A DNA stretch of 64,000 nt from Hydrogenophaga sp. (GTDB lineage: Bacteria; Pseudomonadota; Gammaproteobacteria; Burkholderiales; Burkholderiaceae_C): positions 1-64,000 of the forward strand of contig JAUYSB010000021.1 of assembly GCA_030696525.1 (NCBI GenBank). The letters run 5' to 3'. Below the pieces are notes generated by a model that was not told the origin of the DNA, ran no database searches, and saw only the letters and a program-made list of their open reading frames with translations. Position numbers and translations under genes: made by a program. Positions within the stretch are counted from its first letter, which is position 1, and each line of letters begins with the position of its first letter. Shown here in pieces: positions 1 through 64,000 of this stretch.

Positions 1-1110
1 CTGGCCATCAGCGAAGCCGCTGCGCCCCACGGCCTGTACTACGCGCCCGACCCCAGCAGCCAGATCGCCTGCACCATCGGCGGCAACGTGGCCGAAAATT
101 CGGGCGGCGTGCACTGCCTCAAGTACGGCCTGACGGTGCACAACGTGCTCAAGGTGCGCGGATTCTCCGTCGAGGGCGAGCCGATTGAATTCGGCAGCGA
201 CGCGCTCGACGTGCCCGGCTACGACCTGCTCAGCGTGCTGATCGGCAGCGAAGGCATGCTGGCCGTGACCACCGAGGTCACCGTCAAGCTGGTGCCCAAG
301 CCTCAGCTGGCGCGCTGCATCATGGCCAGCTTCGACGACGTGCGAAAGGCCGGCGACGCGGTGGCGGCGGTGATTGCCGCCGGCATCATCCCGGCCGGGC
401 TGGAAATGATGGACAAGCCCATGACGGCGGCGGTGGAAGACTTCGTGCACGCCGGCTACGACCTCAGCGCCGAAGCGATTTTGCTGTGCGAAAGCGACGG
501 CACGCCCGAAGAAGTGGAAGAAGAAATCGGCCGCATGAGCGAGGTGCTGCGCGGCTGCGGCGCCACCGCCATCACCGTCAGCCAGAACGAGGCCGAACGC
601 CTGAAGTTCTGGAGCGGGCGCAAGAACGCCTTCCCGGCGAGTGGCCGCATCAGCCCCGACTACATGTGCATGGACTCCACCATCCCGCGCAAACGCGTGG
701 CCGACATCCTGCTGGCCATTGCCGAGATGGAAAAGAAGTACGGCCTGCGCTGCGCCAACGTGTTCCATGCCGGCGACGGCAACCTGCACCCGCTGATTTT
801 GTTCGACGCCAACGACCCCGACCAGCTGCACCGCTGCGAACTCTTCGGCGCCGACATCCTGGAAACCAGCGTGGCCATGGGTGGCACCGTCACCGGCGAA
901 CACGGCGTCGGCGTCGAGAAGCTCAACAGCATGTGTGTGCAGTTCAGCGCCGCCGAGAACGAACAGATGTTCGCCCTCAAACGCGCCTTCGACCCCGCCG
1001 AACTGCTCAACCCCGGCAAGGTCATCCCCACCCTGCAGCGCTGCGCCGAATACGGCAAGGAGCTGGTGCGGGGCGGACAGCTCAAGTTTGGGGATTTGCC
1101 GAGATTCTAG
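1..1110 (+). CDS. glcD: FAD-linked oxidase, glycolate oxidase GlcD-like, 5' truncated by window edge
   Basis: Open reading frame continues from base 1; contains IGGNVAENSGGVHCLKYGLT, HAGDGNLHPLILFD, TGEHGVGVEK motifs typical of GlcD/D-lactate dehydrogenase FAD-binding enzymes; ends TAG 1108-1110. Confidence 0.9.
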   Translation: MAISEAAAPHGLYYAPDPSSQIACTIGGNVAENSGGVHCLKYGLTVHNVLKVRGFSVEGEPIEFGSDALDVPGYDLLSVLIGSEGMLAVTTEVTVKLVPKPQLARCIMASFDDVRKAGDAVAAVIAAGIIPAGLEMMDKPMTAAVEDFVHAGYDLSAEAILLCESDGTPEEVEEEIGRMSEVLRGCGATAITVSQNEAERLKFWSGRKNAFPASGRISPDYMCMDSTIPRKRVADILLAIAEMEKKYGLRCANVFHAGDGNLHPLILFDANDPDQLHRCELFGADILETSVAMGGTVTGEHGVGVEKLNSMCVQFSAAENEQMFALKRAFDPAELLNPGKVIPTLQRCAEYGKELVRGGQLKFGDLPRF

Positions 1111-1373
1111 GTAGCCCACACTGCCGGACCGTGTAGCAACACGATTCGGTCGACGATGGAAAACTCCAACAGGGCTCTCGCTTGGGCAGACTGGACTTTT
1201 CGCGCCTTTGTTGTTGGGCTGCTTCAATACTTGGCAAAAGCAAATGCGAGAGCCCCTGAAAGCCGAACCCCCTCCTCCACAAAAGAGAAACATCAAAGTT
1301 TGTCATTGACTTTATTTGCGCATTCGCTTGACCGAGATGATATACCATCTCAAAAAACTACGCGCGATTAATC

Positions 1374-2051
1374 ATGAAAGCTTGGATATTCTTTGCAATC
1401 CTAATTATTGGGGTCATAAAGCCAACCAATGCCCAGAACATCCAATATTCGGTACACACGGAGAACTACGTCTCGGTCACGAATTTTTCGAATTGCCACA
1501 CCAATCAACTTTGCGTCAATTATGGGCTGCAAAGCAGGCAGAGCGGCTCGTTTATTGTTGCCTCGCCCTTTGCGTCAAACCTTAGCAACCAAGACATTTC
1601 ACCGCTGGTGATTTCATATTCGTTTTCAGATGGAATTAACACTTACAATTCGAGCGACCCAAATGCCAGAATTCACGTGTTTCGCATCTCAACGGATAGC
1701 AACGGAAAAATTATCAATCCAAACATTTTGCTGCTTAAATGGCTTTCTGGAAATAATGGATCGCATTCATCAGTAGATAGACTTTCATATTTATTTCTTG
1801 GTGCCAGATCAGTTCAAAATGTCACGTGCAGCAACATTGCGACCGCCCCAACAGGCATACCAGACTCATGTGAATCGGCAGTAATGGATTCATCTTCATC
1901 TCGTGCACTTCCTACGGGCCCACTGACTTGGCTATACGGGTCCGAAAACAACCAAGCCCTTCCTGTTCCGGCATTATCAGAATGGGCGTTGGCCGCATTG
2001 ATCCTAGCCATGATTCCAATTGCTTATTTGCTTTTCGGTCGACGAATCTAA
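1374..2051 (+). CDS. Secreted protein with IPTL-CTERM-like C-terminal sorting signal
   Basis: N-terminal signal peptide MKAWIFFAILIIGVIKPTNA; C-terminus PVPALSEWALAALILAMIPIAYLLFGRRI matches (I/V)P.LSEW-TM-RR pattern; gene is visibly AT-richer than neighbours. Confidence 0.7.
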   Translation: MKAWIFFAILIIGVIKPTNAQNIQYSVHTENYVSVTNFSNCHTNQLCVNYGLQSRQSGSFIVASPFASNLSNQDISPLVISYSFSDGINTYNSSDPNARIHVFRISTDSNGKIINPNILLLKWLSGNNGSHSSVDRLSYLFLGARSVQNVTCSNIATAPTGIPDSCESAVMDSSSSRALPTGPLTWLYGSENNQALPVPALSEWALAALILAMIPIAYLLFGRRI

Positions 2052-2203
2052 ACTCGCACTCCAAAAAGACAACTCACTCACTGACGTGATGGTCTGACTG
2101 TACGCCTCAAAAAGCGAGCAAGTAAACATCACTAACTTTTGGTTGACCCAATCAGTGGCACGGACGCGATCTGCGCGGCAAGCCGTCGGTTACAGTCCCA
2201 CAC

Positions 2204-3865
2204 ATGAGCCTGCCCGAAGCAGCCGACCACCTGCCCGAGGACTTTTTCACCGAGCTGTTCAACGAACCGGCGGCCTTGCTGTCGCCGGCCGAATCCGAGC
2301 GGCTGCGCGGGCCGGACTTTCTGGCCCGGCTGCTGGACCACCTGCCGGGCCTGGTGAGTTACTTTGACCACCACTTGGTCTGCCACTACGCCAACCGGGC
2401 GCAGTTGCGCCACCTGCCCTTGCCGGCAGACAGCGCTGCCGGGCTGAGCGTGCAGCAGGTGTTTGCGCCGGAGCTGCTGGAGGCCATGTTGCCCGGCCTG
2501 GCGCAGGCGCTGCGCGGCATTCCGCAGGCCTTTGAAGCGCGGGTGGGCCACGCCCAGCGCGGCCATTGGGTGGCCAGCGGGCAGCTGGTGCCCGACGTGG
2601 ACGGCTCGCGCGTGCTGGGCCTGTATTGCCACATCGCCGACATCAGCGCCCACCGCCTGCCCGAAACGCCCGCCACCACCCACACGCCGACAAGCGCCAA
2701 CCTCGGCGAGCGCCTGTCGGATGGCGAATTGCGCCTGCGCCTGATGCTCGACGGCCTGCGCGACCACGCGGTCTACTTCCTGGACACCGAGGGCCGCGTG
2801 AGCGAGTGGACATCCAGCGCCGAGCGGCTGCTCGGTTATGCCGCGGCCGACATCCTGGGCAGCGACGCACGCGGCTTTGACGCGCCCGATGTGCGCGAAG
2901 ACGAGCGCCTGGACAACGAATTGGCGCTGGAGCGCGCCGCGCTGTTTGGGCAGTTTGAGAGCACCGGCTGGCGCCAGCGCCGGGACGGCAGCCGCTTCTG
3001 GGGCCACACGGTGCTGACCGCGCTGCGCGAGGCCGGCACCGGGCGGCCGCTGGGCTTTTCGGCCCTCACACGCGACATGACCGAGGTGCGGCGCCTGCAA
3101 GAACTGCTGCAAGACCTGAACCAGACGCTGGAAGTGCGTGTGCAGGAGCGCACCCGCCAACTGCTGGAAGCCAACCGCGACCTGGAATCCTTTTCCAGCT
3201 CGGTGTCACACGACCTGCGCGCGCCGCTGCGCCACATCACCAGCTTCATCGCCATCCTGCAGGAACACCTGGGCGAACAGGCCGACGCGACCACCACCAA
3301 ACACCTCGCCACCATCGCCGACGCCGCCCAGCGCATGGTCGCGCTCATCGAAGGCCTGCTCGCGTTTTCGCGCCTGGGCCTGGCGCCGCTGCAAAAGCGC
3401 GAGGTGGGCATGGCCACCCAGGTCAGCGCCAGCATCAACCGCCTCACGCACGACATCGGCGCGCAGCAGGTGGACTGGACCGTGGCGCCCGACCTGCCCG
3501 CCGTGCTGGGCGACCCGCTGCTGATCAGCCAGGTGTGGGACAACCTGCTGGGCAACGCGCTGAAGTACTCGCGCCAACGCGAGCGCTCGGCCGTGCAAGT
3601 GGGTTGGCAGCAAGACGCCGAGCGCGGCTGCGTGTACTGGGTGCGCGACAACGGCGTGGGCTTTGACCCGCGCCAGGCGCACCGCCTGTTTGGCGTGTTC
3701 CAGCGCCTGCACCGCGCCAGCGAATTCGAAGGCACCGGCATCGGTCTGGCCCTGTGCCGCCGCATTCTGGAGCGCCACGGCGGCCACATCTGGGCCGAGA
3801 GCACGCCGGGCGAAGGCAGCTGTTTTTACTTCGCGCTGCCCGACGCGGCCCAACCGCTGGCCTGA
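2204..3865 (+). CDS. PAS-domain sensor histidine kinase
   Basis: PAS segments followed by SSSVSHDLRAPLRHI (H-box) and VRDNGVGFD...GTGIGLALCRRILERHGG (N/G boxes). Confidence 0.9.
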   Translation: MSLPEAADHLPEDFFTELFNEPAALLSPAESERLRGPDFLARLLDHLPGLVSYFDHHLVCHYANRAQLRHLPLPADSAAGLSVQQVFAPELLEAMLPGLAQALRGIPQAFEARVGHAQRGHWVASGQLVPDVDGSRVLGLYCHIADISAHRLPETPATTHTPTSANLGERLSDGELRLRLMLDGLRDHAVYFLDTEGRVSEWTSSAERLLGYAAADILGSDARGFDAPDVREDERLDNELALERAALFGQFESTGWRQRRDGSRFWGHTVLTALREAGTGRPLGFSALTRDMTEVRRLQELLQDLNQTLEVRVQERTRQLLEANRDLESFSSSVSHDLRAPLRHITSFIAILQEHLGEQADATTTKHLATIADAAQRMVALIEGLLAFSRLGLAPLQKREVGMATQVSASINRLTHDIGAQQVDWTVAPDLPAVLGDPLLISQVWDNLLGNALKYSRQRERSAVQVGWQQDAERGCVYWVRDNGVGFDPRQAHRLFGVFQRLHRASEFEGTGIGLALCRRILERHGGHIWAESTPGEGSCFYFALPDAAQPLA

Positions 3866-5607
3866 AGCCCCTGCAACAGCCAACGCCGCGTGTCGGCCGG
3901 GTCGATCACGGCGTCGATTTCCAGCGTGGCGGCCATGTTCATGGCGCTGCCCGCAGCGTACTGCTGCGCCACCAGCCGCTCGTACAAGGCCTCGCGCTCC
4001 GGGCCGTCGGGCACGGCTTCGAGCTCCTTGCGAAAACCCAGGCGCACCGCGCCTTCCAACCCCATGGCGCCGAACTCGCCGGTGGGCCAGGCCACGTTGA
4101 ACACCGGCGCGTGAAAGCCCCCGGCCGCCATCGCCATGGCCCCCAGGCCGTAGCCCTTGCGCAGCACCACGCTGAAAAAGGGCACCCGCAGGCGCGCCGC
4201 CTGCACAAACAGATCGCCCACACGGCGGACCAGGCCGGTGGCTTCGGCCTCGGGGCCCACCATGAAGCCCGGCGTGTCCACCAGGCTCACGATGGGCAGG
4301 CCATGGGTGTCGCACAGGCGCAGGAAGCGGGTGAGTTTTTCAGCGGCGTCGGCATCGACCGCACCGCCCAGGTGCTGCGGGTTGTTGGCCAGCACGCCCA
4401 CCGGCCGGCCCTGGATGCGCGCCAGCGCGGTGTGCACGCTGCGGCCAAAACCCTCGCGCAGCCACAGCACCGAACCCCCATCGGCCAGGCCGTTGACGGC
4501 GGCGCGGCTGTCGTAGGCACGCAGGCGGTTCTCCGGTACCACGTCGCGCAGGGCCAAGGCGTCGGGGGCCTCACCAGCCGCTTGAGCACCTTGAAAGTAG
4601 GACAGCGCCTGGCGCGCCACCTGCGCGGCCTGCACCTCGTCGTCCACCAGCACGTCGATCACGCCATTGGCGTGTTGCACGCCGCTGGGGCCAATCTGTT
4701 CGGGCTTGAACACGCCCAGGCCCCCACCTTCCACCATGGCCGGGCCGCCCATGCCGATGTTGCTGCTGCGGGTGGCGATCACGATGTCGCAGCAACCCAG
4801 CAAGGCCGCATTTCCCGCAAAACAGCGCCCACCGGTGGCACCGATCAGCGGCACCTGGCCACTCAGGCGCGCCAGCGCCGCGAACGTCCCCACGTGCAGG
4901 CCGGCCACGATGGGCATGTCCACGTCGCCCGGCCGGCCACCGCCGCCTTCGGCCCACAACAGCACCGGCAGTTTTTGCGCCAGCGCCACGCCCAGCAGGC
5001 GGTCGGTCTTCTGGTGGTTGCGCATGCCCTGGGTGCCGGCCAGCACGGTGGCGTCGTAGGCCATCACCACGGCCGGGCCGGTGCCCACCTGGGCCAAACC
5101 GCCCACCAGGCCATCGGCGGGGGTGTTTTTCTGCAGATCGTCCTCGCTGCGGCGGCTGCGTTGCGCGGCCACCGCCAGCGCGCCGTATTCGATGAAGCTG
5201 CCGGGTTCACACACGGCATCGATGAACTCGCGCGCGCTGCGCTGCCCCAGGGCATGGCGCTTGGCCATGGCTTCGGGACGGGCGGCGTCGAGCGTGAGCG
5301 CATGGCGATCAAAAACGCGTTGCAGGTCGGGTCGCGGGCCCTGGTCTGGCGGGATGGCGGTCGCGCCGGGTGTTGTGTTTTCAGCAGCGGTCGCTGCGGC
5401 GGCGCGCATCAGCAGCGCGTGTTCTTGCACCGTTTCACCTTCGGCCACCAAGATGTCCGCCACGCGCAGCGCGCATTCGGCCCGCAGCTCGTGTTCCATC
5501 TTCATGGCCTCCAGAATCACCACAGGCTGACCGGCGGCCACCACGTCACCGGGTTTCACCAGCCATTGAACCAGTTGGGCTTGCAGGGGAGCGCGCAGTT
5601 CGATCAT
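3826..5607 (-). CDS. Biotinyl domain-carboxyltransferase fusion (acyl-CoA carboxylase family)
   Basis: N-terminus MIELRAPLQAQLVQWLVKPGDVVAAGQPVVILEAMKMEHEL (AMKM biotin site) followed by a carboxyltransferase region with VDTPGFMVGPEAEATG and RKGYGLGAMAM. Start chosen at MIEL; TAA stop at 3826-3828. Confidence 0.85.
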   Translation of the reverse strand: MIELRAPLQAQLVQWLVKPGDVVAAGQPVVILEAMKMEHELRAECALRVADILVAEGETVQEHALLMRAAAATAAENTTPGATAIPPDQGPRPDLQRVFDRHALTLDAARPEAMAKRHALGQRSAREFIDAVCEPGSFIEYGALAVAAQRSRRSEDDLQKNTPADGLVGGLAQVGTGPAVVMAYDATVLAGTQGMRNHQKTDRLLGVALAQKLPVLLWAEGGGGRPGDVDMPIVAGLHVGTFAALARLSGQVPLIGATGGRCFAGNAALLGCCDIVIATRSSNIGMGGPAMVEGGGLGVFKPEQIGPSGVQHANGVIDVLVDDEVQAAQVARQALSYFQGAQAAGEAPDALALRDVVPENRLRAYDSRAAVNGLADGGSVLWLREGFGRSVHTALARIQGRPVGVLANNPQHLGGAVDADAAEKLTRFLRLCDTHGLPIVSLVDTPGFMVGPEAEATGLVRRVGDLFVQAARLRVPFFSVVLRKGYGLGAMAMAAGGFHAPVFNVAWPTGEFGAMGLEGAVRLGFRKELEAVPDGPEREALYERLVAQQYAAGSAMNMAATLEIDAVIDPADTRRWLLQGLQASGWAASGSAK

Positions 5608-5662
5608 GCGCGGGATTGTGTGGCCCGGCGCTGGCCGGCGCGGTCCAAGATGCGACAGCCGT

Positions 5663-6043
5663 TCAGTGCTTCGCGTCGACGTAGGACACACCAAAGCGCT
5701 CAGCCAGAGCACCCAGCCGTTTGTCCAGGGTCCAGAGGTGGGCACCTGGCGTCATCAGCACAGACGCCAGCAGCGTGAGGTCCACGAGACCGCACCCATA
5801 CCCAAACAGCCGCTCCCGCTCGACGAACGCCATCAACTCGGGCACGCTGGCATGTTGACTGGGGGCCAGACACGCCAGATCGGCCAGCGTCCGCGTGCGC
5901 TTGGGCGGCGTGCCGCAGGCGAGTTCGCCCAGCACCCAGGGGTGCACCAGCACCCTGTCTTGCAGCAGCAGTTGCACCAGATCGCCGTTGTGCTGCCGGA
6001 AGTGATCCACCCACACCGAGGTGTCCACCAGCACGCCCGTCAC
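5663..6043 (-). CDS. vapC: PIN-domain VapC-like toxin
   Basis: [16 protein letters not shown]...GELACG...[26 protein letters not shown]-domain acidic pattern; 4-nt overlap with upstream antitoxin. Confidence 0.88.
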
Positions 6044-6279
6044 GCGCTGGCTTCCTCGGCGCGGCGCGGCACGTCCGGCATGTCGGGTGCAGCAGCACCC
6101 AAGGCGGCCAGGCGCTTGGCGGCCTGCACCCGCACAAAGGTCTTGATGGCCTCACGGAACAGGTCGGCCTTGTCCATGGTCGGGTCGGCCATTTCCAGCG
6201 CCCGGTCGTACAACGCATCATCGATGGTCACGGTGGTTCTCACGGCAATGTCCTCATCAAAATAGATGCCATTTTGCAT
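6040..6279 (-). CDS. vapB: VapB-like antitoxin
   Basis: [37 protein letters not shown] ribbon-helix-helix-like antitoxin directly upstream of PIN toxin. Exact start uncertain. Confidence 0.82.
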
Positions 6280-6310
6280 CTCACTTGATGCGAAGCATCT
6301 CGTTCAAACG

Positions 6311-6345
6311 AAAAAAAAGCCGCACCCCGTGAGGGATGCGGCTTC
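6311..6345 (-). terminator. Rho-independent terminator downstream of phasin gene
   Basis: Minus strand AAGCCGCA-loop-TGCGGCTTTTTTTT: 8-bp perfect stem followed by a T-tract. Confidence 0.85.
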
Positions 6346-6387
6346 TTCAACCTTGGATGCACAAGCGCCGCGAGCGGCGCTTCACGC

Positions 6388-6918
6388 TCACTTGGCCTTG
6401 GCGGCCTTGGTGGCGGTGGCGGTCACGGCCTTGAAGTTGGACTCGGCCACTTCGGTGGCTTGCTTCACAACCTTTTGCACTTGTTCGAACGCGCTGTTGG
6501 CGCCGGTCATGGCGTTCTTGATGGCGGCCACAGCGGCTTCGCCACCCTGGGGCACGTTCTTCACAGCGGCTTCAACGGCCGAGGCGAACTGCTTCTGGGC
6601 GCTGGCGGTCTGGGCTTCGGCGGCCTGGGTGAACTCGGCGTTGGCACCGGCGGCGATGTCGTACAGGTGACGGCCGTAGGCGGCAGACTTCTCGGCCAGG
6701 GGCTGCACAAAGCCGGTCTGGACCTTCAGGAATTCCTGGGCGTCCTTGGCAGACAGCAGGCTCTTGGTGTACTCGGCGCTGTCGGCCAGCAGGGCCTTGG
6801 AGGCTTGCAGGTTCAGCTCGATCACTTTTTCAGCGCTTTCCACGGCCTTGGCACCGAAGCCAAAAACGGTGTTCAGTTGGGCTTGTTGGGCGGCGGCGAT
6901 TTGTTCAACGGTCAGCAT
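6388..6918 (-). CDS. phaP: Phasin family protein (PHB granule-associated)
   Basis: MLTVEQIAAAQQAQLNTVFGFGAKAVESAEKVIELNLQASKALL...; Ala/Lys-rich helical phasin_2 signature. Start at MLTV. Confidence 0.9.
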   Translation of the reverse strand: MLTVEQIAAAQQAQLNTVFGFGAKAVESAEKVIELNLQASKALLADSAEYTKSLLSAKDAQEFLKVQTGFVQPLAEKSAAYGRHLYDIAAGANAEFTQAAEAQTASAQKQFASAVEAAVKNVPQGGEAAVAAIKNAMTGANSAFEQVQKVVKQATEVAESNFKAVTATATKAAKAK

Positions 6919-6978
6919 GGTGGTTTCCTTCAAAAGGGGTTGAGGGTGTTGCTTCGCGTTCATCGCCGGGGATTCGGC

Positions 6979-7056
6979 TTTGCTGCACTGCAACATGACT
7001 CGAAGTATAGGGTTTCCCCGAACTTATGCAAGCGTTTTTTGTTGCAGTGCAGCAAA
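6979..7056 (-). promoter_or_regulatory. Phasin promoter flanked by two inverted PhaR-like operators
   Basis: TTTGCTGCACTGCAAC (6979-6994) and its exact reverse complement GTTGCAGTGCAGCAAA (7041-7056); between them, minus strand TTGCAT (7026-7031)-N16-TATACT (7004-7009). Confidence 0.75.
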
Positions 7057-7093
7057 AGAATTAGGGAGGTGCCTCCAAACCGCGCCGGCTGCT

Positions 7094-8110
7094 TCAGCGC
7101 GGTGGCGGCAGCACCTGGCCCTGCAAGCGTGCCCACAGCCAGGGCAGCGCGCGCGCCACATCGACCCGCCCACCCCGCGCCAGCGCCGGCTGGGGCGCCA
7201 GGCTGGGCCCGGCGGCGGGGCCGATGTCGAAGGTGAAGGTGTAGGTCAGCGTCTGGCCCATGCGCAGGTCGCTCACGTGCGCCCGCCCGTCCACCGCGCG
7301 CATGGCCACCAGGCCTTTGGCAAAGGTGTGGAGGCGCTGGAATGTGGCGTTGTCGGCGTAGGCGGCCAGCAGCGCCGGGCCACGGTCGAACGCTTCCCAC
7401 GTCGGTTCCGCGCCTTCGTCGAGCAGCGAATAAAAGCCCTCATGGTAGTGCGTGGGTGTGGTGGCCACCACCCGCCACAACACGGTGTTGAAGGCGGTGG
7501 GCGTGACCAGCAGCGCCTGCGCCTGTAGCCCCTGGCGCGCCAGCGAGGCCTGCGCGAGCGACGTCACGTGCTGTTGTGCGGCCACGCCCCAGACCAGGTA
7601 GGCGGTGCTGAGCGCCAGACCCCAGGCGTTGGCGCGCAGGGCACGGTCGCCATGGCGGCGTTGCCACACCAGAGCCAGCACCAGCCCGAACAACAAAGGC
7701 AGGGTGTAGAGCGGGTCGATGATGAAGATGCTGCCGACGCCAAACGGGTGGTTGCTGAAAGGCAGCGCGAGCTGGGTGCCGTACACCGTCATGGTGTCCA
7801 GCAGCGGGTGGGTGACGAGCACGAGCCAGGCGGCCAGCCACCAACGCCGCCAGTGGGGCCACTCACCGTGCAGGCGCGCAATGCCCGCACCCACCAGCGG
7901 CGCGATCAGCGTCAGCCAGAACAGCGCGTGGCTTTCGGCCCGGTGCAGCACCATGTTGAGCAGGGCGTCGCCGTGGTCCACGAACACGTCCAGGTCGGGC
8001 AGCGTGCCCAGGGCTGCGCCCCAGGCGGCCGACTTCCACAAAGCGGTGCGCCGGCCCATCACGGCCACACCCACGGCGGCGCCCAGCGCCAGTTGAGACA
8101 AGGAATCCAT
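7094..8110 (-). CDS. YdjM/DUF457-type membrane-bound metal-dependent hydrolase
   Basis: MDSLSQLALGAAVGVAVMGRR...GALLGTLPDLDVFVDHGD...HRAESHALFW, membrane protein with conserved His/Asp residues. Confidence 0.8.
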   Translation of the reverse strand: MDSLSQLALGAAVGVAVMGRRTALWKSAAWGAALGTLPDLDVFVDHGDALLNMVLHRAESHALFWLTLIAPLVGAGIARLHGEWPHWRRWWLAAWLVLVTHPLLDTMTVYGTQLALPFSNHPFGVGSIFIIDPLYTLPLLFGLVLALVWQRRHGDRALRANAWGLALSTAYLVWGVAAQQHVTSLAQASLARQGLQAQALLVTPTAFNTVLWRVVATTPTHYHEGFYSLLDEGAEPTWEAFDRGPALLAAYADNATFQRLHTFAKGLVAMRAVDGRAHVSDLRMGQTLTYTFTFDIGPAAGPSLAPQPALARGGRVDVARALPWLWARLQGQVLPPPR

Positions 8111-8154
8111 GGCGCGATCTTCTCAGGATCGGCCCACGGGCATGGCTGGCGGGG

Positions 8155-8781
8155 TCAAAGCGCGAGCACGATGGGGAATCGCGCACGCAGGCCGTCGGCA
8201 CCGGGCACAAATGGCACGGTCAGCGCGGCGCGTTCGGCGTCGCTGCGCAGGCGGCGCCACAAAAAGTCGCGCTCGTTGCCGGGGTCGCCTTGCACATACA
8301 ACTGGGTGGTCAGCACGGCGCGTTCGCCCAGCTTCACCTTGACGTGGATGTGCGGCGTGCGCGAGCTGTAGGCCACCGGGCGCAGGGTGCGAAAGCGGTA
8401 GGCGCCTTGCGCGTCCACCGCCACGCGGCCAAAACCCTGGAAGGCCTGGTCGGCGCGCCCGCCGTCACCGGGGTGGTGGTAGTGGCCCTGGTGGTCACAC
8501 TGCCAGATTTCCACCTGGGCGCCGCGCACCGGCACGCCGGCGGTATCAAGCACCACACCGTCCACCCAGGTGGGCGTGCCCTGTGCGTAGGTGGCGGCAC
8601 CATTGCGCAGCAGGTCAAAGTCGGTGTCGTCGGGCAGGTCCAGCGGGTAGAAGGGGCCTTCGGTCTGCGACGGCGTGGGCAGCCGCCCGGGCTGGGCCAG
8701 CGCGGGTGTGAGCACCGCGGGCGCAGCCACCACGGACGCGGCACCAAGCAACAAACGGCGGCGGGACAAGGGCAGATTCAT
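8155..8781 (-). CDS. Intradiol ring-cleavage dioxygenase-like protein with signal peptide
   Basis: Tat-like RRRLLLGAASVVAAPAVLTPALAQ; TEGPFYPLDLPDDTDFDLL...VEIWQCDHQGHYHHPGD...RTPHIHVKVK. Confidence 0.82.
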   Translation of the reverse strand: MNLPLSRRRLLLGAASVVAAPAVLTPALAQPGRLPTPSQTEGPFYPLDLPDDTDFDLLRNGAATYAQGTPTWVDGVVLDTAGVPVRGAQVEIWQCDHQGHYHHPGDGGRADQAFQGFGRVAVDAQGAYRFRTLRPVAYSSRTPHIHVKVKLGERAVLTTQLYVQGDPGNERDFLWRRLRSDAERAALTVPFVPGADGLRARFPIVLAL

Positions 8782-8827
8782 CGCAGCACTCCGGCAAGAG
8801 GGAAACCGTTGCGATCCCAGCCTGCGC

Positions 8828-11503
8828 TCAGGGTTCCTGGGCGCCCGTTGTTTGCAACGGCAGTTCGATGTGCACCAGCCCCGGATCGTCGTCGGACGGC
8901 GACTCGGCAAAACCCAGGCGCTTGGCCAGCCCCCGCATGCGGCTGTTCTCTTTCAGCACGCTGCCCACAATGCGCTGCGTGCCGTTCGCGCGCAGGGTGC
9001 GGATCAGCTTGTCCATCAACATGTGGCCCAGGCCACCGCCCTTGATGTCGGAGCGCACGATGACGCCGAACTCCGCGCTGTCGTTGTCGGGGTCGATGCC
9101 GGCGCGCACCGTGCCCAGGGTCTCAAAGCCGCCACCGGGCAGCTCGCCTTCCGCAATGAAGGCGACCTCGCGGGCGTAGTCGATCTGGGTGAGCCGCGCC
9201 AGCTCGGAATGCTCGATGGTGCGGCGGCTGTAGAACACACGCAGGCGCACGTCCTCGGGCGACAGCTTTTCGATGAAGGCGCGGTGCTGCAACTCGTCCT
9301 CAGGGCGTATGGGGCGCAGCAGCAGTTCGCGGCCCAGGTGGCTGATGCGCTCCTCCTGCTCCACCGGGTAAGGGCGGATGGCGAAGTTGGCCGCACCCGC
9401 CGGGCGCAACGCGCTCACCCGCACACGCGCGTCCAGCGCCACCGCGCCATCGGCGTTCACCACCAGCGGGTTGATGTCGAGTTCGGCGATCTCGGGCACA
9501 TCGGCCAGCAGCTGCGAGATGGCCACCAGCACGCGCTCGATGGCGGCCATGTCGGCGGGCGGCTGGTCGCGGTAACCGCGCAGCAGCTTGGCCACCCGGG
9601 TGCGCGCGATCAGCGCCTGCGCCAGCGGCCCATTGAGCGGCGGCAGCGCCAGCGCGCGGTCGGCCACCACCTCCACCGCCGTGCCGCCCTGCCCAAACAG
9701 GATCACCGGACCGAACAGCGGGTCGACACTGGCGCCGACGATGAGCTCGGTGGCCTGGCGCAGCTTGACCATGGGCTGCACGGTGAAGCCCTCCACCGCC
9801 GCACCGGGGCGCTCGGCGGCCACGCGGGCCAGCATGGCGCGGGCGGCTTCGCGCACCTCGTCGGCGTTGGCCAGGTTCAGGCGCACGCCGCCCACGTCGG
9901 ACTTGTGCGAAATCTGGTGCGACAAAATCTTGATGACCACCGGAAAACCCAGCGCCTGGGCCTCGCGCGCGGCGGCCTCGGGGTCGGCCGCCACCACCCG
10001 CGTGGGCACCACCGGCAAGCCGGCGGCGTGCAACAAGGCCTTGGCTTCGGGTTCGCTCAGCAGCTCGCGGCCACTGCCCAGCACGTCTTGCACGATGGCG
10101 CGTATGGCGCCCAGGTCGGCCACCGGGCCCAGCGGCGCGGCCGACGGGGTTTGCAGCAGCTCCTCCTGGTGGCGGCGGTAGGCCTGCAGAAAGCTGAAGG
10201 CGCGCACCGCTTCTTCGGGCGTGTCGTAATCGGGCACACCGGCCTGGCGGAAGATACTGCGCGCCTCGTTGACGGCGTCATGCCCCAACCAGCAGCCCAT
10301 CAGCCGCGAGGGCTTGAGTGTGGCCAGCGGCAGCAGGGCACGGGCAATGTCGGTGCTGGGCACGATGGCGGTGGGCGCCTGCACGAACAACACGGCGCTG
10401 TGGCGGTCTTCGCGCAGCGCGGTGAGTGCGTCCACATAACGCTGGGTGGGCGCGTCGCCAATGATGTCCACCGGGTTGCCGCGCGACCAGTTGGCCGGCA
10501 GCACGGCGTCCAGCCGCGCCAGCATGGCCTCGTCGAGTTCGGTCAGCTCCACGCCCGCGTGGGCGGCGGCGTCGGCAGCCATCACGCCGGCGCCGCCGCC
10601 GTTGGTGAGGATGACCATGCGTTCGCTCTTGTTGTCGCGAAAACGCGCCAGCAGCTCGGCCGCCAGAAACAAATGCTGCAGTGTGAACACGCGCAACATG
10701 CCGGCGCGGGAGATGGCGGCGTCGAACACGTCGTCCGACCCGGCCAGCGCACCCGTGTGCGAGGCCGCCGCTTTCTGCCCCTGAGCCGAGCGCCCGGCCT
10801 TGACCACGATGACCGGCTTATTGCGCGCCGCCGCGCGCGCGGCCGACATGAACTTGCGCGGCGACTCGATGCTTTCGATGTAGAGCAGGATGGCGCGGGT
10901 GCGCGGGTCGCTGCCGAGGTAGTCCAGCATGTCGCCAAAGTCCACGTCGGCGTGTTCGCCCAGCGAGACGAAGTGCGAGAAGCCGATGCCACGCGAGCCG
11001 GCCCAGTCCAGCATGGCGGTGACCAGCGCGCCCGATTGCGACACGAAGGCGATGTCGCCCTTCATGGCGCCGATGTGGGCGAAGCTGGCGTTGAGCCCCC
11101 AGTGGGGCACCAGCATGCCGATGCAGTTGGGCCCCAGGATGCGCAAGGTGTGGCGACGCGCGGCGTCCAGCATGCGCTGCTTCTGCGCCTTGTCCAGCCC
11201 GGCCGTCACCACCACGGCGGCGCGCGTGCCCAGGCGGCCCAGTTCTTCAATCAGGCCCGGCACGCTGACCGCAGGCGTGCAGATGACGGCCAGGTCGGGC
11301 ACGGCGGGCAGGTCGGCGGCGCGGGCGTACACCGGCACGCCGTCGATGTGGCTGCGTTTGGGGTTGACGCCCAGCAACTGGCCGCTGAAATCGGCGCGCA
11401 GGTTGCGCCAGATGGTGGCGCCCACGCTGCCGGGGCGCTCGGAGGCGCCGAAAACGGCCACGGTGTTGGGGGCAAACAGGGCGTCGAGGTTGCGGATGCT
11501 CAT
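8828..11503 (-). CDS. Acetyl-CoA synthetase (ADP-forming)-like/GNAT protein (Pat/YfiQ-type)
   Basis: CoA-binding domain LFAPNTVAVFGASERPGSVGATIWRNL, ATP-grasp region and C-terminal GNAT segment (GGGLGHMLMDKLIRTLRANGTQRIVG). Confidence 0.88.
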   Translation of the reverse strand: MSIRNLDALFAPNTVAVFGASERPGSVGATIWRNLRADFSGQLLGVNPKRSHIDGVPVYARAADLPAVPDLAVICTPAVSVPGLIEELGRLGTRAAVVVTAGLDKAQKQRMLDAARRHTLRILGPNCIGMLVPHWGLNASFAHIGAMKGDIAFVSQSGALVTAMLDWAGSRGIGFSHFVSLGEHADVDFGDMLDYLGSDPRTRAILLYIESIESPRKFMSAARAAARNKPVIVVKAGRSAQGQKAAASHTGALAGSDDVFDAAISRAGMLRVFTLQHLFLAAELLARFRDNKSERMVILTNGGGAGVMAADAAAHAGVELTELDEAMLARLDAVLPANWSRGNPVDIIGDAPTQRYVDALTALREDRHSAVLFVQAPTAIVPSTDIARALLPLATLKPSRLMGCWLGHDAVNEARSIFRQAGVPDYDTPEEAVRAFSFLQAYRRHQEELLQTPSAAPLGPVADLGAIRAIVQDVLGSGRELLSEPEAKALLHAAGLPVVPTRVVAADPEAAAREAQALGFPVVIKILSHQISHKSDVGGVRLNLANADEVREAARAMLARVAAERPGAAVEGFTVQPMVKLRQATELIVGASVDPLFGPVILFGQGGTAVEVVADRALALPPLNGPLAQALIARTRVAKLLRGYRDQPPADMAAIERVLVAISQLLADVPEIAELDINPLVVNADGAVALDARVRVSALRPAGAANFAIRPYPVEQEERISHLGRELLLRPIRPEDELQHRAFIEKLSPEDVRLRVFYSRRTIEHSELARLTQIDYAREVAFIAEGELPGGGFETLGTVRAGIDPDNDSAEFGVIVRSDIKGGGLGHMLMDKLIRTLRANGTQRIVGSVLKENSRMRGLAKRLGFAESPSDDDPGLVHIELPLQTTGAQEP

Positions 11504-12096
11504 GCTTGTTTTCCTTGGTTCAGCGCCATCCAGGCGATCAGCGACTGGCGCATGGCCTCTTCCACCGACATGTCGATGGGCGTGACCCAATCGCGCGGCA
11601 CAAACACGGTGTAGCCACCGATCATGTAACCCATGGGCAGATACACGGCCACGCGGTCGCCGCGCAGCAGGCCGGCGGGCAGGTCGTCCAGCGACTGGCG
11701 CGTGACCATGCCCACGATCTCCAGCGGCTGATCGGGCATTCGCAGCGCCACCACCTGCTGCGGGCTGTGTTCGTGGCTGGGCGAAAAGTAGTCGGCAAAA
11801 CTCTTGAGCGAGGAGTAGATGCTCTTGACCACCGGCAGGTTGGTGAACGGAAATTCAAACAGCGTGAGCAGCCGCCCCATGAAGGGTTGCGAGACGATCA
11901 CGCCCAGCACAAAGATGCCCAGCACCCCCAGCACCAGGCCCATGCCGGGCAGGTACACATCGCCCACCAGCGGGCGGATGACCCACATGGCCAGCGCCTC
12001 CGACCAGGCCAGGAAGATGTAGAGCAGGTACAGCGTCACACCCACCGGCAGGATGGTGACCAGGCCACGGAGAAAATACTGCGACAGGCGTTTCAT
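11500..12096 (-). CDS. DUF502 family membrane protein
   Basis: MKRLSQYFLRGLVTILPVGVTLYLLYIFL...GMGLVLGVLGIFVLGV...PRDWVTPIDMSVEEAM; start chosen at MKRL. Confidence 0.85.
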   Translation of the reverse strand: MKRLSQYFLRGLVTILPVGVTLYLLYIFLAWSEALAMWVIRPLVGDVYLPGMGLVLGVLGIFVLGVIVSQPFMGRLLTLFEFPFTNLPVVKSIYSSLKSFADYFSPSHEHSPQQVVALRMPDQPLEIVGMVTRQSLDDLPAGLLRGDRVAVYLPMGYMIGGYTVFVPRDWVTPIDMSVEEAMRQSLIAWMALNQGKQA

Positions 12097-12223
12097 GGGT
12101 GCTCCAGGGAACAATGAGCATAGCAGCGGGTCATGACATGACAGGCGGTGCTTGTGATGCCGCTTTTCGCCCACAATTGCATGTCTCATGCCCATTTGAC
12201 GCGCCCACCAGGCGCGAGATTTG

Positions 12224-12562
12224 ATGAACGATGTATTCAACGCGCTGGGCCGTCTGTTCAGCGCCGTGCTGGGTCTGATCTTCTGGCTGTTTGCCGCCGC
12301 CCTGGGCTTGCTGCTGGCCGCCGTGGTGGCGGTGCTGCTGCTGGTCGGCGTGGTGTGGGCCGTGCTGCGCGGGCGCCGCCCGGTGCGCCCGGTGCGCCCG
12401 GTCTATGTGCACCAGTTTCAGACCTACGCCCGTGAACGCGTGTGGCCGGGCCGCCGTGGCGCCGCCTCCACCGCCACCGACGAGGTGGTGGACGTGCAGG
12501 TGCGCGAGGTGCGCGACAGCGCTGGCGGGCACAGCCTGCCGCCGGCCGCCACCGAGCGCTGA
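12224..12562 (+). CDS. Small membrane protein, unknown function
   Basis: ATG start, hydrophobic N-terminal half, charged C-terminus; ends 1 nt before the convergent rsmI stop. Confidence 0.6.
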   Translation: MNDVFNALGRLFSAVLGLIFWLFAAALGLLLAAVVAVLLLVGVVWAVLRGRRPVRPVRPVYVHQFQTYARERVWPGRRGAASTATDEVVDVQVREVRDSAGGHSLPPAATER

Positions 12563-13492
12563 TCAGGCGTCTTCTTCGCCAGACTGCTGGCGACGCGCCA
12601 GTGCCGCCTGGTACACCGCGTTGCGCGGTGTGCCGGTGATCTCGGCGCACAGGCGCACGGCGGTTTTCAGGGGCAGCTCCTGCAACAGCAGGTCCAGTGC
12701 GCGCGCCGTGGCGGGTGGCAAAACGCCCTCGGCGTCGGCCGCCACCACCACAGGCGGGTGCAGCAACAGCGCGAATTCGCCCCGGCCATGTGACGCATCG
12801 GCCGCCAACCACGTGGCCAGGCCATCACAACGCAGCTGCTCGACCTCTTCAAACTGCTTGGTCAGCTCGCGGCCCACGGTCAGGCGGCGCTCGCCCAGCA
12901 CGGCCAGGTCTTTGGCGAGCGCGGCCATGCGGTGCGGCGCTTCCAGCAACACGCTGGCCAAAGGCTGCTGGGCCAGTTGGTCCAGGGCGCGCTGGCGTTC
13001 GGCGCCCTTGGGCGGCAAAAAGCCCACAAAGGCAAAACGGCCCTCGCCTTCGGTGAGGCCGGCCACGCTGAGTAGCGTGGTCACGCTGCTGGCACCCGGC
13101 ACCGGTACACACCGGAAACCTTGCGCCTGCGCTTCGGCGCACAGGCGCGCGCCGGGGTCGCTCACGCCGGGCGTGCCGGCGTCGCTCACAAAGGCCACAC
13201 GCTCGCCCCGGCGCAGGCGTTCAATCACCAGCTGCGCGGCTTCGCGTTCGTTGTGCTGGTGCAGGGCCAGCAGCGGCTTGTGCAGGCCAAAGGCCTGCAG
13301 CAAGCCGGCGGTGTGGCGGGTGTCTTCGCAGGCGATGGCGTCCACCAGGCCCAGCACATGCAGGGCGCGCAGGCTCAGGTCGGCCAGGTTGCCGATGGGC
13401 GTGGCCACCATGTAGACGCTGGCCTGCGGATAATGCTGGGCACCGGCAGCGGCCTCGGCGGCGCTGCGGGCAGGGAGAAAGGCGGCAGACAA
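12563..13492 (-). CDS. rsmI: 16S rRNA (cytidine(1402)-2'-O)-methyltransferase
   Basis: VYMVATPIGNLADLSLRALHVLGLVDAIACEDTRHTAGLL..., SDAGTPGVSDPG; start appears to be TTG. Confidence 0.92.
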   Translation of the reverse strand: MSAAFLPARSAAEAAAGAQHYPQASVYMVATPIGNLADLSLRALHVLGLVDAIACEDTRHTAGLLQAFGLHKPLLALHQHNEREAAQLVIERLRRGERVAFVSDAGTPGVSDPGARLCAEAQAQGFRCVPVPGASSVTTLLSVAGLTEGEGRFAFVGFLPPKGAERQRALDQLAQQPLASVLLEAPHRMAALAKDLAVLGERRLTVGRELTKQFEEVEQLRCDGLATWLAADASHGRGEFALLLHPPVVVAADAEGVLPPATARALDLLLQELPLKTAVRLCAEITGTPRNAVYQAALARRQQSGEEDA

Positions 13493-13914
13493 TGGAATGG
13501 CCCCGATTCAAGAACAAGAACAGCGGCCCCAGCACCAAGGCGGTGGGTGACGCCGCTGAAGACGCGGCGCTGGCGCACTTGCTGGCGGCCGGTTTGCGGC
13601 TGGTGGCGCGCAACTTTCGCACACCCGGACGCGGCGGCGGCGAGATCGATTTGATTATGCGCGAGCCAGGCGGCACGCTGGTGTTTGTGGAGGTGCGCCG
13701 GCGCGCCAGCGCCTCGCACGGAGGCGCGGCGGCCAGCGTGGGCGCCACCAAGCAGCGCCGCATCGTGTTCGCCGCGCGGCACTTTCTGATGCGCCTGCCC
13801 CAGGTGCCACCCTGCCGCTTTGACGTGGTGCTGGTGCAGGGTGATGCAAACAGTCACCCGGCTTTACCCGCGCTTGACTGGATACGCGCGGCCTTTGACG
13901 CAGGCGACGCCTGA
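13492..13914 (+). CDS. YraN/UPF0102 family putative endonuclease
   Basis: GDAAEDAALAHLLAAGLRLVARNFRT...GEIDLIMREPGGTLVFVEVRRR. Confidence 0.9.
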   Translation: MEWPRFKNKNSGPSTKAVGDAAEDAALAHLLAAGLRLVARNFRTPGRGGGEIDLIMREPGGTLVFVEVRRRASASHGGAAASVGATKQRRIVFAARHFLMRLPQVPPCRFDVVLVQGDANSHPALPALDWIRAAFDAGDA

Positions 13915-13980
13915 GCCCCGCTATCATTCAGGCCTTTGCGGCAGCGCAGCAGCGCCCACCCTCACCGCACCCGTCCCAAC

Positions 13981-14589
13981 ATGCTTTCCCAACGCATACA
14001 GCAGCACTTCATCGACAGCGCCGACCTCAACTACCAATGCGCCCAATTGCTGGCCGCGCCGGTGGAGGCCGCCGTCAATGCCGTGCTGGCCTGCGTGACG
14101 AGCGGCAGCAAAGTGCTGGCCTGCGGCCTGGGCGGCTCGGCGGCAGCGGCCCAATACTTCACGGCCAGTTTTGTGGGCCGCTTCGAGCGCGACCGCCCGG
14201 AGCTGGCCGCCACCGCCTTGAGCGCCGACACCACGGTGCTGACCGGGCTGGCCCAGGGCTTTGAGCCGCGCGCGGTATTTGCCCGCCAGGTGCGCGCGCT
14301 GGGCCAGGCCGGCGATCTGCTGCTGGTGCTGGCCGTGGGCAGCAACGGCGAATCGCTGCGCGACGCCGTGACCGCCGCCCACGAACGCGACATGACGGTG
14401 GTGGCCATCACCGGCCCACGCCCCGGCCCGCTGGGCGCGGCCCTCAAAGACACCGACGTGCTGGTCAGCGTGCCACACGAACGCCTGGCGCGCGCGCAGG
14501 AGGTGCAGCTGCTCACGCTGCACTGCCTGCTCGATGGCGTCGATGCACAACTGTTGGGCGACAGCCCCGAACCGGAGACCTCCGCATGA
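13981..14589 (+). CDS. SIS-domain protein (GmhA/DiaA family)
   Basis: MLSQRIQQHFIDSADLNYQCAQLL...GSKVLACGLGGSAAAAQYF; neighbours match the conserved yraL-yraN-diaA-yraP order. Confidence 0.88.
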   Translation: MLSQRIQQHFIDSADLNYQCAQLLAAPVEAAVNAVLACVTSGSKVLACGLGGSAAAAQYFTASFVGRFERDRPELAATALSADTTVLTGLAQGFEPRAVFARQVRALGQAGDLLLVLAVGSNGESLRDAVTAAHERDMTVVAITGPRPGPLGAALKDTDVLVSVPHERLARAQEVQLLTLHCLLDGVDAQLLGDSPEPETSA

Positions 14590-15236
14590 GCTTCACCTTC
14601 CCTGTCCGTACCGTGTTGACCGCTGCCCTGCTGGGTGCCACCCTGAGCGCCTGCGCCCCCCTGCTGGTGGGCGGCGCCGTGGGCACCGGCGTGCTGGTGG
14701 CCACCGACCGCCGCACCTCGGGTACGCAGCTCGAAGACCAGGGCATCGAACTGCGCTCGGCCAACCGCCTGCGCGACCAGATGGGCACCCGCGCCCGCAT
14801 CAACGTGACCAGCTACAACCGCCGCGCCCTGCTGACCGGCGAAGTGGCCAATGCCCGCGACAAGGCCCTGGCTGAAGAAATCGTCTCCCAAGTGGACAAC
14901 GTGCAAGGCCTGGTGAACGAGTTGTCCATCACCGCCAGCCCGTCGCTCACGCAGCAGGCCAACGACACCCTGATCACCGGCAAGGTCAAGGCCGGCCTGG
15001 TGGACATCAAGGACTTGTCGGCCAACGCCTTCAAGGTGGTCACCGAACGCGGCTCGGTCTACCTCATGGGCCGCGTGACGCAGCGCGAAGCCGACAAAGC
15101 CACCGAAGTGTCACGCAACATCAGCGGCGTGACGCGTGTGGTGCGGGTGCTGGACATCATCAGCGACGACGAGCTGCGCCGCATTCAGGCTGGCACCACT
15201 CAGCAGGCGCCGGCGGAGAACCGACCGGCGCAGTGA
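14586..15236 (+). CDS. BON-domain lipoprotein (YraP/DolP-like)
   Basis: Lipobox LLGATLSAC; two BON repeats (INVTSYNRRALLTGEV...VNELSI; FKVVTERGSVYLMGRVT...TRVVRVLDII). Confidence 0.88.
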   Translation: MSFTFPVRTVLTAALLGATLSACAPLLVGGAVGTGVLVATDRRTSGTQLEDQGIELRSANRLRDQMGTRARINVTSYNRRALLTGEVANARDKALAEEIVSQVDNVQGLVNELSITASPSLTQQANDTLITGKVKAGLVDIKDLSANAFKVVTERGSVYLMGRVTQREADKATEVSRNISGVTRVVRVLDIISDDELRRIQAGTTQQAPAENRPAQ

Positions 15237-15268
15237 GACCGGCCCGCAGGCGGTAGCGCAGAGCAACC

Positions 15269-15583
15269 TTACGGCACCGACACCGCCAGAACCGCCTTCG
15301 GGTTGGTGCGCGCAATGGCCAGCAAGGTACGCGCGGCCCCGCTGGGTTGCTTGCGCCCTTGCTCCCACCCTTGCAAGGTGCGAACCGAAACACCGAGCAG
15401 CTGGGCAAACTGGGATTGAGACAAGCCCGTGGCCTCTCGCGCCTGCGCAGCGGCAGAAACCACCACCTTGCCTTTGCCCGCTTTCATATCCAGGATGGAT
15501 TGCAGGATCTCGGCGCCGATGTCCCGCTGCGCCTCAAAGGCCGCGATTTCGCTGTCTTGCAACTTGCTAGATTTCGAGGGCAC
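15269..15583 (-). CDS. HigA/HTH antitoxin
   Basis: GTG start with GGAG upstream; LSQSQFAQLLGVSVRTLQGWEQGRKQPSGAARTLL HTH; overlaps toxin by 17 nt. Confidence 0.85.
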   Translation of the reverse strand: MPSKSSKLQDSEIAAFEAQRDIGAEILQSILDMKAGKGKVVVSAAAQAREATGLSQSQFAQLLGVSVRTLQGWEQGRKQPSGAARTLLAIARTNPKAVLAVSVP

Positions 15584-15878
15584 GGCGAATCTCCTTGAGT
15601 GTGCTGAGCGAAATGTTCTCTGAATCAGATTTGGCGTAGAGCGTGAGCAAGTAGACCTCCCCTGCCCCGTTGCGAACCAGGTAAACAATCCTCACGCCAC
15701 TGGACTTGCCTGGTCCATCTCGCGCCCAACGGGGCTTGCGGACACCACCTGAGCCGCGAATCACAGAACCCGCGACAGGGTTGAGCGCAACAAACGTCGC
15801 AAATCCTGCACGCTCGTCTTCGTCCCAATATTTTGGCCAGAGCCTTTGAAATATGGGACTTTCGACAACGGTGAACAT
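15567..15878 (-). CDS. RelE/HigB-like toxin
   Basis: MFTVVESPIFQRLWPKYWDEDERAGFATFVALNPVAGSVIRGSGGVRKPRWARDGPGKSSGVRIVYLV; immediately 5' of antitoxin. Confidence 0.85.
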   Translation of the reverse strand: MFTVVESPIFQRLWPKYWDEDERAGFATFVALNPVAGSVIRGSGGVRKPRWARDGPGKSSGVRIVYLVRNGAGEVYLLTLYAKSDSENISLSTLKEIRRALEI

Positions 15879-15963
15879 GACCAAACTATACGCCCAAGGC
15901 GCATACCAGTCAAAGGCTCGGCCTCCGCAGAAACACCTGCCGCAGGCAGGGGCAACACACTGC

Positions 15964-16017
15964 CGTCACTTCAAGCGCTTGATCAGGCTGGACGTGTCCC
16001 AGCGTTGGCTGCACATC
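15964..16017. repeat. Truncated duplicate of the 3' end of the oxidoreductase gene at 16714
   Basis: 54-bp direct match to 16712-16765 with 5 mismatches by hand alignment (CGTCACTTCA..CTTGATCAGGCTGGACGTGTCCCAGCG). Confidence 0.85.
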
Positions 16018-16082
16018 GGCACAGGACTGGTACCCCACGCCAGCGTAGAAACTCCGCGACGCCTCGTCGCAACCCGCGTTCA

Positions 16083-16367
16083 TCAGAACAACTCGCTGTG
16101 CGAACCGGTCCGTATGAGCTTGAGGCAACCGCTCTCAAGCGTTCCCACGCGTTCGTAAATGAGCAACCAATCTGGCTCCACGTGGCATTCACGCACACCG
16201 GCGTACAGCCCAGAGAGTTCATGGTCTCAGTATTTTTGCTCCAGCGGTCTGTCGTTCATCAGCTCCCTGACCGCCGCTCGCATCTTCTCCCAGTCGTAGC
16301 GACCTGAGCCTTTGACGCGCTTCTTGTCCCGCTTGAACTGGCGGGTCTCCTCAAGCGCGCGCGCCAC
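16083..16367 (-). pseudogene. YafQ-like toxin interrupted by an in-frame TGA
   Basis: Minus-strand translation VARALEETRQFKRDKKRVKGSGRYDWEKMRAAVRELMNDRPLEQKY*DHELSGLYAGVRECHVEPDWLLIYERVGTLESGCLKLIRTGSHSELF*; internal TGA at 16227-16229, frame preserved on both sides. Confidence 0.88.
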
Positions 16368-16369
16368 GG

Positions 16370-16603
16370 TCAAAAGTCCTCAAGCGTGGTCCGGGTTGTG
16401 TGGCCACGCCGCGCATCTTTGATGGCAGCCAAGGTGGTTGGATTTGCCCGCGGCAATTCCATGGGCAGACCACCCTTCTCGACAACACTGCGCAGAAAAA
16501 GTCGGATGGCCGTGCTCACATCGAGGCCGGCAGCTTTCAAGATCGCAGCCGCCTCTTCCTTCAGCTCGGGCTCAACTCGGGAACGAACATCGACGGTAAG
16601 CAT
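16370..16603 (-). CDS. RelB/DinJ-family antitoxin
   Basis: MLTVDVRSRVEPELKEEAAAILKAAGLDVSTAIRLFLRSVVEKGGLPMELPRAN; upstream of yafQ remnant. Confidence 0.9.
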   Translation of the reverse strand: MLTVDVRSRVEPELKEEAAAILKAAGLDVSTAIRLFLRSVVEKGGLPMELPRANPTTLAAIKDARRGHTTRTTLEDF

Positions 16604-16631
16604 GTTGACTCCTTCAGGAGCCTACACAGTA

Positions 16632-16653
16632 CCACAATGTAGCTACATTGTGG
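16632..16653. promoter_or_regulatory. Perfect 22-bp palindrome upstream of relB/dinJ-like antitoxin, probable operator
   Basis: CCACAATGTAGCTACATTGTGG equals its own reverse complement; 28 bp 5' of antitoxin start. Confidence 0.8.
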
Positions 16654-16713
16654 CAACAGAAACGATGCTGACACTTTTGTACAGCGGCCACCCGCAGCAG
16701 AAAAAAACCAGCG

Positions 16714-17622
16714 TCACTTCAGTCGCTTGATCAGGCTGGACGTGTCCCAGCGCTGGCCGCCCATCTTCTGCACGTCAGCGTAGAACTGGTCCACCAGCGC
16801 CGTGACCGGCAAGCGCGAACCGTTGCGCTTGGCTTCGTCCAGCACCAAGCCGAGGTCTTTGCGCATCCAGTCCACCGCAAAACCAAAGTCGAACTTGTCG
16901 GCCACCATGGTCTTGCCGCGGTTGTCCATCTGCCAGCTTTGCGCGGCGCCCTTGCCGATCACGTCCAGCACCTGGTTCATGTCCAGCCCGGCATTCTGAC
17001 CAAAGGCCACGGCCTCGCTCAGGCCCTGCACCAGTCCGGCAATGCAGATCTGGTTGACCATCTTGGTCAGTTGGCCGGCGCCGCTGGCGCCCATCAGCGT
17101 GAAGGCGCGAGAAAACGCCATGGCCACCGGGCGCACCGCATCAAACGCCGCCGCATCGCCACCACACATCACGGTCAGCGCGCCGTTCTGGGCACCCGCC
17201 TGGCCGCCCGACACCGGCGCGTCCACAAACTGCAGGCCCAGGTTGCGGGCTGCGGTGTAAAGCTCGCGCGCCACGTCAGCCGAGGCGGTGGTGTGGTCCA
17301 CCAGCACCGCGCCGGGCTTCATGCCCGCCAAGGCGCCGCCGGCGCCCAGGACCACCGAGCGCAGGTCGTTGTCGTTGCCCACGCAGCAGAAAACGATGTC
17401 GGCACCGGCCGCAGCTTCGCGCGGCGTGGCCGCGCTCGACGTAGCCGCTCCGAACTCGGCCACGAACGCCTGTGCCTTGGCGGGCGAGCGGTTGTACACG
17501 CTCACGCGGTGCCCCGCCTGCACCAGGTGGCCGGCCATGGGGTAGCCCATGACACCCAGGCCGAGGAAGGCGACGGATTGGGAGGGGGTGGGGTCGTAGG
17601 TTTTGGGGTTGAGTGAAGTCAT
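16714..17622 (-). CDS. NAD(P)-dependent oxidoreductase (beta-hydroxyacid dehydrogenase family)
   Basis: VAFLGLGVMGYPMAGHLVQAGHRVSVYNRSPAKA; DAPVSGGQAGAQNGALTVMCGG; GAAQSWQMDNRG. Confidence 0.9.
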   Translation of the reverse strand: MTSLNPKTYDPTPSQSVAFLGLGVMGYPMAGHLVQAGHRVSVYNRSPAKAQAFVAEFGAATSSAATPREAAAGADIVFCCVGNDNDLRSVVLGAGGALAGMKPGAVLVDHTTASADVARELYTAARNLGLQFVDAPVSGGQAGAQNGALTVMCGGDAAAFDAVRPVAMAFSRAFTLMGASGAGQLTKMVNQICIAGLVQGLSEAVAFGQNAGLDMNQVLDVIGKGAAQSWQMDNRGKTMVADKFDFGFAVDWMRKDLGLVLDEAKRNGSRLPVTALVDQFYADVQKMGGQRWDTSSLIKRLK

Positions 17623-17797
17623 AAAAGTCAATCTGCGCACAGGTTAAACGTCATTGTGCCCGCACCCTGAACGGACCGTTTTGCGTCACCCGCAAGACCA
17701 GCGGTCATTCAAAAACGACTGACGGATCACTTTTGCATGGATTAACAAAGAGGAAATCAGGACAATTCATCAACTAACAAACTTTATCATTTAAGCC

Positions 17798-18220
17798 ATG
17801 ATCATCGCACCCATAAGTCACAGGGGCTTTACCTTGATAGAGTTGATGGTCACTGTGGCCATCGTCGGCATCCTGGCCTCGATCGCCTATCCCTCGTTCG
17901 CCGAATACGTGCGCAAAGGCAAACGGGATGATGGTCGCGCCTTGATCGGAGCCGCTGAAGTTGCGCAAGAAAAGTTCAGGGTCAGCAACGCCACATACGC
18001 AAACGCGACGGCATCACTTGTTGGCGCTTGCCCATCTTCTGGTACATGCACCAGCCAGGGGGGCCATTTCACCTTGGCCGTCTCCGCAACCAGTGCCACG
18101 GGTTATACCTTGACCGCCACACCCACCTACACAGACACCACGTGCACATCATTAGTGGTGGTACACAACGGTTCAAGCATCACCCGCACGCCCAGTTCGA
18201 CAGCTTGCTGGCCCAAGTAA
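17798..18220 (+). CDS. pilE: Type IV pilin (PilE-like)
   Basis: Class III signal HRG|FTLIELMVTVAIVGILASIAYPSFAEYVRKGKR; C-terminal cysteines. Confidence 0.9.
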   Translation: MIIAPISHRGFTLIELMVTVAIVGILASIAYPSFAEYVRKGKRDDGRALIGAAEVAQEKFRVSNATYANATASLVGACPSSGTCTSQGGHFTLAVSATSATGYTLTATPTYTDTTCTSLVVVHNGSSITRTPSSTACWPK

Positions 18221-18233
18221 ATCAGGTGCTGCC

Positions 18234-18782
18234 ATGAACAAGCGTTACACCATGGGCATATCGATGATCGAGGTGCTGGTCACCGTCGCTGTTTTGGGCA
18301 TTTTGGCAGCAGCAGCCATGCCCAGCATGCGTGACATGATCGATACGCGCAAGCTGAAAAACCAAACCGAATCGATTGCCGATGTGCTGCGTCTGTCACG
18401 ATCAGAAGCCATGAAACGGGCCGCCAGCAATACCCCAAAGGTCGTCTCAGCCACCGTCAGCGCGGGGGCTCCCTCGGCTTGGTTTGTTGGCTTGTCCAAC
18501 ACTACGACAGCTTGCACCGATGCTTCCACCTGCGTACTGGTGCAAGGTGCGAACAGTGCACCCTACATGGTCACTGCGACCGAGTGCGGTGGATGCAGCG
18601 TGGCCACAACGGCAAACCTGTACACCTTCTCGTTCAGAGGTGTGGCCACGGTTGGCGGCGGGAGTTCGGTGACGGTGACCTCACCGATGAACAAAACTCT
18701 GCGGGTAGATGTGAGCACCACTGGTCGGGTCAGTGTCTGTTCGCCCGGCGGCACCATTGCGGGGTACGCAACATGCGTCTAA
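18234..18782 (+). CDS. fimT: Minor pilin FimT/GspH-like
   Basis: YTMG|ISMIEVLVTVAVLGILAAAAMPSMRDM; RLSRSEAMKR. Confidence 0.85.
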   Translation: MNKRYTMGISMIEVLVTVAVLGILAAAAMPSMRDMIDTRKLKNQTESIADVLRLSRSEAMKRAASNTPKVVSATVSAGAPSAWFVGLSNTTTACTDASTCVLVQGANSAPYMVTATECGGCSVATTANLYTFSFRGVATVGGGSSVTVTSPMNKTLRVDVSTTGRVSVCSPGGTIAGYATCV

Positions 18783-19576
18783 CGCCCACCCTGCGCCGAC
18801 AGCGCGGCGTCTCCCTGCTGGAGTTGATGATTGGCATCACAGTGGGTCTGCTGGTACTCGCCAGTTCACTGGTTATCTACTTGAGTGGGTCGCGCGGTGC
18901 CACAGATAGCCTGCGCGTCAGCCGCTTCAACCAGAATGTGCGGGAAATTGTCAACATCATGTCGGCCGACATCCGGCGCGCCGGTTACACCGCCGTCAAC
19001 ACTGCGGGCACGACCAATGTATTCACGGCAGCGGCCAACAATGTCGTGATATCTGGCTCCTGCATCCTGTATGCATATGACGCCACTTTCCTCGGCGGCG
19101 CTGTGGGCGTGGCCGACGCCGGTGTCGATTTTTTCGGATTTCGCCTCAACAACAACACGGTTCAGATGCTCAGCCCAGCAGCAGGTGTTGCCTCCACTGC
19201 AGCCGGCGCATGTACTACAGATGGCAATTGGGTAAACCTCACAGACCCCAATGAAATCACTGTCACGGCCTTGAACTTTGACACCATCGGATCGCGTTGC
19301 CTGGCGTACACCATAGCGACGTTCAAGGCCGACGATCCAACCACCTACACACAGTGGACCACCACAGCCGGTACTGGATCCGCGTGTGATTCGCCCCCAA
19401 CGGGCTTTACCGCACCAAACGCTGCCACGCAGTTCATCGTGGAAACGCGGCAAGTCCAGATTTCCATGACCGCGAACCATGCCCGCGACGCGACCTTGAC
19501 ACGCTCCACAGCAAACAACGCCGTGCGGGAAACCATCTTGATCCGCAACAACCGCACCAGCGCGCCACCGCCATGA
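18773..19576 (+). CDS. pilW: PilW-like minor pilin assembly protein
   Basis: RQRG|VSLLELMIGITVGLLVLASSLVIYLSGS; ADIRRAGY; start ATG 18773 overlaps fimT end. Confidence 0.87.
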   Translation: MRLTPTLRRQRGVSLLELMIGITVGLLVLASSLVIYLSGSRGATDSLRVSRFNQNVREIVNIMSADIRRAGYTAVNTAGTTNVFTAAANNVVISGSCILYAYDATFLGGAVGVADAGVDFFGFRLNNNTVQMLSPAAGVASTAAGACTTDGNWVNLTDPNEITVTALNFDTIGSRCLAYTIATFKADDPTTYTQWTTTAGTGSACDSPPTGFTAPNAATQFIVETRQVQISMTANHARDATLTRSTANNAVRETILIRNNRTSAPPP

Positions 19577-20820
19577 GCACACGCACACATCTCATCGCTC
19601 TCTCCGGTGGCCACATGCAGCGAGAAAGAGGCATCAGCACGCTGACAGTAACTTTGATCATTGTCTTGCTAACTGGACTGGCCATGATCTACGCCAGCCG
19701 CAATGCGATCAACGAGCAGCGGCTCGCAGCCAACGAGCAGCGTGATCGACAAGCGGCAGCAGCCGCACAAGCAGGGCTCGACATTGCGCTTGCCTACATG
19801 GAAGGCGGTGGCATCGACAGAAACAACGACGACGTGGTCGATGCAGTGCCTGCGGCATCGGTCACCGTTGGCAGCACCAGGGCGGTCTTCTGCGCTCAGA
19901 ACGCGAACCTGGACACCCTGGTGTGCCCCGCCACGCCAGCCACATTGAGTTGCGGTGTAGGCTTTACGCCACCTTCCAGCGAATTCACACGGGTGGTTGC
20001 ATTTGCCTGCGGCTGGAGCGACGACAACGCCGCAGTGCACAAGATGACCCAACTGTTCGCCGCTGGCCCATCACTGGGCGGCGGTTTGCAGACTCCCTTG
20101 ATTTCCAAGGGCACGACCAACCTACTGACCGGTGGCGGTTCGGTCTTGAACCACGACAACGACCTGACCGTCTGGACAGGTGACAGCATTCTGGGTCAGA
20201 GCAATACCGGCAAAACCTTCATCAGCGACAAAACGGGAACCCCACCCGTCGACTTACGCAACGAGGCCAACAGCCCCGCCTGCAACAACCCGCCTACCGG
20301 CTACACCTGCTCTACGCAAGGCGACAACATCGGCCACGACACCATCACCGGTGACACCCGTCTTTCCTCACTGGATACCGACGGCTTTTTTGCGACGTTT
20401 TTTGGCAAACCCATGGCTGAGTACAAGTCCTCGGTGTCCACCAGCAATGTCTTCGACGGCAGCAACATCAACCAAAGCCAGTTGACCTCTGTGGCCTCGT
20501 CAGGCAATGCGGTGATCTGGGTGGACGGTAACCTGGATGGCAACACCCTGCCCAACCCGGTGGGCTCACAGGAGAAACCGGTGATCTTGATTGTGAACGG
20601 GAACATGACCTTGTCCAGCAACACCGTGATCAACGGCATTGTGTTCATTGCCGGCAATATCTCAGGCAACGGTACGCCCAAAGTCTTCGGCTCCATGATC
20701 GTCAACGGCACCAGCGCGTTCAACGGCAATCTGCTGATAGTCTACGACGGCGTGGTAGCCAAAAAGGCGGAAACCATTGGCAAAGTGAGCAAAGTTCCCG
20801 GCAGCTGGCGGGATTGGTAA
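19573..20820 (+). CDS. pilX: PilX-like pilus assembly protein with extended C-terminal region
   Basis: RERG|ISTLTVTLIIVLLTGLAMIYASRNAINEQRLAANEQRD; position after pilW; C-terminus contains beta-rich repeats VIWVDGNLDGN...ILIVNGNMTLSSNTVINGIVFIAGNISGNG. Confidence 0.8.
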   Translation: MSTRTHLIALSGGHMQRERGISTLTVTLIIVLLTGLAMIYASRNAINEQRLAANEQRDRQAAAAAQAGLDIALAYMEGGGIDRNNDDVVDAVPAASVTVGSTRAVFCAQNANLDTLVCPATPATLSCGVGFTPPSSEFTRVVAFACGWSDDNAAVHKMTQLFAAGPSLGGGLQTPLISKGTTNLLTGGGSVLNHDNDLTVWTGDSILGQSNTGKTFISDKTGTPPVDLRNEANSPACNNPPTGYTCSTQGDNIGHDTITGDTRLSSLDTDGFFATFFGKPMAEYKSSVSTSNVFDGSNINQSQLTSVASSGNAVIWVDGNLDGNTLPNPVGSQEKPVILIVNGNMTLSSNTVINGIVFIAGNISGNGTPKVFGSMIVNGTSAFNGNLLIVYDGVVAKKAETIGKVSKVPGSWRDW

Positions 20821-20843
20821 CCCCACGGGTTAAAGGCGACACC

Positions 20844-22442
20844 ATGAACAGACACCCCAAACATGCGATCGGCTTCGTCCTGATTGAGGCTCTTGTGGCC
20901 TTGCTGGTGGTTGCCTTTGCGGCCCTGGCGATCTCCAAAATCACCACCATGGTGTTGAGTTCAGCCGGCGACAGCCGGGCCCGAGCGGAGGCGTTGCTGC
21001 TGGCCGAGGGCGCACTGGAGCGGCTCCGCAACAACCTGACCCAGGCACAGTACGCCGCCGCTTTGCCGACGGAGGCCTCGGACAGCGTGTCAGTGGCTGG
21101 TGCGACCGCCAACTTCAACGTGGTCACCACGATCAGCACCCCGGTGGCGGGTTCCCTCCAACGGCTGCTGCAAGTCGCGGTGACTTGGACCTCGAGTGCC
21201 AATGAAAGCCTGTCGGTCAATCTGAGCAGCGAGGTTGCCTGGGACAACGCCGAAAACCAAGCCTCCAACCAGGGCGGTGGCTTCGCACAGACCACCATCA
21301 ACCCACGTGGCGCCGCGCGACGAGGAACGGGCTACCGAAAGACTGGCAACACGTGGGACCCCGCCGTCGCCCCCTATGTACCAGCCAACCCCAGCACTAC
21401 ACCGGCATTCGTTTACAGCAACGGCGGGACGTCCGAACTGATCAACAGCACCACTGGAAAAGTCATTTTGGTGACCGATGGCAATTTCGTCACCATCAGC
21501 GGCAAGGTCTACTTCCAGCCAGGGGCCAACATCCCCGCCCACTCCACTTTCCTGGTGCGGCTGTCCAGTGAGGGCGAGTGCATCTACACCGCCTCCAACG
21601 CCTTGTCCACCGAAACCCACAACTCGGCGAGCTATCCGGTCATGCCCTACACCTGCTACGTCGGCGGGGGCTGGTATGGCAATGTAGGCGTGTCTTCTTC
21701 CGACCCACAGGGTAACTTCACTTCGTGCGTGGGTGACCCGGGCTTCAACAGCGGCAACCCCAACGGTACGCTGATGAGCCCACACGCCCGAGAGTCCGCC
21801 GTTCGGACCTACCGCGGGTTTGAAAAGCCGAGCAGTACTTACCTGTCAACCGGAGCTTCCGACACCTCGGGCGTCAACGCCTACCCAAGCTTGACAACGG
21901 GCGCGCCCAGGCCAGCATCGGCAACTTTGGTCAGTACCAGCAACACGCCGGGACTGGGTTACACGCTGAATGGGGCGCCTGACCAGTTGGAGAACAACTT
22001 TTTTGTCGCGCGGCTGTCAGGACAGCAGACATGCGGAGGCACCATGCCTGCAACCGCATTTTTTAGAAATGCCGGCGAATTCCTGTGTCTGACACCCGAC
22101 AGCAAATCAGCCGCCTCCGACTGGTGCCCGGCCGTTTGGCCCAATTTTGAATCCTACGTGGCATCGGGTGGTGGTTCAGGTGGCGGAGGTGGTTCCACCT
22201 GCACCACCATCTTCAAGGGCTCCAACGCATTCACTGGTTCCGGATCAACCATCAGCATCAACTCCAATGTGGGCTCGTGTGACAAGAACGGCGGCAACTT
22301 CACGTGTTCCGGCGTCGTTGCCGACAGCGGGACCGTGTTCACTATCACGTCGACAAAAACGTCGAACCAGGGCGTTGTATCGACAGTGTCAAAAACAGCC
22401 ACAGCGAACTGCAGCGAAGTGAACGGCATCAACCTCCAATAA
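20844..22442 (+). CDS. pilV: PilV-like minor pilin with large C-terminal extension
   Basis: HAIG|FVLIEALVALLVVAFAALAISKITTMVLSSAGDSRARAEALLLAEGALERLR; ~530 aa; GSGGGGGS linker before a Cys-containing C-terminal domain. Confidence 0.75.
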   Translation: MNRHPKHAIGFVLIEALVALLVVAFAALAISKITTMVLSSAGDSRARAEALLLAEGALERLRNNLTQAQYAAALPTEASDSVSVAGATANFNVVTTISTPVAGSLQRLLQVAVTWTSSANESLSVNLSSEVAWDNAENQASNQGGGFAQTTINPRGAARRGTGYRKTGNTWDPAVAPYVPANPSTTPAFVYSNGGTSELINSTTGKVILVTDGNFVTISGKVYFQPGANIPAHSTFLVRLSSEGECIYTASNALSTETHNSASYPVMPYTCYVGGGWYGNVGVSSSDPQGNFTSCVGDPGFNSGNPNGTLMSPHARESAVRTYRGFEKPSSTYLSTGASDTSGVNAYPSLTTGAPRPASATLVSTSNTPGLGYTLNGAPDQLENNFFVARLSGQQTCGGTMPATAFFRNAGEFLCLTPDSKSAASDWCPAVWPNFESYVASGGGSGGGGGSTCTTIFKGSNAFTGSGSTISINSNVGSCDKNGGNFTCSGVVADSGTVFTITSTKTSNQGVVSTVSKTATANCSEVNGINLQ

Positions 22443-22753
22443 CAACATCTGGTTATCTGGGCAACGGTGGCGATACTGACGCAAATGTAGGACCATGTTG
22501 GAGGACTTGGCCGAGTTACTTCAGCGCCCCGCTGGCGTCCTTCGCTTTCCAGCCTTGCTTCAGCACACGCTGGCACAAATGGGCTCGACCGCAAACGGTC
22601 ATTCTTGCATGCTTATGACTTTTCATCCGAGCCCCTGATCTGGTTTGCTGTTGGAGTGGTCACCACAGCTTCCCAAGTCCGGTGCAGATGAACAATCTAT
22701 TGAGACTTCACACCAAGTGCACTTGCCGATCACGCAGCCGGCCACTAAGCCAG

Positions 22754-23890
22754 TCACACAATCGTCAAATGCTCCGTCCCCGCCGCCAGGTCCATGGTCT
22801 TGGCGCGCTGGCTGTTGAGCTTGATGTGCAGGCGCAGGTCGTTGGCCGAGTCGGCGTTGCGGATCGCCTCTTCGTAGCTGATGAGGTTGTTTTCAAACGC
22901 GTCGTACAGCGCCTGGTCGAAGGTCTGCATGCCGATGTTGCGGCTCTTCTTCATCACTTCCTTGATTTCGGTCAGCTCGCCCTTGAGCACCAGGTCGGCA
23001 ATCAACGGGCTGTTGAGCATGACTTCGATCACTGCCGTGCGGCCTTTGGCGTCCTGCTTGGGAATGAGGCGCTGCGAGATGAAGGCGCGGGTGTTGAGTG
23101 AGAGGTCCATCAGCAGCTGCTGACGCTTTTCTTCGGGGAAGAAGTTGACGATGCGGTCGAAGGCCTGGTTGGAGTTGTTGGCGTGCAGTGTGGCCAGGCA
23201 GAGGTGACCGGTTTCGGCAAACTGGATGGCGTGCTCCATGGTTTCGCGGTCGCGGATTTCGCCCATCAGGATCACATCCGGCGCCTGGCGCAGCGTGTTC
23301 TTGAGCGCGATTTCCCAACCCTCGGTGTCCACGCCCACTTCGCGCTGGGTCACCACACAGTTCTTGTGCGGGTGCACAAATTCCACCGGGTCTTCCACCG
23401 TGATGATGTGACCAAAGCTGTTCTCGTTGCGCCAGTCCACCATGGCCGCCAGCGACGTGGATTTGCCCGAGCCGGTGGCGCCCACAAAGATGCACAGGCC
23501 GCGCTTGGTCATGGCGATGTCTTTGAGGATCTGCGGCAGACCCAGCCCGTCCAGCGTGGGAATGGTGTTGGGGATGGTGCGCAGCACCAGCGCGACCTTG
23601 CCCATCTGCACCAGCGCGTTCACGCGGAATCGGCCGATGCCGCCGGGCGCGATCGCGAAGTTGCACTCCTTGGTGCGCTCGAATTCGGCCGCCTGCTTGT
23701 CGCTCATGATGGAGCGCGCCAGGGCCTGCGTGTGCACGCCCGACAGCGGCTGCGGCGAAACCTTGGTGATCTTGCCGTCCACCTTGATGGCGGGCGGAAA
23801 TTCGGCCGTCAGGAACAGGTCGCTGCCGTTGCGGCTGACCATGAGCTTGAGCAGGTCGTTGATGAACTTGGTGGCTTGATCGCGTTCCAT
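22754..23890 (-). CDS. pilU: PilT/PilU-type retraction ATPase, PilU
   Basis: VGATGSGKSTSLAAMVDWRNENSFGHIITVEDPVEFVH; HLCLATLHANNSNQAFDRIVNFFPEEKR. Confidence 0.93.
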   Translation of the reverse strand: MERDQATKFINDLLKLMVSRNGSDLFLTAEFPPAIKVDGKITKVSPQPLSGVHTQALARSIMSDKQAAEFERTKECNFAIAPGGIGRFRVNALVQMGKVALVLRTIPNTIPTLDGLGLPQILKDIAMTKRGLCIFVGATGSGKSTSLAAMVDWRNENSFGHIITVEDPVEFVHPHKNCVVTQREVGVDTEGWEIALKNTLRQAPDVILMGEIRDRETMEHAIQFAETGHLCLATLHANNSNQAFDRIVNFFPEEKRQQLLMDLSLNTRAFISQRLIPKQDAKGRTAVIEVMLNSPLIADLVLKGELTEIKEVMKKSRNIGMQTFDQALYDAFENNLISYEEAIRNADSANDLRLHIKLNSQRAKTMDLAAGTEHLTIV

Positions 23891-23895
23891 ACGAA

Positions 23896-24939
23896 TTACC
23901 CTGGAAAGTTCTCGGGGATCTTGGCTTTGCCGCGCGCCTCGGCCGCCGTGATGGAGCCGCGGCGCACCAGCTCGGTCAGGTTCTGGTCCAAGGTCATCAT
24001 GCCGGCTGCATTGCCGGTCTGGATGGCCGAGTACATCTGCGCCACCTTGGCCTCGCGTATGAGGTTGCGGATGGCGGGCGTGCCGATCATGATTTCGTGT
24101 GCCGCCACACGGCCCTGGCCGTCCGCTGTCTTGCACAGCGTCTGCGAGATGACGGCCTGCAGCGACTCGGACAACATGGCCCGCACCATCTCTTTTTCTT
24201 CGGCGGGAAACACGTCGATGATGCGGTCGATGGTTTTGGCCGCGCTCGAGGTGTGCAGGGTGCCGAACACCAGGTGGCCGGTCTCGGCCGCCGTCATGGC
24301 CAGGCGTATGGTTTCCAGGTCGCGCATTTCGCCCACCAGGATGGCGTCCGGGTCTTCGCGCAGCGCCGACTTGAGCGCGGCCGCAAAGGACAGCGTCATC
24401 TGCCCCACTTCGCGCTGGTTGATCAGGCACTTCTTGGACTCGTGCACAAACTCGATCGGGTCTTCCACCGTGAGGATGTGGCCGTACTCGTTTTCATTGA
24501 GGTAGTTCACCATGGCCGCCAGCGTGGTGGACTTGCCCGAGCCGGTGGGCCCGGTCACCAGCACCAGGCCGCGCGGCTTGAGCGCCAGGTCGGCAAAAAT
24601 TTTGGGCGCACGGAGTTGGTCCAGCGTGAGGATCTTGCTCGGGATGGTGCGGAACACCGCCGCCGCGCCGCGGTTCTGGTTGAAGGCGTTGACGCGGAAA
24701 CGCGCCAGGCCGTCGATCTCGAACGAGAAGTCCACTTCGAGGAATTCCTCGTAGTGCTTGCGCTGGGTGTCGTTCATGATGTCGTACACCATGGCATGCA
24801 CCTGCTTGTGGTCGAGGGCGTCCACGTTGATGCGCCGCACGTCGCCATGCACCCGTATCATCGGCGGCAAGCCGGCCGAGAGGTGCAGGTCCGACGCCTT
24901 GTTCTTCACGCTGAACGCCAGCAGTTGGGTGATGTCCAT
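23896..24939 (-). CDS. pilT: Type IV pilus retraction ATPase PilT
   Basis: MDITQLLAFSVKNKASDLHLSAGLPPMIRVHGDVRRIN; VTGPTGSGKSTTLAAMVNYLNENEYGHILTVEDPIEFVH. Confidence 0.95.
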   Translation of the reverse strand: MDITQLLAFSVKNKASDLHLSAGLPPMIRVHGDVRRINVDALDHKQVHAMVYDIMNDTQRKHYEEFLEVDFSFEIDGLARFRVNAFNQNRGAAAVFRTIPSKILTLDQLRAPKIFADLALKPRGLVLVTGPTGSGKSTTLAAMVNYLNENEYGHILTVEDPIEFVHESKKCLINQREVGQMTLSFAAALKSALREDPDAILVGEMRDLETIRLAMTAAETGHLVFGTLHTSSAAKTIDRIIDVFPAEEKEMVRAMLSESLQAVISQTLCKTADGQGRVAAHEIMIGTPAIRNLIREAKVAQMYSAIQTGNAAGMMTLDQNLTELVRRGSITAAEARGKAKIPENFPG

Positions 24940-24981
24940 TCCCTAGGGCCCCATCCTCAAAACGTTTTTGACAATCCCATT

Positions 24982-25689
24982 ATGACCACGATTGGCGACA
25001 ATCTCCAAAGCCAACGCGCACGGCTGTGGCGCGCGTGCGAACAGGCCGGCCGTGCGCCTGATGCGGTGCGGCTGCTGGCGGTCAGCAAGACCTTCGGCCC
25101 GGACGCCGTGCGCGAGGCGCTGGCCGCCGGCCAGCTGGCCTTTGGCGAGAACTACGTGCAGGAAGGCGTGGACAAGATCGCCGCTGTCAGCGCCTCGGGT
25201 GCCGTGCCCGGCATCGAGTGGCACTGCATCGGCCCCCTGCAAAGCAACAAGACGCGGCCGGTGGCCGAGCACTTCGACTGGGTGCAGTCGGTGGACCGCC
25301 TGAAGATTGCCCAGCGGCTCAGCGAGCAGCGGCCCTCCCATCTCGCGCCGCTGCAGATCTGCCTGCAAGTCAATGTGGACGGCGGCGCCAACAAATCCGG
25401 CGTGTCGCCGGCCGAACTGCCCGCACTGGCCGCCGCCGTGGCAGCCCTGCCCCGCCTGAAGCTGCGCGGCTTGATGGCGATACCGGAGCCCGCACCCGAC
25501 TTCGACTCGGCCCGCGCGGTGTTTGCCCAGGTGCGGGCGCTGTTCGATGCACTCAACGCGCAGGGCCTCGGTTTGGACACCCTGTCCATGGGCATGAGCG
25601 ACGACCTGGAAGCCGCCGTGGCAGCAGGCAGCACCATGGTGCGGGTGGGGCGGGGGGTGTTTGGGGCGCGCAGCTACGCGCCGACCTGA
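24982..25689 (+). CDS. YggS-family PLP homeostasis protein
   Basis: VRLLAVSKTFGPDAVREALAAGQLAFGENYVQEGVDKI; WHCIGPLQSNKTR; LSMGMSDDLEAAVAAGSTMVRVGRGVFGAR. Confidence 0.93.
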   Translation: MTTIGDNLQSQRARLWRACEQAGRAPDAVRLLAVSKTFGPDAVREALAAGQLAFGENYVQEGVDKIAAVSASGAVPGIEWHCIGPLQSNKTRPVAEHFDWVQSVDRLKIAQRLSEQRPSHLAPLQICLQVNVDGGANKSGVSPAELPALAAAVAALPRLKLRGLMAIPEPAPDFDSARAVFAQVRALFDALNAQGLGLDTLSMGMSDDLEAAVAAGSTMVRVGRGVFGARSYAPT

Positions 25690-25696
25690 GTGGACC

Positions 25697-26266
25697 TCAC
25701 TTTTTGGGCGCCGGCGCCGTCATCGGCTTGATCGCACCACAATCGGCCGACAGCCATTTGCCCTGACCGTCCATGGTCATGTTTTGCGGCTTGCCTTGGT
25801 GCTGGCTGCTCATGGTCATCTTCATGGTGTAGGACGTGTCGCCCATGAAGGTGTAGGTCCCTTCGCCACTGGACGGCGGCTTGGTACAGGCGAACTTCAT
25901 CTTCATGGTGTTGCCGCTGCGCGAGGTGACGGTGGTGGTGCAGTCGCCCTCGGTCTGCTGGGGCATGTCGTTGCGCGCGGCCATTTCGGGCGTGATGCAC
26001 ACCTTCATGGCCATGGCGCCGCCCGCGCCCATGGTGGGCATGGCGCCGCCCTGTTTGGCCATCATGTCCTGCATCATCTTGCGCTGCTCCGGCGGCATGG
26101 CGGCCAGCTGCTTCTGCATCTCGGCCATGGCCTTGTCCATTTCAGGGTTGCCGCCCATCTTGTGCTGGATTTCCCACAGGCCGGGCTTGGTGCTTTGGGC
26201 CCAGGCGGCGCTGGCGCCCAGGGCCAGCAAGGCGGCCGACAAGGCCAGGCGAAAAGACGTGTTCAT
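25697..26266 (-). CDS. DUF3617-like secreted protein
   Basis: Signal peptide; KPGLWEIQHKMGG...CITPEMAARNDMPQQTEGDCTTTVTSRSGNTMKMKFAC. Confidence 0.75.
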   Translation of the reverse strand: MNTSFRLALSAALLALGASAAWAQSTKPGLWEIQHKMGGNPEMDKAMAEMQKQLAAMPPEQRKMMQDMMAKQGGAMPTMGAGGAMAMKVCITPEMAARNDMPQQTEGDCTTTVTSRSGNTMKMKFACTKPPSSGEGTYTFMGDTSYTMKMTMSSQHQGKPQNMTMDGQGKWLSADCGAIKPMTAPAPKK

Positions 26267-26327
26267 GGCGTGCTCCTTCTGAAACGGGGATCGCCCATTC
26301 TCGCGCCCGCAGCAACAAAAAACCAGA

Positions 26328-26792
26328 TCAAAACGCCAGCCGCGTGCTGTGTTTCACCTCTTCCATCACCGGGTAGGTGCGGGTTTCGCGCACGCCGGGC
26401 AGCTGCCACAACACGGTGCCAGCAAAGTCGCGGTAGGCGGCCATGTCGGCCACGCGGGTCTTGAGCAAGTAGTCGAAACCACCGGCCACCATGTGGCACT
26501 CCATGATTTCGTCGTGCACCTGCGCCGCCGCCCTGAACTGCTCGAACACATTGGGCGTGGTGCGGTCCAGCAGCACCTCCACAAACACCAGCATGCCCCG
26601 GCCCAGCTTGAGCGGGTTCAGCCGCGCCTCGTAGCCCAGGATGTAACCCTCGCGCGCCAGCCGCTGGGTGCGCGCCAGCACCGCCGTGGGCGACAGCGCC
26701 ACCGCCTCGGCCAGCTTGAGATTGCTGATGCGCCCGTCGGCCTGCAGCAGGTGCAGGATGCGCTTGTCGGTGCGATCGAGTTCATCTGACAT
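26328..26792 (-). CDS. Lrp/AsnC family regulator (PutR-like)
   Basis: LDRTDKRILHLLQADGRISNLKLAEAVALSPTAVLARTQRL; divergent from putA. Confidence 0.92.
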   Translation of the reverse strand: MSDELDRTDKRILHLLQADGRISNLKLAEAVALSPTAVLARTQRLAREGYILGYEARLNPLKLGRGMLVFVEVLLDRTTPNVFEQFRAAAQVHDEIMECHMVAGGFDYLLKTRVADMAAYRDFAGTVLWQLPGVRETRTYPVMEEVKHSTRLAF

Positions 26793-26820
26793 GATTTATC
26801 TCTATTTCAAACTCAATATT

Positions 26821-26867
26821 TGGTGAATTATTCAACAGACAAACGCAGATGATTCGTTTATTCACCA
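26821..26867. promoter_or_regulatory. Inverted repeat in lrp-putA intergenic region, probable Lrp-type operator
   Basis: TGGTGAAT (26821-26828) / ATTCACCA (26860-26867) in an AT-rich divergent intergenic region. Confidence 0.6.
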
Positions 26868-26885
26868 GATCAACGGAGTTCTGTC

Positions 26886-29837
26886 ATGCGCCTGCCCACC
26901 CCCTACCGCCCCGAAGCCGACACCGTCGTGCACCGCCTGGCCAGCCTGGACGGCCGACTCGACTGGGCCGATGCCGCCCGCCAGGCCGCGCCCTGGGTGC
27001 AGGCGGTGCGCGACAACCCGCCGCCCTTCTGGGCCATGGAAAGCCTGCTCAAGGAGTACCCCATCAGCAGCGCAGAGGGCCTGGCCCTGATGCGCCTGGC
27101 CGAGGCCTTGCTGCGTGTGCCCGACGCCGAAACCGCCATCGCACTCACCGCCGACCAGCTGGGGCGCGCCGACTTTGATGCCGCGGGCCACCCGGCCTTG
27201 GCGCGGCTGTCCTCCAGCGCCATTGGGCTGAGCAAACGGTTTTTGCCGGGTGGTGAATCGGGTGGCATCCTGGGCAAACTCGGCGCGCGCACCGTGGTGG
27301 CCGCCACGCTGCGCGCGGTGCAGCTGCTGGGCCACCAGTTTGTGCTGGGCGAGACCATCCAGAGCGCCATGAAAACCGCTGCGCAGGCCCGAAAAGACAT
27401 GCCGCGCCTGACCTTCAGCTACGACATGCTGGGCGAAGGCGCCCGCACGGCGGAAGACGCCGTGCGCTACTTCCACAGCTACCAGCAGGCCATTGCGGCA
27501 ATAGCCACCCAGGCGCAAGGCGACGAGCGTGGCAACGACGGCATCAGCATCAAGCTCAGCGCCCTGCACCCACGCTACGAAGACGCGCAGCACCAGCGCG
27601 TGATGCAGGAACTGGTGCCCCGCGTGTGGGCGCTGTGCGAGCAGGCGGCGCAGGCGCGCATCAACCTCACCATCGACGCCGAAGAGGTGGACCGCCTGGA
27701 ACTCTCGCTCGACGTGTTCGACGCCCTGCTCGCCCGCGTGGCGCAGCATCAACCGCAGTGGAGCGGTTTTGGCCTGGCGCTGCAGGCCTACCAAACCCGC
27801 GCGCTGGAGCTGATCGGCCACGTCACCGCGCTGGCGCGCCAGCACGGCGTCAAGCTCATGTGCCGGCTGGTCAAGGGCGCCTACTGGGACGCCGAAATCA
27901 AGCGCGCCCAGGAACAAGGCCTGCCGCACTACCCGGTGTTCACCCACAAACACCACACCGACATCTCCTACCTGGCCTGCGCGCGCGCCCTGCTGGATGC
28001 GCCCGACGCCATCTACCCGCAGTTCGCCACGCACAACGCAGCGACGATTGCCGCGATTCAACAGATGGCCGCAAAAGCAGGAACGCCATTCGAGTTTCAA
28101 AGGCTCCACGGCATGGGCGAAGGCGTGTACCGCGAGGTGCTCAAAAACCCGCTGGTGCGCTGCCGCGTGTACGCCCCCGTGGGCGCCCACCGCGACCTGC
28201 TGGCCTACCTGGTGCGCCGCCTGCTGGAAAACGGCGCCAACTCGTCCTTCGTGCACCAGCTGGCCGACCCCACCGTGGGCCTGGAGGAACTGCTGGTGTC
28301 GCCGCTGCGCCTGTCGCCCGAGCCCAGCCAGCCGCTGCCGGTGGCCTTGTTCGGCACCCAGCGCGCCAACAGCGCGGGCGTGGACCTGACCGTGGACACA
28401 CAACGCGAACCCCTGCTGGCCGCTCTGGCCACCACCACCGTGCCGGTCGTGCCCGAGGCCGATCCGGCCGCACTGCCCACCGCCTTCCAGCGCTGCGCCG
28501 CCGCATCACGCGCCTGGCGCGACGCGCCCGTGACCCAGCGCGCCCAGGCCTTGCGCCAGGCCGCCGATGCGCTGGAGCACGAGCTGCCCCGTTTCTGCGC
28601 CCTGCTGGTGAAAGAGGCCTTCAAGACCTGGGGCGACGCCGTGGCCGAGGTGCGTGAGGCGGTGGACTTTTTGCGCTACTACGCCGCCGAGGCCGAACGG
28701 GTGATGGCCCCCATAGCCCTGCCTGGCCCCACCGGCGAAAGCAACACCTTGCGTCTGACGGCACGCGGCGTGTGGGTGTGCATCAGCCCCTGGAACTTTC
28801 CGCTGGCCATTTTTGCCGGCCAGGTGGCCGCAGCGCTTGCCACCGGTAACGGCGTGCTGGCCAAGCCGGCCGAGCAGACGTCCGGCGTGGCCCAGGCCGT
28901 GGTGGCCCTGCTGCACCGCCACGGCGTGCCCGCCGACGTGCTGCAACTGCACCACGGCGCCGGCGACACCGTGGGCGCCGCCCTCGTGGCCCAGCTCGGC
29001 GTGGCCGGTGTGGTGTTCACCGGCTCCACCCAGGTGGCCAAAATCATCCAGCGCGCGTTGGCCGCCAAGGACGGCCCCATCGTTCCCCTGATCGCCGAAA
29101 CCGGCGGCATCAACGCCATGCTGGTGGACAGCACCGCCCTGCCCGAACAGGTGGCCGACGCGGTGGTGCAAAGCGCCTTCCGCAGCGCCGGTCAGCGCTG
29201 CTCAGCCCTGCGCCTGCTGTGTGTGCACGACGCGATTGCCGACGGCGTGGTCGAGATGATCCGTGGCGCGGCGCGCGAGCTGGTGGTGGGCGACCCGGCG
29301 CAACTCGCCACCGACGTTGGCCCGGTGATCGACCGCGAAGCCTTTGACAACATCGCGCGACACGTGGCCCGGCTGGAGCGCGAAGCACGCGATCTGCTGC
29401 CGCCTGCCGCCGTGCCGAACACGCCCAATGCACCCCAGCACCTGGTGCCGCCGCGCATGTTCGAGGTCAAGGCCGTGGCCGACATGACGCAGGAAATCTT
29501 CGGTCCCGTGCTGCACGTGCTGCGCTGGAGCGGCGAGCCCGAGGCGGTGATCGACGCCATCAACGCGCTGGGCTACGGCCTCACGCTGGGCATACAGACC
29601 CGCATCGACAGCCGCGCCCAGGCATTGGCCGCGCGCGCCCACACCGGCAACGTCTACATCAACCGCAACATCATCGGCGCGGTGGTGGGCGTGCAGCCCT
29701 TTGGCGGCGAGGGCCTCAGCGGCACCGGCCCCAAGGCCGGCGGCCCGCACTACCTGCTGCGCTTCTGTGCCGAGCAGACCATCACCGTCAACACCACGGC
29801 GGCGGGGGGCAATGCGACGCTGTTGGCGGGGGTGTGA
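26886..29837 (+). CDS. putA: Bifunctional proline dehydrogenase/L-glutamate-gamma-semialdehyde dehydrogenase
   Basis: PRODH motifs (SIKLSALHPRYE, VRLVKGAYWDAEIKRAQ) and ALDH domain (ISPWNFPLAIF, FTGSTQVAKIIQ, AFRSAGQRCSALR). Confidence 0.95.
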   Translation: MRLPTPYRPEADTVVHRLASLDGRLDWADAARQAAPWVQAVRDNPPPFWAMESLLKEYPISSAEGLALMRLAEALLRVPDAETAIALTADQLGRADFDAAGHPALARLSSSAIGLSKRFLPGGESGGILGKLGARTVVAATLRAVQLLGHQFVLGETIQSAMKTAAQARKDMPRLTFSYDMLGEGARTAEDAVRYFHSYQQAIAAIATQAQGDERGNDGISIKLSALHPRYEDAQHQRVMQELVPRVWALCEQAAQARINLTIDAEEVDRLELSLDVFDALLARVAQHQPQWSGFGLALQAYQTRALELIGHVTALARQHGVKLMCRLVKGAYWDAEIKRAQEQGLPHYPVFTHKHHTDISYLACARALLDAPDAIYPQFATHNAATIAAIQQMAAKAGTPFEFQRLHGMGEGVYREVLKNPLVRCRVYAPVGAHRDLLAYLVRRLLENGANSSFVHQLADPTVGLEELLVSPLRLSPEPSQPLPVALFGTQRANSAGVDLTVDTQREPLLAALATTTVPVVPEADPAALPTAFQRCAAASRAWRDAPVTQRAQALRQAADALEHELPRFCALLVKEAFKTWGDAVAEVREAVDFLRYYAAEAERVMAPIALPGPTGESNTLRLTARGVWVCISPWNFPLAIFAGQVAAALATGNGVLAKPAEQTSGVAQAVVALLHRHGVPADVLQLHHGAGDTVGAALVAQLGVAGVVFTGSTQVAKIIQRALAAKDGPIVPLIAETGGINAMLVDSTALPEQVADAVVQSAFRSAGQRCSALRLLCVHDAIADGVVEMIRGAARELVVGDPAQLATDVGPVIDREAFDNIARHVARLEREARDLLPPAAVPNTPNAPQHLVPPRMFEVKAVADMTQEIFGPVLHVLRWSGEPEAVIDAINALGYGLTLGIQTRIDSRAQALAARAHTGNVYINRNIIGAVVGVQPFGGEGLSGTGPKAGGPHYLLRFCAEQTITVNTTAAGGNATLLAGV

Positions 29838-29851
29838 TCAGCCGAAGGCAC

Positions 29852-29930
29852 TTGACAGCCCTTGACACCCCCCTACCGAAAACTACAATTACTTTCGTGC
29901 CGCACGAATTTTTAGCTGCACGAAAGTAAT
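29852..29930 (+). promoter_or_regulatory. Promoter and 13-bp inverted-repeat operator of TA-like operon
   Basis: TTGACA (29862-29867)-N16-TACAAT (29884-29889); ATTACTTTCGTGC (29888-29900) and exact reverse complement GCACGAAAGTAAT (29918-29930), with a third half-site GCACGAA at 29902-29908. Confidence 0.8.
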
Positions 29931-29931
29931 C

Positions 29932-30216
29932 ATGAACACCCTTGCCCTCCCCGCCTCCGTCAAAGTTGTGGGCGCCAATGGCCAGATCTCTCTGGGCAAA
30001 CAGTTCGCCGGCCGCCAAGTGCTGGTCGAAGAACAGGAGCCTGGGGTTTGGCTGGTGCGCACAGCGACCGTCGTTCCGGACAACGAACGCTGGCTTCATG
30101 GCGCTCAGGCGACCGCTGATCTGGACCGTGCGCTCACCTGGGCGCTGGACCATCCGGCACAGGACAAGGACGTCGACAGCCAACTGGAGCGGCTGGCCAA
30201 GGGCGCGGGCAAGTGA
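29932..30216 (+). CDS. AbrB/MazE-like putative antitoxin
   Basis: SVKVVGANGQISLGKQFAGRQVLVEEQEPGVWLVRTATVVPDNERWLH; overlapping ORF downstream; strong palindromic operator. Confidence 0.65.
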   Translation: MNTLALPASVKVVGANGQISLGKQFAGRQVLVEEQEPGVWLVRTATVVPDNERWLHGAQATADLDRALTWALDHPAQDKDVDSQLERLAKGAGK

Positions 30217-30536
30217 TGGCAGCCAGCGACCCGCTGGTGCGCCTGGACTTGAACAACCCGGTGTTTCAGGAAACGCTGTTCAGCCTGCAAAAGGCCGAGC
30301 GACATGCCGCCATCGACACGCTGAAGAAAATCCGCCAATTGAGTTGGGCGCAGGTGTACCGGGACCAGGGCTTGAAGTGGGAAAAAATCACCAGCATCAA
30401 AACGCCACCAGGCATTGACGCGATCTACTCGCTGCGCATCACCCAGTCACGCCGCTGCACCGCTTGGCGGGAGGGCGACTTCATGCGACTGCTGACCGTT
30501 GCACCCGACCACGACAGCACCTACGGCAAGAAGTGA
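30216..30536 (+). CDS. Putative toxin, possibly RelE-like, of TA pair
   Basis: TGATG overlap with upstream gene; small basic protein with a KIRQLSWAQVYRDQGLKWEKI...YSLRITQSRRCTAWREGDFMRLLTVAPDHDSTY C-terminal pattern. Confidence 0.6.
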   Translation: MAASDPLVRLDLNNPVFQETLFSLQKAERHAAIDTLKKIRQLSWAQVYRDQGLKWEKITSIKTPPGIDAIYSLRITQSRRCTAWREGDFMRLLTVAPDHDSTYGKK

Positions 30537-30545
30537 CCGCCCGGC

Positions 30546-31412
30546 TCACTCAGGCAACGGAATGAACTCGTCGTGGTCGTCGGGCGGCAGCGCGATGCGC
30601 CCGGCGCGCCAGTCGGCCTTGGCCTGTTCGATGCGCTCGGGCCGGGACGACACGAAGTTCCAGAAGATGTGGCGCGGGCCGACCGGCTCGCCGCCAAACA
30701 CCATCAACACGCTGTCCTGCTCGGCCAGCAGCTCGTCCGCGCCCTGGTCGAACACCATCATCTGACCGGGCACGGCGGTTTGCCCGCCGTGTGACACCGC
30801 ACCACGCGCCACATAAACCGCCTGTTCGGGGTACACGCCGTCCAGCGCAAAGCGGCTGCCGGCGCTCAAGCTCACGTGTGCGCAAAACAAGGGCGACGAC
30901 GTGCGCACCGCGCTGCGCTGCCCCATCACCTCGCCGGCCAACACGCGGCAGCACAGGCCGGGCCGCTCGATCAGGGGCAAGGCCTCGTGCCCGTAGTGGG
31001 TGAAGGCGGGCTCACACTCCTCGTCGGCCTCGGGCAGGGCGATCCAGAACTGCATCAGCTCCAGCCCGCCACCGGCAAACGAGGCCGGGTGCTCGAAGCG
31101 CTCGGAATGCGAGATGCCGCGCCCGGCCGTCATCCAGTTGACCTCGCCGGGGCGGATGCGCTGCACCACGCCCAGGCTGTCGCGGTGGATGATTTCGCCG
31201 CCCAGCAGGTAGCTGAAGGTGGACAGGCCGATGTGCGGGTGCGGGCGCACGTCGGCCGCGCGCACCGCCTCGGGCGGCAGGCTCACCGGGCCGGCGTGAT
31301 CAAAAAAAACAAAGGGCCCGACCATGCGGCGGCGGGCGTAGGGCAGCACGCGCCGCACCTTGAGGCCGTTGCCCAGGTCGCCTTCGCGGGCGGTGATCAA
31401 CATCGACACCAT
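30546..31412 (-). CDS. Pirin family protein
   Basis: VRRVLPYARRRMVGPFVFFDHAGPV; PHPHIGLSTFSYLLGGEIIHRDSLG; WMTAGRGISHSER. Confidence 0.92.
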   Translation of the reverse strand: MVSMLITAREGDLGNGLKVRRVLPYARRRMVGPFVFFDHAGPVSLPPEAVRAADVRPHPHIGLSTFSYLLGGEIIHRDSLGVVQRIRPGEVNWMTAGRGISHSERFEHPASFAGGGLELMQFWIALPEADEECEPAFTHYGHEALPLIERPGLCCRVLAGEVMGQRSAVRTSSPLFCAHVSLSAGSRFALDGVYPEQAVYVARGAVSHGGQTAVPGQMMVFDQGADELLAEQDSVLMVFGGEPVGPRHIFWNFVSSRPERIEQAKADWRAGRIALPPDDHDEFIPLPE

Positions 31413-31482
31413 GTTCGCTTCCTTGCTGTGCGCCAAGCCGGCACCGCAGCATACGGCGAAATGGTGGCGCGGACAGCGGGGG

Positions 31483-32268
31483 TCAGCGGGGCCTGAGCGA
31501 TGCCGCCGCGCCGTCCAGCATGGCGTGCAGCATGTCCAGGCGCGGGTGCATGGGCACGGGGTAGCCCACGCGGCTGTGCGCCAGGCCCAGCGCCAGCGCC
31601 GCCTCGGCCACCTTGTAGCTCAGCGGGCCGGGGTTGATGATCGGCACCGGCAAGCGCGCACTCAGGTAGGCGTGCGACTGGTGCATGGTGGTGGAGCCCA
31701 GGATCAGCACCTCGGCGCCGTCTTCCTCGATGGCACGGCGGCCCGCCGCCTCCAGCAGCGGGAACACGTCTTCTTCCTTGCCCGAGAGCAGGTTCTGGTT
31801 GTCGGGCGGCACCTCGATGGCGCGCACCGAAGCGCACTTGTGGTGCAGGCCCAGCTCGTCCAGCGCCTTCTTGTACAGCGGCTTCCAGCGGCTGGCCATG
31901 GTGAGGATGGAGAAACGGTCGCCAAGGGTCAGCGCCATCAGCATCGATGTGCGACCGGGCCCGAAGACAGGAATGTCCAGCACCGAACGCAGCGCGGCCA
32001 CGCCCGAGTCGCTCATGGTGTCGATGCACACGGCGTCAAAACCTTCGGCCTGCGCGCGGCAGCCGGCTTCGAAGTTGGCGGCATCGGCCAGCACGAAGTC
32101 GTGGTGGCTGGAATAGTTCATCGGGCCGGCCTTGACGGCGCGGTACTCGAAGCGGATGCCGTCGCCAAACGACAAGCCCTCCAGTTGCGCCTGGCGCAGC
32201 AGCAGGTTGTCGGCCGACATGGCAAAGGGCACGACCACGAGCACGCGTTTGACCACCGGCTCAGACAT
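31483..32268 (-). CDS. Asp/Glu/hydantoin racemase superfamily protein, noncanonical active site
   Basis: RVLVVVPFAMS...FDAVCIDTMSDSGVAALRSVLDIPVFGPG...VLILGSTTMHQSHAYLSARLPVPIINPG. Confidence 0.8.
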   Translation of the reverse strand: MSEPVVKRVLVVVPFAMSADNLLLRQAQLEGLSFGDGIRFEYRAVKAGPMNYSSHHDFVLADAANFEAGCRAQAEGFDAVCIDTMSDSGVAALRSVLDIPVFGPGRTSMLMALTLGDRFSILTMASRWKPLYKKALDELGLHHKCASVRAIEVPPDNQNLLSGKEEDVFPLLEAAGRRAIEEDGAEVLILGSTTMHQSHAYLSARLPVPIINPGPLSYKVAEAALALGLAHSRVGYPVPMHPRLDMLHAMLDGAAASLRPR

Positions 32269-32938
32269 GCACTGCCCCCAGCTCGGCCAGCGATTCGGCG
32301 GTGCTGCACACGCGGCCAAACAGGCGCTGGAAGTTGCGCATGGTGTTGTGGTGCAGGTCCTCGTGGGTGGTGCCGCAGGCGTCTTCCACCAGGGTCACGC
32401 CGTAGCCGCGGTCGGCTGCCTCGCGGGCGGTGGTTTCCACGCACATGTTGGTGGACACGCCGGTCAGGTAGAGCTGTTCGCAGCCCAGTGCGCGCAGCAG
32501 GCTGTCGATGTTCGTGGAGGCAAAGGCGCCGATGGTGGTCTTGCGCAGCACGTGTTCGCCAGGCCGGGGTTTGAGCTCGTCCACGATCTCGTGCTCGCGG
32601 CTGCCGAGGTGGTTTTTGAACTCCACGAACAGCTTGCGCATGTGCAGCGGCGCATCGCTGGCGTCGGGCAGGGCCGCGCCCACGGTCACGTGCAGCACCG
32701 GGCGGCCGAGCACGCCAAAGTGCTCGCGCAGGCGCTGGGTGTGGGGCAGCACGAAGCGCTCGATGCGGTCGAAACGGTAGTCGCCCACGCTGGAGCCTTC
32801 GGCCAACAGCTTGCGCGCCAGCGCGCCCTGGCGCGAGCCGGTGGCGTACTGCATGTCGATGATCACGAGGGCGGCACGCGTGGCGTCCACCGTGCGTTCG
32901 GCCAGGTAAGCCCGGATGTAGTCGTTGGAGGTGCTCAT
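32261..32938 (-). CDS. Isochorismatase-family cysteine hydrolase
   Basis: AALVIIDMQYATG...VLRKTTIGAFASTNIDSLLR..LYLTGVSTNMCVETTAREAADRGYGVTLVEDACG. Confidence 0.9.
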   Translation of the reverse strand: MSTSNDYIRAYLAERTVDATRAALVIIDMQYATGSRQGALARKLLAEGSSVGDYRFDRIERFVLPHTQRLREHFGVLGRPVLHVTVGAALPDASDAPLHMRKLFVEFKNHLGSREHEIVDELKPRPGEHVLRKTTIGAFASTNIDSLLRALGCEQLYLTGVSTNMCVETTAREAADRGYGVTLVEDACGTTHEDLHHNTMRNFQRLFGRVCSTAESLAELGAVHV

Positions 32939-33804
32939 GTGGTTTCTGCGGGCGTGGTCTGCCGCCGGTAGCAGTCGATGATTTGCGAGCCGGTGGCGCA
33001 CCACACGCCGCTGTGGCCCAGGATGTGGTCCAGCGCGCGCGCCAGGTGCTCGATGCGGTGCGGCTGGCCCATGATGAAGGGGTGAACGGCGATGTTCATC
33101 ACCTGCCCGCCCTCGGCGTAGAGGGTGTCGAACTCGTCGCAGATTTTTTGCGCAAAGGCCTCGCCCTCCATGCCCCGGCGCCAGGCGATGCTGTCGTTGA
33201 TTTCCATGCTGTAGGGCAGCGAAAACAGCTCGCCCTGGCGCACGCGGATGGGCGTGGGCTGGTCGTCGTGGTAGAGGTCACAGAGGTAGCTCATGCCGGC
33301 CTCGGCCACCAGGTCGGGCGTGTTCAGCGTGTTGGACGCGGCGGGCGAAAACCAGCCGCTCAAATCGCGCCCGGTGTGGCGGCGGTGGATGGCCTGGCAT
33401 TCGGCGATGGCGGCGCGTTCCTCGTCTTCGCTCAAGCCCCAGTGGTAGCGCGTGTTGTAGAGACCGTGCGACATGAACTCCCATTGGCGTGCCAGCATGG
33501 CTTCAGCGATCTCGGGGTACATGTCGAGCACCGCCATCGACAGCGAGACGGTGCAAGGCAGGCTGAAGCGGTCGAACACCTCCATCAGGCGCCACACGCC
33601 CACGCGGTTGCCGTAGTCGCGCAGTCCGTAGCCCAGGATGTCGGGATGGGGCACGCGAGGCCAGGGGTTGCGCACCCGCACCTGCTGCGGCAGGTACTCG
33701 TAGTGCTCGATGTTGGGCGCCACCCACAGGGCGATGCGCGCGCCATCGGGCCAGGCGATGGGCGGCCGATCAGGCCAGGCCGAGTAGGCGATGCGCTCGT
33801 GCAT
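32935..33804 (-). CDS. Polysaccharide deacetylase-family protein (PuuE/imidase-like), paralog 1
   Basis: ARIALWVAPNIEHYEY..DYGNRVGVWRLMEVFDRF..EFMSHGLYNTRYHWGLSEDEE..GWFSPAASNTLNTPDLVAEAG. Alternative GTG start at 33831. Confidence 0.88.
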   Translation of the reverse strand: MHERIAYSAWPDRPPIAWPDGARIALWVAPNIEHYEYLPQQVRVRNPWPRVPHPDILGYGLRDYGNRVGVWRLMEVFDRFSLPCTVSLSMAVLDMYPEIAEAMLARQWEFMSHGLYNTRYHWGLSEDEERAAIAECQAIHRRHTGRDLSGWFSPAASNTLNTPDLVAEAGMSYLCDLYHDDQPTPIRVRQGELFSLPYSMEINDSIAWRRGMEGEAFAQKICDEFDTLYAEGGQVMNIAVHPFIMGQPHRIEHLARALDHILGHSGVWCATGSQIIDCYRRQTTPAETT

Positions 33805-33827
33805 GGCCACCACGGCGCCGCCTCCAC

Positions 33828-34388
33828 TCACGCGCTTGGCCTGGCTTCGGCCAGGTCGTTCCACACGTCCTGCCGCGTGATCATCCCGTCCACGATCTCG
33901 AAGCGGTCGATGAAACGGATGCCTTCAAAGGCCGATCCATCGAGCCACACGCCGTGCAGCGTGCCGCTGCAGTACACCACGGTGGCTTCATCGCCCCAGC
34001 TCTCGTCGAAGCGTTCGTAGGTTTTGCCCACGCGCTGGTAGCGGCCGCGGCCCCATTCGACCAGCTGCTCCAGCCGCGACATGGGCGCAGCGCCCGGGAA
34101 ACGCATCTCGAAGCCCGGTGCCAGCATCTGCTGGGCGGTGGGCAGGTCGCGCGCCTGCATGGTCTCCAGAAAACGCCGCACCAGCGCCGATGCGTCGGGC
34201 CGCGCCGGACCCCCTGCGCTGAACACGCGGCCGTCGCGCTGGTAGGTGCTGGCGTTGCGCACAAACACCACGGTGCCCGCCGCCTGCGCCGCGATCACCG
34301 AGCGCGTGGCCTGCGCCACGCGCTGCACCAGCCGGCCTTCGACCTCGGGGCCGTAGCCGGGCAAGAGGGTGATGTCGATCACGGGCAT
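33828..34388 (-). CDS. Tautomerase-like N-terminus fused to NTF2/SnoaL-like domain
   Basis: MPVIDITLLPGYGPEVEGRLVQRVAQATRSVI (Pro after Met) followed by SALVRRFLETMQARDLPTAQQMLAPGFEMRFPG...FDESWGDEATVVYCSGTLHGVWLDG. Confidence 0.7.
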   Translation of the reverse strand: MPVIDITLLPGYGPEVEGRLVQRVAQATRSVIAAQAAGTVVFVRNASTYQRDGRVFSAGGPARPDASALVRRFLETMQARDLPTAQQMLAPGFEMRFPGAAPMSRLEQLVEWGRGRYQRVGKTYERFDESWGDEATVVYCSGTLHGVWLDGSAFEGIRFIDRFEIVDGMITRQDVWNDLAEARPSA

Positions 34389-34402
34389 GGCACGCTCCCG
34401 GT

Positions 34403-35341
34403 TCAGGCCTGGGGCTGCGCGGCGCGCCACGCGTCAAGGATCTGGCTGCCGGTGGCGGCCCACACCCCGCGGTGTCGCATGATGTGTGCGAGTGCTTCTT
34501 CCAGCGCGCCGATGCGGTAAGGCTGGCCGATCACCCACGGGTGCAGCGAGATGGCCATGACACGCCCGTTGTCCTCAGTGGCTTCGCGGTAGAGCAGGTC
34601 GAACTGGTCGGTCAGCGCGTCGCGGAAGTCGTCTTCGGTGTGGTGGTTCTGCACCAGGATGGTGGTGTCGTCGATGTCGATGGGGTGCGGCATGGCCACC
34701 AGCGGGCCGTGCTCGGTGCGCATGGCGTAGGGCATGTCGTCGTTGACCCAGTCGCACACGTAGTCCAGCCCGGCCTGGGCCAGCAGGTCCGGCGTCTTGA
34801 ACGACTCGGACTTGGCCGGCGACAACCAGCCGCGCACCTTCTGCCCGGTGGCCCGCTGGAGGATGTCCAGCGTCTGCGCGATCCAGGCGCGTTCCTGCTC
34901 GTGGTCCAGCCCCCCGTGGTGCAGGTGGTCCATGTCCAGCCCGTTGGCGATGATTTCCCAGCCGCGCTGCACGCAGGCCTCGATCAGCGCCGGGTAGCGC
35001 ACGGCCACCGCCGCGTTGACGGCCGCCGTGGCCGGGATGCCATGGCGCTCCAGCGCCTGCATGATGCGGAAAATGCCCACCCGGTTGCCGTAGTCGCGCA
35101 GCGTGTAGTGGCGCAGATCCGGGTAGGCGGTCTGCATGGCGCCTGGCGGCTTGAAGGGCTGGCCCTTCATGTCCAGCGGGAACCACTCCAGCGCCGGCAC
35201 CACCCACAAGGCGATGCGCGCCCCGCCCGGCCAGCGCACCGGCGTGCGACGCGGCAGCATCGACCAACCGTACCGGTCGTGGTCCATGCCATGTCGGCGC
35301 AGCGGATAGTCGAGGTAGTCGTTGGGCAGCACAGCGCTCAT
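34403..35341 (-). CDS. Polysaccharide deacetylase-family protein (PuuE/imidase-like), paralog 2
   Basis: ARIALWVVPALEWFPLDMKGQ..DYGNRVGIFRIMQALERHG..IIANGLDMDHLHHGGLDHEQERAWI..GWLSPAKSESFKTPDLLAQAG. Confidence 0.87.
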   Translation of the reverse strand: MSAVLPNDYLDYPLRRHGMDHDRYGWSMLPRRTPVRWPGGARIALWVVPALEWFPLDMKGQPFKPPGAMQTAYPDLRHYTLRDYGNRVGIFRIMQALERHGIPATAAVNAAVAVRYPALIEACVQRGWEIIANGLDMDHLHHGGLDHEQERAWIAQTLDILQRATGQKVRGWLSPAKSESFKTPDLLAQAGLDYVCDWVNDDMPYAMRTEHGPLVAMPHPIDIDDTTILVQNHHTEDDFRDALTDQFDLLYREATEDNGRVMAISLHPWVIGQPYRIGALEEALAHIMRHRGVWAATGSQILDAWRAAQPQA

Positions 35342-35402
35342 TGCAAAACCTCCGTGCTTCGCACTGCGGTGCGAGCTTGCTTGGGACGGCCCGGCGCGGC
35401 GC

Positions 35403-36317
35403 TCATGGGGCTTCTCCGACCGGCAGCGCCGCAGCGGCAAACGCATCGTGGTAATGCGCGTTGTAGTGGGCCGCGATCTCGCGGCCGGTGGCCAGCCACA
35501 CCTTGTCGTGGCTGGTGATGTAGGACAGTGCCTCTTCAAACGCCGCCAGCCGGTAAGGCTGGCCGATCAGGTAGGGGTGCAGCGGGATGCACATCACCGT
35601 GCCCGATTGTTCACCTTCGGCATACAGGCGATCGAACTGGCGCTTGAGGATGTCGGCGTATCGGCGCGGCGAGACCAGGTTGACGTTGTAGACGATGGTG
35701 TCGTTCATCTCCAGCGAGTAGGGGATGCTGGTGAGCTTGCCCGTTTTCACCTTGACCGGGCCGGGCTGGTCGTCGTGGAACAGGTCGCACACATAGGTCA
35801 GACCCATCTCGGCCACCAGGTCCATGGTGCGCTCGGTGTAGGTCAGCGCGGGCGCGAGCCAGCCGTCGAGCTTCTGGCCGGTGTGCTTCTTGATGGTGTC
35901 GATGGAATCCTGGATGACCGCACGCTCCTGCGCCTCGTCCATGCCCATCAGGTAGCGCGTGTTGTAGGTGCCGTGCGAGTAGAACTCCCAGCCGTTCTCG
36001 GCGCAGGCGGCGATCACCTCGGGGTGGTGCTCGCACACCGCCACATTGAGCGAGACGCTGCCGCGCATGTTGCAGCGCTTCATGGCGTCGAGCATGCGCC
36101 AGAAGCCGACGCGGTTGCCGTAGTCGCGGTAGCTGTAGTTCAGCACATCGGGCGCCGGCCGCGCCCAGGGCGCACGCGCCGGGTTGCGCGGCGGGTTGAG
36201 CTCGTAGAACTCCACATTGGGCGCCACCCAGAAGGCCACGCGCGCGCCGCCCGGCCAGCGGATGACGGGCCGCTTGTCGTAGGGCAGGTAGTCGTAAAAG
36301 CCGGGATCGCGTGCCAC
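35403..36317 (-). CDS. Polysaccharide deacetylase-family protein (PuuE/imidase-like), paralog 3
   Basis: GARVAFWVAPNVEFYELNPP..DYGNRVGFWRMLDAMKR..EFYSHGTYNTRYLMGMDEAQERAVI; probable GTG start 36317. Confidence 0.87.
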   Translation of the reverse strand: MARDPGFYDYLPYDKRPVIRWPGGARVAFWVAPNVEFYELNPPRNPARAPWARPAPDVLNYSYRDYGNRVGFWRMLDAMKRCNMRGSVSLNVAVCEHHPEVIAACAENGWEFYSHGTYNTRYLMGMDEAQERAVIQDSIDTIKKHTGQKLDGWLAPALTYTERTMDLVAEMGLTYVCDLFHDDQPGPVKVKTGKLTSIPYSLEMNDTIVYNVNLVSPRRYADILKRQFDRLYAEGEQSGTVMCIPLHPYLIGQPYRLAAFEEALSYITSHDKVWLATGREIAAHYNAHYHDAFAAAALPVGEAP

Positions 36318-36319
36318 CG

Positions 36320-37006
36320 TCAGCCTCCGCGTGGCGCGCGTGCGGGCACCTGCTTGAGCTGCGCCAGGGTTTCCTCGATGGTCAGCACATCGGCGTACTT
36401 GAGGGCCATGTCGTACAGGTTGGAGAAGTGCGGGCTCTCGTGTTTGTCGGCCACACACTCCTCGGGCACGATGGTGCGGAAGCTGCGCTGCAGGCTGTCC
36501 ACCACGGTGGCCCGCACGCAACCCGAGGTGGAGCCGCCGGTGACCACCACCGTGTCCACCCCGTGGAAGGTGAAGAGACTGCCGAGGTTGGTCTCGAAGA
36601 AGGCCGAGGCCATGCGCTTGTTGATGATGATGTCGCGCTGGTGGTCGATCACGAGGCGGTCATCGAACTCCGAACGGCGGCTGCCGACCTTGATGTTCTG
36701 CAGCGAGTCGGGCGTGTGGGTGCGGGTGCCCCAGATGCCGCAGTCCTCGCCCGAGTCCATATAGGCCACGTAGGTCCAGACCACAGGGAATCCGCGTGCG
36801 CGGAACTCGGCCGCCAACGTGTTGATGTACTCCAGCTGGCGCGGATCGGTCTCGTAGGCGGTGGCAAATTCGCCCACGCAGGTGTAGGCCTTCTGCGGGT
36901 CCACGTTGATCAGCGCCGGCATGCGACCGAAACCGAATCGCTTGCGGGTGGGATTGGCCTTCACTTCGGCAAACAGTTGCCGGGCGGTCTTGTCGGAGGT
37001 TTGCAT
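36320..37006 (-). CDS. Isochorismatase-family amidohydrolase (N-carbamoylsarcosine amidase-like)
   Basis: MPALINVDPQKAYTC..KRMASAFFETNLGSLFTFHGVDTVVVTGGSTSGCVRATVVDSLQRSFRTIVPEECV. Confidence 0.9.
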   Translation of the reverse strand: MQTSDKTARQLFAEVKANPTRKRFGFGRMPALINVDPQKAYTCVGEFATAYETDPRQLEYINTLAAEFRARGFPVVWTYVAYMDSGEDCGIWGTRTHTPDSLQNIKVGSRRSEFDDRLVIDHQRDIIINKRMASAFFETNLGSLFTFHGVDTVVVTGGSTSGCVRATVVDSLQRSFRTIVPEECVADKHESPHFSNLYDMALKYADVLTIEETLAQLKQVPARAPRGG

Positions 37007-37069
37007 GGCGGGTACTTTTGAGTCAAACAATCAGGCGTCGAAGTGGGTAGGAATACTGCATCCCTCTAT

Positions 37070-37089
37070 TTGTTCTGTCAATAGAACAT
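37070..37089. promoter_or_regulatory. Palindromic operator copy 2
   Basis: TTGTTCT-GTCAAT-AGAACAT; minus strand contains TTGACA (a perfect -35) within the palindrome, upstream of the 37006 gene. Confidence 0.7.
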
Positions 37090-37101
37090 TTGACATCGCC
37101 G

Positions 37102-38463
37102 TCAGCGCAACGGCACCCGGCGCAGGAGCTGCAGCCAGTCGCCCAGGCCCCCCTGGCCCCGCGTGAGCGCCAACGTACCGTGCAGCACCCGCTCGGCGTG
37201 CGCCTCGGGCCACACGCGGGTGCACAGCTCCATGAACTTGGCGCCCAGTTCCTGCGCTGTGTAGGGCGAGGCGTCGTCGCCGCGGTTGACGCCCACCTCG
37301 GCCTGCAGCACGCGGCCGTCAGTGGTGGTGATGCGCACCAGCGCAGGGCGCTCCTGGGGCAGGCGCGCGGTCATGGCGGGGTCCTCCTGCACCGACACCC
37401 GCTGGGCCAGCGCCAGCACGCGCTCGTCGCGCACCGCGTCCCAGGTGAAGCTGGCCATGCCGCTGCTGCCGTGGATGAGGCGCGTGGCCACCGCGAAGGG
37501 CACCGAGAACTTGGCCGCCAGCGTGTTGCGCGGCGCAGGGTCGCTCAGCTCGGCGGCCAGGCTGTAGGTGCGCACCTCCACCCGCGCCACCTGCTCGGCC
37601 GCCGGCAGGCCATCGCGCTGGTCCAGCAGATCGAGCGCGTCCAGGGTGCCGTGGTTGTAGCGGCAGCACGAGTGGCGCTTGAAGTAGTTGTGCGACACAT
37701 GCCAGTCGGAGCCCAGCTCGCGCAGCAGCTCGGCGCTGTCGTAGCGCTCCGAGACAATCTGCCCGAACAGCGAAGCCACACCGTCGCGCTCGCCGGTGAA
37801 GCCACAGGCCGCCAGCTGCGCGGCCAGCATGCCGTTGTGGTTGCTCAGACCCGCGTAGACGTTGCGCACCAGACCGCCCTCCAGCATCGTCTTCTTGGAC
37901 GTGGCGATGGTCATGGAGGCGCTGACGTTGATGGCCTCCTTCATCAGCGCCGGCGTGTGGCCGTGCGCGCGCGCACAGGCCGCGGCCGCGCCGATGGTGC
38001 CCCAGGTGCCATGGGGGTGCATGGCACTGCGCAGTTGTGACGCCGCGCCGATGCGCGAGCCGACCTCGTAGCCCACCACCAGCGCGGCCAGAAAATCCGA
38101 CCGCTCCAGCCGCTGGGTGTCGGCCAGGGCCAACAAGGCGGGCAACACGTGCACGGCGGGGTGGCCGCGCGAGAAGCGGTTGCCTTCGTCCATTTCGAGG
38201 AAGGTGCCCGCCGTGCCGTTGATGAGTGCGGCCATGGCCGGCTGTGTGCACCGGCCCAAGCCCACCAGGGTGGCGCCCCCGCTGGCCGTCTGGCGCGCCG
38301 CCCACTGGCGCAGTTCGGGCTCGACGGAGCCCGCCACGATGGCAGCCACCGTGTCGGCCAGTACCCAGCCGATGTGGCTGCGCAGATCGGCGGGCAGGGT
38401 GTCGTACCGCAGGCCGGCGGCCCAGTCGCTCAGCACGTGCAAGGTGTCGGTGGAGGTGTTCAC
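37102..38463 (-). CDS. MmgE/PrpD family protein
   Basis: TVAAIVAGSVEPELRQWAARQTASGGATLVGLG...ALINGTAGTFLEMDEGNRFSRGHPAVHVLPALLALA. Confidence 0.9.
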   Translation of the reverse strand: MNTSTDTLHVLSDWAAGLRYDTLPADLRSHIGWVLADTVAAIVAGSVEPELRQWAARQTASGGATLVGLGRCTQPAMAALINGTAGTFLEMDEGNRFSRGHPAVHVLPALLALADTQRLERSDFLAALVVGYEVGSRIGAASQLRSAMHPHGTWGTIGAAAACARAHGHTPALMKEAINVSASMTIATSKKTMLEGGLVRNVYAGLSNHNGMLAAQLAACGFTGERDGVASLFGQIVSERYDSAELLRELGSDWHVSHNYFKRHSCCRYNHGTLDALDLLDQRDGLPAAEQVARVEVRTYSLAAELSDPAPRNTLAAKFSVPFAVATRLIHGSSGMASFTWDAVRDERVLALAQRVSVQEDPAMTARLPQERPALVRITTTDGRVLQAEVGVNRGDDASPYTAQELGAKFMELCTRVWPEAHAERVLHGTLALTRGQGGLGDWLQLLRRVPLR

Positions 38464-39386
38464 GGTGTGGGGGTTGAATCCGAGGTGTTGGAAAAGCGCG
38501 CCGCTTGGGGCAGCAGCAGTTCAGCCGGCTGCACCCAGGCCACGCCGTCGTGCGCGCGCAGTGTCTGCAGCAGGCCACGCAGCGCGCCGATGCGGCTGGG
38601 CATGCCACACACCCAAGGGTGCAGGGCCAGGCCAAACACCGCACCGCGGCGGTGCGCCACACACTCGTGCTGCAGCCGCCCGAAAGCCTGCCGCGCCAAG
38701 TCGGCGTGAGCGGCCGGCGTCAGGTGGCGCAGCCACTGGCACTGCACATCGTCCCACTCGGCAGACAGCGGGATCGCGGTCAGCGCGGGCGTGGTGCGCA
38801 GGGCATAGGGCTGGTCGTCGTTGCACCAGTCGAGTGTGTAGCGCAGGCCCGCCGCGGCCAGCAGCTCGAAGGTGTCGGGGCTGGTGCCCCAGTCCTGGCT
38901 CAGCCAGCCCAGAGGGCGCGCGCCCAGCACCTCGTCGAAGGCGGCCAGGCTGCGCGCGATGTGATCACGCTGCGCCTCGTGTGGCATGTCGCCGTGCATC
39001 AGGTCGTTGGCGGCCAGTCCGTGGCCGATGAATTCACAGCCTTGCGCCGCCAGGCGCCGCGCAAGTTCAGGCAGCCGCAGCAGGGCCCGCGCATTGGCCG
39101 CCACCGCCGGTGTGATGCCGGCCTCGCGCAGCGCGTCGAGCACCCGGAACAGGCCCAGCCGCAAGCCGTATTCGCGCTGGGTCCAGCTCCGGTAGTCGGG
39201 ACTGAAGCTGCCGAACTCGCCCACAAAACGCGGGTCTCGCAGCGCGTCGGGAATGGGCTCGGCGTCCCAGTGCTCCAGGCACAGCACCACGAAGGCATGC
39301 AGTCGCGGCCCCTGCGCAAACGCCACCGCCAGGCGCCGGGGCAAGGCCGAGTAGCCGTAGTGGGCGTGGTCCATGGAGCGAGACAT
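38460..39386 (-). CDS. Polysaccharide deacetylase-family protein (PuuE/imidase-like), paralog 4
   Basis: YSALPRRLAVAFAQGPRLHAFVVLCLEHWDA..EYGLRLGLFRVLDALREAG..EFIGHGLAANDLMHGDMPHEAQRDHI..GWLSQDWGTSPDTFELLAAAG. Confidence 0.85.
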   Translation of the reverse strand: MSRSMDHAHYGYSALPRRLAVAFAQGPRLHAFVVLCLEHWDAEPIPDALRDPRFVGEFGSFSPDYRSWTQREYGLRLGLFRVLDALREAGITPAVAANARALLRLPELARRLAAQGCEFIGHGLAANDLMHGDMPHEAQRDHIARSLAAFDEVLGARPLGWLSQDWGTSPDTFELLAAAGLRYTLDWCNDDQPYALRTTPALTAIPLSAEWDDVQCQWLRHLTPAAHADLARQAFGRLQHECVAHRRGAVFGLALHPWVCGMPSRIGALRGLLQTLRAHDGVAWVQPAELLLPQAARFSNTSDSTPTP

Positions 39387-39448
39387 TTTTGAGGGTTTCT
39401 CTGGCGCGGGTCTTGACACCGCGTTGCCATCGATTCATAGTCTAGCCC

Positions 39449-39472
39449 AATTGTTCTATGTTTAGAACAATT
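39449..39472. promoter_or_regulatory. Palindromic operator copy 1 in divergent promoter region
   Basis: AATTGTTCTA-TGTT-TAGAACAATT perfect 10-bp arms between divergent genes at 39386(-) and 39504(+). Confidence 0.8.
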
Positions 39473-39503
39473 TAATCCACCCCCACTTCCCCGAGGACAC
39501 GCC

Positions 39504-40721
39504 ATGACTTCCAACGCTCATCTGTCTCGCCGATTGATTCTCCAGGCTGGTGCGGCCAGCACCGTTCTGGGTGCGCCCGGTGTGCTGTTCGCGCAACCCA
39601 AACCCATCAAGATCGGCCTGGTGCATCCGGTCAGCGGCGGCCTGGCGTACAGCGGCGGTCAAGGCCGTCTGGGCTGCCAACTGGCCATCGACGCCATCAA
39701 CGCGGCCGGTGGCATCAAGTCCATGGGGGGTGCCAAGCTCGAGGCGGCGCTGGGTGATTCGCAGTCGCGCCCCGAGGTCGGTGTGTCCGAGGTCGAGCGC
39801 CTGCATGGCGAGGGCGTGTCGGCCTACGTGGGCTGCTTCTCCAGCGCCATCGCGCTGCCGGCCACCCAGGCCGCGGCCAAGTACAACACGCCCTTCCTGA
39901 TCGACGTCGGTGTGTCCGACAACATCGTCAACCGCGGCCTCAAGAACGTGTTCCGTCTGGCGCCCGGTTTCGGCAAGTGTGTGGACGACGCCATCATGGC
40001 GCTGGGCCAGGTCAATACGGCGGCCGGCAATGTGGCCAAGACCGCGGTGCTGATCCACGAAGAATCCGAGTTCGGCACCGGCACCGCGCGGCTGCTGGCC
40101 GGCAAGCTGCCGTCGATCAACATCCAGGCGGTGGAGACCATCAAACACGCCAACCCCACACGCGACTTCTCCAACGTGGCGCTGCGCATCCGCAGCCTCA
40201 AGCCCGATGTCGTGATCATGAGCAACTACCAGAACGAGTACGTGCTGCTGGCCCGCAGCCTGCACCAGCAGCGCATCGACGTGGCGGCCATGTTCAGCGT
40301 GCTGGGCGGCGGCTTCAACTACCGCCTGGTCAAGGAGCAGCCCCAGGTGGCGCAGCACATGATGGACTTCAACCACTGGTTCGACCCCAAGAACCCCAAG
40401 GCGCTGGAGATGAAGCGCAAGGTGGAAGCCACGGGCAACCTGTTCACCTTCGAGGTCTACTGCGGCTGGAACTCGGTGATGCTGTACGCCGACGCCCTGG
40501 AGCGCGCCGCCACCGCCGACAAGGAAAAAGTGATCGCCGCGCTGGAGAGCAGCACCTGGTCCAACCACTTCATGCCCTACGGCACCACCAAGTTCGTCAA
40601 CGGCCAGAACACCGGTGGCACCGGCGTGCTGCTGCAGGCGTCCACCACCGACATCGAGACGGTCTGGCCCAACCAGTTCGCCTCCGCCAAGGCGGTCTTC
40701 CCCCGCCCCAAGCTGAGCTGA
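39504..40721 (+). CDS. LIV-type ABC transporter substrate-binding protein
   Basis: Signal peptide; KPIKIGLVHPVSGGLAYSGGQGRLGCQLAIDAINAAGGI; Peripla_BP_6 pattern. Confidence 0.93.
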   Translation: MTSNAHLSRRLILQAGAASTVLGAPGVLFAQPKPIKIGLVHPVSGGLAYSGGQGRLGCQLAIDAINAAGGIKSMGGAKLEAALGDSQSRPEVGVSEVERLHGEGVSAYVGCFSSAIALPATQAAAKYNTPFLIDVGVSDNIVNRGLKNVFRLAPGFGKCVDDAIMALGQVNTAAGNVAKTAVLIHEESEFGTGTARLLAGKLPSINIQAVETIKHANPTRDFSNVALRIRSLKPDVVIMSNYQNEYVLLARSLHQQRIDVAAMFSVLGGGFNYRLVKEQPQVAQHMMDFNHWFDPKNPKALEMKRKVEATGNLFTFEVYCGWNSVMLYADALERAATADKEKVIAALESSTWSNHFMPYGTTKFVNGQNTGGTGVLLQASTTDIETVWPNQFASAKAVFPRPKLS

Positions 40722-40727
40722 TGACAC

Positions 40728-40792
40728 CGCGCCCGACCGCTGGGCGCGCATGAATTTTTGAGGCAGCACACACCCGCCCCCGCAGGCGGGTG
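40728..40792 (+). terminator. Tandem hairpins between binding protein and permease genes (attenuator or processing site)
   Basis: CGCGCCC-gaccgct-GGGCGCG (40728-40748) and CACCCGCC-cccgca-GGCGGGTG (40771-40792), both perfect stems. Confidence 0.5.
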
Positions 40793-40829
40793 GTGGCCGC
40801 TTTGCGCCCATCCGAACCGGGGAACTCCT

Positions 40830-41699
40830 TTGGACCTGACCATCCTTGTCTCAGCCGCCCTCAACGGCCTGCTCATCGGGGGCATCTACACCCTGGTGGC
40901 GTCGGGCCTCACCTTGATCTACGGCGTGCTGCACATCATCAACTTCGCCCACGGCAGCATGCTCATGTTGGCCATGTTCGGCGTCTACTACCTGCTCACC
41001 AAGTTCGGGCTGGACCCCTACCTGTCGCTGCTGGTCATGGTGCCGCTCATGTTTGCGCTGGGCTACCTGCTCTACAAGGGGCTGATCGGCAAACTGGCCA
41101 AGGGCAAGGACGAGAACATCCTGCTCATCACGCTGGGCCTGTCCATCCTGATCGAAAACCTGGCGCTGATGTTCTTCAAGGGCGACACGCGCACCATCTC
41201 GGTGTCCTACTCCGACACCATGGTCGATCTCGGCCCCCATCTGGTGTCCTTGCCCAAGATCATTTCCTTCGTCGCCGCCATGGCCTTGTGCGCGGTGCTG
41301 GGGCTGGTGATCCAGCGCACCGACATCGGCAAGGCCATCCGCGCGGTGGCCAAGGAACGTGTGGGTGCGCGCCTGGTGGGCATCGACGTGGACCGCGTGT
41401 TTGCCATCTCCTACGGTATCGGGCTGGCCACGCTGGGCGCAGCGGCCTGTCTGCTCATGCCGATCTTCTACGTCTCACCCACCACCGGGCACGTGTTCGT
41501 GCTGGTGGCCTTCACCGTGGTGGTGCTGGGCGGCATGGGCAGCTTCCTGGGCGCGGTGATCGGCGGCCTGCTGGTGGGGCTCACCGAGTCCTTCGGCGGT
41601 CTCTTCCTGGGCGAGAGCCTGGGTCAGATCGGCATCTCGCTGATCTTCATCCTGATCCTGCTGTTCCGCCCCTCGGGCCTGTTTGGAGCCAAACAATGA
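40830..41699 (+). CDS. LIV-type ABC transporter permease (LivH-like)
   Basis: NGLLIGGIYTLVASGLTLIYGVLHIINFAHGSMLMLAMFGVYYL; likely TTG start at 40830. Confidence 0.9.
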   Translation: MDLTILVSAALNGLLIGGIYTLVASGLTLIYGVLHIINFAHGSMLMLAMFGVYYLLTKFGLDPYLSLLVMVPLMFALGYLLYKGLIGKLAKGKDENILLITLGLSILIENLALMFFKGDTRTISVSYSDTMVDLGPHLVSLPKIISFVAAMALCAVLGLVIQRTDIGKAIRAVAKERVGARLVGIDVDRVFAISYGIGLATLGAAACLLMPIFYVSPTTGHVFVLVAFTVVVLGGMGSFLGAVIGGLLVGLTESFGGLFLGESLGQIGISLIFILILLFRPSGLFGAKQ

Positions 41700-42678
41700 A
41701 CACGCTCAGCCGCAACCAAGGCTGGATGCTGCACGGCGGCCTGCTGGCCATCGCCGTGGCCTTTCCCTTCGTCTTCTCGTCCTCGTTCGCGGTCAACTTC
41801 GGGGTGCTGGCCCTGTTCTACGCCTTCATCGGCCAGTCGTGGAACATCGCCGGCGGCTTTGCCGGCCAGCTGTCTTTTGGCCACGTGGTGTTTTTTGGTG
41901 CCGGCGCCTACGCCTCCACCATCCTGCAACTGCGCTTCGGCTTCAACCCCTGGATGGGGCTGCCGGCCAGTGCGCTGGCGGGGGGGCTGGTCGGCTTCGT
42001 GATCGCCTTCCTGTCGTTCCGTGCCGGCCTCAAGGGCTCCTACTTTGCCCTCATCACCCTGGCCTTTGCCGAGGTGCTGCGCATCGTGGCCAACTCGGTG
42101 GAGATCACCGGCGGTGGCCTGGGCCTGCTGATCCCGGCCAAACCCAGCGCGGCCAACTTCCAGTTTCCCGAACGCATCGGTTTCTACTTCGTGATCCTGG
42201 CGCTCACGGTGCTGTCCATCGCCATCGCCATCTGGCTCAAGCACTCGCGTTTCGGCGCGCAGCTCGCAGCCATCCGCGAAAACGAAGACGCCGCACGCGC
42301 GCTGGGCATCAACATCTTCAACGAAAAGGTCAAGGTGCTGATGCTCTCGGGCGCGCTGTGTGGCATGGGTGGCGCCTTCTTCTCGCAGTATTTCCTCTAC
42401 ATCGACCCGACCATCGTCTTCGGCGTGGACAAGTCGGTGGAGATGCTGCTGGTCAGCATGGTGGGCGGTGCCGGCACGGTGTATGGCCCGCTCATCGGTG
42501 CGGTGCTGCTGGCCGCGGTGGGCGACGCCGCGCGGGTGCTGACCAACGTGCAAGGCCTGTCGCTGGTGATCTACGGCACGCTGCTGGTGGTCATCATCGC
42601 CTTCCTGCCCAACGGGCTGATCGATCTGTTCCAGCGCCTGTTCAAACGACGCAACGGCGCCGGCCGCAAAGGGGACGC

Positions 42679-42682
<4 letters not shown>
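41696..42682 (+). CDS. LIV-type ABC transporter permease (LivM-like)
   Basis: FYAFIGQSWNIAGGFAGQLSFGHVVFFGAGAYAS; IRENEDAARALGINIFNEKVKVLMLSGALCGMGGAF. Confidence 0.92.
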
Positions 42683-43429
<747 letters not shown>

Positions 43430-43437
<8 letters not shown>

Positions 43438-44131
43438 GATCCGTGGCCTGCGCGCCGGCTATGGCAAGGTCGAAATCCTGCGCGGCATCGACCTCGATGT
43501 CGGCCAGGGCGAGATCGTCGCCGTGCTGGGCAGCAACGGCGTGGGCAAGTCCACGCTCAACAACAACATCTCGGCTCTGTACCGGCCCTTCTCGGGCTCG
43601 ATCCGCTTCAAGGGCGAGGAGCTGGTCGGGCGCAGCTCCACCGACATCGTCCGACGCGGCGTGATCCATGTGCCCGAAGGCCGGCGCATCTTCCCCAACC
43701 TCAATGTGCTGGAGAACCTCGAACTCGGCAGCCTGGTGCGCGGCACCGCGCGGCGCAAGCAGAACATCGAGCACGTGGTCGGCATCTTTCCGCGCCTGAA
43801 GGAACGCTTCACCCAGCTGGCGGGCACGCTGTCGGGCGGCGAGCAGCAGATGGTGGCCATCGGCCGCGGCCTCATGGGCGAACCCGAGCTGCTGATCATG
43901 GACGAGCCCTCGCTGGGCCTGTCGCCCCTGCTGGTGGAAGAGATGTTCGCGCTGATCCAGCGGATCAACCGCGAAGGCCAGTCCATCCTGCTGATGGAGC
44001 AGAACGCGGTGCAGACGCTGGCCATCGCCCACCGCGGCTACATCATCGAAAACGGCCACGTGGCCATGCAGGGCAAGGCCGCCGACCTGATGCACGACCC
44101 CGACCTGCGCAAGAACTACCTCGGGCTCTGA
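43430..44131 (+). CDS. LIV-type ABC transporter ATPase (LivF-like)
   Basis: [73 protein letters not shown]. Confidence 0.93.
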
Positions 44132-44132
44132 G

Positions 44133-44894
44133 ATGACCACCGCGCCGCCGCCCGAACTGCAAGGCCGCCACATCCTCGTCACGGGTGCCGGCTCGGGCAT
44201 TGGCCTGGCCTGCGTGGCCGTGGCCCAGGCGCGGGGCGCCCGCGTGGCCGCGGTGGTGCAGAACGACGAACAACGCGCCGCGGTGGCTGCTACCGCACCC
44301 GATGCCGAGGTGCTGGTGCAGGACCTGCTGGACGACGCCGGCACCGCCGCCCTGCCCGGGCGCGCTGCGCTGGCGCTGGGCGGGCTCGATGGCCTGGTGT
44401 GCTGCGCTGGCGTCTTCTACAAAAAGGGCTCGGACGACACCGCGCTGCACGAGTGGCGCCACACGCTGGACCTGAACCTCACCAGCAGCTTTGTGCTGAG
44501 CCGCGCCGCCATTGCCCACATGCGCCAGCAGCGTGTGGCCGGCGCCAGCGTGGTGCTCATCAGCAGCCAGATCGGCCACGTGGGGCACGCACGCGGGGCG
44601 GCCTACGCGGCGTCCAAGGCGGGCATCAACGGTTTGGTGCGCTCGCTGGCGCTCGAGTGGGCGGCCGAGGGCGTGCGCGTCAACGCGGTGGGGCCCGGCC
44701 CAGTGGACACACCCATGGTGGCAGCGGCCAAGGCCGACGCCGCCACACTGGCCGCCCTGCAGGCCAGCATCCCGATGGCGCGCCTGGGGCAGCCGCAGGA
44801 GATCGCCGAACTGGTGTCCTTCCTGCTGTCGGGCCGCGCGTCCTTCATCACCGGGCAGCTCATCTGTGCCGACGGTGGCTTCACCGCCCGCTGA
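44133..44894 (+). CDS. SDR family oxidoreductase
   Basis: [66 protein letters not shown]. Confidence 0.92.
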
Positions 44895-44905
44895 AAGCGT
44901 CTGCC

Positions 44906-45232
44906 ATGGCCCTTGCCACCCACCCCCTTGTGCCGCTGACCGAACTGGCGCCGGTGATCCGCAGCAAGAACGCGGGCCCGACGCAGCTCACGCTGGACCT
45001 GTTCTTCCGCGATGCGGCCGCCTTTGCGCGGGCGGCAGCCAGCCCTGCGCTGCAGACCGCGGCGGTGGCACACCTGTACGACTGTCCGGCGCAAGCGGTG
45101 CAGCGCTTTGAGCTGCCGGCCATCTGCGCCCTGAAGTTCACCCTGCCGCGCCGCGTGTGTGCCGGCACACCGGGCGACGGCGATGTGTACGGCGCGCAGC
45201 AGCACGGTCCCCTGCTGGAGGTGCGGCTTTGA
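44906..45232 (+). CDS. DUF4387-like protein
   Basis: LTELAPVIRSKNAGPTQLTLDLFF...YDCPAQAVQRFELPAICALKFTLPRRVCAGTPGDGDVYGAQQHGPLLEV; precedes AtuA-family gene. Confidence 0.8.
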   Translation: MALATHPLVPLTELAPVIRSKNAGPTQLTLDLFFRDAAAFARAAASPALQTAAVAHLYDCPAQAVQRFELPAICALKFTLPRRVCAGTPGDGDVYGAQQHGPLLEVRL

Positions 45233-46647
45233 CCGAAGCCCTGCACGGCCCGCGCGCCACCCAGCGCCTGCTGCAACGGCACCGCCCCGGTGCTGAGCCA
45301 CTGCGCGTGCTGTCGGCCTCGGGCCAGCTGGGTTATGGCATTCCGGCCGACAGCCTGGCGCGCGGCATGGCGCGCCAACCGCACTTCATCGGCGCCGACA
45401 TGGGCTCCATCGATCCCGGGCCGCACTACCTGGGTTCGGGCACGCTGGCCGCGCCGCTGTCCATGGTCAGACGCGACCTGGCGCTGGTGCTGGACGCGGC
45501 ACTGGGCGCCGGCATTCCGCTGGTGATTGGCAGCGCCGGCACGGCCGGTGCCGCGCCGCACCTGGCAAGCACGGTGGCGGTGCTGCGCGAACTCGCGGCC
45601 GAACGCGGCCACCACCTGCGCCTGACCACCGTGCACAGCGATGTGCCTGCCGACACCGTGGTGCAGGCCCAGCGGGATGGCCGACTGGCGCCCATCGGCC
45701 CCATGGCCGAGCCCAGCGAGGCCGACATCCGCGCCTGCCGCCACATCGTGGCCCAGTGCGGCACCGACACCCTGGCCCGCGCGCTGTCGACCGATCCCGA
45801 CGTGCTGATCGCCGGCCGCGCCTGCGACACCGCCATCTTTGCCGCGCTGCCGCAGCTGCTGGGCTATCCGCTGGGGCTGGCACTGCACATGGCCAAGATC
45901 ATCGAATGCACTTCACTGTGCTGCGTGCCCGGCGGGCGCGACGCCATGCTGGCCGAGCTGGACATGGAAGGCTTCACGCTGGAGAGCATGCACCCGCAGC
46001 GCCACGCCACGCCGGCCTCGGTGGCGGCACACGCGCTGTACGAACAGGCCGACCCGTTTTTTGTCGAAGAGCCCGAGGGCACGCTCGATCTGATTGAGGC
46101 CCGCTACACCGCGCTGGACGCCCACCGCACCCGCGTCAGCGGCGCGCGTTTTGTGCCCCGTGCGCAGCCCAGCCTCAAGATCGAGGGCGCGGCCCGCGTG
46201 GGCGCGCGCGCCGTGCTGCTGGCCGGCGTGGCCGACCCCACGCTGCTGCAACACATCGGCCCCGTGCTGGCCGCCGTGGAAGCCAAAGTGCGCGAGCTGG
46301 TGCCGGGCGACTGGCAGCTTTTCCCCCATGTGTACGGCCACGGCGCGGTGCACCCCCTGCCGCCCGCGCAGCGCAGCAGCCACGAGGCGGGCCTGGTGAT
46401 CGAATGCATCGCGGCCGACGCCGAGCTGGCCCGCACCGTGGCAGCCGTGTTCAAGCAGAACCTGCTGCACCACGGCTACCCGGGTCGCGTGAGCACCGCC
46501 GGCAACCTGGCCTTTGCCTTCACGCCGAGCGAGCTCGACGCGCACGACAGCCACCGTTTCGTGCTCTACCACGTGATGGCGCAGGCGCCCGTGCATGATC
46601 TCTTCCCCGTCACCGTTGAAGACATCAACGGCGGCGCAGCGCACTGA
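45229..46647 (+). CDS. AtuA/DUF1446 family protein (no C-terminal RSGDKGD domain)
   Basis: LRVLSASGQLGYGIPADSLARGMARQPHFIGADMGSIDPGPHYLGSG; TTG start overlapping upstream stop. Confidence 0.8.
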   Translation: MTEALHGPRATQRLLQRHRPGAEPLRVLSASGQLGYGIPADSLARGMARQPHFIGADMGSIDPGPHYLGSGTLAAPLSMVRRDLALVLDAALGAGIPLVIGSAGTAGAAPHLASTVAVLRELAAERGHHLRLTTVHSDVPADTVVQAQRDGRLAPIGPMAEPSEADIRACRHIVAQCGTDTLARALSTDPDVLIAGRACDTAIFAALPQLLGYPLGLALHMAKIIECTSLCCVPGGRDAMLAELDMEGFTLESMHPQRHATPASVAAHALYEQADPFFVEEPEGTLDLIEARYTALDAHRTRVSGARFVPRAQPSLKIEGAARVGARAVLLAGVADPTLLQHIGPVLAAVEAKVRELVPGDWQLFPHVYGHGAVHPLPPAQRSSHEAGLVIECIAADAELARTVAAVFKQNLLHHGYPGRVSTAGNLAFAFTPSELDAHDSHRFVLYHVMAQAPVHDLFPVTVEDINGGAAH

Positions 46648-46666
46648 CAACAAGGGAGGAACACAC

Positions 46667-47458
46667 ATGCCGGCATCGCTGCCCCTGACCAAATACCACC
46701 AGATCTACCTGGTGCTGCGCGAACAGCTGCAGGAAGGCCGCTTTGTGCATGGCCTGCCGGGCGAGCTGGAGCTGACGCGGCAGTTCGGCGTCGGGCGGGT
46801 GACCGTGCGCCGGGCGCTGGAGCAGCTGGTCGACGAGGGCCTGATCGTGCGCGAGGCGGGGCGCGGCACACGCCCCACCACCCGCGCCGAACAGGGCCGC
46901 AACCCGCCCGCCCAGGCACCGGTGGAACACGCCAGCTCGCGCCTGAGCGGGCTGCTCGAGAACCTGGTGCAGGTCAGCCGCAGCACCTCGGTCAAGGTGC
47001 TGGACTGGCGCATCATCCAAGCCTCGCCCGAGATGGCGCAGGCCCTGCAGGTGCCCGAGGGCACCAAACTGCGCAAGGCCGTGCGCCGGCGCAGCGCCAG
47101 CGCCGGCCCGGTGTCGCTGATCACCACCTACGTGCCCGATGAGCTGGTGCGCGGCTATGGCCGCAAGGAACTGGCGGTCAAGCCCATGCTGCAGCTGCTG
47201 GAGGAGTCCGGCATCGTGCCCGGGCGCGCGCGCCAGACCATCTCGGCCCGCCAGGCCGATGCCCAGGTGGCCGCCGAACTGCAGGTGGCCGTGGGCACCG
47301 CGCTGCTGCAGGTGCGCCGGCTGGTGTACGACACCCAGGACCGCCCGGTGCAGCTGCTGCACGGCCTGTACCGCCCGGACCGCTACGAATACCAGATGGA
47401 GCTGTCGCAGGTCGGCGCCATCGACGCGCGCATCGTCGCCAAGGAAATCCTCCCATGA
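46667..47458 (+). CDS. GntR family regulator with UTRA domain
   Basis: YHQIYLVLREQLQEGRFVHGLPGELELTRQFGVGRVTVRRALEQLVDEGLIVREAGRGT. Confidence 0.92.
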   Translation: MPASLPLTKYHQIYLVLREQLQEGRFVHGLPGELELTRQFGVGRVTVRRALEQLVDEGLIVREAGRGTRPTTRAEQGRNPPAQAPVEHASSRLSGLLENLVQVSRSTSVKVLDWRIIQASPEMAQALQVPEGTKLRKAVRRRSASAGPVSLITTYVPDELVRGYGRKELAVKPMLQLLEESGIVPGRARQTISARQADAQVAAELQVAVGTALLQVRRLVYDTQDRPVQLLHGLYRPDRYEYQMELSQVGAIDARIVAKEILP

Positions 47459-47471
47459 CAAGGTGCCTTTC

Positions 47472-48764
47472 ATGAACACCGCACAGCGGCCGGCCCAGAC
47501 GCTGGCCCAGAAACTCATTGCCAAAGCCTGTGGCCGCGAGCATGTGGCCGCGGGCGAGATCGTGAACTGCCGGGTCGATCTCGCCATGTTCCACGACTCG
47601 TCGGGCCCGCGCCGGCTCAAGCCCATGCTGGAGGAACTGGGCGCGCCCATCTGGGACAAGAACCGCGTGGTGCTGGTGATGGACCACTACGTGCCCGAGC
47701 AGGATGAGGACTCGCGCCGCATCGTGCGCATCGCCCGCGACTGGGCAGCCGAGCAACGCCTGCCACACGTCTACGACAGCCAGGGCATCTGCCATGTGGT
47801 GCTGCCGCAGAAAGGGCACCTGCGCCCGGGCATGTTCTGTGTCGGTGGCGATTCACATTCACCCACCGGCGGTGCGTTTGGCGCCTACATGTTTGGCATC
47901 GGCAGCACCGAAATGCTGGGCGTGGTGGTGACCGGCGAGCTGTGGGTGCGTGTGCCACAGACCTACCGCATGTGGTGGGACGGCCGCCTGCCCGCAGGCG
48001 TGAGCGCCAAGGACATGATGCTGCACATGATCGGCCGCTTCGGCATGAACGGCGGCGCCTACCAGGCGGTGGAGTTCTGCGGCCCGGCCGTGAGCGCGCT
48101 GTCGATGCAGGAGCGCATGACGCTGTCCAACATGAGCGCCGAGATGGGCGCGCAGGCCGGCCTGATCGCGCCCGACGGCACCACCCGCGACTGGCTGCTC
48201 GCCACCGGCGTGCCGGCGCACGACATCGACACCACCCGATGGTTCACCGACGAGGACGTGAGCGAAGCCGACGCGCGCACCTGGCGGTTTGACGCCAGCA
48301 CGCTGGCGCCCCAGGTGGCCGCGCCGCACAGCCCGGCCAACACGCACCCGGTTGACCACTTCGTTGACGTGGCCGTGCAGGTGGCCTACATCGGTGCCTG
48401 CACCGGCGCCAAGCTCGACGACCTGCGGGCCGCCGCCCAGGTCTTCCGCGGCCAGCAGGTGGCCAGCGGCGTGCGCCTGATGGTGGCACCCGCCAGCCTG
48501 CAGGACCAGCAGCAGGCCGAGGCCGAAGGCGTGCTCGGTGTGCTGCGCGCCGCCGGTGCCGAACTGCTTCCCACCGCCTGCGGCGCCTGCTCGGGCTACG
48601 GCGGCAACATCCCCGACGGCGCCAATGTGATCGCCACCACGGCGCGCAACTTCAAGGGCCGCATGGGCTCGGCCAGCGCGCAGGTCTACCTGGCCTCGCC
48701 CTACACCGTGGCGGCGTCCGCGCTGCGCGGGCGCATCACCGATCCGCGCGAGGTGATGGCATGA
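47472..48764 (+). CDS. LeuC/aconitase-like large subunit (dimethylmaleate/3-isopropylmalate hydratase type)
   Basis: CVGGDSHSPTGGAFGAYMFGIGSTEM; YIGACTGAKLDDLRAAAQVFRG; LPTACGACSGYGGNI (4Fe-4S Cys positions). Confidence 0.88.
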   Translation: MNTAQRPAQTLAQKLIAKACGREHVAAGEIVNCRVDLAMFHDSSGPRRLKPMLEELGAPIWDKNRVVLVMDHYVPEQDEDSRRIVRIARDWAAEQRLPHVYDSQGICHVVLPQKGHLRPGMFCVGGDSHSPTGGAFGAYMFGIGSTEMLGVVVTGELWVRVPQTYRMWWDGRLPAGVSAKDMMLHMIGRFGMNGGAYQAVEFCGPAVSALSMQERMTLSNMSAEMGAQAGLIAPDGTTRDWLLATGVPAHDIDTTRWFTDEDVSEADARTWRFDASTLAPQVAAPHSPANTHPVDHFVDVAVQVAYIGACTGAKLDDLRAAAQVFRGQQVASGVRLMVAPASLQDQQQAEAEGVLGVLRAAGAELLPTACGACSGYGGNIPDGANVIATTARNFKGRMGSASAQVYLASPYTVAASALRGRITDPREVMA

Positions 48765-49261
48765 GCAACCTCCACAAGGTCTGGACATTCGGCGCCGACA
48801 TCGACACCGATCAGCTGGCCCCAGGCGCCTACATGAAGCTGAGCATCGAGGGCATCGCGCCCCATTGCCTCGAAGGCGTGCGGCCCGAATTTGCCAGCCA
48901 GGTGCGGCCGGGCGATGTGATCGCGGCCGGCCCGAATTTCGGCATCGGCTCCTCGCGCGAGCAGGCCGCCGCGGCGCTGGTGCGCCTGGGCGTCAAGGCG
49001 GTGATCGCGCCCTCGTTCAGCGGGCTGTACTTCCGCAACGCCTTCAACCTGGGCCTGCTGCTGTTGACCTGCCCCGAAGCCGAACAGCTGCAGGAAGGCG
49101 AGCCGGTTGCGCTGGACATGGGGCAGCAGCCCGACATCTGCGTGCGGCGCGCCGACGGCAGCACCCTGCCCTGCGAGCCCATTCCCGGCTTCCTGCTCGA
49201 CATGGTCGAGGCCGGCGGCCTGCTCAACCAACTCCGCCAGCGACTGCAATCCACCGCATGA
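48761..49261 (+). CDS. LeuD/aconitase-like small subunit
   Basis: FGADIDTDQLAPGAYMKLS; GPNFGIGSSREQAAAALVRLGVKAVIAPSFSGLYFRNAFNLGL; ATGA overlap with large subunit. Confidence 0.9.
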   Translation: MSNLHKVWTFGADIDTDQLAPGAYMKLSIEGIAPHCLEGVRPEFASQVRPGDVIAAGPNFGIGSSREQAAAALVRLGVKAVIAPSFSGLYFRNAFNLGLLLLTCPEAEQLQEGEPVALDMGQQPDICVRRADGSTLPCEPIPGFLLDMVEAGGLLNQLRQRLQSTA

Positions 49262-50661
49262 CTTCAGACACTGCTTCCGCCCCGCGCGTGCTGCGCGCCG
49301 CCGCCATGCCCGCCGACGCACCCCACGTGGCGGTGGCCATCGTCGGCGCCGGCGCCTGTGGCCTGACCACCGCCATCCGCCTGCGGCAAGCGGGCGTCGA
49401 GTGTGTGCTGCTGGAGCGCGACACCGTGCCCAGCGGCTCGACCGCACTGTCCTCGGGCCTGATCCCGGCGGCCGGCACACGGCTGCAGAAGTCCCTGGGC
49501 ATCGCCGATTCGCAGACGCTGCTGGCCGAGGACATCATCGCCAAGACCGGCGGCGAGGCGCCCCCGCACCTGGTGCACGCCTATGTGGCCGCCGTGCCCC
49601 AGGCGCTGGACACGCTGGAGTCGCTGGGCATCGCGTTCGAGGTGCAGGACGGTTTTCTCTACCCCGGCCACCGCGTGCGCCGCATGCACGGCGTGCCCGA
49701 GCACACCGGCGCCGCGCTGATGGCCGCGCTGGAGCGCACCGCCACCGGCCTGGGCGCCGACCTGCTGACCGAGGCCCTGGTGCGCGAAGTCTGGGCCGAT
49801 GCCGGGGACCGCGTGATCGGCGTGGGCTACCAGCGCCCCGACGGCAGCCTGGAGCACCTGGCCTGCGACGCGTTGGTGCTGGCCTGCAACGGCTTTGGCG
49901 GCAACGCCGACATGGTGCGCGAGCTGCTGCCGCCAATGGCCGATGCCGCTTTCGGCGGCCACGTGGGCAACGATGGCAGCGCCATTGCCTGGGGCCGCGG
50001 GCTGGGCGCGGCCCTGGCCGACCTGCACGGCTACCAGGGCCACGGCTCGTGGATCACGCCGCAAGGCGCCTTGATGAGCTGGGCCACCATCATGGAAGGC
50101 GGCATCCAGGTCAACACGCGCGGCGAGCGCTTCCACGACGAATCGCAGGGCTACTCCGAGGCCGCCGTGCATGTGCTGCACCAGCCCGGCAGCGTGGCCT
50201 GGGAGGTGTTTGACGAAGCGCTGCTGCCGCTGACACGCAGCTTCCCCGACTTCATCCCGGCCGAGGCCGCCGGTGCGCTCAGGCGCGCCGACGGGGTGGC
50301 CCAGCTCGCGGCCCTCATCGGCTGCGACGCGGCGGTGCTGCAAGCCACGCTGGACAGCGTGGACCCAGCCCGCACCGATGCGCTCGGCCGGCGTTTCAAG
50401 CGCCGCCTGCAGGCACCGTTCTATGCGGTCAAGGTCACCGGCGCGCTGTTCCACACCCAGGGCGGGCTGGACGTCGACGCCCACTGCCGCGTGCGCCGCG
50501 CCGATGGTTCGGTGCTGCCCAACCTGCTGGCCGCGGGCGGCGCGGCGCGCGGCGTCTCGGGCAACGACGCCTGGGGCTACCTGGCCGGCAACGGCCTGCT
50601 CAGCGCCGTGGCCGGCGGCTGGGTGGCGGCCACCACCCTCATCGAACAACACCCGGGCTGA
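49258..50661 (+). CDS. FAD-dependent dehydrogenase (fumarate reductase/KstD-like)
   Basis: VAIVGAGACGLTTAIRLRQAGVECVLLERD..GSTALSSGLIPAAGTRLQ; NLLAAGGAARGVSGNDAWGYLAGNGLLSAVAGGWVAA. Confidence 0.9.
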   Translation: MTSDTASAPRVLRAAAMPADAPHVAVAIVGAGACGLTTAIRLRQAGVECVLLERDTVPSGSTALSSGLIPAAGTRLQKSLGIADSQTLLAEDIIAKTGGEAPPHLVHAYVAAVPQALDTLESLGIAFEVQDGFLYPGHRVRRMHGVPEHTGAALMAALERTATGLGADLLTEALVREVWADAGDRVIGVGYQRPDGSLEHLACDALVLACNGFGGNADMVRELLPPMADAAFGGHVGNDGSAIAWGRGLGAALADLHGYQGHGSWITPQGALMSWATIMEGGIQVNTRGERFHDESQGYSEAAVHVLHQPGSVAWEVFDEALLPLTRSFPDFIPAEAAGALRRADGVAQLAALIGCDAAVLQATLDSVDPARTDALGRRFKRRLQAPFYAVKVTGALFHTQGGLDVDAHCRVRRADGSVLPNLLAAGGAARGVSGNDAWGYLAGNGLLSAVAGGWVAATTLIEQHPG

Positions 50662-50671
50662 GGCCACCACC

Positions 50672-51544
50672 ATGCACACCCACCAAACTCCCTTGAAACA
50701 ACGCCTGCAGCAACCCGGTGCCGTGTTGGCCCCCGGCATTTACGACGCCTTCACCGCCCTGGTGGCCGAGCAGGCGGGTTTCGAGGCCCTGTACCTCTCA
50801 GGCGCCTCGATTGCCTACACGCGCCTGGGGCGCTCCGACATCGGCCTGACCACCGCCACCGAGGTGGCCGACACGCTGGCCCGCATCACCGAGCGGGTGG
50901 CCACGCCAGTGATCGTGGACGCCGACACCGGCTTTGGCAACGCACTCAACACCCAGCGCACGGTGCGCGCTTTCGAACGTGCGGGTGCGGCCATGGTGCA
51001 GCTCGAAGACCAGACCTTCCCCAAACGCTGCGGCCACCTGGACGGCAAGGGCGTGGTATCCGTGGCCGAGATGTGCGGCAAGCTGCGCGCCGCGCTGGAC
51101 GCCCGCCACTCCGATCAGACCCTCATCCTGGCGCGCACCGACGCGGTGGCGGTGGAAGGTTTTGACGCCGCGATGGAACGCGCCGAGGCCTACCTGGCCT
51201 GCGGCGTGGACGCGCTCTTCATCGAGGCCGTGCGCAGCCGCGAGCAGATGGACGCCGCCTGCGGCCGCTTTGCCCACCGCGTGCCCATGCTGGCCAACAT
51301 GGTCGAAGGCGGCAAGACGCCGGTGCAGAGCTCGGACGTGCTGGGCGAGATCGGCTACCGCATCGTCATCTTCCCGGGTGGCACCGCGCGCGCCGTGGCG
51401 CACACCCTGCGCCGCTACTACGGCAGCCTGCACCAGCACCACACCACCGCACCCTTCAAGGACGAGATGCTGGACTTCGACCAGCTCAACGCGTTGATCG
51501 GCACGCCCGAGCTGCTGGCCCTGGGCAAACACTACGAGAACTGA
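50672..51544 (+). CDS. Isocitrate lyase/PEP mutase superfamily lyase
   Basis: GIYDAFTALVAEQAGFEALYLSGASIAYTRLGRSDIGLTTATEV; VIVDADTGFGNALN; LEDQTFPKRCGH. Confidence 0.92.
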   Translation: MHTHQTPLKQRLQQPGAVLAPGIYDAFTALVAEQAGFEALYLSGASIAYTRLGRSDIGLTTATEVADTLARITERVATPVIVDADTGFGNALNTQRTVRAFERAGAAMVQLEDQTFPKRCGHLDGKGVVSVAEMCGKLRAALDARHSDQTLILARTDAVAVEGFDAAMERAEAYLACGVDALFIEAVRSREQMDAACGRFAHRVPMLANMVEGGKTPVQSSDVLGEIGYRIVIFPGGTARAVAHTLRRYYGSLHQHHTTAPFKDEMLDFDQLNALIGTPELLALGKHYEN

Positions 51545-51551
51545 GGCCGCC

Positions 51552-51842
51552 ATGGAATTCCTGGTTCACATCGAGATCGAGTGGCCGCCCGGCAACGACC
51601 CCCAGCTCAAGGACGAGATCTTTGCCGCCGAGCTGCTGCAGGGTCAGCAGCTGGCGCGCGAAGGCAAGCTCAAGCGGCTGTGGCGCATCCCGGGCCGCTG
51701 GGCCAACTGGAGCCTCTACGACGTGGCCGACGCCACCGAGCTGCACGCCGCGCTCACGTCGTTGCCGCTGTACCCGTGGATGAACATCCAGGTGCACGCC
51801 CTCGCCGAACACCCCAACGACCCGCGCGCGCTGGGCTTGTGA
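51552..51842 (+). CDS. Muconolactone delta-isomerase-like protein
   Basis: MEFLVHIEIEWPPG...ELLQGQQLAREGKLKRLWRIPGRWANWSLYDVADATELHAALTSLPLYPWMNIQVHAL. Confidence 0.85.
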   Translation: MEFLVHIEIEWPPGNDPQLKDEIFAAELLQGQQLAREGKLKRLWRIPGRWANWSLYDVADATELHAALTSLPLYPWMNIQVHALAEHPNDPRALGL

Positions 51843-51884
51843 CGCCATCCACTGCGGCAGCGGCGGCCGGTGAATAATCGCTGC

Positions 51885-53462
51885 ATGTCCACCGCCGCGT
51901 CCATCTGGAGCCCCCTTCGCCAACCCGCCTTCCGTGGCCTGTGGCTGTGTGGCGCCGCCTTCTTCATCGGCAACGGCATGCAGGTCATGGTGGCGGCCTG
52001 GCTGATGGTCGAGATGACCGGCTCGTCCTTCCTGGCCGCGCTGGTGCAGACCGCCGTTTTCCTGCCCATGTTCGTGCTGGCGCTGCCGGCCGGCGTGCTG
52101 GCCGACACCACCGACCGCCGACGCCTCATCAGCATGGCGCTGGTGGCGCAGCTGGTGGCCAGCGCCTTGCTGGCGGTGCTGGCGCTGGGCGGCTGGGGCG
52201 GGCCCGCCTCGGTGCTGTTCCTCGTGTTTGTGTGCGGCTGCTGCCTGGCCATGCTGACGCCGGCATGGAACTCCTCGGTGGTGGACCCGGTGCCACGCGA
52301 GGAATGGCCGCAGGCCATCACCGTCATCAGCATCGCCTACAACGCCGCGCGCGCCGTGGGCCCCACGCTGGCCGGCCTGATGTTCACCCGGCTGGGTGCC
52401 GGCTGGGTGTTTGCGGTGACGGTGCTGACCACCGCGCTGATGTGGGAGTCCACCCGCCGCTGACCGCCCAAGGCCCACCCGCCGAGCCGGCTGCCGGCCG
52501 AGCGCCTGTGGGGCGGCACGCTCAGCGGCCTGCGTTTCGCCTGGCACTCGCGCATCATCCTGGCCCAGCTGCTGCGGGTGATGGCGTTCGGTGCCGCCGG
52601 CTCGGCCCTGTGGGCGCTGTTGCCCACCATCGCCCAGCGCATGGGCACGGGTGCCGAAGGCTTCGGTCTGCTGATGGGCTGCATGGGCACGGGCGCGGTG
52701 ATGGCCGGCCTGGTGGTGGGCCGTCTGCGCGCGCGCTTTTCGCTCGACCGCATCGTCATGGCCACCATCGCGGTGTTCGCGCTGGTGCTCACGCTGGCGG
52801 CCCTGGTGCGCCTGCCCTGGCTGATCTACCTGGCCATGGGCGCCGGCGGCGCCGCGTGGATGACATCGATGTCCATCTTCAACAGCGCCACCCAGGCCAG
52901 CGCCCCGCCCTGGGTGCGCTCACGCGCGGTGGCGCTGCACATGGTGGCGGCGCTGGGCGCCTACGCCATCGGCTCGGCCTTCTGGGGTGCCGCGTCCGAC
53001 ATCCTGGGCCTGAACACCGCCCTGATGAGCGCCGCCGTGCTCATGGCCGCCGGCCTGCTGCTGGTCAAACCCTTTCCGCTGCGGGTGGGCAACACCCACG
53101 AGGTGACACAGGGCACGCCGTGGGACGAGCTGTTCATCGAAGCCGAACCGGCGCCCGAGGCCGGCCCCATCGCGGTGGAAATCAGCTACCGCATACGCCC
53201 TGGCACCGACGAGGCCTTTCTGGACGCCGCTGCCCGCCTGCGTGCGCCGCGCAAACGCGATGGCGCCACCTTCTGGCGCATCTATAAGGACCTGGGCCAG
53301 CCGGCACGCTACACCGAACGGTTCATCGTCGAATCCTGGGCCGAGTACCTGCACCAGCGCGCCCGCGCCACCGTGGCCGACCAGGCGCTGGAGGCGCAGC
53401 TGCGGGCGTTTCTGGCCGACGGAGAAAGTGCGCGGATGGCGCACTACATCGCGGAGTTGTAG
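51885..53462 (+). pseudogene. MFS transporter (MFS_3 type, C-terminal extension) interrupted by in-frame TGA
   Basis: N-terminal half 51885-52460 and C-terminal half up to 53462 share one frame with a single TGA at 52461-52463 (...TTALMWESTRR*PPKAHPPSRLPAERLWGGTLSGLRFAWHSR...). Confidence 0.85.
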
Positions 53463-53547
53463 CCCGGCGACCCAGCGCAGCGGGTCCTCCACTCCGCGGG
53501 TTTCCCCCATCGCCCTGCACCACCTTGATCCCTACCATGCACTCATT

Positions 53548-53565
53548 AAACCTATTGATAGGTTT
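53548..53565. promoter_or_regulatory. 18-bp perfect palindrome upstream of CoA-transferase gene
   Basis: AAACCTAT-TG-ATAGGTTT located 12 bp 5' of the TTG start. Confidence 0.65.
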
Positions 53566-53577
53566 TAAGGTGCAAGA

Positions 53578-54795
53578 TTGACTTCAACAGAAACGCCCCG
53601 CGCCGGCCCGCTTTCGGGTGTGAGGGTCATCGACATGACGGCCGTGTTCATGGGCCCGTCGGCCACGCAGATGCTGGCCGATCTGGGGGCCGACGTGATC
53701 AAGGTCGAAGCGCCCGGCGGCGACGTGATCCGGGGCATAGGCCCGCAAGGCGCGCAGGGCCTGGGGCCACTGTTCCTGGGGCTGAACCGCAACAAGCGCA
53801 GCGTGGTGCTGGACGTGAAACACCCCGACGGCAAACAGGCGCTGCTTGACTTGCTGCGCGACGCCGACGTGTTGACCTACAACGTGCGCCCGCCGGCCAT
53901 GCGCCGGCTGGGGCTGGACTTTGACACCCTGGCCGCGCTGTACCCGCGCCTGATCTACGTGGGCATGTTCGGCTTTTCCGAGCGCGGGCGTTACGCCGGC
54001 AACGCGGCCTTCGACGACCTGATCCAGGCCGCGTGTGCCCTGCCGCAAGCCGTGGCCCTGGGCGGCGGCGGCGTGCCGCGTTATGTGCCCTTCACCCTGG
54101 CCGACCGCATGGTGGGCCAACACGCGTTTGGCGTCATCTGCGCAGCGCTCTACGCCCGCGAAAAAACGGGGCTGGGCCAACGGGTGGACGTGCCCATGTT
54201 CGAAACCTTGCTGCCCCAGGTGCTGGGCGACCACCTCTACGGCCAGACCTTTGTGCCGGCGCAAGGCGGCTTTGGCTACCCGCGCCTGCTCTCGCCCGAG
54301 CGCCGCCCCTACGCCACCCGCGACGGCTTTGTGTGCTGCCTGATCTACACCGACACGCAGTGGCGCCAGTTCCTGGCGGCCATCGGCCAGCCCGATGCGT
54401 TCGATGCCGATTCGCGCCTGGCCAACATCGGCACCCGCACGCAGCACATCAGCGCGCTCTACCAATGGGTGTCCGACGAGATCGCGCAGCGCAGCACGGC
54501 CGAGCTGCAGGCGCTGCTGGCCGGCACCGACATCCCGGTGTTTCCCATGCACACCTTCGAGTCGGTGCTGGACGACCCGCACCTGCAGGACATTGGTTTT
54601 TTCAACGAACTGCAACACCCGCAGGTGGGCACGGTGCGCAACACCACCGTGCCCAGCGAGTGGTCGGGCACGCCGCCCGGCCCGGCCACCCCCGCACCGC
54701 GCGCGGGCGCCCACAGCCGCAGCGTGTTGCGCGAGGCCGGCTTTGACGAAACACGCATCAACGCCCTGCTGGCCAGCGGCGCCCTGCGCGAATGA
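53578..54795 (+). CDS. Class III (CaiB/BaiF) CoA-transferase
   Basis: GPLSGVRVIDMTAVFMGPSATQMLADLGADVIKVEAPGGDVIRG; LNRNKRSVVLDVKHPDGKQALLDLL; TTG start. Confidence 0.93.
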   Translation: MTSTETPRAGPLSGVRVIDMTAVFMGPSATQMLADLGADVIKVEAPGGDVIRGIGPQGAQGLGPLFLGLNRNKRSVVLDVKHPDGKQALLDLLRDADVLTYNVRPPAMRRLGLDFDTLAALYPRLIYVGMFGFSERGRYAGNAAFDDLIQAACALPQAVALGGGGVPRYVPFTLADRMVGQHAFGVICAALYAREKTGLGQRVDVPMFETLLPQVLGDHLYGQTFVPAQGGFGYPRLLSPERRPYATRDGFVCCLIYTDTQWRQFLAAIGQPDAFDADSRLANIGTRTQHISALYQWVSDEIAQRSTAELQALLAGTDIPVFPMHTFESVLDDPHLQDIGFFNELQHPQVGTVRNTTVPSEWSGTPPGPATPAPRAGAHSRSVLREAGFDETRINALLASGALRE

Positions 54796-54812
54796 ACACC
54801 TGAAAGGACAGC

Positions 54813-55586
54813 ATGACCGATTCCCTTGAACTCAGCGAAGAACAACGCGGCCCTGTGTTGTGGCTGACCATACAACGCGAAGAACGCCGCAACGCCATGA
54901 ACGCCGCCGTGCTCGGTGGCATCAGCGCGGCCATCACCCGCGTCAACCGCACGCGCGAGGCCCAGGCCATCGTCATCACCGGCGCGGGCAGCAAGGCCTT
55001 CTGCGCGGGGGCCGACCTGCAGACCGGCAACTCCTTCAAGTTCGACCACTCCGAGCCCAACCAGGGATTTGCCAACACGCTGCGCGTGGCGCGCGCCAGC
55101 CATGTGCCGCTGATCGCACGCGTCAACGGCGCGTGTATGGCCGGCGGCATGGGCCTCATGGGCATGTGCGATTTGGTGGTGGCCGCGCGCCACGCCATCT
55201 TCGGCCTGCCCGAGGTCAAGGTGGGCGTGTTCCCAGCCCAGGTGCTCAGCGTGCTGGGCGACCTGCTGCCGCGCCGTGTGCTCAACGAGTGGTGCCTGAC
55301 CGGCGAGCCCGTGAGCGCCGAACGCGCGCTGGACGTGGGCCTGGTCAACGGCGTGGCCGACAACGTGGACGACGCCTTGCAGGCACTGCTGGACAAGCTG
55401 CTCGACAAATCGCCCGCTGCCATAAGGCGTGGCCTCTACACGCTCAAACAAACCGAACACATGACGTTTGAACAATCGCTGGCCTTCACCGAAAGCCAGA
55501 TCGCGCTGTTTGCCATGACCGAAGACGCCGCCGAAGGCCAGCTGGCTTTCCGCGAAAAACGCAAACCCCAATGGACCGACCGATGA
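54813..55586 (+). CDS. Enoyl-CoA hydratase/isomerase family protein
   Basis: ITGAGSKAFCAGADLQTG; ARVNGACMAGGMGLMGMCDLVVAARHAIFGLPEVKVGVFP. Confidence 0.92.
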   Translation: MTDSLELSEEQRGPVLWLTIQREERRNAMNAAVLGGISAAITRVNRTREAQAIVITGAGSKAFCAGADLQTGNSFKFDHSEPNQGFANTLRVARASHVPLIARVNGACMAGGMGLMGMCDLVVAARHAIFGLPEVKVGVFPAQVLSVLGDLLPRRVLNEWCLTGEPVSAERALDVGLVNGVADNVDDALQALLDKLLDKSPAAIRRGLYTLKQTEHMTFEQSLAFTESQIALFAMTEDAAEGQLAFREKRKPQWTDR

Positions 55587-55592
55587 ACTGGC

Positions 55593-55672
55593 CCCCACGC
55601 TCATCACTTCGTGTATTCGCTGCCCCCCAAGGGGGCGCTGGCCTCCCTTGGGGCGGCCCGGCGGGAGGCCAT
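55593..55672. repeat. Comamonadaceae-type GC-rich interspersed intergenic repeat
   Basis: CACTTCGTGTATTCGCTGCCCCCCAAGGGGGCGCTGGCCTCCCTTGGGGCGGCCCGGCGGGAGG; inverted-repeat structure, related fragment at about 35379-35396. Confidence 0.6.
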
Positions 55673-55674
55673 TC

Positions 55675-57447
55675 ATGACCCAAACCATACGCATAGGCGG
55701 CGCCTCCGGCTTCTGGGGCGACAGTGCCGTGGGCGCGCCACAACTGGTGCGCAGCGGCCAGATCGACTACCTGGTGTTCGACTACCTGGCCGAACTCACC
55801 ATGTCGCTGCTGGCCGGCGCGCGCCTGAAAAAGCCCGAGCTGGGTTACGCCACCGACTTCGTTGCGGTGGCCATGAAGCAGGTGCTCAAAGACGTGGTGG
55901 ACAAGGGCATCCGTGTCGTCAGCAACGCGGGCGGCGTCAACCCGCAGGGCTGTGCCGACGCGCTGGCCGCGCTGGCGGCCGAACAGGGCGTCGCGCTCAA
56001 GATCTCGGTGGTCACGGGCGACGACCTGATGCCGCAGATGGCAGCGCTGCGCGAAGCCGACCCACCGGTGCGCGAGATACAAAGCGGCGCGCCGCTGCCG
56101 GAGAAACTGGTCAGCGCCAACGCCTACCTGGGCGCACTGCCGGTCAAGGCCGCGCTCGATGCGGGCGCACAGGTGGTCATCACCGGGCGCTGTGTGGATT
56201 CGGCGGTGACGCTGGGCGTGCTGATGCACGCATTTGGCTGGACGCCGGAGCAGCACGACCTGCTGGCGGCCGGCGCGCTGGCCGGCCACATCATCGAATG
56301 TGGCGCCCAGGGCACGGGCGGCCTGCACACCGACTGGGAGCGGGTGCCCGACTGGGCCCACATCGGCTACCCCATCGTCGAATGCGAAGCCAACGGCGAC
56401 TTCACCGTGACCAAACCCGCCGGCACCGGCGGCCTGGTGGTGCCGGCCGTGGTGGCCGAGCAGATGTTGTACGAAATTGGCGACCCCACCGCCTACCTGC
56501 TGCCCGACGTGGTGTGCGACTTCAGCCGGGTGACGATGGCACAGGACGGCGAACACCGGGTGCGCGTGAGCGGCGCGCGCGGCCGCCCACCCACACCTTT
56601 CTACAAGGTCAGCGCCACCTACATGGCGGGCTTTCGCTGTTCGGCGCAGCTCACCATCGTGGGCCTGGACGCGGTGGCCAAAGCACGCCGCACCGGCGAG
56701 GCCATCCTGATCCGCAGCACCGAGATGCTGGAGGCGCTGGGCCTGGGCGCCTACAAAGAACACCACCTGGAGGTGCTGGGCGCCGAGTCCTGCTACGGCC
56801 CACACGCGCGCCATGCCAACACCCGCGAGGCCGTGTTGCGCCTGACCGTGACCCACCGCAGCAAGGAGGCGCTGGAGCTGTTCGCGCGCGAAATCGCGCC
56901 GGCCGGCACCTCGTGGTCGCCCGGCACCACGGGCGCGGCGGGCCGGCCCTCGGTGTCGCCGTCGATACGGCAGTACGCGTTTCTGGTGGACAAGGCCCGC
57001 CTGCAACCGCAGGTGCATGTGGGCGGCCAGGTGATCGACATCACCGTGCCGGCAGGCACGCCCTTCACCGCTTCAACGCAACAACCCATCAGCGACACGC
57101 AAACGCCCGGCGCCGACGCGGTCGAGCTGCCCCTGGTGCGCCTGGCATGGGCCCGCAGCGGCGACAAGGGCGACACCTCCAACATCGGCGTGATCGCGCG
57201 CCGGCCCGAGCTGCTGCCGCTGCTGCGCGCGCAACTCACGCCCGAGCGCGTGGCCGCTTGGCTGGCGCATCTGGTGCAAGGCTCCGTCACGCGTTTTGAA
57301 GTGCCCGGCATCCACGCCTTCAACTTCGTGTGCGAACAGGCGCTGGGCGGCGGCGGCATGGCCTCGCTGCGCAACGACCCGCTGGGCAAGGGCATGGCCC
57401 AGATCCTTCTTTCCATGCCCGTTCGAGTGCCCCCTCATCTGCTGTAA
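55675..57447 (+). CDS. AtuA family protein with C-terminal AtuA-like domain
   Basis: IRIGGASGFWGDSAVGAPQLVRSGQIDYLVFDYLAELTMSLLA; C-terminal VRLAWARSGDKGDTSNIGVIAR. Confidence 0.87.
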   Translation: MTQTIRIGGASGFWGDSAVGAPQLVRSGQIDYLVFDYLAELTMSLLAGARLKKPELGYATDFVAVAMKQVLKDVVDKGIRVVSNAGGVNPQGCADALAALAAEQGVALKISVVTGDDLMPQMAALREADPPVREIQSGAPLPEKLVSANAYLGALPVKAALDAGAQVVITGRCVDSAVTLGVLMHAFGWTPEQHDLLAAGALAGHIIECGAQGTGGLHTDWERVPDWAHIGYPIVECEANGDFTVTKPAGTGGLVVPAVVAEQMLYEIGDPTAYLLPDVVCDFSRVTMAQDGEHRVRVSGARGRPPTPFYKVSATYMAGFRCSAQLTIVGLDAVAKARRTGEAILIRSTEMLEALGLGAYKEHHLEVLGAESCYGPHARHANTREAVLRLTVTHRSKEALELFAREIAPAGTSWSPGTTGAAGRPSVSPSIRQYAFLVDKARLQPQVHVGGQVIDITVPAGTPFTASTQQPISDTQTPGADAVELPLVRLAWARSGDKGDTSNIGVIARRPELLPLLRAQLTPERVAAWLAHLVQGSVTRFEVPGIHAFNFVCEQALGGGGMASLRNDPLGKGMAQILLSMPVRVPPHLL

Positions 57448-57458
57448 GGAGACCCACC

Positions 57459-58427
57459 ATGGACCGCCGCCAATCCCTCGCCGCCCTGCTCGCCACCACC
57501 TTGGCGCCCGCCGCATCGTGGGCGCAGGACTTCCCCAGCAAACCCATCAAGCTGATCGTGGCCTTTGGCGCCGGCAGCGGCAACGACCTGATCGCCCGCG
57601 AGCTGGCCAAACACATGAGCGAGTCCTTGGCTCAGCCAGTGGTGGTGGAAAACCGCCCCGGTGGCGGTGGCTCGGTGGGCACCGACGCGGTGGCCAAGGC
57701 CCAAGCCGACGGTCACACCATCGGCCTGGGCACCAGCTCGCAGATGGTGATGAACGTGGGCCTGTACAAAACCCTGCCCTTTGACGTGGAGCGCGACCTG
57801 CGCAGCGTGGGCCTGGTGGCGCGCACCGGCATGATCCTGGTGGCCAGCAGCAAGATGCCACCCACACTGGCCGGGCTGATCGCCCAGGCCAAGGCGCAGC
57901 CGGGCAAGATCACCTACGGCTCGGGCGGGCCGGGCTCCATCAGTCACATTGTGGGCGAGGCCTTTGCCAAGGCCGCCGGCATCTCGCTGCTGCACGTGCC
58001 CTACAAGGGCAACGGCCCCGCGCTGGCCGACCTGGCCGGCGGCCACGTGGACCTGCTGTTCGACGGCTTCCTCGCCACCAACCCGCTGGTGCAACAGGGC
58101 AAGGCGCAGATCCTCGCGCTGTCGGCCCCGCAGCGCAGCGCCATGGGCCCGCAGGTGCCCACCTTTGCCGAGGCCGGCCTGCCCGACTACCAGGCCTACA
58201 CCTGGAACAACCTGTTTGCACCGGCCGCCACACCGCAGCCCATCATCGACCGGCTCAACCGCGCGCTCAACCAGGCCCTGGCCCAACCCGGCCTGCAACA
58301 GCGCCTGGCGCAAGGCGGCTCCGAAGCGCTGGGCCCCAGCACACCGGTGGAGGCCGACAGCTTCGGCCAGCGCGAACGCGCGCGCTGGGTGCCTTTTGTG
58401 CGGGCGCTCAACATCGAAACGGCATGA
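57459..58427 (+). CDS. Bug/TctC-type tripartite tricarboxylate substrate-binding protein
   Basis: Signal peptide; FPSKPIKLIVAFGAGSGNDLIARELAKHMSESLAQPVVVENRPGGGGSVGTDAVAKA. Confidence 0.93.
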   Translation: MDRRQSLAALLATTLAPAASWAQDFPSKPIKLIVAFGAGSGNDLIARELAKHMSESLAQPVVVENRPGGGGSVGTDAVAKAQADGHTIGLGTSSQMVMNVGLYKTLPFDVERDLRSVGLVARTGMILVASSKMPPTLAGLIAQAKAQPGKITYGSGGPGSISHIVGEAFAKAAGISLLHVPYKGNGPALADLAGGHVDLLFDGFLATNPLVQQGKAQILALSAPQRSAMGPQVPTFAEAGLPDYQAYTWNNLFAPAATPQPIIDRLNRALNQALAQPGLQQRLAQGGSEALGPSTPVEADSFGQRERARWVPFVRALNIETA

Positions 58428-59206
58428 AAACCGCGATGGACGCGGGCGTGGCGCAGTACGTGCAACTGGCCAGCGTGTTGCGCCACCAGATCGCACAGGG
58501 CGAGCTGCCCGCCGGCCAGCGCCTGCCCACGGTGGCCGAGCTGGCCACCGCACACGGCGTGGCCCGCATCACCGCGCGCCAGGCCTACGGCGTGCTGGCG
58601 CGCGAAGGCCTGCTCACCAGCACACGCGGGCGCGGCACCTTTGTGGCCGATGTGCCCGCCCAACGCGGTGCCGGCCTGGACGCCCATTTGCGTGCCGCCA
58701 TCAACGACCCCGCCACCGCCGAGTTGCGCATCGAGCTGATCGAGCAAAAGCGCCGCCAGCCGCTGCCGCCCGACCTGCTCGGTCCCTTCAAAGCCTGCAC
58801 CAGCTACGACGTGGTGAAGAAGCGCCACATCCACCAGGGCGAGCCGTTCTGCCTGATCGAGATGTTTGTGGACAGCAGCATCCGCGCGCTGTTTCCGCGC
58901 GGCGCCGAGAAGCGCCACAAGATCGCCTGGCTGATCAACCAGCACGCGCCCGGCCGCCTGCACGAGGTGCAACAGACCCTGAGCCTGGCGCCGGCCGATT
59001 TGCCGCTCTCGCGCGCGCTGGATTGCTCCTTCACCACCCCGGTGCTGCACATGACGCGCCGCGTGCTCGACCGCCAGGGCCAGGTGGTGCTGGCCGGGCG
59101 CTTCTGGTACCGGGGCGACCGCTTCGTGATGGACCAGTCCATCCCTTTCGATGTGTGGCTGCACCACCCGGGTTTGGTGATCCCCGATTACCATCGCGGG
59201 CAATGA
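58424..59206 (+). CDS. GntR family regulator with UTRA domain
   Basis: VQLASVLRHQIAQGELPAGQRLPTVAELATAHGVARITARQAYGVLAREGLLTSTRGRGTFVA. Confidence 0.92.
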   Translation: MKTAMDAGVAQYVQLASVLRHQIAQGELPAGQRLPTVAELATAHGVARITARQAYGVLAREGLLTSTRGRGTFVADVPAQRGAGLDAHLRAAINDPATAELRIELIEQKRRQPLPPDLLGPFKACTSYDVVKKRHIHQGEPFCLIEMFVDSSIRALFPRGAEKRHKIAWLINQHAPGRLHEVQQTLSLAPADLPLSRALDCSFTTPVLHMTRRVLDRQGQVVLAGRFWYRGDRFVMDQSIPFDVWLHHPGLVIPDYHRGQ

Positions 59207-59856
59207 CACTGAACCCGCTGGTCACCCAGACGCTGTCCACCGCGCAGATCACCATCGAGATCGCGGCCACCGCCGCCTTTGCGCTCTCGGGCATCCTGGA
59301 AGCGGTGCGCAAAAAGCTGGACGTGGTCGGCATGACGGTGGTGGCATTTCTGGCGGCCTTTGGCGGCGGCACCTTGCGCGACGTGCTGCTGGACCGCCGA
59401 CCCTTCTTCTGGGTGGAACACAGCTGGTACGTGTGGGCCGTGCTGGGCCTGTGTGTGGCCACCGGCGCCTGGCTGCGCGGCCACCACCTGGCACCCACCC
59501 AGCGGGCCATGCAGTGGCCCGACGCGCTGGGCCTGGGCCTGTTCGCGGCCAGCGGCACGCAGATCGCGCTGGCGGCCCAGATGCCGCCGCTGATCGCGGT
59601 GCTCATGGGCGTGATGACGGCGGTGTTCGGCGGTGTGCTGCGCGATGTCGTGTGCAACGAAATCCCCTCCGCCTTTCACGGCCACCAGCCTTATGCGGTG
59701 TGCGCCTTTGCGGGCGGCTGGGTGGTGGTGGGCGCGCAGGCGTTGGGCCTCTCAAGTGAAGCGGGTCTGGCGCTGGGCGCCGTGGCGGCCAGCGGGCTGC
59801 GCCTGCTGGCCATGTGGCGCGACTGGCGCCTGCCGGACCTGCGCATCCACCGCTGA
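59203..59856 (+). CDS. TRIC cation channel/UPF0126 family protein
   Basis: TAAFALSGILEAVRKKLDVVGMTVVAFLAAFGGGTLRDVLLDRRPFFW duplicated later as ...FGGVLRDVVCNEIP. Confidence 0.9.
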   Translation: MTLNPLVTQTLSTAQITIEIAATAAFALSGILEAVRKKLDVVGMTVVAFLAAFGGGTLRDVLLDRRPFFWVEHSWYVWAVLGLCVATGAWLRGHHLAPTQRAMQWPDALGLGLFAASGTQIALAAQMPPLIAVLMGVMTAVFGGVLRDVVCNEIPSAFHGHQPYAVCAFAGGWVVVGAQALGLSSEAGLALGAVAASGLRLLAMWRDWRLPDLRIHR

Positions 59857-59868
59857 AGCGGCGCTGGA

Positions 59869-60888
59869 CTAAGCCTCGCCCAACGCCGCCTTGAGCGGCT
59901 CGCCAAACCGGTCGGCCACGGCACGCACCTCGGGCATCAGGCCGATGAAACGTTCGACCAGCGCGGGGTCGAAATGCCGGCCCGACTGCTCGCGCAGGTG
60001 GGCCACCGCATCGTCGAAGGACCACGCACGTTTGTAGGGCCGCACGCTGGTCAGGGCGTCGAACACATCGGCCACGGCCACGATGCGCGCCTCCAGCGGT
60101 ATGGCCTCGCCGGCCAGGCCGTGGGGGTAGCCGCTGCCGTCCCATTTTTCGTGGTGGTACAGGGCAATGCGGTGCGCCATGGCCAGCATGCCGTCGGCGT
60201 GCTGGCCGATGATGCGGGCGCCAATTTCCGGGTGCTGGCGCATCACCAGCATTTCGTCGTCGTCGAGCCGGCCGGGCTTGCGCAGGATGGCGTCGGGGAT
60301 GCCGATCTTGCCGACGTCGTGCATGGGCGCGGCGCTGAACAGGTCTTCGAGCAGCGCCTTGGGCATGTCCAGGGCCTGGCCGATCAGGCGCGAGTAGTGG
60401 CTCATGCGCACCACGTGCAGGCCGGTTTCGTTGTCCTTGAATTCGGCCGCTGCGCCCAGGCATTGCACCACCTGCTGGCGCGTGGCCAGCAGCACCTCGG
60501 CGCGCACCAGCGAGAGCTGGGTCTTGATGCGGGCGCGCACCACCGCGTTGCTGAAGGGCTTGGTGATGTAGTCCACGGCACCCAGCGCAAAACCGCGGGC
60601 TTCGTCGGTGTCCTCGCTCAAGGCGGTGACAAAAATCACCGGCACGGCCTGCGTCTCGGGCGAGGCCTTGAGGCGTTCACAGACCTCGTGCCCGCTCATG
60701 CCCGGCATCATGACGTCGAGCAGCACGAGGTCGGGTCGGGCACTGGCGGCCAGCGCCAGCGCACGCGGTCCGTCCTTGGCGATCAGCAGGCGGTAGTCGT
60801 CCTGCAGGATTTGCTGCAGCAGCCGCAGGTTGACCGGTTCGTCGTCCACCAGCAGCAGCAGTTTGCGCGTGTCTTGTTGCAAGTCCAT
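59869..60888 (-). CDS. Response regulator with HD-GYP domain (c-di-GMP phosphodiesterase)
   Basis: Receiver LLLVDDEPVNLRLLQQIL..LVLLDVMMPGMSGHEVCERLK; APMHDVGKIGIPDAIL and GSGYPHGLAGEAIPLEARIVAVADVFDALTS. Confidence 0.93.
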   Translation of the reverse strand: MDLQQDTRKLLLLVDDEPVNLRLLQQILQDDYRLLIAKDGPRALALAASARPDLVLLDVMMPGMSGHEVCERLKASPETQAVPVIFVTALSEDTDEARGFALGAVDYITKPFSNAVVRARIKTQLSLVRAEVLLATRQQVVQCLGAAAEFKDNETGLHVVRMSHYSRLIGQALDMPKALLEDLFSAAPMHDVGKIGIPDAILRKPGRLDDDEMLVMRQHPEIGARIIGQHADGMLAMAHRIALYHHEKWDGSGYPHGLAGEAIPLEARIVAVADVFDALTSVRPYKRAWSFDDAVAHLREQSGRHFDPALVERFIGLMPEVRAVADRFGEPLKAALGEA

Positions 60889-60917
60889 GCCCGTTCTCCG
60901 TGTGTGCGCAGCGCGGC

Positions 60918-62717
<1,800 letters not shown>

Positions 62718-62755
62718 GGGAGGGCGCGGGCCAGGCCATCGGGCACAAGCACGCG

Positions 62756-62784
62756 ACTGTATTAAATTATCAATTAATTGTCAA
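62756..62784 (-). promoter_or_regulatory. Sigma70-type promoter for histidine kinase gene
   Basis: Minus strand TTGACA (62779-62784)-N17-TACAGT (62756-62761) in an AT-rich gap. Confidence 0.6.
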
Positions 62785-62816
62785 ATATAGGTTCATTTTG
62801 GCGCGTTATTGCCATT

Positions 62817-63995
62817 TCAGATCGCGCTTGGGGCGGCCCGCACCAGCTGCTGCTTGCCCGCCTGTTTGCCGGCGTACATGGCGGCGTCGGCGCGTTTGAG
62901 GAGTTCCACCGCCTCGCGTCCGTCCAGCGGCGACAGCGCGTAACCGGCGGTCAGGCCCACCCGCACCGGCGCGCCGGCCACCTCGAACGGCGGCACAAAG
63001 GCGTCGCACAGCTTGACGCCGAGTTCGTGCGCGCTGCGCTCGTCGGGCAAGGCGGTGGCCATGAGCACAAACTCGTCGCCGCCCACCCGCGCCACCACGT
63101 CGCTGCTGCGGATGTGGGCGCGCAGGCGCTGGGCCACCGCCACCAGCAGCTCGTCGCCCACGTCGTGGCCGTAGCGGTCGTTGACGGGCTTGAAGCCGTC
63201 GAGGTCCAGCACGTAGAGCGCGACCAGGCGGCCGGGACCGGCGTGCGGCAGTGTGTCGGCCAGCGCGGCGTTGAGGCCGCGCCGGTTGGGCAGGCCGGTC
63301 AGCGGGTCGGTGTGGGCCAGCGAGGCCATCACGCCGAGGTCGCGCCGGGCCTGGCGCGCGGCCTGCGCCATGGCGTGGGTGCGCAGGCCCAGCACGCGCA
63401 TGAAGAGCAGCATGTCCAGCGTGGCGCCGAACTGGAAGGCGTGTTGGGTCCAGAAGTTCACCGGCATCCAGCCGCGGATGACGCCGATCATCACCGCCGT
63501 GGCCAGCACGTACACGGCCCAGGCCAGCAGCAGGGTCAGGCCGACCTGATCGCCGGCACGCGCGCGGCGAAACGCACCGCGCAGGCCCATCAGGGCCGGC
63601 ACCACGCCCAGCACGCTCATGAGCGCCGTGACCACCCGCAGCGGCAGCAGGCCCAGCGCGTAGCCCAGGGCCACCAGCCCACACAGGGCCGCGCCGCCGC
63701 GCATGGCCAGGCGCCACCAGCGCGCCTGGTCGGGCCCGCGCAAGGTGTGCTCGATGAACAGAAAGGAGCCCGCTGCCGCCGCCAGCGCCGAGAAGCCGGC
63801 GGCGTGCTGTTCGATCCAGGGCCAGTCGCCCCACAGGTACTGCCGGCCGACGCCGAACAGCTGCAGCGAAAAGCACAGGCTGCCCAGCAGCAGCAGGCTG
63901 TACTTGAGGAACAGGGTGTCGCGCAGCGTGAGCCACTGCGCCAGGCTGTAGAACAGCAGGCACAGGGCCAGGCCGGTGAGCAGGCCCTGCAGCAT
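62817..63995 (-). CDS. Membrane-anchored GGDEF diguanylate cyclase, N-terminus probably beyond window
   Basis: 7TM-like N-terminus; LAHTDPLTGLPNRRGLNAAL; RSSDVVARVGGDEFVLM (intact GGDEF with RxxD I-site). Confidence 0.9.
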   Translation of the reverse strand: MLQGLLTGLALCLLFYSLAQWLTLRDTLFLKYSLLLLGSLCFSLQLFGVGRQYLWGDWPWIEQHAAGFSALAAAAGSFLFIEHTLRGPDQARWWRLAMRGGAALCGLVALGYALGLLPLRVVTALMSVLGVVPALMGLRGAFRRARAGDQVGLTLLLAWAVYVLATAVMIGVIRGWMPVNFWTQHAFQFGATLDMLLFMRVLGLRTHAMAQAARQARRDLGVMASLAHTDPLTGLPNRRGLNAALADTLPHAGPGRLVALYVLDLDGFKPVNDRYGHDVGDELLVAVAQRLRAHIRSSDVVARVGGDEFVLMATALPDERSAHELGVKLCDAFVPPFEVAGAPVRVGLTAGYALSPLDGREAVELLKRADAAMYAGKQAGKQQLVRAAPSAI

Positions 63996-64000
63996 CTGCT

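Follow-up and report, generated by a model that had tools for sequence, protein, structure and literature searches.

Two palindromes with the same half-sites and the same spacing lie in a stretch of 64,000 nucleotides of Hydrogenophaga DNA (the window), and they raise the question of whether they define a single regulon and, if so, which protein reads them and to what effect. An earlier note on this DNA had proposed that they do, with a nearby UTRA-GntR protein as the binder. The sites and the genes around them are as follows.

39449 to 39472, no strand assigned: operator 1 (class I), AATTGTTCTATGTTTAGAACAATT, GT-N12-AC, about +1 to +24 with respect to the promoter of the transporter operon
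37068 to 37091, no strand assigned: operator 2 (class II), with its palindrome at 37070 to 37089 and a core, TATTGACAG, that is the same in 18 orthologous loci
39504 to 40721, plus strand: first gene of the operon that operator 1 heads, for the periplasmic binding protein of a branched-chain-type ABC transporter
40758 to 44131, plus strand: LivH/LivM/LivG/LivF-type ABC transporter genes
44133 to 46647, plus strand: short-chain dehydrogenase, small conserved protein and AtuA-like protein
46667 to 47458, plus strand: regulator of the GntR-UTRA (HutC) type and predicted binder of the two operators, inside the operon behind operator 1
47470 to 51842, plus strand: rest of the probable operon, with aconitase/LeuCD-type large and small subunits, an FAD-binding oxidoreductase, a methylisocitrate-lyase-like and a muconolactone-isomerase-like protein
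37102 to 39386, minus strand: divergent genes of the operator 1 gap, a PuuE-like deacetylase-family hydrolase and an MmgE/PrpD protein
30546 to 37006, minus strand: operon behind operator 2, with an isochorismatase-type amidase, two deacetylase-family hydrolases, a SnoaL-like protein, a third deacetylase-family hydrolase, a second amidase, an Asp/Glu racemase family protein and pirin (putative transcript end)

Operator 1 has perfect 10-bp arms flanking TGTT, while operator 2 reads TTGTTCTGTCAATAGAACAT at 37070-37089 and holds TTGACA on the minus strand (37081-37076) in its centre. The two were described at the outset as a matching pair, and both are indeed exact: they take the top two scores of our motif model in the window (43.0 for operator 1 and 38.2 for operator 2; the third-ranked site reaches only 5.3). 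On both strands of the window TTGTTCTN6AGAACA finds 8 matches with up to two mismatches, against 0.25 expected in shuffles, and the only exact ones are the two operators. In the 3.97-Mb assembly, which is 80% complete and carries the window on its contig C23, only one further exact match turns up, at C187:12300; this lies inside long open frames and scores -0.6 with its flanks. The genome-wide scan that the earlier note had called for thus returns a motif that is not common in the genome, and the note's own ground for refutation, a widespread motif, does not tell against the proposal. Sites with two mismatches are close to background in the assembly (38/41 against 29/32 for a reversed control). 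Matches on C187, C148, C216 and C271 were considered as regulon members and rejected, all scoring below 0 with their flanks. Those on C57 (21.8) and a tandem pair on C285 outscore these and have other genes as neighbours. The C285 pair (G000 C285:23684-23723; L031 7685-7724) consists of adjoining palindromic sites, TTGTTCTTGTGCAAGAACG and, on the opposite strand, TTGTTCCAAATACAGAACA, that are akin to the island motif but weaker (6.1 and 17.0); they directly precede an enoyl-CoA hydratase gene, with methylmalonyl-CoA mutase and TRAP transporter genes near by. A family-wide pattern scan was dropped as a presence/absence test because a recurrent sequence, TTGTTCTCYTTGTAGAACAG, drowns the signal. 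This near-match, or its -AA form, recurs in dozens of Comamonadaceae genomes (e.g. G143:C25:47428).

A scan of contigs with the hydrolase at 38460-39386 as the query returned 46 orthologous Burkholderiales loci (L077-L122). The operator 1 palindrome, with at most two mismatches to TTGTTCTN6AGAACAA, is kept between the same divergent gene pair in 41 of them, 69-174 bp before the hydrolase match. Eighteen of these 41 loci also have the second site, core TATTGACAG, upstream of the amidase gene or operon; it is kept both in collinear arrangements with the hydrolase and where that operon is inverted and lies several kb off. It is absent from L078, L092 and L094, where the amidase gene follows MmgE/PrpD almost without a gap. 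A homologue of GntR 46667 is present in every palindrome-bearing locus whose contig reaches far enough (29/29). The five loci without the palindrome (L099, L103, L117, L118 and L119) encode TctC-type proteins, and no 46667-type GntR was found in the DNA examined there. The comparative evidence bears out the proposal that the two sites form one regulon, and both sites are phylogenetically conserved. The identity of the sites, their conservation, their overlap with predicted promoters, the linkage of motif to GntR clade and the 12-nt spacing in sister clades are shown by the sequences themselves.

What we infer is binding by 46667, repression rather than activation, the nature of the effector and the class of substrate. 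The HutC/UTRA-type GntR repressor whose gene spans 46667-47458 very probably has both palindromes as its operators; it would control both operons and be released by an effector. With no effector, a dimer of GntR 46667 would occupy the 24-bp site AATTGTTCTA-N4-TAGAACAATT, in which the hallmark GT and AC of the half-sites stand 12 nt apart. At operator 1 the dimer would cover the point at which transcription of the transporter operon begins; gntR is a gene of that operon and would be autoregulated, and the dimer would perhaps also block the divergent hydrolase promoter. At operator 2 it would cover the -35 element of the amidase operon. The effector would be a pathway intermediate, probably some cyclic imide or amide or a derived acid, whose binding to the UTRA domain would cause the DNA to be released. 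Two promoter features bear on this scheme.

39413 to 39441, plus strand: TTGACA (39413-39418), 17 nt, CATAGT (39436-39441), a sigma-70-like promoter for the transporter/gntR operon
37053 to 37058, minus strand: CAGTAT, a weak match to the consensus and the candidate -10 for the amidase operon, with 17 nt between it and the -35

The transporter promoter has 10/12 matches, where 0.1 such elements are expected in shuffles, and elements like it recur in most aligned orthologues; the -10 of the amidase operon aligns with CAATAT or GAATAT in many relatives. TTGACA in the centre of operator 2 is likely to be the -35 of the amidase operon, and the idea that a bound repressor would occlude it gains from the retention of TTGAC in that position in 18/18 loci. 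The geometry of operator 1 differs in that it covers the predicted transcription start, whereas at gntR self-promoters in other loci the operator centre is the -35, as at operator 2. Repression is the most likely mechanism at both sites: an operator that overlaps the start site (operator 1) or the -35 (operator 2 and the self-sites) fits the blocking of RNA polymerase, with autoregulation. Operator 1 does head the operon that carries gntR, and self-sites lie upstream of gntR in 18 of 19 other loci. Some GntR proteins act as activators, and an activating or dual role for this one is the strongest of the competing readings, yet an improbable one given that operator 1 sits on the predicted start and that the other sites hold the -35. 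A third element resembling a half-site, AGAC or GGAC, often follows the class II self-operators (upstream of gntR in L216-L234; also L243, L244, L247 and L248), and in many loci the -35 is so near to gntR that the gntR transcript would be almost leaderless. Within the transporter promoter the -10 region, CATAGTCTAG at 39436-39445, comes close to being its own complement, with CTAGACTATG on the opposite strand; it turns up in many relatives, and the divergent hydrolase gene may use it too.

Repression by polymerase blocking leaves the choice of protein, for which the earlier note had offered two UTRA-GntR genes, 46667 and 58424. The 46667 product has a GntR winged helix (PF00392, 55.6 bits against a cut-off of 27) and a C-terminal UTRA effector domain (PF07702, 114.6 bits against 23.8) at residues 129-265, counted on an ORF reading of 287 residues; at 120.3 bits it falls short of the NCBIfam equivalog cut-off for PhnF, 156.8. 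It is the sole regulator that recurs in the orthologous loci, and clustering of the unassigned ORFs there revealed no other conserved transcription factor. A position weight matrix was built from the deacetylase loci L077-L122 only and tested on 19 other loci, picked because they carry a gntR homologue at 48-64% identity, with up to 20 kb of each searched. The best-scoring site was centred 28-38 bp upstream of gntR in 18/19; in the remaining locus it lay upstream of the gene that opens the gntR operon. Two hundred symmetric column permutations of the matrix gave a mean of 2.1/19 and a maximum of 11. In the test loci gntR usually heads a transporter-aconitase operon that lacks the hydrolases, so the site tracks gntR rather than the hydrolases, although these contexts are not fully independent because the transporter and aconitase genes are mostly common with the island. 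The homologue in L235 has no site in its own fragment, where the contig end leaves out the operon start.

On the evidence of this linkage the binder of both operators is almost certainly UTRA-GntR 46667 and not 58424, so that one of the two original candidates stands. Half-sites of the GTTC/GAAC type occur with IclR-type regulators too, and related, weaker sites exist elsewhere in the genome (e.g. C285:23684-23723), which would suit a regulator encoded outside the island, with the operon's own GntR controlling something else. We give this little credence: the loci conserve no other regulator, the site follows the 46667 clade into other loci directly upstream of gntR, and the letters of the half-sites shift from one GntR clade to another while their spacing stays constant. 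Still less probable is binding by 58424, alone or together with 46667, for this protein is encoded close by and belongs to the same family, but shares only 27% identity with 46667 and is unlinked to the site; where a relative of it is present (L223 and L224), the site precedes the 46667-type gene. That the palindromes are due to chance, or are kept for another reason such as leader RNA hairpins, can be set aside almost entirely, for while operator 1 belongs to the 5' leader predicted for the transporter mRNA, the -35 falls within operator 2 and the gntR self-sites, so that these are not transcribed from those promoters, and the permutation and conservation tests exclude chance.

The regulator family to which 46667 belongs is known; what is new here is the GT-N12-AC spacing and its persistence in sister clades. 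In HutC-type regulators GT and AC are usually 4 nt apart, with FarR, NagQ and SdhR as exceptions (PMC4494728), whereas the operators in the window and in its relatives are GT-N12-AC, a departure that the earlier note had not anticipated. The genome supplies an internal contrast in its own HutC, which adjoins a hut gene and has canonical GTATATAC sites. Among homologues of 37-47% identity the TGTYCT sites are mostly lost, and several have other palindromes at the same spacing in operon promoters.

L253 to L256: TCTGGTCYGCCCGATGGGACCAGC and relatives, 12 nt
L259: ACTTGTATTAACATCAATACAACA, 12 nt
L260: ACTTGTATGCTTCTACGTACAAGT, 12 nt

In these six loci 12 nt is the best or second-best spacing, with single-locus shuffle p values of 0 to 0.11; such values are modest, so the case for the distant homologues is the recurrence of one spacing and not any one site. 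The search for 12-nt palindromes found none in L257, L258, L261, L263 and L264 and a weak one in L262. Half-site type follows protein clade: in a maximum-likelihood tree the three types fall into groups consistent with one origin each, with good support for groups B and C but not for group A.

We think it fairly probable that these proteins form a UTRA-GntR subfamily whose half-sites lie 8 bp wider than in most members, the spacing being constant while the letters vary (TGTYCT, CTGGTCC, CTTGTAT), and that its role in freshwater Comamonadaceae is to control an uncharacterised pathway for cyclic imides or amides, possibly for alkyl-maleimides from pigment breakdown; this choice of substrate is the least likely part. 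Constant spacing with changing letters would mean that the two DNA-binding domains are arranged differently on the DNA.

The protein otherwise resembles HutC, NagR/YvoA, DasR and PhnF in its winged helix and UTRA domain, in half-sites with GT/AC, and in being a local catabolic regulator whose operator overlaps a promoter. Arg48 of NagR reads a guanine of the half-site (PMC4333415) and is kept in 46667. Unlike NagR, 46667 is two residues shorter before helix 2 and has another residue at the position of Arg38. Loss of this arginine alone was rejected as the cause of the wide spacing, since His takes its place in the own-genome HutC, whose site is canonical, while regulators of group B combine Arg with a wide site. 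SdhR, a HutC-type exception to the 4-nt rule, has the published site TCTTATGTCTTATATAAGACATAAGA (Suvorova et al. 2015, PMC4494728). Compared by site sequence alone, it has the half-site ATGTCTTAT, which also occurs in the relatives L217, L218 and L221, but it is GT-N10-AC and does not share the 12-nt spacing. In the YtrA subfamily GT and AC are likewise far from the palindrome centre (PMC4494728), but the C-terminal domain is short there, whereas 46667 has a full UTRA domain, which places it outside that subfamily.

The regulon genes on the minus strand include four hydrolases related to PuuE allantoinase and, via HpPgdA, to cyclic imidases, together with two isochorismatase-type amidases. In Aspergillus nidulans, HxnM is a cyclic imidase with HpPgdA and PuuE as relatives (PMC9304392). 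The island resembles this HxnM/HxnN degradation of cyclic imides in that its hydrolase matches the HpPgdA and PuuE structures and amidases follow in the same operon; it differs in having four such hydrolases as well as racemase-, aconitase- and methylisocitrate-lyase-like proteins. The cluster probably degrades cyclic imides or amides, although none of the family models above its cut-off names a substrate. Guessing from the families, a plausible route would be opening of the cyclic imide or amide ring and removal of ammonia, followed by hydration and cleavage of a diacid.

A large and mostly uncharacterised group of Burkholderiales UTRA regulators thereby gains a defined operator from which regulons can be predicted genome by genome, and its odd spacing offers a natural test of how the arrangement of GntR domains sets the spacing of operators. 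A widespread gene set of freshwater bacteria is also marked as one regulated pathway, so that its substrate can be sought by induction. The gene combination at 30546-51842 is common in freshwater Comamonadaceae MAGs and is possibly an unrecognised cyclic imide pathway. In at least 20 loci a small conserved protein (44895-45160; relatives e.g. L109:4008-4376) has its gene between those for the dehydrogenase and the AtuA-like protein.
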